A program made the position numbers and the translations under genes. A DNA stretch of 64,000 bases, taken from contig NW_011887299.1 in NCBI RefSeq assembly GCF_000151315.2, positions 84,386 to 148,385 on the forward strand, given 5' to 3'. Positions 1 to 64,000 of the stretch are shown piece by piece (within the stretch, counting starts at the first letter, position 1; every line of letters begins with the position of its first letter). The DNA is from Capsaspora owczarzaki ATCC 30864. Taxonomy: Eukaryota > Opisthokonta > Filasterea. The notes under the pieces were generated by a model. It saw nothing but the letters and a program-made list of their open reading frames with translations. It had not been told where the DNA came from and ran no database searches.

Positions 1-1564
1 GTCCACATTTCCTCCATCAGTGAGCACTCCACTGAATAACTCACTCCCATGCAAAAGTCAATGTGAGATGCCTTACTTGAGCTCCTTCAATGTCATGTTC
101 ACTTTGAGTGCTTCAGCAATCGCCTGTGCTCCAACATCGCCAGTCTCATTGTTGTACAGACTATCCGTCCTTTGTCGTCAGTACGCTGCTGGATTATCCA
201 TTCAACAGCACAGATGTCATACTTGAGCCAAATCAGTCTCTTGTTCACTTTGAGTGCCTCGGCAATCGCCGTTGCTCCAACATCGCCAATCTGATTTTTA
301 TCCAGACTGTCCATCTCTTCCGTCAGTGAGTACTCTTATTGCTCTGTGCTGCATCACCCGCTCATAAGCACCAGTAGATGCGAAATGACTGACTTGAGCC
401 GAAACAGCGTCTTGTTCAATTTGAGTGCTTCAGCGATTGCGTACGCTCCAGCATCGCCAAGCTGGTTCTCTTCCAGACTGTTGATCTCTTCCGTGAGTGA
501 GTACTCTTATTGCTCTGTGCTGCATCGCCCGCTTACAGGCATCAGTCCAAAGAAGCTGCCTTACTAGAGCTCCTTCAGTGTCTTGTTCACTCTGAGTGCT
601 TCAGTGATGGCGTGCGCTCCAGCATCGCCAATCTGAGCGTTGCCCAGACTGTTCATCCCCTCCATCAGTGAGCACTCGTTTGAATCACCCAATCTCATGC
701 ACCGACAAGAGTGAGATGCCTTACAAGAGCAGCGTCAGCGTCGTGTTCTCTTTGAGAGCCTCAAAAATCGCCTGTACACCAGCATCGCCAATCTGTTTCT
801 CATTCAGACTGTTCCTCCCCTCTAGTAGTGAGTACTCTTATTGTTCTGCGCTGCATCACCCGTTCACGTGCATCAGTCAAAAGAAGCTGCCTTACAAGAG
901 CTTGTTCAGCGTCGTGTTCACTCTGAGTGCCTCAGCAATGGCTCGCGCTCCAGCATCGCCAATCTGATTCAGTTGCAGACTGTGCGTTCGTTGTCGTCAG
1001 TATACTGCTGCATTACCCACTCAACAGCTCAGATGCCATACTTGAGCCAAGACAGTGTCTTGTTCACTCTGAGTGCGTCAGCGATAGCCCGCGCTCCAGC
1101 ATCGCCAATCTGATTCTGGGACAGACTGTCCGTTCGTTGTCGTCAGTATACTGCTGCATTACCCACTCAACAGCTCAGATGCCATACTCGAGCCAAGACA
1201 GTGTCTTGTTCACGTTGAGTGCTTCAGCGATAGCCTGCCCTCCAACATCGCCAATCTGATTCTGCCACAGACTGTCCATCCCCTCCACCAGTGAGCACTC
1301 GTCTGAATCACCCATTCTCATGCACCGACAAGAGTGAGAGGCCTTACATGAGCTGCGTCAGCGTCGTGTTCACTTTGAGTGCCTCAGCAATCGCTTGCGC
1401 TCCCGCATCGTCAATCTGCTTCCCATTCAGCCTGTCCCTCCATTTCGTCAGTAACACGCCGTCGCGCTTTCTTTTCAATCAGCTCGAGCTTCCTCTTACC
1501 CGAGATATCTCGCATTCTTGACTTTGCCACACAACTCTCGCTGTCTATCAGTCATGCTTTGCAT
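1..1564 (-). CDS. Leucine-rich-repeat protein, one LRR per exon (5' part of gene)
   Basis: This is the 5' part of a gene that continues past the left edge. Exon 1 (1500-1564) starts with ATG at 1564 (a second in-frame ATG lies at 1555), encodes about 21 residues and ends in phase 2. Nine exons of exactly 84 nt follow: 1348-1431, 1188-1271, 1042-1125, 896-979, 725-808, 565-648, 394-477, 223-306 and 77-160. Each encodes one 28-residue repeat of the ribonuclease-inhibitor/NOD3 type, with the core NQIGDAGAxAIAEAL and KVNxTLxxL. Introns are 62-88 nt, all phase 2, with GTAAGG, GTATGG or GTCAGT donors and CAG/T acceptors. The next acceptor should fall just off the window. LRRs of this kind are protein-interaction scaffolds, found in NLR receptors among others. 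No nucleotide-binding domain precedes the repeats here, so the role is unknown. Confidence 0.85.
77..1431 (-). repeat. Tandem array of nine LRR exon-intron units
   Basis: The unit is an 84-nt exon plus a 62-88-nt intron, about 145-170 bp in all. Units are similar in their introns as well as their exons. The stretches around 984-1060 and 1130-1207 are almost identical across intron and exon, which points to recent duplication of whole units rather than conservation of coding sequence only. All introns are in the same phase, so a unit can be gained or lost without shifting the frame. Confidence 0.85.
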
Positions 1565-1570
1565 CTCCAC

Positions 1571-1621
1571 AAAACAGCTTAACAAACAAAACAGCTTAGC
1601 AAACAAAACAGCTTAACAAAC
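1571..1621. repeat. Three copies of a 17-bp tandem repeat
   Basis: Three adjacent 17-bp copies (1571-1587, 1588-1604, 1605-1621) differ at one base in the middle copy. The array lies directly upstream of the LRR gene start at 1564, in its promoter or 5' UTR, and ends where the candidate mobile element begins. Confidence 0.9.
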
Positions 1622-2234
1622 TGTGACGAACTAGGTGACACCGACGATGACAACTACCACGCATCAGTACGCCCCTCCTTGCCGACTCGTGGGCGCCCCC
1701 GCGTCCCTTAGCATCGTTTCGTGCTCCCAAGTTTTGCTCGCTGAAGCTTTTCACCACGCTTTTTGCCCATTCTTTGTTTTTCCTGTCTTCGGACCAGGTT
1801 TTCTTTTCCGTGTGGTGTTTTTTCTGACTGTTCAGTTGCTTGGGGTTTTTGTTTTTTTCGCCCCGTTCGGGGTTGGGTTTTAGCATGTTTCTTTCCCCCC
1901 AGCATTTTTTTTTTTTTTTTTTTTTTTTTTTTGTTCTCCCGTGCCTGCGCTTGCTTGCCAGTGCGTTGGACTTTTTGTTTTTGTTTTCTTTTTTTTTTTT
2001 TCTTTTTTTTTTTTTTTTGTATTGCATGATTGCATGATTGCATGATTGCATGTTTGCGGATGGAAGCTCGATCCCACCGGGGCTTTTAAAGTCCGGGGGG
2101 ATGTTACGAACTAGGCTCAGCCTAGTTAGGCTTCCCCTCATTCTTCACTATATTCTTAGTACACGATACTTCCGCATTCTATTCTCGCATACTTTAGTAG
2201 TGATACGGGTTATGTTCCGGGTAAGGTCGTAACA
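1622..2234. mobile_element. Candidate non-autonomous (LTR-like) insertion with 5-bp target duplication
   Basis: A 613-bp segment is flanked by direct repeats CAAAC (1617-1621 and 2235-2239). The left end reads TGTGACGAACTAGG. A near copy, TGTTACGAACTAGG, starts at 2102 just after a purine tract (GTCCGGGGGGA), as expected for the start of a 3' LTR. The right end is TCGTAACA, the inverse complement of TGTTACGA. The putative 3' LTR (2102-2234) has TG...CA ends and a perfect 7-bp palindrome (2111-2125). The interior holds two long T tracts (about 1905-1932 and 1989-2019) and four copies of an 8-bp repeat (2021-2052). No coding capacity is seen. The left LTR matches for only about 14 bp, so it is truncated or the element is of another class. 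Confidence 0.5.
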
Positions 2235-2336
2235 CAAACAAAGACTGTCACCTTCCCAAAAACAGACTCAAATGCCAAACTTTCTTGCATTCTTCAGATT
2301 AGAGCAAGGTGGACCTGTTGCCGATAATGGAGCTGT

Positions 2337-2384
2337 TGCATTGCTAATCGTGTTCAATCCCGCATCGCCAATATGATTGCTACG
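2337..2384 (-). pseudogene. Decayed LRR repeat fragment
   Basis: Minus-strand translation gives RSNHIGDAGLNTISNA, the core of the LRR unit used in the array at 77-1431, but the rest of the 84-nt exon is not recognisable and no flanking unit is present. It looks like a remnant of an older copy. The surrounding stretch from 2235 to 2587 holds nothing else that I can identify. Confidence 0.5.
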
Positions 2385-2587
2385 GCATTGGAAAACAACT
2401 GATGAAACGAAATTGTGTTTGAAGCCAAAAAACAAACAGGGAGACCGGCAAGCCAAAGCGACACCATCAACGATAACCAAAACAAAAAAAACAGCAACAA
2501 CAACGAGAACGACAACTGCAATGACGACAATAACAAAATGGTGAAAACATTGCTTTTGAAAACAAAAAAAAAAAATCCGCTTGAGCG

Positions 2588-5397
<2,810 letters not shown>

Positions 5398-5688
5398 TGC
5401 GAAAAAAAAAAAAAAGTGAAGACTGAGATTTGCTCAGAGTTACTTTCAAAAATCGCAAGTGGTCGTTTTGTTGGACTGCAGACACGCACTCGTTTGATCA
5501 AGACACGCAACTCGCTCGATGCTACGAGCGGACGCGGCAAACAAAACAAACCCGTGATCATCATTTCTTGCTTTGAAAACGAAACGACGCTCTGTGCAAA
5601 GCACAGGACACATCAATCTAACTCTCTTCATTGCAAAAAAGCCAAAAACTCAAGCTGCATTCAAGCAAACAACGACAAAGAGGCTGGT

Positions 5689-7349
5689 TCACTCCACGCT
5701 CATCCGCTCAGAATACCCGCCTGCCCCGTTTTGTGGCGTGTAAAGCGGCAACCCAGCTGCTCGGCGCTCTTTGATCCACTCTGTAAACTCGTCTAGTAGC
5801 ACAGGCCCTAGTTTTTTGGCAAGAGACAGCAGTCCTATGTCAGGGGATTGAAACCAAATACGCGAAAATGCAAGCCGAACAAAACTTACACGCTGCAGTT
5901 TCGTCGTAATTGGTCAGCTCTGGGTCCATCGAGTTCATAAAGTCATAGATGCTCATCCATTGATCCCGGTTGATGACCTTGCATGACGGGGTTTCCTAAC
6001 ACGACGACAACATCAGAACAATGGTTTGTTTCCAGGTTCTTATTCGCCTCTGACCTTGCTCCATCTTACATTGAGAAACTCGACAAAAGAGTCAATGGCA
6101 GGCAGCTGCTCGGCCAGCAGAAGGTGCAACAGAGCCGCGGCAACCGGGGTCTGCAGACTCTTTTGGCCGTCGCTTCGAGCAAACTGAAACGTAAACTTGT
6201 ACAACTCGCGGAACCGGCCTGGAGTCATGCTGTCAGCGACGAGTGCCGGTAGCGCACGCTTGAGTTTGGCGTTCGAGTCGCATCTGCACGATTGCGCATG
6301 TCAGAAACAGGCGAGAAAAGGAATAAAAAAAAAAACGACGTGGAAGCACAAAAATGCATGACACATACTGAATGCTCTTCATGCCAGTCACCCACTCGGA
6401 CGACGAAAAGTAACCCATGGAAGCAGCTTCCAGCGTCCAAGCAATGACCAGTACCGCCAGCTACGTTTGTAGAAAGTTGTCAGAATTCACATCCAAAAAG
6501 CGTCAATCCGCACTGCCAAACTCACCGAGTCTGCGGCCAGCTCCATGTCGGCGCAAAACTGTTCAACTCCTCCGGGTCCCATCTTTCCTGATTCATCGGG
6601 ATCGATCGCTGCAGAAGCACACACACGTCAAAACCGCAAACAAAGTGAGCAAGTCGCTTGGTGCGAGCGCGCACACACACATTCACAACCGGGGTCCGTA
6701 CACATGTAATGCTCAAACCAAGCGGTGCAAGTAGCTTCCGAGAATGGTGCATCCTGTTGGATTTCCAATGCAGACAGGAGGTGAGCAGCAATCCAAGCAA
6801 AAGCTTGCAATTCGAAACAAGTAAGGCTCTTACATCGTCCACTCGTCTACCACGATTCGATTCGATGGTCAATTGAGATGCCGTTTGTCAAAGCAAAACC
6901 AGCAGAACAAAGAAAACAACGCAGAAAAACGTCAACTCTCAGAAGCGCGGTCTCAGCAGTGTGTTTTCCCGCCAAAATTGTTCCCTTCTCCAATCCAAAA
7001 TCCACGCTCGGGGACAACCTTCCAACAACGCAGACGAACAAACATACGACTTCTTGCGCGATGCAGCAGCAGCAGCAGCAGCAGTGGCTCGCGGCTGTTG
7101 AGCTCGGCGACCAGGTCGGGCTCCTGCGGCGGCACCATTCGCGCGGCGCTTGCGTCCACGCCCATGGCCCTGGACGCTCTCCTCGTCGTCGTCGTCGTCG
7201 TGGTCGTCGCCATGACCATCATCATCGCCATAATCACCATTCTCGTGATGGCCGTGGGCATACAGATGCAGGTTTGCCAGTGCGGCCGTCTCCTCGCCGG
7301 CCTGTGCGCTGGTCTGTGCCTTGACTCGCGTCGACCGTCTTGGCGGCAT
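5689..7349 (-). CDS. DCN1-like cullin neddylation factor (DCUN1D4/5 type)
   Basis: Eight exons keep phase throughout: 7048-7349, 6834-6846 (13 nt), 6702-6753, 6526-6608, 6369-6460, 6070-6283, 5890-5995 and 5689-5807; about 326 residues. The first 100 residues are low complexity: an Asp/His-rich stretch, a basic stretch and a run of alanines. The rest is a DCUN1 (PONY) domain close to the DCUN1D4/5 subgroup: TAWFEHYM, KMGPGGVEQFC, FSSSEWVTGMKSIQCD, YKFTFQFAR, NRDQWMSIYDF and AWPVLLDEFTEW. The family helps transfer NEDD8 from UBC12 to cullins and so activates CRL ubiquitin ligases. It lies 290 bp upstream of the CaMK start on the same strand and is divergent from the carrier gene at 7872. Confidence 0.9.
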
Positions 7350-7871
7350 TGATCAAGCTTGGCTGCGTTTCAAGGATGAGTCTAATTGTGATGTAACTGT
7401 TGGGCTTGTTGTATGCTGATCACTGCTGCGTGATGACGAGCAAAATGGGAAGGAAGCTGTGTAGTTGGCGACTGAGCCAGAATGCAACAATGCCAAAGTC
7501 AAGTTGAATGACCAAAGACAAAAGGTGCAAAGGCGAACAAGTTCACATAGGTGACTCGAGTATTGGAAGCGAAGTGAAGGAACGATGGGAGGAGTGCTTG
7601 CGGGAGATCAAGATGGAGCCGCGTTCAGAGTCATTTTGTGAGGGAATTCATGGTACTGTGTGTGTTCAAAGTGCATGGTATTCATGTGGTAACATCCATC
7701 CAAACGCCTTGATCTCTTCGCTTGAAATGTGTCCAGTCCAACAGCCACAAAACACCTCAGTCCAGTTTTTGTTTGGTTTTCGTTTGGTTTTCAAGCCAGT
7801 TGACCCGCTTTGGGATCACTACACCTCCAAATCACAACAACGCGCACACATACACACACTATAAATCACCA
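7350..7871. promoter_or_regulatory. Divergent intergenic region (DCUN1 / mitochondrial carrier)
   Basis: This 522-bp gap separates two start codons facing away from each other, so it must hold both promoters and 5' UTRs. I see no convincing ORF, TATA box or repeat in it. Confidence 0.6.
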
Positions 7872-9814
7872 ATGGATCGCTTTGTCACTGGTGGCGCTGC
7901 CGGCATGCTCGCAACCTGCGTCGTTCAGGTGAGGCTTTTCCGCTCGTTCTTTCCTCCTGTTGAATCTGTTGAATGAAGTCGGCGGGGGTTGCGCTGTCGT
8001 TGAGCACTGTGTTTCCAACGCATCCAAATTTCCTTTCCACCACAAAACCCGACCTCTTTGCATGTATTTTTTCGTTTGCGAATGTTGACAATCCTACTTT
8101 TGGCGATTTCCTCCTCCTCGCTTTATTTCCTTCTCCTTCCCCCCTCCCCCAACACCTCGCCTCCTTCCCGCTTTTACACATGCAAGTGCTCCCTTCATTC
8201 CGCGTGTTCCCCCCTCAGTTGTGAGCCTTTTGATTTTCCCCTCTCGCTCGTTCTATTTCCTGGCGTGATGTTTCTTTTCACGTTCTTTTGCGAATTGTGG
8301 TCTTCACGTTTTTGAGTATTTTTAGTTTTTTTGTTGTTGTTTTGTTTGGCTTTTTGATGTTCAATTTGGTTCAAATTTCATTGATTGATTCATGCATTGG
8401 TTGAAAATGCGTTCAAAACGTGTTTGACTTGCTCGCGTTGAATCTGTTGAGAGAGTTGAAGACAGACGAGACAAAAACCACGACCGCAAAACCAAACTCG
8501 AGACAAAAACCACGACCGCAAAACCAAACTCACCAAAAACACCTCGTTTGCTCTACAATTCTAAATTCTGGCAGCCACTCGACTTGATCAAGACGCGATT
8601 GCAGCTCGCCACAAAGAGCACTGAGGCTGCAACTGCGACGTTTGCAAAGCCGCCAGCCATCAACCCAGTCGTCCCGGGCAAGCCAAATTTCGTCAATGTG
8701 ACATCGGCCGTCTTGCGCAACGAAGGCGTCCTTGCATTGTACTCTGGGTGAGTCATGCAGTTTGCATCCGTGCCATGCCAATGCTATGCTTTGCTGCCAT
8801 GCAGTTCATTCAGCTTGGTGTCTGAGAAGATCCGAGACATTGGCGTTCATGTTCTCATTTTGGTCTTCCTTTTGGTCTTCCGTTTGATTTTTTTCCTCCT
8901 TCTTCCTTCCTTTCACTCGCTGTGGACCTCGCACCAATCCATCAAACACACAACAACCTGCCATGACGCACTTTCTTCCTTGACCTCTTCCACTCGAACA
9001 AACAGCCTTTCTGCAGCCTTGTTCCGCCAGCTGACTTACACCTCGTCGCGCCTGGGCGTTTACTCGGTCGTGAATGAGAAGCTGCAGCAGCGAGCCAAGC
9101 AACATGCTGCCGCAACGGGCGCCACCAAGTCCGCCGTCCCGTTCTATCAGCTCGTCGGGGCCGGCATGTTTGCTGGTGCCGTCGGTGCGGTTGTTGGCAC
9201 GCCGGCCGAGGTTGCGCTGGTGCGCATGACCTCCGATGGCCGACTGCCTGTCGCACAGCGCCGCAACTACAAGAATGTCTTGCATGCCCTTGTGCGCATT
9301 GTCCGCGAGGAGGGCGTCTTGACCCTCTGGCGCGGATGCGGCCCGACCGTTTCGCGCGCCATGCTCCTGAACGCGGCCCAGCTCTCCACCTACTCGTTCT
9401 CCAAGGACCTTCTGCTGCGATCCGGCCACTTTTCCGATAACGTCTACTGCCACATGGCTGCATCCTTGAGTGCTGGTTTCTTTGCCACTGCCGTCTCTCT
9501 CCCCGCCGACATTGCCAAGACGCGCATCCAGGACATGAAGGCTGGCGAGTACAAAAACTCGGTCGACTGTCTCCTCAAGCTCGTTCGCAAGGATGGCATC
9601 ATGAGTCCCTGGCGCGGATTCAACGTGTTCTTTGCCCGCATTGGTGAGCAGAAGAGGATCCTGCTGAGCGTGAATGTTTTGATTGTTTTCGAGTTGGTGA
9701 ATTTGCACTCACTTGCGTTTTGTTTTGTTGTCTCGAACTGGTTCTCTAGGCTCGCACACGGTGCTGACATTCATTCTTCTCGAGCAAATCACTCAGTTGG
9801 TCAAGAAGATGTAA
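7872..9814 (+). CDS. SLC25A11: Mitochondrial 2-oxoglutarate/malate carrier (SLC25A11-like)
   Basis: Four exons, 7872-7928, 8575-8747, 9006-9643 and 9750-9814, give 310 residues, the usual carrier length. The three carrier signatures are present: QPLDLIKTR, TPAEVALVR and LPADIAKTR. Segments typical of the oxoglutarate/malate branch are LFRQLTYTSSRLGVYS, TSDGRLPVAQRRNYKNV, LTLWRGCGPTVSRAM, FSDNVYCH and SHTVLTFILLEQ. Members exchange 2-oxoglutarate for malate across the inner mitochondrial membrane in the malate-aspartate shuttle. The first intron (646 nt) splits the gene right after the first 19 codons. The gene is convergent with the PIGG gene, whose stop lies about 85 bp away. Confidence 0.92.
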
Positions 9815-9899
9815 TAGCAAGGAGCATCGGGGCAGGGAAAACCGCATGTTTCGTGTACATAAATGTAAAATACAAGATTTAGAACGATAAATCGCCCTT

Positions 9900-12800
9900 T
9901 CAATCGTGGCATGAATCAACCACAAGATGCACAACGACCAGCACAAGATGGGCCACAGAAAGCGCCACCACATACACCACTTTTGGCGCAAACACACTCC
10001 AAATGAAGAGGTGGTGACGTTGAAGAAGAACAGAGGTCACACTCGCGCAGACGTGCAGGGCGTGGAAGACCATCACGCAGTGGATGGTAGATCTGCGAGA
10101 GTCGGTCGAGCGGGCACTCGCCAGAGCCAATAGCACGGAAATCATCATCGGACCGAAGGTGCTTGCAAACAACGCCAGCCCAGGTCCCACCAGGCTGTCA
10201 GTGTCAAAGCCAATGCTGGAGCGCGCAACATCCAATGTGCCGATGGCGTTCGAATTGCCACACGCATAGTAGAACGCATACCCAAGCACGACATGTCCAA
10301 TGCATCGAGTCATGCTGTCCTTCACCTGATGGAGAGCGAGGAGCAACGCGAGAAAGCATGCAATCACAATCAGGTTGGCTGGTCGTTGGTGCAGAACGAG
10401 CATGTGCGTGAGAAACTCGGCACTAATCTCATACAATATGGCACACTTGTTGGGACTGCTCGTCGATTGCGCGCGAGCTGGCAGCAGCAGGCTCCCCAAC
10501 ACCAGTCCAACTGACTTGACGCAAGCCAACAGCCGGAGCTTGTGGATGGTCCCGGACACGTGCTGGGGAGCAAATGCCTGGATCAAGATCAGCCCAAAAA
10601 TGCCCACAGTCGTCACCCAGTGTGACAGATGGTGAAGCCTCGTCGAAATCCCTCTGAGATTTAAAAGTCGCCACATCACTGTGACAAGGAGCAATCCTGC
10701 GACAACCTGACTGCAGAGAAGCACAGGCCAATTTTGGGGATTGTGCAGCTCGCTTGCTAGGTCTGGCACTTGCAACCACTTGACGCCAGTCTGGTTGATG
10801 CTTCGGCCAATCTTGAGCAGGGCCATCGCAAAGGCTAGCCGGACGATCGAAATTCTAGAATTGGATCGACCGAGCAGAACGAGGAGAATGCCGGCGAGCC
10901 AGTACCATGTTTGATGCTCTTCCTCGATAAATGAACTCGAAAAGAGGCTGAGGGCATGTGCTGCAAGAAGGTGTGACGCACAACTGCGAATCCAGCCCTG
11001 GTCTGCTGGGAATGGGTCTGCTGGAGGCACCACAAAGGCCAGCCTTTCAAAGACGACTGCAGCTGCAAACAAGCTTGCCGGCACCCACAGCGACGCGTGG
11101 AAGGAGAACGCTGCGATTTGCTGAACGGAGAGCTCCGGGAAACACTCGGCCAACACGGCAAGAACTGGGAGTGCTGCAATCACCTTCCAGAGCAGCGGCG
11201 CACTAGAAATGGAACGAATCGATGCCAGTGCAACAACACTGATCGTCAAGCAAGCCATGGCAAGATTCGGAAGGTTGGATTGTCGCGACTCAGCGGCCAA
11301 GGCATCAGAAGCATCGCGTGCCAAGAATCTCAGAGCTTGCAGTGTGCATTCACAAGACTTTAATGAAAGGAGATCGTCCTGGGTTGGAATGCCGTAAAGT
11401 TCACGCCTGGCAGAATCGAGCAGAGAGGTGCTGTTGGAAAAGTGCGTGGAGCAGTCTGAATTCCAGTCCTCATTCTGCAGGGCCAGGTCAATATCCTTCG
11501 CAGTGCGGCCAAGGGAGACATAAAGCTGGCGTAGAATACTTATTTGACCGCGAATGAGACGCCGTAGCCTTGGCCGGAGATCAGAGGTGAAACACAACTC
11601 CCGATCCGAGTACTGTCCGCCCAACAACACCGACTCGATCAGAACACCGACGTTGCCGGATGGTACAGGAAGGCCCACGGCCAGCGAGACCGTCGCGGCA
11701 ATGTCAATCTGGCGAATGTGCTGGCGCTGATCGTTGGTGAAGGAAACTCCGCGCCATCTCGCAGCTTCTTCCAAGTTGCCCTGATTAGCTTGCAGCCCAG
11801 ATCCTAAAAAGATGGCGGCCGTTTCTGTCTCCAGCGATGAGGAGCCTCCATGGTTCCCTCGCTCATTGGTGCCATGGTCACCGCACACGACCAGCAATGT
11901 TCGCGTGTTTTGTCGTGCATCCTCTCCCAGCAGTAGTTGGTGCAGGTCAAACAGCATGTCGTCTATTTCATCGAGCTTCGGGCCAAGCGTTGGGCTCGAT
12001 GGCCCCTCGGCGTGGCAGATGTGGTCTACGCCGAGAAAGTGCAGCACAATGCAGCGCCAGCCGTCGTCCGAAAACGCCGATGCCGACGCGGGTACTTGGG
12101 TATTTCGCTGAATGTTGTGTGCATCTAGACTCGAATGCCCTGTATCGTACAGACCCAGCACCGCAGGCACGATGTGTCGAGTCACATTTTGGTCCACCTC
12201 CACAAAATCGTGCACAACAAACGAGGTTGTCCCGTCGTGCAGGCGAAAGTGCCGCGGGTACAGCCGAAGCCACGTGTCGTCTCCAAAAAAGTAGGCCTTT
12301 CTGCCAGCCTCCACCAGCGCATCCACCCAGCTGGCAGGCAGCGGCGGGAGGAGCTTGGCAGATTCGAGCGTTGGCATTGTCGCTTGTTGCTCCAATCCGT
12401 TGCTCGTCGACAGCGACCCGCCAAAATTAAACGCGAGATCCAGAAATCCAGGGATGCTGCCTGTTGTTAGCGCCTTGATGCGCGGCAGCGTGACTGTCGG
12501 CGTCTGTGCATGGGCAACGAACGGCAGCGACCGGTTGGAGGACTGGATGAGTTGACGGAATCGAGCATGATTGGCCCGCCCAGGCTCCCAACGAGCACTG
12601 GATGCGTCACTTGAGCTCCCTGCGTGGTCGGTTGGCTCGCCAGCTTGAGGCAAACGGCGGTACGGCAGCATAAAGTCGGCGCGCAGTGCGTCAATCACGA
12701 CAAAGACCATCCGATCGAACGCCGCAGGACGGTCGCCGCCATCCCAGTTCATGCAGTCTGGCTCGTCGTCAGCACAGCGCAGGGTCGGGTGGGCGAACGG

Positions 12801-12995
12801 ATCGGCAGACCAGCGGCCTGCTGGCGACGGCGATGGCAGCTGGAACAAGCCGGTCGCAAACAGAGTCATCCCGAGCGCCAGCAACGCAGCGCGCACTAGC
12901 AGCTGAGCTTTGCTCGGGATGAATGCATGAGATGGATTGCGCGGCGGATGGGACGCGCCGGAGCGGAGCAGCCGCATCGAAGCAATCTCAGCCAT
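9900..12995 (-). CDS. PIGG: GPI ethanolamine phosphate transferase 2 (PIGG/GPI7/LAS21 type)
   Basis: A single exon encodes 1031 residues, in sharp contrast to its intron-rich neighbours. A hydrophobic signal-anchor lies near residues 30-50, followed by a lumenal alkaline-phosphatase-superfamily domain with the metal-ligand motifs VVIDALRADF, GDDTWLRLYP, HFLGVDHICH and CGDHGTNERGNHGG. The stretch TLPRIKALTTGSIPGFLD contains the region of the catalytic threonine. The C-terminal half (from about residue 560) is a series of membrane segments. HDGTTSFVVHDF and VDQNVTRH favour the GPI7/PIGG branch over PIGO. The family adds ethanolamine phosphate to the second mannose of the GPI anchor in the ER. 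Confidence 0.88.
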   Translation of the reverse strand: MAEIASMRLLRSGASHPPRNPSHAFIPSKAQLLVRAALLALGMTLFATGLFQLPSPSPAGRWSADPFAHPTLRCADDEPDCMNWDGGDRPAAFDRMVFVVIDALRADFMLPYRRLPQAGEPTDHAGSSSDASSARWEPGRANHARFRQLIQSSNRSLPFVAHAQTPTVTLPRIKALTTGSIPGFLDLAFNFGGSLSTSNGLEQQATMPTLESAKLLPPLPASWVDALVEAGRKAYFFGDDTWLRLYPRHFRLHDGTTSFVVHDFVEVDQNVTRHIVPAVLGLYDTGHSSLDAHNIQRNTQVPASASAFSDDGWRCIVLHFLGVDHICHAEGPSSPTLGPKLDEIDDMLFDLHQLLLGEDARQNTRTLLVVCGDHGTNERGNHGGSSSLETETAAIFLGSGLQANQGNLEEAARWRGVSFTNDQRQHIRQIDIAATVSLAVGLPVPSGNVGVLIESVLLGGQYSDRELCFTSDLRPRLRRLIRGQISILRQLYVSLGRTAKDIDLALQNEDWNSDCSTHFSNSTSLLDSARRELYGIPTQDDLLSLKSCECTLQALRFLARDASDALAAESRQSNLPNLAMACLTISVVALASIRSISSAPLLWKVIAALPVLAVLAECFPELSVQQIAAFSFHASLWVPASLFAAAVVFERLAFVVPPADPFPADQGWIRSCASHLLAAHALSLFSSSFIEEEHQTWYWLAGILLVLLGRSNSRISIVRLAFAMALLKIGRSINQTGVKWLQVPDLASELHNPQNWPVLLCSQVVAGLLLVTVMWRLLNLRGISTRLHHLSHWVTTVGIFGLILIQAFAPQHVSGTIHKLRLLACVKSVGLVLGSLLLPARAQSTSSPNKCAILYEISAEFLTHMLVLHQRPANLIVIACFLALLLALHQVKDSMTRCIGHVVLGYAFYYACGNSNAIGTLDVARSSIGFDTDSLVGPGLALFASTFGPMMISVLLALASARSTDSRRSTIHCVMVFHALHVCASVTSVLLQRHHLFIWSVFAPKVVYVVALSVAHLVLVVVHLVVDSCHD

Positions 12996-13240
12996 TGTTT
13001 CTCAGCATCCAAGATCAGGCAAGGTCAAATTTGGAGGTCCCAATCTGCCAGATCTGGAAGAGAAAGGACTGAACAGCATGAGTGCAACAAGCATGCAAAA
13101 CCCGATTGAATGCATTTGAATGAGAGACGACTCAAACAACAACAAATCCCAAAAACAAAACACATTCAATACTCAATCGTACAGAAACAGATCTACAGCA
13201 ATACAACAAACACACTTTCAAACACGCGCACAATCATGAT

Positions 13241-16200
13241 TCATTGAATGGAGCAGGCGGTGGCGCGAGCGAGCAACCCTTCGGTTTGGACGAGCGGTGG
13301 CGAAGGACTGGCTGCCACGCGAACCACGCGCCAGACTGCTGCAGATGGCGGCTGGCCATGGGGCACGGGTGCGGTGGCACTAGCAGCTTCGATGGGGGTC
13401 GAAGAAAGCGTCGCCAGACCTGCAGAGGAGGCAGACGAAGCGGAAGATGCAGAGCACGGCGCCACGGGAGCGGATTGCAGCAGCGCGCCGTCCAGACCGC
13501 AGGAGTACAGCATGCCGCTCTCGCCGTGGAAGGCAACGGACGTGACAATGTCGGTATGTGCCCTCAGGACGGCCAGGCATCGGCCGCTGCCGTTGGCGCG
13601 AGCGTTCGAGATATTCCGCGTGTGCGGAGGCGGCATGGCCCAGATGCGAACGGTAGTATCGGCGCTGCCAGTCGCAGCAACCATGCCGTTCGGGGCAAAA
13701 CTAATGCAAGTGACGGGGCCATCGTGGCCTCGGAAGGTCAGCAGAGGGGTTGGAGGCTTCTTTTGGGCAAGCAGCGCAGCCGAAAGCTGCAGCTGACGCA
13801 TCGAAAGCAGCGAGGGCACGACATGGACGGCAACCGTGCGGTACCCGCTCGATGCAACGGTGGCTGCGAGGTACTGGCTGCAGCTGCTCAGCTCTGCCAC
13901 CCTGCCTCCGATGCCGGCCAACTGAAGGATGGACTGACCCGAGATCAAGTCCCAGAACACGACAGTTGCAGAGGGGCTTTCGCTCGACGACACGAGAACA
14001 AACCGGCCTCCATCGTCATTGTCGACCAGAGCAGTGTTTTGAGAAAAGCACACACTGAGTACCGGGCCCTCGTGCCCACGGTCGTCCAAGGCCAAATCAG
14101 CTCCAGGGATTGGGGCTGCTGTTCGCGCAATTTTGCCAAAATCGTACTTGACGCGTCCAGTCTCGGTACTCCACACGGTCACCCGGCCTTCTGCTTCGCC
14201 GCATGCCATGAACTTGCCGTCGCGGCCAAAGCTCACCGAGCGAACCAGGCGCTCGCAACCCTGGATGAGCTTGGCTTCTTGAGTCTTCGTTGGCAGCGTT
14301 TGCCACATTTTGAGCACCTGGCCGGGCTGAAGCGCGCTGGTGTTTTGCTCGATGGTAAGCCCTGCAGCAGCAACCAGATTGCCGAGCGGAGACATGGCGA
14401 CAGAGTGCACGGGGAATGACTGGCCCAACGTTGCCAGCAACGCCAATGACGACGCATCCCAGACTTTGATACTTCCAAACGTCTCACCGGTGACGAGGAG
14501 ATTGGCGGATGCGCAAACCGACAGGCATGACAATCCACCACATTGGGTGCGGGAAAGTTCGCGGTCGGAAGGCAGTTCGACATCCCAAAGGAGCACCCGT
14601 TTGCTAAACGCGACGGCGACGGATGAGCAGTCGTCGGAAAATCCGACCACGTGTCCGCCTTCAATTTGACGGTGTGCTACCGTATGGCCAGCATCAAGGT
14701 CAAACAGGGTGACCTGAGTTGCGCCGCTGCAAGCGAGAACACTGCTTTGCGTCGCCAGTTTCAGCGAAATACCACGCGAGGAAGGCAATCCCAGTGCAGC
14801 AGAGGCGAGCATGCCAGCTCCAAGCTGGTCAAACTGGCCGCGGCTCAAGTCAAAGGTATACGACTGCTCGAGTTGCGCGCCACGATACGCATGAGGCAGC
14901 TGTTTGCTGCTGCTGCTGCTGCTGCTGGTCGACAGGTGCGAAGTGATGGCAAACACCAGGACGAGATGGCGATCTGTGGTGCATGCAATCCACTTCTGGT
15001 TGCTGGTCGCAGCGACAATGTGCGCATGAGCCACAACATGCTCGCGTGCCAGCACACGCTCCTCCACAGACCACAGCTGCACGGCTTTGGTGGTTGCAGC
15101 GACCACGAGCTCTCCTTGCGCTCCAATCATGTTTGCGTGCAACACAGGCTTGGTTCCCAGCGCCTTCCTGCGGGCCACAATGAAAGCCTCGCTGGAAGGG
15201 ACCGATTCGAGCAAACTGGTGCGTGATCCTGACAGAGAGCGAGCAGCCTCCTGAGCCAACGGCATCAGGCAGCTTTGTGGAACGCAGCCTTGTCGGCCAC
15301 CGAACGAAATCTGCCAAAAAAAAAGAACAGGGGAAGAAAATATTGCGGAAGCAACGACCAGGAGTGAGGTTGTTGTTTGTTGTTGTTGTTTTGGCAACGC
15401 GACCAACTGACAACTTACCCACCACCAGTCCGGGTTGGACTGATCCAGTACTTGCACTTCATCTCCTTCGTGAATGGTCAACTCGTACTCGCGCTGGGCA
15501 ATAAACGAGGTTGCAGTGATGGCACGAGAGGTTGCAGCCTCCGATTCTGAAACGACAAGCATATCAAAAGATGAGGCACGGCCAAACCACGCAATGGCAA
15601 CTTCGCTTTTCCAAAAAAAACCCGCCCCATCAATACACACCTTGTGCAGATCCAGGGCCAAAAACAACGGACGCATCGCTTGAGAGAAGAGCGTTGTGCC
15701 AGATTCGAATCTGCCCAGAAGCATCGCCAGAGACAAGATGCGCATCGCCAACAAACATCATCGACGTCACTTTGTGCTGGTGCCCCACGAGGACGCGACG
15801 GAAGAAGCTGGAACGACGAATGTCGTGCAACACGATCGCGAAATTGGGCGCGCCTGCCAGTTCGCCGTCCACGGCTCCAGCCTCGGTTTGCTCGAGTCCG
15901 GCGACAGCAGCGACCGAGCCAGTGGCGGACAGCACCGGCTGAGCCACCAAGCTCTGCCCAGCGGACGAGTCGGCGGGCTCGGTTGCAGCGTCTCCAAAGA
16001 GCGACTTCCACCAGGCTGGAGGGTCGCTGAACTGCCACTCGTCGACCAACTTGGCGGAAGCGCTCGCTGCAGTGAGTGAGCTTAGCGCGCCGGACGAGCT
16101 CAGAGAGGACAATGAGGACGACGATAACGGCGCGGAGAGCGGAGATGCAACGGTTTTAGAAACATCGCGAGTCGCGAGCTCAGAGCGCATGACGGACCGG

Positions 16201-19200
16201 ACGTCCCAGCGAGAGGCACGCAGGCTCGAGTCAATGACGGTCAAGAGCAACCCATCCTGAGAGAAGGCTGCTGCGAGCGCCTCGCCGCTCAAGTTGGACA
16301 CCAGCGGCAAGTGTTCCACTGGGCCTGCTGGCACGAGGGCGCCCTTGCTGCCCAAATCGCGTGTTTGGGCACCAGCAAGCGTCGCGGCGCTCAAATCGCT
16401 CCCAGAAACATCCGCTTCCACGAGCATGGCATGGGTCAAGTTGGCATCCGGCGCTTGCAGATTTTGCAGCGCAGCTCGATTGAACGAGCAGCCGGCCGCG
16501 GTGAGAACTGACATTGCGTTGGCCACCGAGTGATCCGCGACAGAAGCGTCGCTCGTCAGTCCAATGGCAGCGGATTTGCGCGCTCGTTCGACAATCTGTT
16601 TAAACTGGGCTTCCACCGACGCATCATTGCGGACGCGGTCGGCAAACAGAGAGACCATGTTGAGATCGTCCGTAAAGCTCGGATAAGTGCGGAAGCGGCT
16701 GACAAACTCGTCAGTGTCGGGAGCGGCCACAATGAAGCGCACAGCAAAGTAGTCCAACAACGCCGACGGCGCGAAAGTGTACAGGTCCGTTGTTTCGCTT
16801 GCCTCGCTTGAAGTGGCAGCATCAAAGAGGTTCCAAGTCGAAGCGGAGGATGTCGCTGTTGGCTCCGACGACTTGCCCTTGCTACTGCCAGGCATGGCCT
16901 CCAGAGCCGAGTCCAACACGCTGGACGCGTTGCGCTCTACGCGCTCGATCGAGATTGGCGAACATTCGAGCAGAAAGGCCGCTCGCTGGTCTTGGCGGTT
17001 GAGGAGCAGGCGCCAGACAGCAGGATTGGCGCGAGGGCGCTTCGGGAAGAATGGCGCAGCGGTCAGCTGTTGGCGGAACAGTTCACCGGCAATCTCGCTG
17101 CATGCATCCAGCACTTCGGCCACAACATTCGAGATGCCCTCGGGAATGGCGGCTGTCGATCGCAACCGAGCCATCCGGTGATGAATGTACTGCAGCACGT
17201 ACACATCCACGAGCTCGGTGCGCGTAATGGGTGATGAATGCAGGCTGAGTGCAGCGTGCCGCTCGAACTGCTCGAGCAGCGTTGGAAACGCCTCCGTCCA
17301 CATGGCAATGCCGGAAACGGTTTGGGTTACGACTGCAAACCCCTTCAAGGTGCTGAAGGCTTGCAAAAGCATCGAGGCATCCCAATCCGCAGGAGGCGTG
17401 TCGGCGAGCGCCGCCTCCACCGCGCGCGACGCAACGGACGGGCGGGAAGGAGTGAGAGCAGCTGCTCGGCGGACGGGCGCTCCATCAATGGATACGGATG
17501 TCAGACTTGCAGCTCGTGTGAGGGGAGCGGGTGTGCCGGGCGAGGTGCTGATCGCCACAACCGCGGCAGCAGCCGCAGCAACAGGACTATGCGACAGAAG
17601 CAGATTGGACGACGAGGCGTCACCATGCAGCCGCGAAACGACAGAGCTCGACGATTTGCGTCGCGAAACTGCGCGAGAAGCCACGGGCGAAGAGCCCGGA
17701 CTGGCAGAAACCAAATCGGCCAATCCCGAGCGGTGTTGACGTGCCGATCCTCACGGACGCAATAGCTGCCGCAGCAGTCGTCGCAGCAGCAGACGCATGG
17801 CTGGACGAGGTGCGCTGCTGGGATGTCTTGTTGAGAATGACTCCCAAGCAGCTCTTGTAGTTGGAATTGTCAGCGGCAAGCCACTTGGAAACAAAGGCCA
17901 GCTTGTTCTCTGCCGTCAACGGCTGGATGTGGCGGACAGTCAGGCTCGCGGATGGACTGAACAGCTGCAAGCGACGCTGCTCAATGCGAGCGCAGTCGTT
18001 CGGGCGGGCGGCAAGCACAGTGTTGCAACGCCACTGCTGCAAGTTCAGAGACTCCAACCCGCGCAGATTGGCAACGCAGTCAATCAAGAACGTAAAGCCG
18101 CACGTGAGCTGGAGTTCTCTGACATCAGCAGGCCCCAAGAGCGTGCCAGGTGTGGAGAGGCGTTGCTGGATGGCTCGCTCGAGAGGACCTAGTTCCGTTT
18201 GGCTTTCAAGAACATCCGACATGGAGACGTAGACGGGAATGTTCTTGACGTCTGACCACTGGGCCCAGAGTTCCAGCTCGAGTTGTCGAAGCAGTGTCGT
18301 TTTGCCACTCCCAGCCACTCCGCCAACAACGAGAGCAATGAGGTCGGAAGTCGCGTTGGCCAGCGAGTTTGCAGATTCAAGCTGCTGCAGGAGTGCGTCC
18401 AGCGCGGGAGTTTCCACATCACCTACCGCAGCGGAAACGGCAACAGCAACTGCCGGCGACGACGAGGTGCTTTTTGGCGAATGACCAGCACCCACCTCGA
18501 CAGCCAATGTGGGCGAGACCTGCGCCGGGCGATCGCCCAGCCGCAACGCGATGGGATTCGGCGCCACGCGCGATTGCTGCAGCTCTTGTGCGCGCACCTT
18601 TTGCACGCGCGCAAGCGGGTTGTTTGTCACGCGGGAGAACAACCGCGGCAGGGCGGCATAGTGAGCCTGCGCACTTTGCAGAGTCTGCATGGTGCCGAAC
18701 GACGCATACGACAACCAAGGAGTGCCTGAGATGGCTTCAGTGGCTGAAGCAAACGCATCGTTGATCTGAACGGTACTGGTAGCGAGCAGGTAACAAAACT
18801 CCATGACGAAATAGTCGGAGGCGATGCCGTCGCACTGTCCTTGCATGCCAATCACTGCGTCGACACCAGCCGTTTCATCATCCTCCGGTTGTGTCTGGAC
18901 AAAGAGGCGCCAGGCACCTTCAACAGAGTAGGACGATGGCAGCACCACGCATTGCACCTTGTCCGTGTTGTCGCGAACAACTCTGGCCAAGTGTTCGTAC
19001 AGCGTCAGGCGCGCAGCCATGTCGGCGGGCTGGACGACTGCGCCAGGAACAGAAAACGCAACCACCTGTGGTCGGAAGGAGAGAAGAGAGTAGCGGATTT
19101 GGTCCAGGCGGTCGACATTGACATTCATTCCTGCAATGGCTTCCGGCGAGCTGTGGGGAATCTCCATCACAGTCCAGTGGGGAAGCTTTCGCGTAGCCTC

Positions 19201-21627
19201 GTCTTCATCCGACTCCATCGCAAGAGTATTCTCGGCAGCAGCCTTCAAGAGCGTCGCGTTGCAGATGAAATTCAACACCTTGAAATCTGTAGCATTGGAG
19301 TTGAAGCGCATCACAAGCGTATGAAAAGTTCGGGGGGAAAAGAAGTGAGGACAAGCTGCTCACAAACGAATTGATGTGACATGCAAAACGGTCGGCTCAC
19401 TAGTGGCGCGCCGAAACACTGGGCGAGGTTTGGCAGCGGTGGACGACCAAGCCTTGTGAACTGGGAGGGGGGACAGCAAAACACAAAAGCACAAAAACAT
19501 ATCATTGTCAGTGGAACAAAGTGATATGGGGAAATGCGAGATGAGCTCGGCTGGGGCTGGACTACTCACGTGTTGGCAACGGTGGCTTGTGTGCCAGTTG
19601 AAACCACGGTCGAGCACGCGCAGAGACGCTTTCCAGAGCTTGTGCAAACAATGCAGGATACGAAATGTACGCGTCAGAATCTTGAGCACGAAACAGATTC
19701 TGAAGGAGCGTCGTCGTGAAGCTTAGAACGTCGTCTTGGCCAACGGCGCAGTGCATCGCGTCGATACAGAACGACGACGCATTCAATGCAATCACGCACT
19801 GAGCACCCCAATGGCAGAAGGCGCTGGCAAGACCATATGGGATGGGCGACAAAAAGATCAGACATTGGGCAGTGCATTCGTATCGGTCCTGATGTGCCTG
19901 CTGAATGATTGCGTTGACAGAGTCCTCGTGCTCGTCCAGCCGACCGCGACCCGCCACGACCACGACAGGAGCGGCGTTGCAAGCCTTCAGGAAGTCGTCC
20001 GCTGTTGAAGGAAAAGCTTGGAGCGGTTGACTTCGGACGCGAAGACTGGAGAGGCAACAAAAAAGGAAGAAAGCGTCAGCAAAGGGGGAAATCATAACGT
20101 TGTCCGAACAAGCAAACGAAAAGGAAACACTAATAACGCTGATTCTCGCGTACTCGTCACTTTGCTCAAACGCTGCAAGCAACGGCTGTAGATGCCGAAA
20201 GGATGAATTGGCTCCAGTCGTCACTCCAAACGCCAAGTCCAATGCCACAAGTCGGAATCGATCCACCAGCACGTCTACAAGGTTTGAGGTACAAAGCACG
20301 AGCAAGCAATGAATTTTAAAAAAGCCAAACACACAAAGTGAACCCAAACAGACTTCAGTTGAATGTCGTTTTGTTGCTGCTTACCGTGTCGAGTTGAACC
20401 AGTGGTTGTCGGAAAGCGTGTCTGGAAGGCAAACCACGTCGATAGCGCGAGGAGGTCCTCGTTCGGCATCCAACCACGCGCCGAAGGCACCAGCGGCACT
20501 GGAGCATCGTAAACGCCGTCTGGGACGGGTGTGCGAATCGCTCCATCAGCACTGGCAGGTGTGTTGCTCGTTGCCCAGCGTGCTGGCACAGACGGCTTCG
20601 CATACTGAGCAGCATCAGCGGCGGTGGACGAGGGGAGTGGTCGCGGCACCGTTTGCACTGTCGCGTAGAGCGCCTCTTCCTCAACGTCGTGGCCGCCACT
20701 GCCGGGTTGCACCCGGAGTGGTGCAGTTGATGCGGATGCGTCGGCTACATGATCCACAGGGACGGAGTAGTTGGACGCCGCCAGGTGACTTTGAAGGACG
20801 GCCAGCTTGCTGAACGGGACGGGGCCTGGCGTGCTACGAACTGGCTCGACGACAATCGCATCCACTGGCTCTGAAATCAAGGACACGGCCGGGCTGCTGG
20901 GGGCCTCCACATCCAAGTACCGACGCGGCGAATACGCAGAACCAAGCTGATCTTCGAGGTCGGATCGATCTCCCGGGCTGTCTATGCTGTTTGGTGACAA
21001 GTCTTGGTCGTCTGTCATGCAAGATCGGTGCAATCATGAGCTCGTATATCCGGCAAACAAAAAGCACTGCATGAGAAAACGCTTGACGATCCTTACTCGT
21101 GTCTTCCGCTGAGACGCTCATCGCAGCATGGTTGGCAGCACTTCCAGACGGTTGAGTATGGCTCGGATGATCGTCCTCGATTGAGGCACTGCTATTCACA
21201 GCATTGGCAGGCGCTGGTGGGTTGGACTTGCGACGCGGTGGAAGCGCCGGTTTGGCTTTGCTTGGCTTCTGAGACTGGATCTGAGCATAGGTATCATCAT
21301 CACCAACATTATCATCAACATCATCATTGTGGTCTTGACTTGATGCATTGTTGGTGAAGCGATGATCAGCATCAGTATGGCGATCGCTGTGGACGGCTGT
21401 TGCTTCAGTAGGATCACTTGACTGCGCGGCGATGACCGGGATTGGCGGAAGTGCTCGTCGCGCCAGCTCACGACCGCCGCCCGACACGGCGTTATCATCA
21501 TCGTGATTATCGTGACCATCATGACCATCAGCGTGACTGGATTGAAGCGAGGCAGTCGAGGCGGACTCGCTGGGACGGCGTCGGCGATTCTTCTGCGCTG
21601 CGACGCCTGCAATCTGTGCCGCAGTTG

Positions 21628-21659
<32 letters not shown>

Positions 21660-21955
21660 GCTGCGTGCTGGTGAGGTGGCTGCTCGTAGATGACTGCATC
21701 AGCATTATCAGCATTGGCTGCTGCTGGCTGCTGTTGGGGGGATCGGTGCAGAACAACGTCTGCTTCAATGTACTCGCTCACAAGTCCGTCCGCGCCACCA
21801 TTCAGCTCAGTTCGCTCAGTTTGCTCAGTTTTCTCAGTCTGCTGTTGCTGTTGCTGTTGGGTTGGAGGCGGCGGTGGTGCTGGTCGGCGCGTCGTCGGGG
21901 CTGCAATCCGATCCACTTCAGCATACTCGCCCAGATTCAAATCTGAAGACTCCAT
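13241..21955 (-). CDS. Giant STAND protein: pTyr-motif tail, two degenerate CHAT-like domains, NACHT, pentapeptide repeats, WD40, SH3
   Basis: Nine exons: 21097-21955, 20385-21011, 20154-20274, 19570-20045, 19401-19460, 17741-19286, 15641-17700, 15419-15546 and 13241-15310; about 2648 residues. Residues 1-490 are disordered, with YAEV, YIEA, YEQP, YAQI, YLDV, YSVP, YATV, YAKP and YDAP plus ALPPIPV and PALPPRRK. Two regions (about 495-710 and 715-980) have a CHAT (caspase HetF-like) pattern but lack the His and Cys. NACHT follows near 1030, with P-loop GVAGSGKTT, FLIDCVANLRG and LAARPNDCA. Eight pentapeptide units lie at 16368-16490. WD-like repeats flank an SH3 domain (about 1917-1990; FIAQREYELTIHEGDEVQVL, NPDWWW, VPQS). 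STAND proteins are ATP-switched signalling hubs; the ligand here is unknown. The junction at 17701-17754 is uncertain: the strongest GT-AG pair (54 nt) breaks the frame, while a 40-nt intron keeps it. Confidence 0.8.
16368..16490 (-). repeat. Pentapeptide-repeat segment (about eight units)
   Basis: Between the end of the NACHT module and the first WD repeat the translation falls into five-residue periods of A(N/D)Lxx type, for example ANLTH, AMLVE, ADVSG, SDLSA and ATLAG. Such segments form a right-handed quadrilateral beta helix and recur beside NACHT and WD40 modules in other proteins. Confidence 0.65.
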
Positions 21956-22265
21956 TCAACGATTGGAGAAGAAAGGAAGAGAAAAGACTGAAGAAAGCAA
22001 GCAGTATAGCAGGAAAGATTGAATGATTGGAACGAACAGAGACGCTCAGATTGAGATTTTGGCCATTGAGTCTCAGTACTTTCATCCCTCTCAAATAGAC
22101 CTCGACATGCCGTGAATGGGACATCCAAAGTCAACTTTGCAAGCTCGTGAGGCAAATGGTTGTGATTGCAAGGACGGAAACCAGCGTTCGTTCTCAGATG
22201 CTCAGAAACCACTCCTCATTCACTCTTCCTCTTCGTTCACTCTTCTTCTTCTTCTTCTCCGTTGA
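21956..22265. promoter_or_regulatory. Divergent intergenic region (STAND gene / TrmH-like gene)
   Basis: These 310 bp separate two outward-facing start codons. They contain CT/TTC-rich runs near 22230-22260, just before the TrmH-like start, but no motif I can name. Confidence 0.55.
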
Positions 22266-23431
22266 ATGGCACTCACACTCGATCTCTCGCGGCGCATTCT
22301 AAACTTCCTCGCGTCATCGAAATCGCCACCAGGCATCAATCCAGCGCGCATGCAACGCATTGCTCAGGTACAACATCCGACAATACAAGAATCTGAGAAT
22401 TTTTTCCCGCGCAAATTTTTGAAGCCTTGTTCTCAGAATGTCTGTGTTGTTTTCAGGTTGTTGGCTCGCGGTCGTCGCTACGGCTTGTGCTCGAGAACTG
22501 CATGGATCCACACAATGGTACAGCGCTTGCCAATGCAGCAGGACGGAGACCCGAGAGGCGAGGAAGGGCCAAAGTGTGCAAACTGAACACTCACGTCGCG
22601 TTGAAAACATGCTCTGCAGCGTCCGCGTGCATCCGTACCGCCGAGTCCTTTGGCATTGCACACGTCCATGTCATTGGTAAAAACCATCATGAATCTCAGA
22701 TGGTGGGACGGGGGGGGGAGTTCGGAGTCGGGGTCGAATTCTCAAATCACTCTTCCTCGTGTTGCACAGAGTCGTTCAGCACGTTTCGACCATCGGAAAC
22801 GGTCGCGAGCGGAGCACATACATGGACGCTGGTGCATCACCATCCAAGCGTGGAGCACTGCCGCGCGGCACTCGCAGAGGCCAACTGCGCGCTCGTGGCG
22901 TCAGACCTGTCTGGCAATGCAACCGAACTGCTGCACGGCGTTCGAAGCTGGCTCCCATCACTCTCGACATTAACAACAGAGCAAAGAAGAGCATTGACGA
23001 ATGTGCTGGACGAGCGTGCAGCCATCGCCGCGATACGTTTGACGCCAGATTCAGTCCTCAAGCATGAGGCGGCTGCTCCGCCAACGCCTCCAGCCACGCC
23101 AATCGTCAAAGCGCACGCTTCGCCTGTATTAAAACCTGTGCAATCGCTTGCGCTCGCTTTTGGAAACGAATCGAGGGGAGTTTCGCGTTTGCTCGTCAAC
23201 TCATCCGACGCGACATTCTTCCTGAAAACGGTCGGCTTCACACAGAGCCTCAACTTGTCATGTGCCGTTGCAGCCACACTGGGCACGCTTCAGGGAATCA
23301 ACTTGCTCGATGGATTGCCCATGTCGCAGGACGAGCAGACCATTTTGCAAGTACGATTTTTGCTTTCACATGGTTCGCGCACCATGACTGAGCTGTTGAG
23401 GCGGGCTGGCATCGAAGTGCCAGGCCTGTAG
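22266..23431 (+). CDS. SpoU/TrmH-family RNA 2'-O-methyltransferase
   Basis: Four exons, 22266-22367, 22457-22517, 22620-22676 and 22770-23431, give 293 residues. The three SPOUT motifs are in order: LRLVLENCMDPHN with ACIRTAESFGI (motif 1, split over introns), LALAFGNESRGVS (motif 2, the SAM-binding knot) and TQSLNLSCAVAATLG (motif 3). This arrangement is typical of TrmH-type enzymes that methylate the 2'-OH of a tRNA guanosine (G18 in bacterial TrmH). Substrate and compartment cannot be told from sequence. The loop between motifs 1 and 2 carries an extra Pro/Ala-rich insertion (about residues 195-220). The gene ends 230 bp from the convergent CLC gene. Confidence 0.85.
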
Positions 23432-23661
23432 TGGGATGCATGCGCCAAGATGTCAGGTTGCGGTCCGAGATGCGTTGAAAGTCAGTTCTCTCAAACAACA
23501 ACAAAACAATAATTTTAAGACAGCAATGAACCACAAACACACAAAAAAACACATACACACACACGGCCAAGCTAGAGTACACCATTGAAAACAAAAAAGT
23601 ACATCAAAGACAACAGGGACATTCAAACAACTGATAAATTGTGGCGCCAAGGCAGGCGAGG

Positions 23662-26600
23662 CTATGGCTTGGCAGAAGCGCCTTCAATTGCAGCGTTCAA
23701 CTCGCGCATTGTGATAACGCCCACGACGCGTCCACGCGACGTGACAATGGCAACATTGAGGCCCAAGAGCGAGAACAACGAATGGACCTACAAAACGAGA
23801 ATGTTCAGTTGGGACGATCCAAAACACTCTGCTCAAACAGAAGACCAAGTGTACCTTTGCAAGCGAAGTTCGCGCAACAAGCTGGAAGGGGGATGCATCG
23901 ATTCGTGCGCCTCGAAGAACCACTTGCTCGTCAAGAAGGGAATGAATGCGGCGCTGAGCAAAAGTGACAAAGAACGTTCAGAAGTGAGTCCCTTGTTTCA
24001 GCAACGAGAAACGTGAAACAGCATGCAAAAAACGATCAGCTAGCACCATAGCACAGCGACAAAACGACGATCCATCAACAATCAACATACCTCGAGTGCA
24101 TTCTTTTCTCGCTCGTCTGGCTGGGCCTCTACTGGTGCGTCCACATTCTCAACGGATTTGCGGAAAATGTTGACAAAGCTCGGCATGCGGCGCTTTCGGA
24201 GCTTTTTCTTTCGCTGTGAGCACCAACATGAAAACGTCGATGAGAAAACAAAAGGCGCAAAAGACACCACAATGGCAAACGCCGCCAAATTCGCAAAATC
24301 GAAAAAAAAAAAACAAGTCTCACCTCATTTTCTGGCAACGTCGAATCCGTTGGCAGAGTCTCATTGCCAGTAAACGACACATTGCTGGTGATACTGGAGA
24401 AGGTGTCTCCGTGATGTTCGTCGTCAGACACAGCTCCATCCAGCGTGTGGGAGCGCGAACGCCCCCCAAGTCCCGCAAGAGCCTTGCTGAGCTGCTCGTT
24501 GAGCATGCGCTGAAGAACATCACGACGAATCGTGCCAATCAAAATCATTGCCTCTGGTTGAATTCAAGCACAACCAAAACAACAAAGTGTGAGAACTTGC
24601 GAAACTGCCTTTCGTCTGCCATGAAACTGTGCTTGTATTTTCCACTTACCGCGGCTGTTCACAACTGGGAAGGTGCTGAACTCGGTCTTTGAAACGAGGT
24701 CTTTGATGTCTGCGTAGGTGGATTCTTCGCTCACGAGCGCCAGGTCGCGATTCATCAAGTCGGCGGCAGTCATGTTGTACAGCCTGCAAGCAAGACGAAA
24801 TATGAGTAATGTTGCAAATGACGTGCGTGGAGGGAAAAGAAAGGGGAAAAAAGTCAAAGGCGACGGATGTCCTTACCGTCCTTTTCTCAGATCCGGCAAG
24901 AATGGTAGCTTCTTGATTTGAATGACGCTCTCGTAGAAGGACAGCATCCAGGATTGCGCAACCGCATTTGAAACAACCACAGCAGTCTACAACCAAGGGT
25001 TAGGTCGGGGGAAAACGCAACAAGCGAACATGGAAGGCACTCCAAAAATACCGCATCGTCTTACCAAGAGCGGAATGACGTGGTGAATCTGACCCGTCAG
25101 CTCGAATGTAATGATTGCGATCGCAATTGTGTGTGTCACACCCGCAGCACACGAAGTCGCGCCTGTTGCCAGAAAATGGATAAAGTGTTAGACACAAAAA
25201 AAACAAGTCCAAAAAAAAATGTCCCCCTTTCCGCTCACATACCGACTAGGGCGTAGCTCGCAGGAATCCAGCCCTCCACAGGATTGGGATTAATGACAGC
25301 AATCACCTCGCCGACAAAGCGCCCGAGTGCTGCGCCGAGTACGTAGACGGGGAAGGCCATTCCGGCAGGAACAGGCAACGAGATGGCAAAAATGACAAAG
25401 AAGAACTTGACAAAGGCGAAAATCAAAAGAGCAACGAAAATGTTTGGGTAGTCCCAGTCGGGATTGACTTTCACCAATGGTTCTTGCGAGAAGAGATTGT
25501 TAATGACTTGACGTTGTGTGAGCTGCAGATGACAAAAAAAACCAAACACGCGAATTGAGGTGGGGAAATTCAGCGGAGGCAACGAAAACGCGAGAGATCT
25601 AACTCACATTCATGTACGGCCCAATGACGACACCGGACGTCACAGTGGCCAGCACGAAGGTCACAATAAGCGGATACATGAACCAACTGTTCGGTCGAGG
25701 TGAATGGTGAGCACGAGATTTGTTCACACACAAAACAACCGCCTGTCAACACAACAAAAACCTACTTGTTCTTAATCCAAGAAATGTTGTTCAGCTTGAG
25801 GCGGCGGAAATCAATGTACTTGCGATGGCACTTGACAAACAAGGAGCCAATCAAGCCGCCCAGCATGCCCAGCGGAATGAACACCAAGAGTTCGATGGGC
25901 TGGTAGCTCGTTTTCGGGAAGAAGGTTTGATAGAGTGGAGTGATGACACCTGCGGTTGCACAAGAAACAGAGCAACAACAGCAACGACAAAAATGAAAAC
26001 CAACGCGCACGGGATGGAAACAGAAAATGGCGCAGCAGAGCAGGGCCACGCTTTCTCACCGGAACCCGTGTACCACGTCACAAGAACACGATTCATCAAT
26101 GCCGAGACCGTCGCCACGAAAAAGCCTCGCCAGTAGTTGCGAATGGCGAAATAGGTCGCAGTGACTTCAATGGCGAACAACACTCCGCCGATTGGCACAC
26201 CGAAATTGACCGCAACACCGACGGCGCAAGCAGCCGAAAGCATTTCCAATCGTCGTGCCTTGTTCTGTAGTCGTGTAGCAAGAGCGACGAGTTTTTAGAA
26301 AACGCCATTATGTGCACGCCACATCCAAGCTCTCTGCTTACATTCGCAATCGCTTTGAACAGGTGTTTCGAACCCTTGTGCACGAGGATGCAAGCAATGT
26401 GCACGTAAGGACCCTCTTTGCCAAGCTGAATGCCGCTTCCGATGGCACCTGCCACACCAACCTGTCGACATGGACCAGGACAATACAGTGAGCCAACATT
26501 CAGTCAAAAACACGCTCGAAAAAGAAAACAAAACATGATCGTGCGTTACAATTTTGGCGACAAGCGTGCGGAAGGAAAAGTAGTGGTACAAATCGATACC

Positions 26601-27829
26601 CTTGAGGATGGTTTTGAGTTCGGGAATGCCAGAGCCTGACCAAAGTCACGGGAAAACCAAAAACCAAAAAAAAAACGATTCAGATCTCTGATCAAAAACG
26701 CGAAACCCCACATGCTTGCACCACATCCATGTCGTACCGATGGCATTGGTAGAGACGAAATGAGTGAATCCAACGGCAAAGAGCATCACTCCCATCGTGA
26801 CAGACACCCAAAGCAGGTATTGAAGAAACTTGTCGTCCGTAAGATGAACGAGTTGGCGATGACCTATCACAATTCGGATGAGTTAGATAAAGCTGCAATT
26901 GCGCGCCGTCTAATCCCATATCCGCGTACCAGCTTCGGCTTGCGCGATCGTCAAGTCGACAGTAAAGCCAATGGTGGACGTGAGCATGCCGAGCAGAGCC
27001 AAAAAGACCCAATCGTTGTTGAAGACTGCTGCCACCCAGTACGAAAGCTGGGCTTTGATGCCTGTGTTTGCGGTCCAAGTGTTGAGGGTCGCAGGCAAGT
27101 GAGTCAAGAGGTTGGCAAACATAGTTGACCCTTTTTCCGAGCCCCACGCCCAACCCTCGATGACCAACCAAGCGCTTCAGCTTCAAAACACCACCCCCAA
27201 CACAATCAGCCACTGGTGGTACCTTGTGGCGTGGTGAGGGCGCGCAGATCGTCTGCAGCCTTGTTGGACCGTGCTCCTCCATCTGCGCTGCTGCCGTCGC
27301 CCCGGAGATCGATTTCCTCCGTGTGTACTTCTGTTCCTGGGACTGGATCGCCGTGCCTGACGAGCGGTCCTGACGCGCTCGAGTGCAAGTCCAGCGCGAC
27401 GGACGCGTCAGGGTTGAGCGGGTCGAGCGGCATCTCGAGCGCGTCGTCCGCCCGCCTGCCTCCCGACGACGACGACGACGCCACGCCTGCTGCGCCGGAT
27501 CCCGATGCATCCTGAGGGGCGAACAGTGCGGCGACGGCCAGACCGCCGCCTCCTCCGCTGTTGCTCGCTGTTGAGCCTGCTCGATTCCTGCTTGCGTCCC
27601 AGCTTGCTGGGTCTGCGTCGTGCTGGTCGCTCGCTGGCTGCTTGCCCTTGCTGTTCAACCGCGCAGCAGTGTCCTTTGCGAACTGCTTCAGCGCGACGCT
27701 CGAGTAATTGCCATAGCCCTGGAGAACAAAAAGCAGAGACAAGAGAAGGGAAGCGAGGAGAAATAGTTAGAAGGTCAGTATGGCGGCGATGGTAAGCAAA
27801 TGGTAGCAAGAGCAGTGAGCGGGTAGTAT

Positions 27830-27860
<31 letters not shown>

Positions 27861-28096
27861 GGCTTTCCTTTGGTTCTTTGCTCCATTCATCTGCTCCCTC
27901 TGTCCCCCCACTCACTCTGTCCCCACTCTCTCTCTCTCCCTGATCCATTCAGCAACCACAGCCAAACACATCATCCAATCCAACTCCACTTTGTGTGCCT
28001 TACCAGTGTCTGCTCGTATGCGTATACGGGCGTCCGATCGTCGAACGTCTCAAAGTCCTCAACCTCGGCGTCCGGGCGATGGGACCTCGACGACAT
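23662..28096 (-). CDS. CLC-2-like voltage-gated chloride channel with CBS pair
   Basis: Seventeen exons join in phase (28004-28096, 27223-27718, 26930-27061, 26738-26863, 26550-26635, 26342-26461, 26060-26264, 25766-25949, 25608-25686, 25243-25522, 25065-25162, 24877-24986, 24650-24783, 24324-24553, 24091-24213, 23855-23953, 23662-23787), about 906 residues. Signatures are [15 protein letters not shown] with the gating glutamate, [36 protein letters not shown] and two C-terminal CBS domains. The N-terminal YEQTLGYGNY and FAKDTAARL recall CLC-1/2. The site that is a proton glutamate in exchangers is valine (AIEV), which suggests a channel. A Ser/Gly/Asp-rich insert of about 130 residues follows the N-terminal motif. 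The intron at 27062-27222 was placed by phase; the ORF around it could mislead automated prediction. It probably lies in the plasma membrane. Confidence 0.9.
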
Positions 28097-28498
28097 GTCA
28101 GTTCAAGTCCCTCCTTGTTTGTTGCTTCTTATGTGTGTTTGATCTTTGTGCTGCTATTGCGAGTTGAGGGTCGAGTTTGACGATGATCAGCAGTCCAACA
28201 AAACGCGGGGAAAACCTGTTTGTTGCACCCCTCACTCACGAGCTCAGGGTTTGGAAAGCAAAACGGGTGACTGAATGAATGGACGAATATAGAGAAAAAC
28301 TAAGAAATAAGAAATAAAAGAATGATCACAAAGTGGTGCTGAGAAAAATGGAAGAATGGATTTCAACAAAAAGTCTCAAAGGCAATGCAAGGAAGAGCCA
28401 ATCGATCAATAGAGAAGAGTCAAATAGAGAAGAGTCAAACAGAGGAGATTCAACAGTGGAAAGTGAATGCTGTGGATGTGGAAAACCGGTGGGATTCA
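28097..28498. promoter_or_regulatory. Divergent intergenic region (CLC channel / STAND-TPR gene)
   Basis: About 400 bp separate the CLC start (28096, minus) from the first likely start of the STAND-TPR gene (28499, plus). It contains a short imperfect AGAGAAGAGTCAAA repeat around 28405-28445. In-frame ATGs at 28385 and nearby could place the plus-strand start further upstream. Confidence 0.5.
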
Positions 28499-31400
28499 AT
28501 GGAAAATTCAATGGAAGCGAGAGCTGTCTCAGAAATTTCCACCCCTCCCTCCACCTGGTATCATGGAACCATCGCTCAGAGTGCTGGTCAGAGTGATGCA
28601 ATTGCTGCATCCATAGCAAAAGCCACTGGTCACTCTTTTTGTTCTTTCCGCTCAACTGATGTTCTCCAGCAGCGACCTGACGGATGCGCACTGCGCGCTG
28701 TCTGTCGTCTCGTCCGACCACGTCCGATGTAAAAGCGCACATTAAACATGACCAACCACTACTGATGAGGATTATTTGATAAGGGGGGGGGATGAGTGAG
28801 GGTGGTTGATGGATTCGCATTGTCGGAGGTTTGCTGGATTGGGAGCTGTTCGTTCCAGTGCGAAGCCGTAGAGCGTGGATGACACTCGTAGCTTGCTTGT
28901 TACGGATGAGCCATTGGAGCTCCCTTTTTGCTTTGTAGCTGTTGTCTGTATGGGGATGTGCATCGCTCAATCTCAACCCCCTCGTCGCTCCACAGTCCCC
29001 CATGCGCAGCTCGTCGTGCTGTCGTCCGCAACGTCCGTCTTCCGAATGGAGCATCTCGCATCGACCCAGGCGCTGCCGCCGCTGTCTGGCGGTGCAGTCT
29101 CGGAGGGTTCGCTCACGGCGGTTTCTGTCGAATCGCTCATGCAGGACGTGCCGGCTTCGACCTCGTCTGCTACTACCAGCAAAGCAGCTGCCCAAGCACG
29201 GTCGATCCAGGCCTCGACGAGCTCTGGCAACTTGCTCAAGCAGCCCGCGACGCCCGCGACGCCCGACAAGCAGCAGCAGCGACCCGCTCAACCCCTGTCG
29301 CCCACATCGCCCTCCTCATCGGAGATGCACTCGCCGCGAGCAAACCGGTCCAGCAAGATCCCTGCAACCCCTCAGGCGGCCGCGTCTCATGCGCTGCTGA
29401 GTGCGCTTGTGCCCGCAGCGACCGCTGCAGCGACAGAGCACGTCACTGCGAGCGACGCCGCTGCTTGGGCTACGGCCACCTCGCGTGCTGCAACCGCCAC
29501 GGCCGTCTTTGCGAACGCAGTGACTTCATTGTAAGTTGACAAACAACAGGACAACAACAAAAAAAGGGGGGGGCCAGGATCAAACTGCAATCTCGAGGCA
29601 ATTTCATTTTCACCAGATCACAATTCATGATTCAAACATGGTTCTCACCAAAAATGTCACGACGGTACATTCGCGCATTTATTTCGTTTTGTTTTTCGAA
29701 ATCTTCCGGTGCAGGTTTGTGGCGGCGGAAGCCCTGCACGTCAACTTTACAACCTCGCTGTGCCCGACCAAGGTGCCGCCATTCAAGGCCTGCTGCACGT
29801 CAGAGCTACCCTCTGCACCGCCGTCGTTGGATGCCTCGGATCGCCAGGGTCGAATTGTCTTTGTCGCGTCGATGGAGCGCTTGGCGGGGTCGGCGTTCGA
29901 GAAGCAGCTGTTGCAAGAACTGCAGGCCGAACTCCAGCAGCAAGCGCACGCTGCCAGCGCGCCCAACATTGCCTTGCCGCACTGGCCCGTCTGCATGGTG
30001 TTTCTGACGCCCGTCTCGGACGAGCTGGTCAACGCCCTCACTGCCACCCGCTGCTTGGCAGTGATGAGCTTTTCGCCGTCCCAAGCGCTGGACAACGTTG
30101 GGCACGCAGCCTTTACCGCGTTTGGCAGCGAGCTGCTCACCCGACTGTGTCCGTCTGCCTGCAAGATTGTCGTCCCGTTTGCGACCGCCTTCCAGGGCGC
30201 CGTTGCAACGCTGAACGACGAGCTTCGCAATGCCGCGCGCCTTTCCGTCTGGTCTGACTTTGCAGAAGCCGTCACGGCCGCCAGCCCCGGCGCCACGAGC
30301 AACGTGGCGTTTCTCAATCTCCCAGCTCGCAAGCACATTGCAGCCGAAAACGTGGCCGATCTGCAAAGCTTGAGTCAGTTTATTCGCGACCAGGTCAGTG
30401 CTGCGCCCTCGCGTACGGCCTCCGTCGTGCAAATTGCGCTGAGTGCCCCGGCGGTAACGGCCGATGCTGCCGGAAGTGGCGAGATGGCGCTTCAAGCTGC
30501 TGCAGCCACCCCTTCCAAGCCCCTGCAAGCGCGTGTTTGCGTGATTGCCGGTTCGAGCGGCGTCGGAAAAGGCCAACTGGCCCTGTCCTACGTGCAAAAG
30601 CACGTGCAGCAGCTATCAAGCGTGTACTGGATGGCCGCTGACACGATGGCTGCCGTCTACCAGGGCTATCAGCGCCTGGCCGTCCTCCTGGGTATGATGG
30701 ATGCCGAGGCTGCGCAACAGGACAACGGCCTCGTCGCCAAAGTTCACAGCGAGCTGGATCGCCGACATGTCAAGGCGAGCCACCCCGAAGATGGCATGCT
30801 CGTGCCTACCTATGCGATTGTGTTTGAGAACGCGAGCGCGTCCGAGCACCTCGAGGTGCTGTTCGAAGCCGGTCCGCGCAAGGGACTTGTTCTCATCACT
30901 TCTCGCGAGGAAGCGTGGGCCCGAGCTGCTGTCTGGAAGTGCCCTGCTCCTTCTGTGAGCGCCGCCTCCAGCATTTTCGCGAGGCTGCTGAGTGTCGATG
31001 GGAGCAGTGGCGACAGCGCGGCGTTGCAGGCGTTGGTCGAAAAGCTTCAATGCATCCCGCTCGGCTTGTCGCTGGCTGCGCAGCTCATCCAGGCAGATCC
31101 CAACAAGCGTCTGACTGTGCCATTGCTGACCACCCAGCTTGGGGAAGCCCTGTCCCGTCTGAATGGCACGAAATTGGACGAGCACGACGACGACATGGAC
31201 GACGACGAACCAATGCCCCCGCGGTGTCTGCAGGCGCTGTGGAGCTTGATCTCCAAGGCTGTTCAGAGCAATCCAATTTCCGTCAAGCTGCTCGAGTGCA
31301 TGAGCTTTGGCGGCATTCCTCATCGGATTCCCATTCCGCTGCTGTACCACTGGATTGGTGTCCATGCGCGCAGCTTGGGGCTGGCCGCCAACTTGCTCGT

Positions 31401-32526
31401 CCGCAAGACGTGGGCCGCACTCATGTCCCTGCAAGAGCTGGGCATTGTGTCGTTCGACTACGACCCTGCCGTGACGACCACGGTGGAGGCGAGCCGCATG
31501 CAGACCGTCTCGATGCACCCCACCGTGCAGCGTCTGGTGCGCTCCACCTATCGTCGCGACCATCGCGAGGAAATGGTCGACTGGCTGGTCGATGCCCTGC
31601 TGTTGGTCACGTCGAGCTCCCATCCGCTCTCCATTTCGACGGAGAGCTCGGTCGTCGTCGCGTATCTGCCGCTCCTGCTGGCGTGCGTTCGTTTATACAA
31701 GCCGCTCCTCTCGGCAGCCGACTCTGCGCGCATCTACTTCCGCACCGCTCACATTCTGGCCTTCTACGCCCAACGACCAGACACGGCGCTCTCCTTCTTT
31801 GAGTCGTCGCTCGCCAAGCTCTCGCATCTCCGCGGCGTCGACTCGATTGAAGTCGGCTACGTTGCCTTCGACATGGCGTTTGCGCTTCGGCTTGTTGGGG
31901 ACGAGCACCAGGCAAGTGCGACGCTGCACCAGTCCTTGACCGTCGTTGAAAAAACTCTTGCATCGTTCGACCCGGATGTCGCAGAAGAGATTCGTGCTGC
32001 GCTCAAGTCTGTCAAGGTTGGCTCGTCTGCGGCTGGCTTGGCCCAGCACCTGCAGCACGTTCTTGCTCTGAAGGCCCAGTTGTTTAGTGACGCGGCCGTG
32101 ACGAACGTCGAGCACTTGTTCATCATGGCGCGGCTCCACGGCCGAGTTGGCGAGTACCATCGCAAGTTGGACATTTTGCGCCACACGTACGAGGCGGCTG
32201 TCGCGTCGGCCAAGGATCCCCTGTCCCACACTGCCACGGCGCTGTCCATGATTGGCAACACCTGTCGCCATCTCGGTCAGTCGGAGCTTGCTCGTCTCTA
32301 CCTCGAGAAGGCCCTTGCCCTTCGCGAAAAGTTCTACAGCTCTCGGCATCCCAACCTGGCGAAGGGGCTGCGTGACATTGCGCGTGTCGACGAAATCCAG
32401 GGCGACTATGACGCTGCCTTCAGCCGCTTCTCGCAGGCGCACTCCATCTACAACCAGCTGCTCCCTCGGCATGCCTTCACTGCCAAGCTGGTTGAGCATA
32501 TTGAGCGTTGCTCGACGCATCGATAA
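28499..32526 (+). CDS. STAND protein: SH2-like segment, degenerate CHAT-like region, NB-ARC, TPR
   Basis: Exons: about 28499-28728, 28939-29530 and 29715-32526. The last two join in frame and give about 1130 residues. Exon 1 opens with WYHGTI (28556), a classic SH2 start, and ends CALSVVSSDHV, but these lie in different frames separated near a run of five T at 28636-28640. Unless that base is an error, translation may instead start at ATG 28659. HAQLVVLSS at the start of exon 2 fits the end of an SH2. A low-complexity linker follows, then a CHAT-like pattern without His/Cys, then NB-ARC: P-loop GSSGVGKGQL, degenerate Walker B AIVFENAS, LITSREEAWA, GLPL-like CIPLGLS and MHD-like SMHPTVQRLV. 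About eight TPRs end the protein. The family acts as ATP-switched sensors; the trigger is unknown. Confidence 0.75.
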
Positions 32527-32684
32527 AACTCGACCGGGTTGTTGTTGATGCTGTTGTCGTTTGTCGTTTCCAATCGTGTTGAATTTTGCTTTTGCTCCTG
32601 TTATTCATGTTGGGTTTTTTTTTCTTCTTGCTCGAATATTACCATTGTCTCAGTCATAGTCAGTCTACTTGTTTTGAGCCAAAA

Positions 32685-35600
32685 ATGACGAAAGGCTTCA
32701 TCACTTCGCCTGCTTCGTCGGCGCCGTCCAAGCCAAAGGGCAAAGAAGGGCGCGAATTTCGCGATGTCCGCCGAGCGCAGGAAGCCGCCGCCGCCGCTGC
32801 TGCTGCCGCCGCCGAGGCCGACAAGGGCAAAGGCAAGGGCAAGGGCAAGCAGCCTGCAGGGACTGGCGGGGCGAGCGCAGCGGGGGCGTCTGGCAGCGGG
32901 GCGAGCGGATCTCAGCCTCGTGGCGGTGGTGCGAGTGGAAGCAACGGTCCAGCCAACGCCGCCGCAGCAGCAGGTGCAGCAGGTGCAGCAGGTGCAGGAA
33001 TGCCAGCGTATGTCATTCGGAACTGGACTGGAAAGACGCCCGCGACGCTGCTGAGCGAGTTTTGTCAAAAGCACCAGCTGGGCAAGCCGCAATGGAACTC
33101 GGTGAGCTCATCCCCGCTACATGCTCATGACACGTACAAGGATGACAAGGGGAAAACAGTCCGCGATGCTCGTCGCTAGGGATGGAACGTCAAGGGAGGC
33201 GAATTTTTGGTCGTACAAAGAGACGCGGACTCCAAATTTGGCTGCTTAGACACGCTCAGAGACGCTCAGAACACAGCCACCGCTTTACTGACTGCTGCTG
33301 TGGTCAATCACAACACTCATCCAACTTTTCACTGATTCTTTTTGTTGGCTTTGTAGCACCAAAAAGGCGGCAAGCACCGCGTTTCGATTATTCTGACCAA
33401 GGAGGACAAAAAGACACGACAGCCGCTCACGCTCAATATCGATCCACCAGAGCTGTATGAGCATCCGATGGAAGCCAAACACATGTACGTCGCAGCCTAT
33501 GATTGGGATTCGGGGGAACGAGGACACTGACTCACACCGACTCACATCGACTCAAACCCCTCCCCGCGCGCCTGCGTTTTGTTGCTCAGGGCCGCCGTCT
33601 GCGCCATGCATCGCCTGAATTCACACCTCAATCTATCCCACATCCTGCCGCCTGACTTTCGGGATTATTGGGCCGCGTTGGACGTGCTCAAAAAGAATGA
33701 CACGGAGGGCATCTGGCCAGCGGCTGGCGGGGACCCGTTCCAGCCAGTCACCAAAGCCGACGTGGAGCGTGCACAGCAAAAGCAAGCTGCCTCGGAGCAG
33801 CGGCAGGCCGAGCTCAAGCAACGAGAGGAGGACGCGCAACTGGCCGTCATTCACCTGAGCGAAGCACAGCGCACAGTCATCGAGGCGCTTGTCAAAGAAG
33901 CGCAGCAAGAAACCGCCAAGCAGCAGGCGGCTGCTTCAAGTGAAGCTGAGGATGCTGATGAGCCTAGCCCTTCTACCTCCACCAGCAATGTAATCCTGGC
34001 AGCCTTTTTTGGTTTTTTCGGCTTTTTTTTTTTTCTTTTGTTTTACTTTTTTTTTCTTTTTTTTTCTTTTTTTTTGGTTTTTTTTGTTAGTATCGTTGGC
34101 ATACTTGCAGAAAACGTCCACCGCAGTTTACCGAGATCTGCTCGCGCTCGGATTTCATGCTCGCCATATTGATGAAGCACTCGGCGCACAGCCAAAAGCG
34201 ACTGCCGCGGCCCAGGAGGCAGCGGCACTCAAGTCGGCAGCCCTGTCCTGGTTGTGCCTGCACGTTCCTGAACAAGACTTGCCTGTGCAGTTCCGACCGG
34301 ACAGCAAGCAATTGACAGCCTCCTTCCACGCCAACACAACGTCGCTGGCGCAGTCGTACATGATTCAACGCCTTCGCGAGGTCGGTTTTGGCCAGCAGCA
34401 CGCATCCATGGCCCTTGAAGCTTGCGGATATGATGAAGATGCTGCTTTGCTTCGATTGCTCCATCTGCTCAAAGAGGATCGTCTGACGGATGCCGACGCC
34501 TTCTCCGCGACCGTGCCCGCCGGTCCACCAAGTGCTCGCTTCTCCGCCGAAGAGATTGATTCGGCCGCTGAGCAGGTGGCTGAGGAGATTGCCGCTGTAG
34601 AAAGCATCTACGGGGTCGTGGCTGCAAACGTCAAGAGCCACGCCGAATGTTCCGCGGCGGACTGTTCGACCGACAGTGTCGTCCGATCCATGATTCGGCC
34701 AACGGCCTCCTGCATCAGCGTTTGCCTCGCAGTGCCCGAATTCAAACCCCACCTGGTCGAACTCGAACTCAAGTTCCCTTCGTCCACCTGCCTGTATCCG
34801 AATGAAACGCCTATTGTGGTCATCCGGCATCCAGCTTTGACTTCCACCACGCGGCTTGTGCTGCAGCGCGCAGCATTTGAGTTTGCAGCCTCTCTGGCTC
34901 CTGCACCGCTGTTGTACTCGCTGATTGATTGGGTCCAAACGTCGGGCGTTGAGGTGGTTCAAAACCCACCACCGCTGTCAACGTCAGCCATGCAAGAGGC
35001 GGCTGCTGCGGCTGCTGCTGCTTCTTCTTCTGCCAGCTCGTCGGAACCAGCCCCAGCCGACGCCGCTTCGGCGACGCCTGCCGCACGCACAGGAAAGGAT
35101 GGCAAGCAGCAACAGCGGCGCAGACGTTCGCCGTTCCACGCGCTCCGCACCGATGCGAAAGAGTCTGCGGCACTGACCAAAGCGACGCCTGCCTTCAAAA
35201 AGGTGTTTGACAAGCGAAGCAAGCTGCCGTCCCACAGCTACGTGAAAGAAATCCTGTCTGCTCTGGCGGCCAACCAAGTTGTGGTGATTAGTGGTGAAAC
35301 AGGCTGCGGCAAGGTATGCAGGCGACGACAAGCCGTAGAGTTTGCATTTTATCGACGAAATTTGTGCACTCAGTGTTTTGATGAATGTGCAGACGACCCA
35401 AGTCCCTCAGTTCATTTTGGATGCGCTGATTGATCAAAATCAAGGGTCGACGTGCAGGTATGTTTTTGGCGAAAACGATTGGTTTTGGGTTTTTTGTGTT
35501 GTTTCGACTGTTTGGATTACTGTTAACTCGCTCGTCTCCTCCATCTGTTCTTATATCTCTCTCCTTCAGACTGTTGTGCACGCAGCCCAGGCGTATCTCT

Positions 35601-37895
35601 GCACTGTCGGTGGCAGAGCGTGTGGCAGTGGAGCGAGCTGAAAAGATTGGCGAGGGCGTCGGTTACTCGGTGCGACTGGAAGCCAAGTACTCTGCGTCGA
35701 CACGCCTTTTGTTCAGCACAATTGGTGTTTTGCTGCGGTTTTTGCAAGACGACCCGCTTCTGAATGCGTTTTCGCACATTGTGATTGACGAAGTGCACGA
35801 ACGCGGTGTCGAAAGCGACTTTGTCCTCATCGCCTTGCGTGAGGTCTTGGCCAAGCGTCGAGACCTGCGCTTGGTGCTCATGAGCGCAACGCTCGATTCG
35901 AACACATTTTCGAGCTACTTTGGGGGCGTGCCAGTCATTTCCATTCCTGGGTTTGCCTACCCCGTCGAAATCCTGCACCTGGAAGACGTGGTGCAGCGCA
36001 CCTCTTTCCGCATTGAGACGATTCGTCGTGGCGGTGCAAAGTCGGCGGGATCTCGGCCTCGGCGTGGAGAAGAAGACGGCACGAGCAGCCTCGAAGCTTC
36101 GACCTCGAGCGACTTTGGTTCTAGCAGCAGCACCAGCAGCAGCTCGGCACCACCTCCAGCAGCAGACGCAGCAGAGGCCGTCGACCCGGATGCCGCATTC
36201 GGCATCTCGATGGCCATCCACAGCCGCCAGGAGGACATGCTCAATGTCGACCTGATTGCTGCGACTGTCATGCACATCTGCACGACCACCCCAGCCAAAG
36301 AGGATGTGCTCATCTTTGCCTCCGGCATGCAAGAGATCAAGCAATGCGTGGAAGCAATCATGTATGCTTTTGACGCGCTGCCGCGTGCCACCAAGGGCAA
36401 CCAGCAGCTTCTCGTTCTTCCGTTGCACTCGACGCTTTCGGTGCCCGAGCAAAAGCGCGTCTTTGACGCCACTGGGGCAACCACGCGCAAGGTTGTTGTG
36501 TCGACCAACGTTGCAGAAACAAGTGTCACCGTCGATGGCATTGTTCATGTCATTGACACTGGCCGCGTCAAGGAGACGCGCTATGACGCCCAGCGTGGCA
36601 TGTCGAGCCTTGAAGATACGTGGATTAGCAAGGCAAACGCTCGCCAGCGCAAAGGTCGTGCGGGTCGCACCCAAGCGGGAATTTGCTATCGTCTGTTTAC
36701 CTCCAAGCGCAGCGAGCTGATGGCTGATCACCAGGCACCCGAGATTCTGCGCGTTCCGCTCGAGCAGCTGTGTCTGCAGGTGAAAGCCATGGGCACTGCG
36801 GACGTGGTGCAGTTCCTCGGAAAAGCACTCACCCCTCCGGACACGAAGGCTGTCACGCACGCCATCGACGCGCTGGTGGACATTGGGGCGCTGCATCGCG
36901 ACACCAAGGCTCTGACGCCGCTGGGCGTGCACCTTGCGAGCATCCCCGTCGACGCACGCATTGCCAAAGTGCTCATTTTTGGCGCCATCTTCCACTGCCT
37001 CGACCCGATTCTCACGGTCGCTGCGTGCATGGGCTTCCGCTCGCCCTTTATTACGTCGGTGGACAAGCGCGCTCAAGCCGACGAAGTCAAAAAGCGCTTT
37101 GCCATTGGCAAGAGCGACTTGCTGGGCTACTCCAAGGCGTACGCCGAGTGGCATAATTGCGCTGGGGACGGCGCAGCGTCCAAGACCGGGGCGCGTCGCA
37201 AATTTTGCGAGGACAACTTTCTTTCAATGCAGTCGATGCAGGGCATCTCAGACCTGCGCAAGCAGTTCCTGGACATTTTGGCGTCCATCGGCTTTGTGCC
37301 CGCAGCCATCATGCACCACCACAAGCAGCAGGACGCACAGGCGGCCGAGGCGCACCGGCTTCTGAATGCCAACTCGACCAACATTAAGGTGCTCAAGGCT
37401 GTGCTTGCTGCCGGACTCTACCCGCAAGTGGCCAGTGTGGTTCCGCCCGAGCGGCAGTTTGTGCAAGTGCAGCAGGGCATGGTGGTGAAGGAGGCCAAAG
37501 CATCCGAGCTCAAGCTGTTGCTGAAGGGCGGCACGCAAGTGTTTGTGCATCCGACTTCGGCGACCTTCTCGCTGCTCAAGATGGACGATCGATTCGTCCT
37601 GTACAACGAGAAGATGGCGACCTCGAAGGCATATCTGCGCGATACGACGGTTGTGTCGGCCTACCCGCTGATTCTCTTTGGCGGCAACATTGCCATTGAG
37701 CACGAACAGCACCAGCTGCTGTTGGATGGTTGGATTAAGATCAAGGCACCGGCGCGCGTCGCCACGCTCGTCACTGCCATCCGACAGCAATTGGATGCAG
37801 TGCTGTCTCGGAAGATTGAGCAACCGCTGCTCAATGTGTACGACAGTGCTGTCGTTCGGGCCATCATGAAGCTGGTTGAATCTGATGGTTACTAA
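32685..37895 (+). CDS. DEAH/RHA-family RNA helicase, DHX57/DHX29-like
   Basis: Six exons, 32685-33101, 33357-33484, 33590-33989, 34111-35313, 35393-35457 and 35570-37895, give about 1512 residues. The N-terminus is Ala/Gly/Lys-rich, then comes a helicase-associated segment (KTPATLLSEFCQKHQLGKP), a UBA-like region and SWLCLHVPEQDLP, followed by an RWD-like domain near VAEEIAAVESIYG. The helicase core has motif I GETGCGKT split by an intron, CTQPRRISA, motif II DEVHERG, SATLD, VVSTNVAETSVTV and QRKGRAGR, with HA2/OB domains at the end. DEVH is normal for DHX57/DHX29. UBA plus RWD favours DHX57; I see no CCCH finger. The family remodels RNA or RNPs; DHX29 acts in translation initiation. The start is 158 bp after the stop of the preceding gene on the same strand. 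Confidence 0.88.
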
Positions 37896-38151
37896 GAGCG
37901 CATTAGAGTTTTGTTGAAGGTACAAAACAAAAAACAAAAAACAAAAAACAAAAAAACAAAAAATAGTGTATTTAAAAAAATCAACATCAAAATGCGACCG
38001 AGCAGCAGGTCTTTTGTCGCAAAAAGACAAAGCCTAAGGAAAAAACATTTCGTAACATGCGGCTGCTGTTGAGCGCCAAGATGATCAAGGTGGGGTTGGT
38101 TGCCAACCACGCATCGCGACTCGACAAAAAAACCCAAAAGCGCATCTCTCG

Positions 38152-39873
38152 CTACTCAATCTTCTTGGGTGTAAGCGAGCGAATGTTATGCCTGACGCAC
38201 TCGATAATGTTGTCCTCGCCATACGGAAGCTTGTGCTTGAGGCACAACTCGCGAACGAGGGGCTGGACGTAGGGGAGGTTGGAGCGGGGCATGGTAGGGA
38301 AGAGATGGTGCTCAGCCTGCGATCAAGCGTGAGGGAGATGATCAAAAAATCAAGACGAGCAGTCAGCCAAATGCATTCTTTTTGTTGGTGTTGTTGTTGT
38401 TATTGTTGTTGTTGTTGTAGGGGGCTCTCCCTCCAACAGCAACAATCAACGACCGAAACAACCCGAAAACAACACAGTACCTGCATGGAAATGTAGCCAG
38501 TGAAAAAGTGCCAAAGAGAGCTGCCAGAAATGTTGTGCGAGGTGCGGACGGTCTGCTCGAGGAAGGGCATGTGAGCGTCGGGGTCGATGCGCTCCTCGGC
38601 GTAGTGGGACGAGAAGACAATGAGGCCGGTGAGCCAGCCGCGGACGAGCATGCAAATGTAGATGGGCCAGAAGCCGGTTGTGGAGTAGACGAACGCGAGG
38701 CCAGTGTAGTGGGCGACAAGAAGCAGGGCATCAAAGCGCATCTTCTTGAAGCGGCGAGCAATAAACTCGATCGATTCGAAGCGCCAGTAGAGATCGAGGA
38801 TGGCCATCGCGGGCACGTAGTAAATGTGCTGGTAGCGCTGAATGCTCTTGAGCTTCTTGTTAAGGTCGGGGTATTGCTGGATGAAGTGGAACAAGGGCGA
38901 GGTCTTGATGTCGGGATCGTTGCCGACCTCGTTGGTCACAACGTGATGGGTGTTGTGGCGAGCCTTCCACCACATGAGGTTGTAGCCCTGGAGGGCGCCG
39001 ACAATGGTCGAGACCTGATCGTTCAGCACGGGCGACGCAAACACCGAGTGGTGCGAGTAGTCGTGGCCAACCCAGCCGGCCTGGTGCCAGCCAAGAATCA
39101 CCAAGAGCATGCCAAGGTACAGGTGCTCCGGGAAGGCGTACATGATGTACTGGCCACCGAGAATGGAGCCAAATACGTAGAGGAGCTGGAAGTGGAGGAG
39201 GGGGGGTGGAAGCGAAAATGAAGAACGCGAAGCAAAGATAGAATGAGAAAACACAATCAAAATCAAATCAAATCAAATCAAAATAAGCGGGGCGAGGCAT
39301 ACCTTTGTAACCTCAAAAAGAATGTTGGGCTTGAAGAGACCCTGCTTTTCGAGCTTTTGGCGGAGCTCAACCATGTCCTTGCGAACGGGGTTTTCAAAGA
39401 ACTTGGTGTCGCCGGACTGGCCCTCGGGGACTGGCTCGGACTTGTTCAAAAAGCCCTAAGAAGCATTGTTCATCCAAAGTAAGTGAGAATCTGGAGAAAC
39501 GAGATCAAGAATGGAAACATGCTTCTGATCGCGCTCTCTCTCTCTCTCTTTCGCTCTCTTTCGCTCTCTCGCTCTCTCTAAAAAAAATCCTCACATCAAG
39601 CTGCTTGCGAGCCTCCTTGGAGTGCATGGCCTCAAACTGCTCGGTGGCATCGCGGTCTTGGAAGACGTGGAGGACCTTGCGGCCACCGGGATGCTTGCTG
39701 AGCCAGTTGGTGACATTGACGCGCTTGCCGTAGAGGTGGATGAAGAGGGGGCCTGCGTTGGCGTCCTCCTTGTGGCCGACAGCGTACTTTTTGTTGTACT
39801 TTGGCTTGTTGATGATGGCACCGTCATCGCCACCTGCAGCGGTGACAGCAGCCTGCTCCGTTCGCGGTGCCAT
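38152..39873 (-). CDS. Front-end (delta-5/delta-6 type) fatty-acid desaturase with N-terminal cytochrome b5
   Basis: Four exons, 39595-39873, 39303-39455, 38481-39185 and 38152-38316, give 433 residues, the normal size. The start at 39873 sits in a strong context (CCACCATGG). An N-terminal cytochrome b5 domain has the haem motif HPGG. The desaturase domain has the three histidine boxes HDYSHH, HNTHH and QAEHH; the glutamine in the third box is the mark of front-end desaturases. Hydrophobic pairs flank the boxes. It should act in the ER membrane, introducing a double bond between an existing one and the carboxyl end of a polyunsaturated acyl chain. Regioselectivity cannot be read from sequence. 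The introns carry CT-rich runs (39533-39580). Confidence 0.93.
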
Positions 39874-41119
39874 GGTGGGGGGTAGTTTAGAAACTAAAAA
39901 AGCGGTGAACAACAGAGCCAATCAAGCAAGTCAAAGTGAGCGAGGTGTGCAATATGTTTTGGGATGGAAAGTGAGTGAGTGAGTGTGGATGGGCAATGTA
40001 TCTCAGAGTTTGAGAATGGCTGGGATGAGAATGATAACCATGATGAAGATTGCCATCCTTCCGCTCTCGTTCTGTCTCTTTCTCTATGATGACAATCATG
40101 CTGATGATAGAGCATGCTGATGATAGAAGATGATCGGCGTTTGCATCCAACCAATGCGTTTTCGCAGTCAATCCCAATATCGCGTTTCTACCGCGTCTTC
40201 CCCTTTCTTGTTCAGAGTCAAACTGCAAGAGTGAGAGTGTACGAGTGTGAGTGTGAGTGTGAGAGTGTGAGCCACAAATGATGCGGCAGATAGGGCGATA
40301 TCGGGCGAGAGCGGCAGCTGACTTTTTTGACATTTTTTTTTTTTTGTTCCCTCGTGTCCGTCCGCTCTCTCACTCTGACTCTTCATGACAAACGCTTGCT
40401 TCACAGCCTCTCCATTTGCCTCCCATCCTGTACTTGCTCAACCCTCTTTCATTCGCGTTTTCGGAGCTGCTTTCTGCATTGCATTGTCGGAGGTAAGTCA
40501 ATCCATTTCCATTGGTTTTTTTTTTTTTTTTTTTTTTTTGTTGGGGCGGTTTTGATCGTTCAACGTGCTTTCATAGCAATGCCATCAATCCTTGAGCACT
40601 CGCCACAACCCGCTCACTGCACTTGCCCAACGGACGATATCACTTCATAAAGCAACGAACTCTCCAAAAAAAAGCCCTGCGACTCGAAATGGACGACGAA
40701 AAGCAATCAATGCAATTTCCACACATGGCAAAGAGCCAAAAACTCAATGCAAAACCCATACAAAAAGAACAAGAAATGAATGAAACGAGAGCCAAAAGAA
40801 GAAACCGTTCACTTGGCTCAGAACACCTCGGTTGTCGCTCAAAATTAAATTGGCAATGGTGTTTTGGACTTTGAGCGAGTCCACCGAGAGTAGAGTGTGC
40901 TTTTCTGTCTTCAACACACTGAATAAACAACTTGTCGACGGTTTCAAAAAAGCGAAACAGCAAGAGGATTTAATGTTGGAAATAGTCAGTATCAGGCTTC
41001 AGAGGAACAAAACACAATTGATTGTACAAAAACTCAAGCGATCGCAGCGAAATGGCAATCCACGGCAGTGCTTGGAAGCTCGACTTGGTTTGGATGCGTG
41101 AATTGATTGCCGGCTGCTG
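39874..41119. other. Intergenic region with low-complexity tracts
   Basis: The first few hundred bases are presumably the promoter of the desaturase gene. It contains a GTGTGA/GAGTGT run (about 40225-40272) and T tracts at about 40334-40345 and 40515-40540. I find no supported gene. Confidence 0.6.
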
Positions 41120-42726
41120 CTAAAAAGTAGAGCGATAGTTCTCGAGGACTTCCAACACATGCCACACAGGAGTCAGCAAGCAAAACTGACGCGGTAGCTG
41201 GGGAGCCAGGAAACACCGAGGGTCCGATTGGCAGCGTTGCGACGTGAAGCCAATCACGGCTCCGCGCCAGCGCAAAGGCCGTTCGATCGTCCAGCAGCTA
41301 CCAGAGTCGCCGCAATCAGCCACTGCACCGTTCGCCTCCTCTTCGACAGCCAAAAGCTCGTCGGTCACACAGCTGAGCGTTCCGCGCGTGCGGCCGGTTC
41401 GAATGCCGAACTTGACAAGCGAAAACGGAGGTGCCGCACCGCTTTGGGTCAGGGCCAGGTCCTCCCTGAGCTTGACAAGGTTGGAGGGATTGGGCCACAG
41501 AAGTCTGTCAAGCCCACAAACGGCATTGGTAGCAATGGGGCGGCGGTCCGACATGACGACGATTGCAATGTCGCGCAGGTGATCGAGATAAACGCAATGA
41601 CCAAAACACACGGGCGTGGCGGGGTCGTGGTAGAAGCCGGACAGCTCTTTCCAAAGGCGGCGGGTTTGAGGAGGGGCATTCCGCCACAGTTGGGTCGCGT
41701 ACGCTCGGTGCGGAAGGTCCGGCGGGGGTCGCTCAATGACATGTGCGGCGGTGATACCGAGACCTTCCGCAATCACACCCAAGGTGCCAAGGCCGTTGCC
41801 AGACCGGATGCCCAATCCACCACTCGCCATCACAGTGGCAGGCGTGTCATCGCCCATGTTGAGAGCGAGTCTCAATAGAGTGAACTCGAACTTGGTGGGC
41901 ATGAGGTAAGCGACGGCTTGAACAGCCGTGCAAGTCTCGGTGGAGACCTCCGACGCAACTTTCGCGAGCTGGGCGTTGAGGTCGACCAGCTCCTCGTCGG
42001 ATCCGGTCACTAAGAAATTCCAGCCGCCGTGATGATCAGTGAGCAGGCTCTCCACGATTTGCGCGTAATCCTCGAGGATGGGCTCGATCCGAAGCAACAG
42101 CTGGCGGGCAACTGAGTCATCGATGACGTGCGGCACATCTGGCAGAGGACCTTGCAGAGACAGCTTGTACAGCGTGTCCAAACCCTTGTAGAGCTCGAAG
42201 CTCGACGTGCATGGAACAATAGAAGGTGTCTTGGTGCTGTTTGGCCGGAGGTACTGCAGATGCCACGGCCAGTAGCACACGCCCGCCTCTCTCAGGATGT
42301 CGATCCAGGTCGTTCTGGATGTCATCTTGCGCTGGCGAATCCAGTCTCGCAGCGTGGGCCATGGGGTGGGTTGATCGAGCGGCGCGAGGCGACGACGAGC
42401 TTCCGCTGCCAAAAAAAGGAAGCCAACCGTTGAGTAACACACGTGAGGTCGCAGGCGTATCTAAGCCCGCGCATGCCCATGGTTGGCGAGAGTGTGTTGT
42501 CTCGGGTATCAACGAAAGGGCGAAGCGAGAGGGCGAGAGGCGAGAGGAAACGAAGGAGCGAGACGAAAACGAAACGAAGACAAAAAACACCACCCGTTTC
42601 AAGTCTCGGTTTCAAGTCTGGATGTTGCAGCGACGCCCCCTTCAAAAAGTGTATGGCTTGATGTGCGTCAAGTCCACTGGTATGACACTGCAAAGTCACT
42701 GGATCAGTGCGAGCGAGAGAGAGCAT
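41120..42726 (-). CDS. Trypsin-like serine protease with uncharacterised N-terminal region
   Basis: The main exon (41120-42405) is open to a stop. The sequence just upstream, TTTTTTTGGCAG, is a strong acceptor, and a phase-1 exon at 42594-42726 (ATG at 42726, or in frame at 42792) joins in frame, giving about 472 residues. The C-terminal 230 residues show a chymotrypsin-like triad: LGITAAHVI (His), HLRDIAIVV (Asp) and CGDSGSCW (Ser), with FGIRTGRTRGTL before the Ser as in many intracellular S1-type proteases. No signal peptide is evident. The first 200 residues are helical and I do not recognise them. Substrate unknown. Confidence 0.65.
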
Positions 42727-44267
42727 GGACAGAAGTTGGAGACGAAACGAAGACAAAGAAAAAAAGGCGGGAAACTCGTTGCACTGGCACACGAGCCATT
42801 CTCCATCAACGGCATGTCAACCCACAGTATATGGCACAGAATAAGCGCGATTTGTGTGGGGGCTCATTTGACTCACTTGCACGGTTTGCCATTTGGTGCA
42901 GCTGAAAGAAAGTGAAGCAAATGAACAAAACAATCTGAAACGAGGAGTGATTCGGGACGAGCTGAGATCGTCCCTCATTGGCCTTCCCCGGATTGCTCAC
43001 TCTATTCAATTGGTGGACGATACTTTTGCAGTCATTCAATATGCTTTAGTAGCTACTATAGTGCTTCCAGGGTAAGATCGTCATCTCCAAAATACAGAAA
43101 CAAAAGTTGCTCAAATTCTGAACGACAAGTCCCCAGCAAGTGACAAACGGCGGTTTACAACGAATAATTTCGATGTATTTATGTGGTTTTGTAGCATAGA
43201 AGCTTGCTGAGGTAAAAGCATGCTTGCTGCGCAGCTTGCATTTACAGTTTAAACAGCTACGGTGCCAGCAGTTGTATTTGCCTATACCTTTTGTTCTGCA
43301 CATCATCAAGCCAATCTGAACGCCTTCCTGATAAATGTTACGTACACATCATTGGCCTTTTATTTAATTACAAAACTCAACGGATGGATCGATTCCACAG
43401 GCCTCAACCAGACCGAACGCCAACCCCAGAATTGACCGCGAAATGCAGCTCGCTTGGAGCACTGAACCGGCACAACCCAAGCTCTACCATCAAGCAGACG
43501 ATATTTACCACCATCTGAGCTGCAGTGGATGGGCCGATGGGGCGGTTTAGGACCATGTGGGACCATTCGAGGGAAGGCGTTTGGCACCTAGAAACGTGTC
43601 CACACCCCCGTCCCCTGACAACGTGCTACACGTTCCTGTTGCACGCCTCGCATGCGGTATATTTTTGAATGAATAATCTGCCAGGATATTTGCAAACAAC
43701 CACAAGCATCCCCGTGACGACCGGAGCAACTCGTCGGCATCAACAGCCGGCCCCATTGTTTCAATCAACCAAACAAGCAGCGAGCGCGTGCGTTTGGTGA
43801 CCGCTGCTGCTGCCGCAAAACCCCAAACGCTCCTCGCTCTTTTCCGCTGTGTATCCAGGCTCGTCGGAGAAGAGTCCCATGCCCGCACACTCCCTCACGT
43901 CCATGGCGGCTACCTGCTGAATGGGTCGACTGCGCTTGGGCGAACACGCTTAGGGCTTGGCAACACCGATGCTAAAAAGCGCACTCTCATTAGGATGTAA
44001 ATCGCCGGTTGCTGCTTGTTCTTGCTTCGCCTTCATGTTGGCTTGTCTCCCTTCTTTTTTCCCCGCGTCCATGTTCACGTATGATTCACCTTTGACTGAT
44101 CCGATCGCCAGTGCAATCGCTTTGACATTTTGCGATTTGCCAAGGTTCCCAGTCCAGTTTTTTTCCATTTTGTTGCTGCGAATCTGAACAAGCCGAGCGA
44201 AACCCCCCTTCCACCTCCTCCAACACACACACACACGCACACACACCCACATTCACACACGCAACGA
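42727..44267. other. Intergenic region between protease and RhoGAP/RasGAP genes
   Basis: This 1.5-kb divergent region is mostly non-coding in appearance. A CA-rich run (44221-44255) lies just before the RasGAP gene start. One unassigned ORF (43547-43888) is listed separately. Confidence 0.55.
43547..43888 (-). CDS. Unassigned small ORF
   Basis: A 113-residue open frame has a helical, protein-like centre (LLVWLIETMG, CLWLFANILAD). I do not recognise it, it has no obvious splice partners, and it may be spurious. It lies alone in a 1.5-kb divergent intergenic region. Confidence 0.25.
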   Translation of the reverse strand: MRAWDSSPTSLDTQRKRARSVWGFAAAAAVTKRTRSLLVWLIETMGPAVDADELLRSSRGCLWLFANILADYSFKNIPHARRATGTCSTLSGDGGVDTFLGAKRLPSNGPTWS

Positions 44268-47200
44268 ATGGACGGTCAGCCACCGAGCGGTCCTGCGAGC
44301 CAGGCGCTGGTGACGAAAGGGAAGCGGACGTCTTCCATGACCTTGACGGGCGTTCGCGTCTCCCTGGACGACGTCGGCGCGTATACCTCGCCCAGCTCTG
44401 GCGGCGACAGTCCCGTCGGCACCAGCAACATTGGCTCTGGCCCGGGCGGCCGGTCGATCCTGACAACCAGCGGCAACTCGCTGCCAATGCTGGCCACCCA
44501 CAACGCGTCCAGTCCCGGCAGTGTCGCTGGCCCGTCGCCGTCCTCCGGCTCGTCGTCGCTTCCCGGCAGTGCAGCATCGTCGTCCTCAGCGGGTGCGTCT
44601 GGCAACACTGGCTCTGGCTCGCCGCTCTTCCGCAGTGTCTCCAACGTCCACTCTCCGCTGTCGAGTATGTTCTGCTTCTCTCTCTCTCTCTCTCTCACTT
44701 GCACCACTCCAATTTTCCAGCAACCCTCCTCCCCCCCTCTGCCCAAATCGCTCTTGCTTATCAGTACACTCACCCCGCGCATCTCAAGCGAGCGTCCCAC
44801 CTCACGTTGTCCACCAAACAGAAATTAAAAAAAAAAATCAAAAATCAAAAATCAAAACCAAACAAAATCAAACAAAATCAAACAAAATCAAAAAAAAAAA
44901 AAAAAAAAAAACTTGAGAATTGTGGTTTGAATGATGATTTGGGAGAAAGAAAAGCGAGAGAGAAAGAGAGAAAAAGAGAGACAGCGAGAAGGGTGAGAAG
45001 GACAGTGTTGTGCGAAACGAGACAAGTCAACCACACACGCTCTCTCTATGGCTTGGTGGCAGCAGCATCAGTGCAAGATAACAAAAGGAAGCCGCACAGT
45101 GCAGCAAACCAAAAAAAAAAAAAAAAGAATAAAAAAAAAAAGAATTGCAGTTGGGACTTTGCTCATTCATCACTTTGCCATGCAGACCCTCTGCTGAGTG
45201 CTCTTGATGAAGTTTCATGGTGGGAGCAGGCGCGGGGGGGGGGTGTCATGGACGAGGGCCGGGGGCGTCTGGGTGGTCAGAGAGAGCGACCAAAGAACGA
45301 ACAATGGTCTGATTTTTGGCCCAGTGTTCCATCACAGTCCCCACAACCAACAGCCAACAACCACAACCACAACCACAATGACATGACTCACTGCAAGCCC
45401 GACTCGGCATCACCACGCAAAGACCATTCGTGCCGCGTTCATCTCTTCCCCCTTTTGCCACACAGTGGATGGTTATGAATCATCTCCATCTCCCTTCTGC
45501 ATTGTTGTTTGCTGCTGGCCTTGGTCAAACAAAACTCACAACTCACAACCCCCCTCTTGTATTGCGCAGGCCCCCGAGAAAAATCATCAGGATCGGAGGA
45601 CTCGCCGCGTCCGCGTCTGCGCACGGAGGACTCGATTCGCCGCACACACTCTGGCGACAAGTTTACACGACCGGAAAAGAAGCACCGCACGTTTGGCGTC
45701 GATCTGGCCAAGGTGCTCAAGCGCGAAAACTCGAAAATCCCGTTCATCCTGGAGCTGCTCGTCAACCACGTCAACGCCCAGATCTCCAAGGATGGCATGA
45801 CGGCGCCGTACTGGCTAAAGCTCTTCCTGGCATCGACGAACGCAGTGTCCTTTGTGGATGGGTTTGAAGACAATCCCAAGGAAATGACAGAGTTCCTGAC
45901 CACCGTCGTGGGCTTGAGGGATGCCCTGGAAAAGCAGACCAGCAGCACCGCAGCTCTGCCCGAGGACACGCCGCCTCACCAGGTGCTCGCGCTGATTCAG
46001 CTCTACCTCACACAGCTGCCGCGCCCCGTCTTTGGCGGCCTCATGAAGTCGGCAATCGAGCTGGGCGCCGTCACGGACTTTTTCCTCGATCCGCCAGACT
46101 CGACATCAGGCGGAGGCGCGCTTGGCGGGCCTGGGCAGTGGCAGCACGAGCTTCCAGCTCGGATGGATCCGCCGCTCTCACCGCGCGGCCTTCATGCCCC
46201 ACTTTCGACGCAGCAGGGACTAAGCCCGCGGGGGCGTCGGCGTAAAGGTGACCGAGGTACGAAGTGGAAAGTCCCTCCAAAGCAGCGCGAGGCGACCGGT
46301 GGTNNNNNNNNNNNNNNNNNNNNNNNNNNNNNNNNNNNNNNNNNNNNNNNNNNNNNNNNNNNNNNNNNNNNNNNNNNNNNNNNNNNNNNNNNNNNNNNNN
46401 NNNNNNNNNNNNNNNNNNNNNNNNNNNNNNNNNNNNNNNNNNNNNNNNNNNNNNNNNNNNNNNNNNNNNNNNNNNNNNNNNNNNNNNNNNNNNNNNNNNN
46501 ATGATGACGGGCAGCACACGGCCTCTGTTCGCCGAGACGTGCTCTATGCCAACGACGTGCTGCTGGAGACGCTCGTGCTCTTTGTCGACGACCTCTTCCC
46601 TTTCACGCATTCCGACGTCACAAGGCAGGCAAGATGCTCATCCGCCGCAAGGATGGCGAATGGGGTGTCATTTACTCTGTCCTGTGCAAGTCCACCCTGT
46701 ATGTCCATCCGGACGAGCACACGTCCGAGCCACTGCTGTCGATCAACCTCCAAAGCGAAGCGTCCTCGCTCCCTTCCTCGGCACCGGGCTCTGGGCACAA
46801 CTCGCTCACCCACAAGCTCAACTTTAGCACGAGCCCTGGCGGCAGTCGCCCTTCTTCGCCCGACTCCACCATGACTGGCTCACCGCGGGATGGCGTGAGC
46901 GGTCCTCAAATGTCGATTCGGCTCGTCGACGACTCGCTGTTTGGTGTGGAGAATTGCTTTTGCATCGAGGCACAGTCGTCACGCTATTCAGATCGCCTGT
47001 TCGACGCAGACTCGATGCCAGAGAGCCGCCATCTGACAAAGTACTACTTTGTGGTGGAGTCGGTCAAGGAGCGCCACCACTGGATTGAGGAGCTGCGCGC
47101 GGCCATGCTCACCTCGCAGTCGCTCCGGCACGTCACCTCGCTTGAACTGGGTGTCAACGCGCTCCACGTCGACCGCAACTCGTCTGCGGCTGCGCAGTTG

Positions 47201-49043
47201 CTCCCCAGTGGCAAGGGCGCCAGCTCAAACATGTACTATTGCAACATTCACTTTGACAACGAGCTGCAAGCGCGCACCTTTTCCAAGCGCGACAATGAGG
47301 GCGTGGTCGAGTGGATGGCCCAGTTCCATTTCGACGACATTCGGCACTCGTTCTTTGACATGAGCATTGTCATTTGGCGCATGGGCACGAGCGCCAAGGA
47401 GAAGGATGTCGAGATTGGACGCATCACGATGCCCTTCCACACGCTCGCTCAAACAACGCTCAACAAGGAGAATGTCGGTGCCGGCGGCAACTGGTACCAG
47501 CTCGAATCTGGCATTGGCAAGGTGCGCATCGAGCTGCGCTACACGGTGGAGCGAATCTGTCCCCTGCCGACGTACAATTCGCTGTTTGTGTTCTTGCTCA
47601 ACACGCTCAATGCCGACACGAACATGGTCAATCTCATCTATGACGCACTCAACGGGGACTCGACGGCGCAGGCCAAGAGCGAGTTTGCCGGCTCGCTCGT
47701 TCGCTTCTTCCTGGGCATTGGTCAAATCACAAAGTTCCTTCGCACCCTGACGCGCTGTGAGATTTTCGCCACCGACCAGCCCACCATCATCTTCCGTGGC
47801 AACACCATGGCCACGAAGGCGATGGACCAGTTTATGAAGATTTGCTGTGAAGATTATCTTCATGAAACCATGGACGAGGTATGTAGACCGCTTTTTTTTT
47901 CTTTCGGGAGTTTTCGGGCGTTTTCGTCCCTTGTGGCATCATCTCACTTGTTGATATTGCATTTGTTTGCAATCTTTGCTTTCATTCCGCTTTCACCCGG
48001 TCTCCATCCTTTTAGGTTGCGTACGACATGTTTTCGTGCACACAATCTTGCGAAATCGATCCCACGCAGATGGACAAGGGTGAAGACTTGATGAAAAACT
48101 GGCGACGACTGAAATCCTTCATTGATCGTGTGACCAAGTCGGTGTTTGAATCGTCTGCCACTGTTCCTCGCGATCTGGTGGTCATTTTCGAAGGCATCCG
48201 TGTTGCCATGGCTGACAAATTTGGCGATGCTGACCAAAACAAGGGTCTTACAGCCATCAGCGGGTAGGTTGGCGTTTTCGTTTCTTGGTTTAGTTTTTCG
48301 TTTTCGTTTCTTTGTTTTCGTTCGTTTTGGAACAGCCTGCATGATTCACTGGGCTCATTTCATTGTCTTGTTCCCCCCCCCCCTACAGCTTCATCTTCCT
48401 TCGCTTGTTCAGTGCAGCGCTCCAAGGCCCGCATTTGCACCCCTTCCTCTTGGTGCCAGACATTCCCGAGGAACGATCGCGCCGTCTGTTCACCCTGGTG
48501 AGCAAGACTGTCCAAACGCTGGCCAATCTTCGACTTTTCTCGCAAAAGGAGGAGCATCTGATGAACATGATGAACAACTCGTTCGAGGAGGATCACGTTC
48601 TGGACAAGATGCGCAAGTTTTTGACCGAAGTTTCGACCGTCTACTATGGCCCCAAGACAGCCAGCGATATTGACAAGACGATGGCCTTGTACGACGCCCC
48701 CATCGACATTGCCGCGATTGTCCCCATGCTCAAGCACTCGTCCGTGTTTGTGACCTTCCCTCCCAACCACGGCCCGACCATCTCTTCCACGGTCCACCCC
48801 GCTGCATCCGCTGGCGTCGGTGTCCGTGTTGATATTGAGCGTGAGCTCGCCTTCATCAACCACCATCTCCAAAAGAAGCGCCCATATCTGGCCAAGAAGG
48901 CCGAGTCGAACGCTGTCCTGAAGCCTTTAATCACAAAGCTCTTCGCCATCATTGACGATGTCCAGAAGAATGAGCAGACAGTCATCGACAATGCCCAGCG
49001 TCAAGGCTTCCAGGTTTCCACTGGCGAAGCCGCAGACGAGTGA
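44268..49043 (+). CDS. RhoGAP-like / PH / C2 / RasGAP protein (interrupted by assembly gap)
   Basis: Exons: 44268-44664, 45570 to the gap at 46304, 46501-47878, 48016-48263 and 48389-49043. A Ser/Gly-rich N-terminus is followed by a RhoGAP-like domain (FGVDLAKVLKRE, ALIQLYLTQLPRPVF) that has no GIFR arginine-finger motif and has lost the lysine and arginine of the LKxxLRxLP motif. After the N gap come a PH domain (GKMLIRRKDGEWGVIY to HHWIEELRAAM), a C2-like domain and a RasGAP domain with the arginine-finger region IIFRGNTMATKAMD and the FLR motif (GFIFLRLF). The order PH-C2-RasGAP matches the GAP1/SynGAP/DAB2IP group of Ras GTPase activators at membranes. Near 46600-46635 the frame shifts without an intron, probably an assembly error beside the gap. 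Confidence 0.85.
46304..46500. other. Assembly gap (197 N)
   Basis: This run of N lies inside the RhoGAP/RasGAP gene, between the RhoGAP-like and PH domains. Sequence on its right border is in a different frame from the PH domain, so local assembly quality is doubtful. Confidence 0.99.
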
Positions 49044-49120
49044 ATAGAGTGCGTGTATTAGTCAGCTTGTTGTGTTGGTCTGTTTGCAATGTTGATGTTT
49101 GTTTGCAATGTTGATGTTGC

Positions 49121-49181
49121 CTTGTTGTACTTGTTGTACTTGTTGTACTTGGTGTGCTTGTTGTACTTGTTGTACTTGTTG
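49121..49181. repeat. Nine-bp tandem repeat (CTTGTTGTA-like)
   Basis: About six near-perfect copies lie in the 275-bp spacer between the RasGAP stop (49043) and the FANCI start, followed by a short CTG run. Confidence 0.85.
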
Positions 49182-49318
49182 TTGTCGCTGCTGCTGCTGC
49201 TGATGCTATGTTGCTGCTTGTGTTCTCGTGCTAGTGTTTGAATGTCTCGTGTCGAATACATTGAAAGTTTCCAACTCTCTGAGCGAATGCAATCTCAGTC
49301 ATTGTCTTTTCAACGCCA

Positions 49319-52300
49319 ATGGACAGCAGAGAACTGGTCGCGGCTTGCCAGCTCGCTGAAGGCAGCGCGTTCGGCACCATCGCTCTCCGCCCGGAGCCCA
49401 CCGCGCAATCGAACACCAGCGTCGCTTCTGCAGGAATGGCGATGGACGGGGACAATAGCTTTGCAACGCTGCTCCAGAGCGAGCCAAGTCTGTTTGGATC
49501 GCAGCCGGCAGCAGCAGTCGCACCTCCCCAGCATCTCACAGCTGCTGCCGCAGCAGCCCCGCCCGCATCGCAGACACCACGGTCTGCCTCATCCCAAACG
49601 CGCCATCGCCGTCGCGAGGGTCTCGAGCGTGTCAAGCGGCAGCTCCGTCTTTGCACGAGCAGCGAGCAGGTTGGTGGCTTGCAACCCTTTCGGTTCTCAC
49701 TTCTTTTCCATTGCGAGCGCTGCTTGCCGCTTCCCACACGCGCAAGATTGAGTCTGCCTCGTTGGCGTTTTACAATGCGACCAGACTCGCGCCCCGGCTC
49801 CCACTTGGAGCGAGCGTAGTGGAGGGAAAACGTGAATTTTAATTTTGGCGGGAAAATTGTGTTGTTTCAAAACCCTTGTTTCGTTTCGTTTCACCATCTA
49901 TCTCTCGATCGCTTGTTCGCTCTTGCTGGTTCTCACAACGTCTCTCCCTCTCTCTCTCTTTTTGATCTCTCCTTCTGCGTTCAGATGATTGAAATGCTGG
50001 ACGGCGCGGTTGGATCGCTTGCTTCGGTGCTCAAAGCCGTCGCTTCAGGTCAGTGTCGCTGCTCCCATGCATTCATATCAAAATCGCTCACCCGTCTCAA
50101 ACTGATTTTGCCAAGCAGCTTGCAACGAACTCGACATGGAGCACCTCAAGGTGGCCGCAGTGTGTCATGTCATCCGCAAGCTCGACGCCGACTTGGGAGA
50201 GGAAGCCAAGGGCGTCTTGGACGCTCTGCATCATGTGGTGAACGCTGTCACCAAACCATGGTCACCAACAGCATTGGCAGTCCTTGTACATATGGTGGTC
50301 GCGCTGAAAGGCGGGGACACGTCTCCGAAAAGCAATTACCCTGCCGTTCAATCCCTGCTTCCTCGTCGTCGGAGCTATGCCTCTCTCGATCTTCTGCCTA
50401 CCTTGATTAGCGCTGTTCTCAAGGTTCCCTGGATTTCATGCGACAGCCCCGAAGTCACAGGTATTGTACTTTTTGACAGTCGTCGGTTTGTTTGGTTTAC
50501 TCAAACTTTTTTTTTTTTGTTTATTTGTTTTATTTTGAACCAACTCAGGACTCACGATGAATGCAGCCAAAGGGATGGCGGGCGCCGAGTTTAAATCGTT
50601 GATTGTCAACCAAATTTGCTCGTGTCGTTGGGACGACATGGCTGTGACCCCGCTCGTGGCGACCTTCCGACGCCTCCCGCTGACAGAGGAGGAGCTGCAT
50701 TTCTTTGTCGAGAAAGTGATTCGGTATGGTTGCAGCAGTCAATGGTTTATTGTTTCCAAACCTTGGGCTGCCCATTTCACTTGGTGAATTTCCCCGCTGT
50801 GTGGCTTGCAGGAGGTTGAAAGAAATCGCCCTCATTGAGCTTCCGGCGCTCGTGTACCAGCTGCTGGTCCTCAGCATGAAAGGGGAAAAGCTCTTCATTC
50901 TCAAGGGCATTGCCGAGCACATGGATTCGCTTCACCGCTCTCGTTTTGGCAGCAAGTCGCGGTAAGGACATTTTGGTAGCTTGAAACCCTGTCGCGCGTC
51001 AGCTGTGCCAATCCGACCAACTTTCCTCCCTTCCATGTACTTTGCTTTCACTCGTTCCTTCCTCAAGACCTGTCCACCAAGAGGAAGAGGATGCAGAAGG
51101 CATCCAATCTGTTTCGTCCACCCCAGAAAATGTCATTGCGACCGACGGCACGGTGCTGCTGCACCTTTCTTATGCCATTCGTCAAGACCAAGTGAGTGTC
51201 TCTTCTTTCTCGTGTTGCTTTGAGAAAAGGAGCGACTTTTTTCTATTGGCGTCCTTAACTCGTGCATCACATTCGTTGGGGCAGGAGCTGGGCAAGGCCT
51301 ATCTCAAGCACCTCAAAAGCTGCGACTGGACAGCCCTCACACTCTTCAACACGACATTGCTATTCACGATGGCGAACATTGAGGCGTTCCAGGAACAAGT
51401 ACGGCTCTCTTGCGGCAACGATTCGCACTGTTTGGTTTATCGTGAATGACGGCTGATGCTCCCGCTTTGTTTTTTTTTTTTTTGGATTTGGTTTTGACCA
51501 ATGGCCAGGTTTACGAATTTCTGAAGCGACGGCTTCTTGATTGGTACATTGATCAAGAGACGCAGAAGAAGGCACCATGGCTCCAAGGCGAGTCGCAAGG
51601 CAAACGTGTCAGCAATTTTGAAAACGAAACCAAAAAAAGCCAACGGGTTTTTGCTTGTGTTGAACAGATCCCTCCTTGCAAGAGAACGATTTGGAAGATG
51701 TCGTCATGGCATCTCTTCGACATTGTCATTCCGCGTCCGACGCTGCTGTCGAGTCGATTGTGCGCTGGGGGTTTGCATTGTTGGATCATTACGGACCTAA
51801 GGCTGCCAGTGGTACGAGACCTTTGCGTTTGGCTGGTCTGTCCGATGACTGACTAGCAGCTGCAATTTCTTTGGTGGACAGATACCAAGGCCTCGACATC
51901 CAGCCACGCAATGTTCATCTCTCGGCTGGCAAGCAAGCTTCTGCTCGAGGCATTTAAAGTAGCGTGGTTTTTTTGTTCTCAAAACGTCAGATTAACGTCA
52001 GGTGTCGGCCATGCACGTTGCCCCTGACTTTTTTCGTTCCTTCTTGAGCAGATTCACAGTGCCGCGCGTCCCGATATTGTCGAGTTTCTACTGGCACGCG
52101 TGGTTGTCAAGTCGCGCTCCAGCGTGACCTTCAACGTGGATTTGCTCCAAACCATCATGTCCACTGCTCCTCAAAGCGTACTTGAGCATGTGTCCAAGGC
52201 AAGCCGATTCCCCTCCCTCCTTTAATTTGTTTTGAAATTGTTCACACATTCCACTTTGTGCTTGCGATTGACGCATTTTTTTCATCTATGCGAGCAGATT

Positions 52301-55300
52301 CATGATGCGCTGGATTACTTGTCGTACATGTGTCCTGCCGCCGCCGAAGGACTGCTGCTTGCCATTCAGCCGCTGATGGCGTTGAATCGTGCACTCCAAG
52401 ATTCGGTCATGCTTATTTTGCGCAAGTCGTTGTTCTCTCGAGATTCAGACTCGCGAGAAATTGCCGTGACTGGCTTTTTGCAAATTCTTCGCGCAGCCGG
52501 CGAGCGGGCCGTTGTCATGCAATCCCGTCAAGCGCACGCAATGGTGGCCTCGTCCCAAGCCTTTGCCACCGGTTCCGCTTCGTTTGGAGCCGCGCATGAT
52601 CATGTCTCCATCTGCTTTGAAATTATTGGCACCGTTCGACGATGCTTGACGCAGCAATCCTCGGTGCGCCTTCGGTTGTACAACGGGCTGGCGACTGTCG
52701 TGGCCAGCAACGTGGTTGGCAAGTCTGAGATTCTTGACTTGCTGCATCATCAGGTTTGTTGCGCGCGCCAGTTGTGCTTTGTTTCGTCGTACCAGCGCGC
52801 TCTTCTAAGTGTGTCGTGTTTTTGTGCTTTTGGGCTCACCATTGCAGCTGGCCGGCTACCTGCCAAACGACAACACCAGTCGAGCGCCGCTTCGCTTGAA
52901 TCGATGCATTGAGACGTCCGGGGCCGGCGATGTTGCAATGAGCGAGCCAATTGGCGCGCTTCTTCTCGCCACACTACAGAGCCACCAGGCATGCAAAGCT
53001 GAGCTTTCCCATCGCAAGGCCGCAGGTACGGCAGTGTCGTCTTGTTGCGCTTCACTTCACGTCGTTCTGTGCTTCACAATTTCTGACGTGGGCGCTTCCA
53101 ATCGTGTTTGTTTCTCCGCAGCAGCAGCCCTTGACGACGAGTCACAGAATGCGACGCTACACGTGATCAATAGTAGCATTGATACGATGCTCCACCAAAT
53201 CCTCAATAGCACCCTGGAAGATTGGGGATTGGATTCTGCCGCCGAGTTTTCGCGCAATTCCATCGCTGGTGCTCGTAACTTGCTGACAGCGGAGCTACTT
53301 CAGCAAATCTATGAGGTTGGTTGACATCTCTCGTGTTTCTTTTTGTGTTTTTCTCTCTTTTGCGATGATGAAATGAAACTCAACAGTCTCGTTGCTGTGG
53401 CTACAGAGCCTCATCGAGCACTTTGTGCGACTTCCTCAACTTACCAGTGATACGTGCGTCAAACTTGACCGGCTGTCAAAGTTGCATGCGTCTGTTGGAG
53501 CACTGATGGCCAACGGCGCGAAAGGTGACAAGAAAATGCGCTCGTTGTTCCATTTCGCTCGTCGTTGTTGTTGGCCGTCTGGTGGCTCAGATTTTCGTGT
53601 GCCAAATCCAACACCAACAGGCAAGTCCGGCGCCGCTAGGAGCAAGGGGCCTGCTCAACCAGCAGCCTCGGCTCTCTCCACCGAGGCAATCTCGCGGTTG
53701 GCACACATTCTGTTTGACACGACAGTCCCTGCCCCGCAGGCGGATGTAACGCGGCTGCGTAGCACCAACGACTATCTGCGCCGGTTTTCCATGTCTCTCT
53801 GCGTGCAGTATCTTCAGCAGGTAGTGTGACGCATTGGTGGTCCTTTCGGAGACAATCATTGTTTGTGACTTTATTTTTTCGCACAGGCCCAAGCAAATCC
53901 GATGGCCTTTGCTGGAGCAGCCAAGTACGACACGCTGATTGACATGACGCGCATCATGATTGCCTTGATGGTTCATCATGCGGCAGCAGAAGGCGGGGAA
54001 TCCGATCGAGTGAGTTTGACCAAAACACACACATGCATTTCCGTGCATTACTACCACTCTCCTCAGTCCTCAATTCTCCATTTTTGCGTTCCATTTGATT
54101 GCCAACTTTTCGTACCGTAGACCATGATGAATGGCGCTGCGCTGTGCGTGGACTTGGCGCTCGACCTTGTTCTGCGAGAATTTCCCGACCAGTTCTCCGA
54201 GTTTTTGAGCGTACTGAATGTACCCCGCTTTGGTGGCAACGTTACTGCAGGCAAGGACGACACAGATGGTCGCATTCATGGCTGCATTCGGCATTACCTG
54301 GTACGTGGAACATTGAGCCCGTTTTCTTGTTTTGTTTTGTTTTATTTGGGGTTTTGTCTTTTGGTTGATCTGGCACGACTGACTGACGAAAATCATGCAT
54401 GGATGCTTGGTAGCGCGTGATTGCATCCTTCTTGACGTCCGACAACCCTGCCAACAAGCAAATCGCAGAGCTCGTGCAGATTGTCACCAAGCTGGCCGGA
54501 AAGTTGCTCCCAAACAGCGCCCGCGGACAGCACTGTTTAGAATGGGTTCTCAACACTTTTTCCTCTCACCATCTTGAAGACTCCAATGTGACGAAGGCAG
54601 TAACGACCCAATTGTTAACGTTGGCTCGCCAGCAGACTCAGTATCTGCCTCAGGTGCGTGGTTGTTGTTCCTGTGCCCAATGTCGTGCGAATTTTGTGTC
54701 AGTCTCACCTCCCCTTGGTCGTCGCAACCCCCCCCCCCAGCTTCCGCAAGTTTGTGAGGCGATCGCAGCGGTGCTGGGAATGCGAAACAACGATGTAACT
54801 CCTTCGGTTTCGCCCAGTGGTGCCGAAAGCGAGTTTGCGGCCGTTCACGCGGGCACTGCCCAGCACGTTCTGAATGCCACTTTGGCCTTTTTGAACGACC
54901 TTTTTGACGATTTTGAATGGCTGGTTGACAAGTTGACTGTTCAGCTCGTCAACGGTACGACAGAAACAAAAAAACAAAATGGAGGTTGAGCGATTTCGAG
55001 CAGTTCTTTGCTGATTCGTTTTTTTGCTCACATGACATTGTTTGCTCTGAACAGACGGACTTGCGGCTTCTAACCACCGGTCTAACAATCCAGAAGGAGA
55101 GCAGGCAGTGGCTTACAAGCCGCGACTTGAGCAGCTTCATGCCGTTGTCTCCACCGCCGTGAAAGCTGTCTCGACGCTTTCTCAGATGTCTCTGACAAAC
55201 GTGGCAGCGGAGGCGGTCTTTAAATCGGTCAACCGGTTGTTTGTGTTCCTGACCAATCTTGTGAAGCATGTACGACGTCAGGATTTTTTGACTTTGTATT

Positions 55301-56146
55301 TCCCCTTTCTTCCTTCTCTTCCTGATGAGGTGTGCTCTGAGCTCATTCAGTATTTGTTGCCTTGTTTGACTTTGCACAGCACCTGCGCGTCAAGACCGTC
55401 CTGCACATCAATCCTGCCGGATCCTTCGCGGACCTGGCGATTCTGACGGGCTCATTTTCAGAAAACGTGTACGGGCTGATTACCTTTGTCGAGCAAGAAG
55501 GAGCCGAGCAAGATGTCGGCAGCAAGAAGGGGTCGTCCAACAAGGTAAGCTGGTTACGTTTGGTTGCCGTGGGTTGCTTTTTTCGGAACGCCGTCTGCAG
55601 ACTGACGATTCGGGCACGCACCAGGCACGCATCGGCCGCGAAAGCCGTGTGATTCCGAATACCATCTACAGTATCGAGCAATTCGAGCGTTTCCTCATTC
55701 AGCTCTCCAAGAAAGCGTCGGTACGACAGCAGCAGTCACTACTTTGCACAGAGTTTGAGGGACGAGGAACATGCGACTCGCAATGCTGCGACTCTCTGAC
55801 CAAATTTGCTGCTGTTCGGATTGACAGATCAATTATATGCGCACTCACAAGCGCAGCACGACACGCGACTTTCGCATTTTGCACAAGGAACTTGAGACGG
55901 CCGTGCGAGAGCAGGAGGAGGCTGTAGAGGACAGCAAACAGGTACTGTTGACAAAACGCATGCAAAACATCAAAACAAGCAGACAAAAACGAGGATTGCT
56001 CAATGCCCATCTCCCCACATTTGTGGTTTTATTGCCAAACAAAGCAGACTCGTAAATCAAGCAAGCGGCCGAACGAGGAAGCAGGAGACGACTCGTTGGA
56101 AAACCAAACACTGAACAATTTGGGACTGGGCTCAATGGTGCGTTGA
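49319..56146 (+). CDS. FANCI: Fanconi anaemia complementation group I protein
   Basis: Twenty-five exons (first 49319-49669, last 56048-56146) join in phase into about 1466 residues; human FANCI has about 1328. Conserved blocks include VNQICSCRWDD, PLTEEELHFFVEKV, ALVYQLLVLSMKG, LRKSLF, RRCLTQQSSVRLRLYNGL and IYSIEQFERFLIQLSKKA, and the C-terminus has basic NLS-like KRSTTRDF and RKSSKRP. The family pairs with FANCD2 as a sliding clamp in interstrand-crosslink repair. The site of the conserved ubiquitinated lysine (human K523) is Glu here (GAA, 52457-52459), and little of the nearby SQ cluster remains. The 53525-53620 stretch is open in frame but looks like an intron. One intron (52199-52297) has a GC donor. 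The N-terminal 120 residues are poorly conserved. Confidence 0.92.
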
Positions 56147-56522
56147 ACCGCAATCGACATGTTGCTCAAACTGGTTTGTGTGATCGTTCTAACCGCTGTT
56201 TCTGTTGCGTGCGCCCCAAATCCAGCTGCCCCAGGCACCCATATCTTCCGGCAACAGAGTAGCCAAGCAAATGCGAATGATGGAGTGAAATTGTGGGAAG
56301 AACAAACCCCGGCTCTGTGCATGCGAAAAAAAAAAAAATACAGTTCAAATACCCAGTTTCACCACGAATGAATTCAAATCTATAAATTAATGTCGATAAC
56401 GGGCAGCATTCCAGACAGACACAAAGATACACAACAGACAATCCATCAAAAGCAACAGCAAAACATTCCACGCGGAGAATCGTTTTGCCGTTCGAGGCAC
56501 AAGGAAATCCTCAGAACTTGGC
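56147..56522. other. Convergent intergenic region (FANCI / C2H2 gene)
   Basis: About 375 bp separate two converging stop codons and should hold both 3' UTRs and poly(A) sites. An A run lies at 56327-56338; nothing else is recognisable. Confidence 0.6.
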
Positions 56523-59087
56523 TCAACTCTCGTTAGCATCTTCAGCGTCGGTCGCAGAGTCGGAGGCCGTAGCGTTGACGTCGTTGCCAGGATCACTGTC
56601 AGTTCTGTCGTCTTCTTCCGTATTTGCAGCGCCGGCGGTAGCCAGCGGCTTGCTGGGACGCGCTGCGAGCAGTTGCGCATGCTGCTCAATGGCCACGCGA
56701 CGGTCTTCATTCCATTGGGCTAAAAACTCGGTCACATCCTGCTGCGTCACCACGCTCGTGTCGTGGGCGCGGCTAAAGCGGTGCGCCGTGCCTCCCGACT
56801 CGCGGGACTGACGGAGTTCCTCGATGCCAGTGCCGGAAAGCTGGGCGGCAGCTGTGATGCAGACAGCATACAGATGTGCGGGCGCGACCTTGGAATTTGG
56901 AACTTCCGACATGTGCAACTGCAGATGTTTGACCAGCGTCTCAACCTTCGCCATCGCCTTCTTGCAAGTTTCCACTTTGCAGACAAATTCGTTGACGTCT
57001 GCATGGGTGCCCATGTGCTTGGCAAGATGGTCGGACCGCGTGAAAGGTCGGGTGCAAATGCTGCACTTGAACGGTCGCTCGTTTGTGTGCGATCGGAGGT
57101 GGCGAATCAGCTCTTCTCGTCGCAGGAAGCGGCGGCCGCAGCCATCGTGGGCGCAAGCAAACGGACGCTCACCGCTGTGACTGCGCATGTGGGCACGCAG
57201 GTGGGCCATTGTGCTGGCCATGATTTCGCAGTGAGGGCAAGGGAAGCGCTTGACGCCTGCAGAGTCTTCGCAGGGTACGACGACAACGGGCTGGCCTGTG
57301 ATGACATTGAGGACTGTGGCAGCAGCATTGGCCCTGGATTTGCGCGGAGCTGGCTGACTCGCGGGCAAATCCTGGCCCGCTGGAGAGTCGGATGCGATGG
57401 CGTTGCCGCCTTGCTCCTCGTCGGCCGAAGCGTCTGCCTCGTCAGCGAGTTGGGATGCCACGATGGCGGCCTGTTCTGCAGCGGCAGCAAGCGCTGCATC
57501 GCGCGCAGCCTTGGCAAGTTTGGTGGGTCGTCCGCGACGCCGGGGGCCGAGGGGATTGGCAGTGGTGCCGGGGTTGTCGTCAGTGGCGCCTTCAACGGCA
57601 GCACCAGCGCCAGCAGCACCATCGCCAGGCGTGATGGACGATTGACCAAGGTCTGCACCAGCACCAGCGACAGGCGTGATCGACGAGTGTCCGTGTTGGT
57701 CTGCAACGGAAGCGCCCGACTGCGCGTTGGTTGACGGTGCGTCAGGCTGCTTGGCAGCCGTTTTCTTTTTGCGAGATCGTCCTTTCGCCGGCTTGACATC
57801 CGCCGGTGAGTCAGCCAGCCCGCTCGTACCGCCGATGGACGGCCCACGGCCGTGGATGTTGGATGATTCCGAGCCATTGCTGGGTGGGTCCAGAGGTGCC
57901 AGCGGAGTCATTGGCATCGGGGTTGCTGCGCTTGGGTAAATCATAGAGCTGGGGACCCACGCTCCCGATTGAAGGTGGCTTCCGCCAGGTGAATTGCTGG
58001 CAAGATTCCACGAGGCCATGGGGCTGCCAGGGTAAGGCATTGGCGTCCCGTAGGCCGATAGTCCGGAATACTGACCGTACGGGAGCATTGGCACGCCGTA
58101 CATTGGCGGCGGGCGAGATGCATAGCCCACGGTCATGTGGTCGCTGTGGTAACTCGGGGGTGCCGGGGTGGCTGCGTACTGTGGCGAGGAAGAGTCTCCT
58201 GGGGGAAATAGCATCATGTACTGAGGGGGCGCTACTCGAGGGATGGTAGAATAATGCACTGCTGGTGACGAGGCCGAAGCCACAGCAGAGTACGGCGGAG
58301 GCGCAGGACGGGGTGGTGGCAGCGGGCGGTTGTAGCCCGGGGATGCGTATCCAGGCGGCGATTGCATCTGCAGCTGCTGTTGCTGCTGGTACTGTTGCTG
58401 TTGGAGCTGCGCGTAGGATGGGAGGGCGCGAGACATCATGGAGTTTGCGTATAGTTGTCCCGGATGCGGAATTGGGTGAAACGAAGGAGGCGCCCATCGG
58501 GTCTCTTGATGAAGCCGAGAAGTTGATGGTGGATCAAGCCGCGACCCTACATTGACAGAACGGCCCGTTGCATCATCAAGCGACGAATACCGCGGAGGTG
58601 GTGCAGGCTGCAAGGAATCTGGGTCGTCGGCGAACGCCTCAGAGCCCAGCCGCTTGTGTCCATTTTGTTGTCCATCACTTGCAGCCGGTCCCGATGATGA
58701 TGGATCGTCATGGGATGCGTACTGCGTCGTGTCCGCTCCTACCTGCTGCTGCTGCTGCTGCTCTGCTTGTCTTCGCTCCGTCGTTGTGGTTACAGTCTCG
58801 TACGACGGCAATGACGGATGCCTGACAACCCCATCCACTGACAATCCTTTTCTTGCTTCGGCGGAATCGACAGTCGCGACCGCAGATCCTTGGACGAGCG
58901 AAGGGGACGGGGAGGGCGCGGTCGCGCTGTCGGCTGGAGAAAATGGCAAACTTGGCGGCGCCGGAAGGACGCTCTGGTCGGGCGTGGCTGTTGACCGCGG
59001 TGGACTGAAAGGACCATTGCCGGGAGAAAAGACTGCATGCATCATGCTGGGTGCTTGCGATTGTACCAACAAAATACGAGTCTGCAT
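56523..59087 (-). CDS. C2H2 zinc-finger protein with four C-terminal fingers
   Basis: A single exon encodes up to 854 residues; an in-frame ATG pair near residue 15 may be the true start. The first 600 residues are rich in Pro, Ser, Gln and Tyr. They contain many PPxY/PPPY-like pieces (for example PPPYSA, PPPMYG) and a basic AT-hook-like PRRRGRPTKL. Four C2H2 fingers follow: FPCPHC...HMRSH, FACAHDGC...HLRSH, FKCSIC...HMGTH and FVCKVETC...HLQLHM, with TGEKP-like linkers (SGERPF, TNERPF) after the first two. Finger 3 has RSDHLAKH, the helix known from EGR/KLF proteins to read GG(G/T). It is probably a nuclear sequence-specific DNA-binding regulator. Intronless. Confidence 0.85.
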   Translation of the reverse strand: MQTRILLVQSQAPSMMHAVFSPGNGPFSPPRSTATPDQSVLPAPPSLPFSPADSATAPSPSPSLVQGSAVATVDSAEARKGLSVDGVVRHPSLPSYETVTTTTERRQAEQQQQQQVGADTTQYASHDDPSSSGPAASDGQQNGHKRLGSEAFADDPDSLQPAPPPRYSSLDDATGRSVNVGSRLDPPSTSRLHQETRWAPPSFHPIPHPGQLYANSMMSRALPSYAQLQQQQYQQQQQLQMQSPPGYASPGYNRPLPPPRPAPPPYSAVASASSPAVHYSTIPRVAPPQYMMLFPPGDSSSPQYAATPAPPSYHSDHMTVGYASRPPPMYGVPMLPYGQYSGLSAYGTPMPYPGSPMASWNLASNSPGGSHLQSGAWVPSSMIYPSAATPMPMTPLAPLDPPSNGSESSNIHGRGPSIGGTSGLADSPADVKPAKGRSRKKKTAAKQPDAPSTNAQSGASVADQHGHSSITPVAGAGADLGQSSITPGDGAAGAGAAVEGATDDNPGTTANPLGPRRRGRPTKLAKAARDAALAAAAEQAAIVASQLADEADASADEEQGGNAIASDSPAGQDLPASQPAPRKSRANAAATVLNVITGQPVVVVPCEDSAGVKRFPCPHCEIMASTMAHLRAHMRSHSGERPFACAHDGCGRRFLRREELIRHLRSHTNERPFKCSICTRPFTRSDHLAKHMGTHADVNEFVCKVETCKKAMAKVETLVKHLQLHMSEVPNSKVAPAHLYAVCITAAAQLSGTGIEELRQSRESGGTAHRFSRAHDTSVVTQQDVTEFLAQWNEDRRVAIEQHAQLLAARPSKPLATAGAANTEEDDRTDSDPGNDVNATASDSATDAEDANES

Positions 59088-59324
59088 GGCACACGTGGAG
59101 GAGCAGATTGTGCAGATTGTGGTGAGGTTGATTTGTTATTTTGCATCGAGAGGAAAACATACAACTCAAAACAATCTTACCAAACTCTTAGCCAGTCGAG
59201 CAAGTTGACCCTGGACTGAAAATGCTAGTTTTGCTACAAAGTGGTGTTGGTAAAACGGGCGTCGGCAAAAACAGTGAGCACCCTTGCAGCTTTTTGCACC
59301 CTCAGACTCAAAAGATACAATCCT

Positions 59325-61858
59325 TCATGCACCCAACACCATCTTACAGTGAGAGACAGGGTCCCACATTTGACCACGATGGACCTCAATGACAGATTGA
59401 AGCAAAGCGGTCGAAGCGTCGACATTGACCAGATGGAGAATAATGCTGACAGTTTCAACAACCACTCCAGGGGATGATGCAGGTTCTGCTAGCTGCTGCG
59501 GGGCGTCGCGTAGACCAGCAATCTCAAAGGTCCCGAGTTCGGGGTTGATCAGATGAAACGACACAACTTCATTCCATGGGATGGCGGTGAGTGGCGGCAT
59601 GGCTGTGTCGGGGTCGAATGCAGCGTTTCGAGTACGAGCGGAAGCGAGCGCCTGCGGTGTGCATATCTCAATGCCTCTCGGGGTTGCCATGAGATGCATG
59701 TGGTGGCCAGTGATGAGCTCGACCTCGAGCCAGCCCGTGCTGCCGTGGTGGTTGGCATCTGCAACCATGTTTGCCTCAAAGAAGGCCGACGGTGTCAACT
59801 GCTGCTGCTGCTGCTGCTGCTGCTGATGCTGATGCTGATGCTGCGACTGGCTTGGCGATGCTTGAGATTGTGAGGAAGATGAAGGGCCTGCCACCAAAAG
59901 GCTGGACTGCTGTTGGCGAGAATGATGAGGGTGACTTGGAGCTGGGTGCGTGCGAGGCGATGGCGCGTCTTTCATGTCAAACAAGCGACACAGTAGATTC
60001 TGGTCGATGCAAGATCGCAGCAGGAGCTTTGCAGTCCGTCGATCGCGGCAGGCGAGGGAGAGGCGACTGCCCTGCGACGCTGACAATCCCGAGCACTCGA
60101 TCACCAGCAGATCCTTGCGCTGCTCGATTTGCTGAATCTCCCGCCAGTGGAACTGCGAGATTGGCGTGGAAGCGTTTCCTGCCGGAAACAGGCTCAAGCC
60201 TTGCAGGCGAATGCCCAACGTGAGCGGACGAGTTGCTGGATCCCGCGCTGATCCCGCCGCGCCAACGTCCTGTGTTCCGTCGTCAACGAGAGTTCACCCC
60301 CGTCACATTCCAGATCCCAAATACAAGTAGCACATAGAGCAAAGTTGGGTGAGCTGACAGCAACGTTTTCCACGAGCAGCTAGTGAGAGAGAGCAAAGCC
60401 GAGTGAGGATTGCATTGGCGACTGTGCTCTGTAAGCCACTCGTTCTCCACCCCACCTACACACACACTCTCTCTCTCTCTCTTTCTTTCTCTCTCTATCT
60501 CGATCTTACAACTCTGGCACTTGCAATCGCCAACACGGAGTGACGGGGCTTTTGCTTCCTGCTCTTCACTCTCTCCCTCCCCTCCTTTGACAACGACTTG
60601 CCTTGACCGCGTGAAACTCGTGGCCGTAGTTGGGGAACGACGATACTGTCTGGAGCACCGAGTCTTCTGCCGCGCGGGGAGTAGTGCCGACCAGTTGAGC
60701 GTGTCGGCTGCTGAGCTGCTCCAATCTGGCAAACAGACAAGATGCCAAACCAATCAAGGACCCAAATAACGGAAAGGTGAGTGCAACAAGCCAGCCCAAG
60801 CCATGATCGAGACAACTCCAACGCAAATGTGCATTTGGGGATAATGGGGCAGGGGGTGGGGTGAGGCAGGAGCGGGGGACGACCAACAAACACATGTGAC
60901 ATTGACAACTCCATACGAAAACTCAGAAAAAAAAAAGAAAAAAAAAAAGACTGCCAAAGTCATTCCGTCAACATACGCAAACTCAAACCAAGCGCATCCA
61001 AGAGATGTCGGTGACTGAGTTGAGTTGGTTGAATGGGAGGGAGAGAGAGAAAGGCAACCGCAGTTTCGATCCGACGTTCGACACGCAACCTCTCGAAAAG
61101 CCACCGAAACCAACACACTGCGAAACAATAAACAAGCATCACAATCAAACCCAGTCAAACAAGGCAACACTCACCTGGCTTCGAACGGAACAGGATGGCC
61201 TGACGCGTCAAGGTACAATTTTGGCGAGAGTCGGGGATCGCGCAGATAGGCGACTGGAAAGCCTCGGTAGTAGTCACTGCGCTCGGCTTGGATCAACAAG
61301 GAGGAGATCGTGTAGCACTGCTCCTCACTCCAACAGATCAGGTCGCCGGAGGACAGGGCCGTTCGTAGTTGCAGAAAAATGAGATGCCGTGACTGCACTT
61401 CGACCGAAAGCGGTTGCAACGGGTAGCACTTGACCTCTAGATGGAACAGCCATACAAGATCGTTCATAGATGACGTGCCAGGAAGCACAGCGCTATCGAC
61501 AGAGGTCGGGGAAGACGCGTTGCTTGCTGTCGCGGCGCTCGCGTCTGGTGTCCGAACAGCACGCCGAGACCGCGGTTGCTTGGAATCCGTCCAACTATGC
61601 TCCTGAGCCAGCTTGGTGAGCTCGACCCACACGAATTCTCCGTCGAAGCGCCGGTACTTTAAGCCAAAAAAGATTGGATCGACCAGACCGACCCGCTGGG
61701 CGACCATTTCGAATAGTGCTGCTGCTTGAATTGTTGGCTGTTGCAGGTTGTCGCCAATGAGCGATGGAGTTTTTTTTTTTTTTTTTGGGGGGGGGGGGAA
61801 GGGTTAGCGAAGAAGGAAGTTGTGATGATAAAATCGTGACGAGAGTGAGATGCCAGCC

Positions 61859-61898
<40 letters not shown>

Positions 61899-62753
61899 CA
61901 TTCAAAATCTCCGTACCTCAACAGATAGCTCTTCTATATGGCCGTCCATGATGTGGACTTCGCACTTTTGCAGCATCGGTTGTGCCGAATCACCACCGCC
62001 GACGCTGGGAGAGGTCACGTTGTTAAGATAAGACTTGTCAGACGAACGAAGCAATTGGGCGGAAACGGCGCTGGTCAGGCTGCTCGATGACTGTCCGACT
62101 TGTTGACTTGCTCCGAGGGAGGGACCAAGATACGCCGCCGCAGGTGACATGAGACTGGCGGGCAGGGAGCCGACGGAGGACATGGGAAGTGACATGGAAG
62201 GCGTGTTCATTTCTGAGAGCGTTGGTGGATCTGGCGAAAACTGGTCCAGATTCATGAATGCATCAGCAACGCTAGTAGCGGATGCCAAACTCATCTGTGT
62301 GGCCGGCGACTGAGCTTGTGGAGATGCTGCACTTGCGGTGGCAGACGACGAATGTCGCAGTGCGGGGCTTTGCTGTGCAGCTGCGGCGCCTCCTGCCGTG
62401 CTTGGGGCCGAGACAATGCTCAAAGAGGATGCCCCTGGCGAGTTATATCGTTCTTGTGTCGTGTTTGCACGGAGATCGTGTTTGGCACCAATTTTGTTTC
62501 GGTCCCGATGCAGCGAGACTGCTTGTCGAGCATTGTCCCGGCTGCTGGCCAGACCGAAATCTACTCGACTGCTAATACTGATACTACTGCCATTGCTACT
62601 ACCACTACTACTAATACTGTTGCTGCTTGTACTACTTGGATGCATCAGCGAATCGTTCCGCCCTGGTGATGGAGCCGAGGTCGCTGATGCAGCAGTCTGA
62701 GGCGAGGGCGACGCCCACATTGTCGTCCGAGTAAATGCAATGCAAAGCGCCAA
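59325..62753 (-). CDS. FERM-domain protein
   Basis: Four exons, 61917-62753, 61175-61737, 60602-60725 and 59325-60269, join in phase into about 822 residues. The first 260 residues are Ser/Ala-rich. FERM F1 runs from CEVHIMDGH to PIFFGLKY and FVWVELTKLAQE. F2 includes FHLEVKCYP, RHLIFLQLRTAL and HAQLVG, ending NYGHEFHAVK. F3 begins LTLGIRLQGLSLF and includes FHWREIQQIE. After a His/Gln-rich spacer a second PH/PTB-like segment (GWLEVELITGHHMHLM, IPWNEVVSFHLI) ends the protein. FERM proteins link membrane receptors to the cytoskeleton or act in signalling scaffolds. The intron after 60602 has a GC donor (AAG|GCAAGT). Both the start and a possible upstream exon are uncertain. Confidence 0.85.
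61858..61898. repeat. CAA trinucleotide microsatellite
   Basis: About thirteen CAA copies lie in the intron between the first and second FERM exons, beside a T/G homopolymer tract (61771-61798). Confidence 0.95.
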
Positions 62754-63922
62754 TGCAGTACAGGAGACACGGAAGGGACAGCTCCTTGCTTGAACGATTA
62801 CAGACCCGGCTGGTTGATTGAGATTGATTGAGAATCGAGACCTGTCGCCGTCGCAAGAGTCAAATGTCAGCGCATCTCAATCACTGAACACGAGAAATCC
62901 CTGAAACGAGTCTTGCTTGGTCGTGGTATGTGCTGTTCCGACCGACCCGTGAGCGTGATCTTTAGCAAAGAGCTGGCAGAGATGGCTAAACCATCCAACT
63001 CGACATCAATTGAACCATGCTGTTCAGATGTTGGCAGTTTCAACATGATTACTCCAAAGTCAAAGTGTGCACTGCTCTGAGTTTCTTGTTGGCCGCGTTG
63101 GTTTGTTAGTCGGAGGGGGAGGAGGGACAGCTCTCGAGGGAGCACCAAGCCAGGCTCGAGCTCCAACCCCCTTCTCTCAGCGGACGCTCAACCGTGCTCT
63201 GTTTTGGCACTCCCGACAACTCCCCGCTTTTGCACACTTGCACAGCGACTCAGCGTGCTCCCACCCACCCTCTCCCATAAGGCCCCAGAAGGGAGGGTTT
63301 CGTTCGCGCCTCTTTTGTCGCTTTTCGATCAAAACGCTCGCTCTCGCCTCCACTCAATCTCACTCCATCACCAAGTGCAAATAGAAGCTGACATCCAAAT
63401 GCAAGTCACTCGAAACTGTGCCTGCCCGCATTCGAGCTGTGCGAGGTGTCGTGGCAATCCTTTTCGCCATTTCGTTGCCATTGGAGCGAAACAACACAGG
63501 CTGTCTGCCCCACTCTCATCTCACCCCGCCAGTCCCCGAGTCAGCCCAGCAACAACAGATTGTCGTGAGTGGTTCAAGCACGGCTCATGAGTGGCGGACG
63601 CAGAGTGAAATTGGTGCCGCAGCGCTCGTTCTGCTCCCCGCTGAATCTTTCCCTTCAATCCACTCGCTTTCCATGCTAACGCGGCTCCGACGATGCTATC
63701 TATCACCACTCGGCATAATTTGAACAAGTACAAACACCCACAGCCTGGGAATGGCGCGCGCTGAATCCCTGCCGCTTACTATCGAGGAGACTATGGAGTG
63801 GTTGAGACTGACTGTCGAGAAACCAAGTTTGGACAACAGGACGGTCTACACCATTCATTACAGCTTTTCCATCATCAACCAAACAGAAAAAAATAAAAAG
63901 CACAGGAGGGCGGATCGACATT
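62754..63922. other. Region upstream of the FERM gene
   Basis: This 1.2-kb stretch should contain the FERM gene promoter and the 3' UTR of the gene at the right edge. A minus-strand open frame at 62867-63166 looks partly protein-like but could not be joined to the FERM gene or to a family. Confidence 0.5.
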
Positions 63923-64000
63923 TCACTCGTTCGAAACGCGGCAGTTGTGAATGTTGTAGATCAGAATGTCTCGAGCGCCAATCTTCTCCAGCTGGTCCAT
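63923..64000 (-). CDS. 3' end of an unidentified gene
   Basis: The last 78 bases encode, on the minus strand, 25 residues ending IYNIHNCRVSNE and a TGA stop at 63923-63925. The first codon in the window happens to be ATG, but the reading frame probably continues beyond the edge. I do not recognise the family from this tail. Confidence 0.45.
   Translation of the reverse strand: MDQLEKIGARDILIYNIHNCRVSNE

What the first reader, a model, noticed from the sequence alone, without database searches (positions are those of the whole stretch)
13241..21955. STAND receptor with a phosphotyrosine-motif tail and its own SH3 domain
Seen: a nine-exon gene predicts a protein of about 2650 residues. It joins a disordered tail with about nine YxxV/YxxP/YxxI-type tyrosines and PxxP stretches (ALPPIPV, PALPPRRK) to CHAT-like, NACHT, pentapeptide, WD40 and SH3 modules. 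Known: STAND/NACHT proteins are ATP-switched sensors, SH2 domains read Yxx(hydrophobic) motifs and SH3 domains read PxxP. Inference: this is an NLR-like receptor whose output, or self-inhibition through SH3-PxxP contact, runs through tyrosine-kinase signalling. I know of no described family with this order of domains.
Basis: partly seen in the sequence, partly recalled or inferred. Interest (0 to 1): 0.9.

Follow-up and report, generated by a model that had tools for sequence, protein, structure and literature searches.

The report
STAND protein with phosphotyrosine-style tail
A single-celled relative of animals, probably Capsaspora, carries one very large gene that appears to join an immune-receptor-like switch to a tail built for tyrosine-kinase signalling; if the tail works as it looks, intracellular sensing and tyrosine-kinase signalling were wired together in a relative outside the animals.

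Summary
The gene is real and probably single: nine exons on the minus strand (21955-13241) predict 2642 residues. Order: a 469-residue low-complexity tail; two CHAT-like domains; NACHT P-loop; pentapeptide repeats; WD40-type repeats with an SH3 domain among them. Pfam confirms WD40, SH3 and pentapeptide; NACHT only just passes its cut-off, and CHAT is not found by Pfam. The tail is unusual: 8 of 10 tyrosines are Yxx(hydrophobic/P) and 6 consensus SH3 ligands are present (shuffle p 0.00075 and 0 of 20000); the other 2173 residues hold 0 YxxP and 1 SH3 ligand. The genome, very probably Capsaspora owczarzaki, holds a distant second gene with a partly shared order, without SH3 or such a tail. Best reading: a STAND sensor whose output is a clustered tyrosine-kinase substrate tail for SH2 adaptors such as CRK. 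Function is inferred only. New variant of a known kind.

The parts
21097..21955 (-). Exon 1: start codon and first part of tail (Y11 YAEV, Y90 YEQP, Y223 YAQI; RALPPIP at 21457-21437; PALPPRR at 21250-21230)
20385..21011 (-). Exon 2: rest of tail (Y318 YLDV, Y368 YSVP, Y402 YATV, Y423 YAKP, Y454 YDAP at 20511-20500) and start of CHAT-like 1
20154..20274 (-). Exon 3: CHAT-like domain 1, N-terminal part
19570..20045 (-). Exon 4: CHAT-like domain 1 (VVVVAGRG, CLIFLSPI, GAQCVIAL); no catalytic His or Cys
   Evidence: dyad by inspection
19401..19460 (-). Exon 5: linker
   Evidence: codon score of this frame second by 0.03
17759..19286 (-). Exon 6: CHAT-like domain 2 and NACHT NTP-binding half
18730..19286 (-). 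CHAT-like domain 2 (CVVLPSSYS, GVDAVIGMQG); Ser at the Cys position
   Evidence: dyad by inspection
18295..18321 (-). Walker A (P-loop) GVAGSGKTT
   Evidence: NACHT 27.8 bits, cut-off 26.7
18064..18093 (-). Walker B position TFLIDCVANL; usual acidic residues after the first D are missing
   Evidence: inspection
17701..17758 (-). Intron 6 (58 nt): weak donor GTCCGT; overlapping donor GTGAGG 4 nt downstream would give a truncated product
15641..17700 (-). Exon 7: rest of STAND helical region (ITRTELVDVY), pentapeptide repeats, first WD40-type repeat
16377..16496 (-). Pentapeptide repeats (AGCSFNRAALQNLQAPDANL...)
   Evidence: 2.2e-6, 27.5 bits, cut-off 20.2
15419..15546 (-). Exon 8: most of the SH3
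15257..15523 (-). SH3 domain (split by intron 15418-15311), lying between propeller-type stretches
13241..15310 (-). Exon 9: end of SH3, main WD40 array, stop codon

Best explanation
It is one large cytosolic STAND-type sensor or scaffold. The WD40 array (with pentapeptides) is the sensing and holding part. The NACHT binds nucleotide but, with a broken Walker B, probably hydrolyses it poorly and acts as a slow or one-way oligomerisation switch. The two CHAT-like domains have lost their protease dyad and serve as structural or partner-binding modules. The output is the N-terminal tail: when molecules cluster, SH3-bearing tyrosine kinases bind its RALPPIP and PALPPRR sites, phosphorylate the YxxP/YxxV tyrosines, and SH2 adaptors (CRK for YxxP) dock. 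Shown: gene structure, SH3, WD40, pentapeptide, P-loop, motif enrichment, an SH2/SH3-rich genome. Inferred: oligomerisation, loss of hydrolysis, kinase recruitment, phosphorylation, docking, sensing.
For: Frame-consistent nine-exon gene; domains; tail motifs far above shuffles, above the rest of the protein and above 41 other long ORFs held from the same genome, where 1 of 129 windows meets the same rule; 34 SH2 and 101 SH3 matches in the genome. [quoted passage not shown] In the distant second gene (L044) the stretch read by eye as CHAT-like 2 and NACHT, the pentapeptide and the propeller lie in one uninterrupted 1865-aa frame, which favours one gene here too.
Against: No expression, phosphorylation or binding data. 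The NACHT match is marginal; at E 0.001 that model also rings in 11 of 14 control genomes, over its cut-off in 3. Intron 6 has a weak donor. The tail has no sequence relative to show conservation of its motifs. The second gene (L044) shows no NACHT by Pfam and no SH3, and its CHAT-like 2 and NACHT stretches do not align with ours. Structure prediction failed (mean pLDDT 37.1 and 34.9).
Confidence: 0.42

Rival explanations
1. A static signalling scaffold of the p130Cas kind: the STAND part is a relic used only as a structural platform, and the tail is a constitutive kinase substrate without any sensing switch.
For: Walker B degraded (inspection), both CHAT-like domains without a dyad (by eye), SH3 and YxxP together as in BCAR1 (YxxP counts; BCAR1 features from passages of PMC5043372).
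Against: Walker A fully intact; WD40 array well kept; no FAT-like match among the Pfam hits shown.
Confidence: 0.25
2. The protein's own SH3 folds back onto a tail PxxP site and holds the protein closed.
For: Both an SH3 and consensus class I and II ligands lie in one protein.
Against: First ALYDY aromatic is T and the SNY tyrosine is C (alignments). Of 16 SH3 stretches of this genome read from held loci: first place, 1 cut off, and of the other 15, Y/F/W in 11, H in 3, E in 1; last place, 1 set aside (K, probably past an exon end), and of the other 15, Y or F in 13, L in 2. So some other SH3s here depart too; Trp and Pro are kept, and some binding is possible.
Confidence: 0.12
3. The tail is a flexible proline-rich spacer; its tyrosines are not phosphorylated and the motif count reflects composition.
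For: The tail has Q, A and D/H-rich runs typical of disordered regions; no conservation data.
Against: Shuffles of the same composition give 2.57 YxxPhi and 0.74 SH3 ligands against 8 and 6.
Confidence: 0.15
4. Two genes, or a gene broken by a frameshift at exon 6/7: an upstream tail-CHAT-NACHT protein and a downstream WD40-SH3 protein.
For: The frame-legal donor GTCCGT is weak; the better donor GTGAGG leads to a stop.
Against: The exon 7 frame turns from about -9 to +0.7 and +2.9 between 17768 and 17726 and the exon 6 frame turns negative by about 17664-17643; STAND-type features (ITRTELVDVY, by eye) continue after the junction; the second gene is uninterrupted there.
Confidence: 0.06

Closest known systems
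NACHT/STAND proteins with C-terminal WD40 (recalled examples: NWD1; TEP1)
   Same: NACHT-type P-loop followed by a WD40 array; this genome's TEP1-like gene (L039, named by inspection) has NACHT and WD40 too
   Different: Walker B degraded; pentapeptides between; SH3 among the repeats; tyrosine-motif tail
Bacterial STAND proteins with CHAT or pentapeptide parts (recalled architecture; pentapeptide, STAND and caspase-superfamily combinations are mentioned in passages of PMC8195603 and PMC7159879)
   Same: Modular N-terminal caspase-like, NTPase and repeat organisation
   Different: CHAT-like parts lack the dyad and are below Pfam detection; eukaryotic SH3 and tail added
p130Cas/BCAR1 scaffold (features from passages of PMC5043372; YDxP preference recalled)
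   Same: SH3 plus several YxxP sites, one of them YDAP, as possible CRK SH2 ligands
   Different: 4 YxxP only, no FAT-like match shown; fused to a STAND protein. The paper's table gives no significant BCAR1 match for Capsaspora; it does mention divergent transmembrane proteins with YxxP repeats in Capsaspora
Animal NLRs under tyrosine-kinase control (BTK and NLRP3; abstract start of PMC4490404, search listing)
   Same: Tyrosine kinase acting on a NACHT protein
   Different: Animal NLRs have death-fold N-termini and LRRs; none was found here by Pfam. PMC6040629 (passage) reports NACHT-LRR proteins in several choanoflagellates, so NACHT proteins outside animals are known
Choanoflagellate TIR proteins joined to kinase or SH2 domains (passages of PMC6040629)
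   Same: Innate-immunity-type domain joined to tyrosine signalling in a close relative of animals
   Different: TIR, not NACHT; carries reader or writer domains rather than a substrate tail

Membership tests
NACHT/STAND NTPase | Walker A P-loop with NACHT profile match | tested here: met
   GVAGSGKTT; 27.8 bits, cut-off 26.7, only profile positions 3-54 of 167; but 21.5 bits in the whole half-protein
NACHT/STAND NTPase | Walker B with DGxDE-type acids | tested here: not met
   TFLIDCVANL; one D only (inspection)
NACHT/STAND NTPase | ATP-driven oligomerisation | not testable with these tools
   needs protein
Animal NLR | Death-fold N-terminus and LRR C-terminus | tested here: not met
   no such match in pieces covering tail to pentapeptide and the stretches around the SH3 and the C-terminus; for the C-terminal half as a whole only the best 25 of 43 families were shown, none of them LRR
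CHAT protease | CHAT profile match | tested here: inconclusive
   No Pfam match. Own profile of 27 bacterial CHATs: domain 2 ranks 1 (7.4 bits), domain 1 ranks 5 (2.1 bits, one of 400 shuffles higher at 3.4); hhalign 0 of 60 shuffles as good for each, but probability only 6 and 14%. Profile of 79 other CHATs: ranks 18 and 188 of 318
CHAT protease | His-Cys catalytic dyad | tested here: not met
   Positions read VVVVAGRG/FLSPI and VVAFSVPG/VLPSS (by-eye alignment to sequences)
SH3 domain | Profile match | tested here: met
   1.2e-9 and 2.4e-7; GRB2 best in PDB, 1e-9
SH3 domain | PxxP groove aromatics | tested here: not met
   First aromatic T, last C; second aromatic F, Trp and Pro kept
p130Cas/BCAR1 | SH3, many YxxP, FAT-like C-terminus | tested here: not met
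   4 YxxP in the tail, divergent SH3; no FAT-like match among the Pfam hits shown; no dedicated FAT search
ITAM/ITIM receptor | Paired YxxL/I at 6-12 spacing, or [IVLS]xYxx[ILV] | tested here: not met
   Site list: the five sites with V or I at +3 or next best lack the pair spacing and the -2 residue; motif definitions recalled, checked by eye

The most novel reading that the evidence does not exclude
The genome holds a pair of complementary half-dead STAND proteins: this one keeps Walker A (GVAGSGKTT) and has lost the Walker B acids (DCVAN), while the distant second gene on the same contig (L044) keeps a Walker-B-like VVLFLEGLDEW and has lost the P-loop lysine (KAGYGNSA), all by inspection. 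They would work only together, as sensor and partner, and report through the phosphotyrosine tail of this one (the first frame of L044 has 1 YxxP and 0 SH3 ligands; its own start is not mapped): an intracellular danger receptor outside the animals wired straight into tyrosine-kinase signalling.
Probability: 0.1. Interest if true: 0.88.

Novelty: new variant of a known kind. Interest (0 to 1): 0.58.

Why it matters
Tyrosine-kinase signalling expanded before animals, and the pre-animal substrates of SRC, ABL and FAK type kinases are described as unknown (PMC5043372, passages). This gene offers a concrete candidate substrate that is also a STAND sensor, so it would tie the origin of intracellular immune-type sensing to the origin of phosphotyrosine signalling in one testable molecule.

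Tried and rejected
Active CHAT protease: rejected, no dyad by eye. Animal-type NLR: rejected, no LRR or death fold found. ITAM/ITIM: rejected by eye on spacing and -2 residues. Simple two-gene model: unlikely.

Led nowhere: AlphaFold2 without an alignment (mean pLDDT 37.1 and 34.9; no fold search was run on them); PDB search of CHAT-like 2 (0 hits); plasmid tblastn of the exon 6 and exon 7 parts (best E 4 and 1, NTPase or pentapeptide stretches); own-genome searches for paralogues by sequence (each found only itself). The second gene came from the pentapeptide search.

Full report
WHERE IT IS. The window lies in a 27.46 Mb genome of 29 contigs. It has two Runt-domain matches, a family absent from all 14 control genomes, 34 SH2 matches (some are halves of one domain) and 101 SH3 matches.

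GENE MODEL. Nine exons on the minus strand: 21955-21097, 21011-20385, 20274-20154, 20045-19570, 19460-19401, 19286-17759, 17700-15641, 15546-15419, 15310-13241; 2642 residues, one stop at the end. With a codon table trained on four other stretches of this genome, the frame used is the best of six in 8 of 9 exons; in exon 5 (20 codons) it is second by 0.03. All eight introns are GT-AG with G at +5. Intron 6 is the weak joint. The better-looking donor (GTGAGG, 17754) with acceptor 17701 makes 54 nt, keeps the wrong frame and meets a stop after 26 codons; the overlapping donor GTCCGT at 17758 gives 58 nt and the right frame. Many other frame-legal pairs with worse sites exist. Codon scores locate the frame change there. 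The two donors, 4 nt apart, could give a truncated tail-CHAT-NACHT form as well as the full protein; this is untested.

DOMAINS. Pfam: WD40 2.3e-31, SH3_2 1.2e-9, SH3_1 2.4e-7 in the C-terminal half; NACHT 21.5 bits (below cut-off 26.7) in the N-terminal half. In pieces: NACHT 27.8 bits over the P-loop part, Pentapeptide 27.5 bits (cut-off 20.2), nothing for either CHAT-like piece. The NACHT model is loose: at E 0.001 it rings in 11 of 14 controls, over its cut-off in 3. The SH3 lies among propeller-type stretches: just before it a WD40-type repeat (residues 1859-1891, 18.7 bits, below the cut-off of 27), just after it a propeller match (2002-2080, 25.2 bits, below its cut-off of 30), and the strong WD40 matches follow, to about residue 2563. 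The number of blades and the fold are not known, as AlphaFold2 without an alignment failed.

CHAT-LIKE PARTS. The general profile of 79 bacterial CHATs gave no support. A profile of 27 CHATs, found in eight bacterial genomes with a consensus recalled as the STAND-associated type, ranked domain 2 first (7.4 bits; best of 400 shuffles 3.4) and domain 1 fifth (2.1 bits). With hhalign, domain 1, domain 2 and the first domain of the second gene each beat 60 of 60 shuffles and fell in the C-terminal half of CHAT, but at probabilities of 6-14%. I call them CHAT-like, not CHAT. By eye the catalytic His and Cys are absent in both.

TAIL. Residues 1-469 hold 10 tyrosines; 8 are Yxx[VILMFP] (shuffle mean 2.57, p 0.00075), 6 of the 8 with an acidic residue within four places before (p 0.00035), 4 are YxxP (p 0.014), and there are 6 consensus SH3 ligands (mean 0.74, 0 of 20000), including RALPPIP and PALPPRR. 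The remaining 2173 residues have 25 tyrosines, 10 YxxPhi, 0 YxxP and 1 SH3 ligand. Of 59 ORFs of 400 aa or more in held stretches of this genome, 9 belonging to this gene and 9 duplicates were dropped; in the 41 kept (28,919 residues, non-genic frames included) 35% of tyrosines are YxxPhi and 7.9% YxxP, and 1 of 129 windows has at least 4 YxxP and 4 SH3 ligands; it lies beside an SH2 match.

SH3. Alignments to GRB2 place T at the first ALYDY aromatic and C at the SNY tyrosine; Trp and Pro are kept. Of 16 SH3 stretches of this genome read from held loci, one was cut off at the first place and one (K) was set aside at the last; of 15 each, the first place is Y/F/W in 11, H in 3, E in 1, the last is Y or F in 13, L in 2. 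Self-inhibition by ordinary SH3-PxxP contact is therefore doubtful; kinase SH3 domains are the likelier readers of the tail.

LITERATURE. Ten searches listed no paper that, by title or abstract start, describes a NACHT protein with SH3 or phosphotyrosine tail in Capsaspora; this covers only the held open-access library. Passages seen: PMC5043372, PMC6040629, PMC8195603 and PMC7159879, PMC11797021, PMC4474922 (a reference-list mention only). PMC8195603 describes TRADD-N proteins of the NCOA6 clade with a peptide-binding SH3 followed by LRRs, and some with SH2, so an adaptor domain on an immune-type protein is not unheard of. PMC6040629 reports NACHT-LRR proteins in several choanoflagellates.

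MECHANISM. See Best explanation. Shown: gene, modules, motif enrichment, an SH2/SH3-rich genome. Inferred: clustering, kinase recruitment, phosphorylation, adaptor docking, and what is sensed (unknown).

Noticed in passing
L044 (G000:C8:1329000-1338900), frames 2-1756 and 1992-7586 (+): Distant gene with partly shared order: CHAT-like, degenerate NACHT-like (P-loop K to N, Walker B intact, by inspection), pentapeptide, propeller; no SH3.
   Followed up: partly
[not shown]
   Followed up: partly
L027 1-1416 (+), G000:C13 near 54190-55605: Proline-rich frame with five YDDPWD repeats plus YDAP, YIDP and YIAP beside an SH2 match: a possible SHB/Cas-like tyrosine-kinase substrate.
   Followed up: no
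window 17758-17749: Two overlapping splice donors 4 nt apart (GTCCGTGAGG); one gives full length, the other would give a truncated tail-CHAT-NACHT product.
   Followed up: partly
window 9900-13001 (-) and 35430-37895 (+): Ordinary neighbours: GPI ethanolamine phosphate transferase (PIGO_PIGG 6.6e-32) and a DEAH-type helicase (OB_NTP_bind 3.2e-19).
   Followed up: yes
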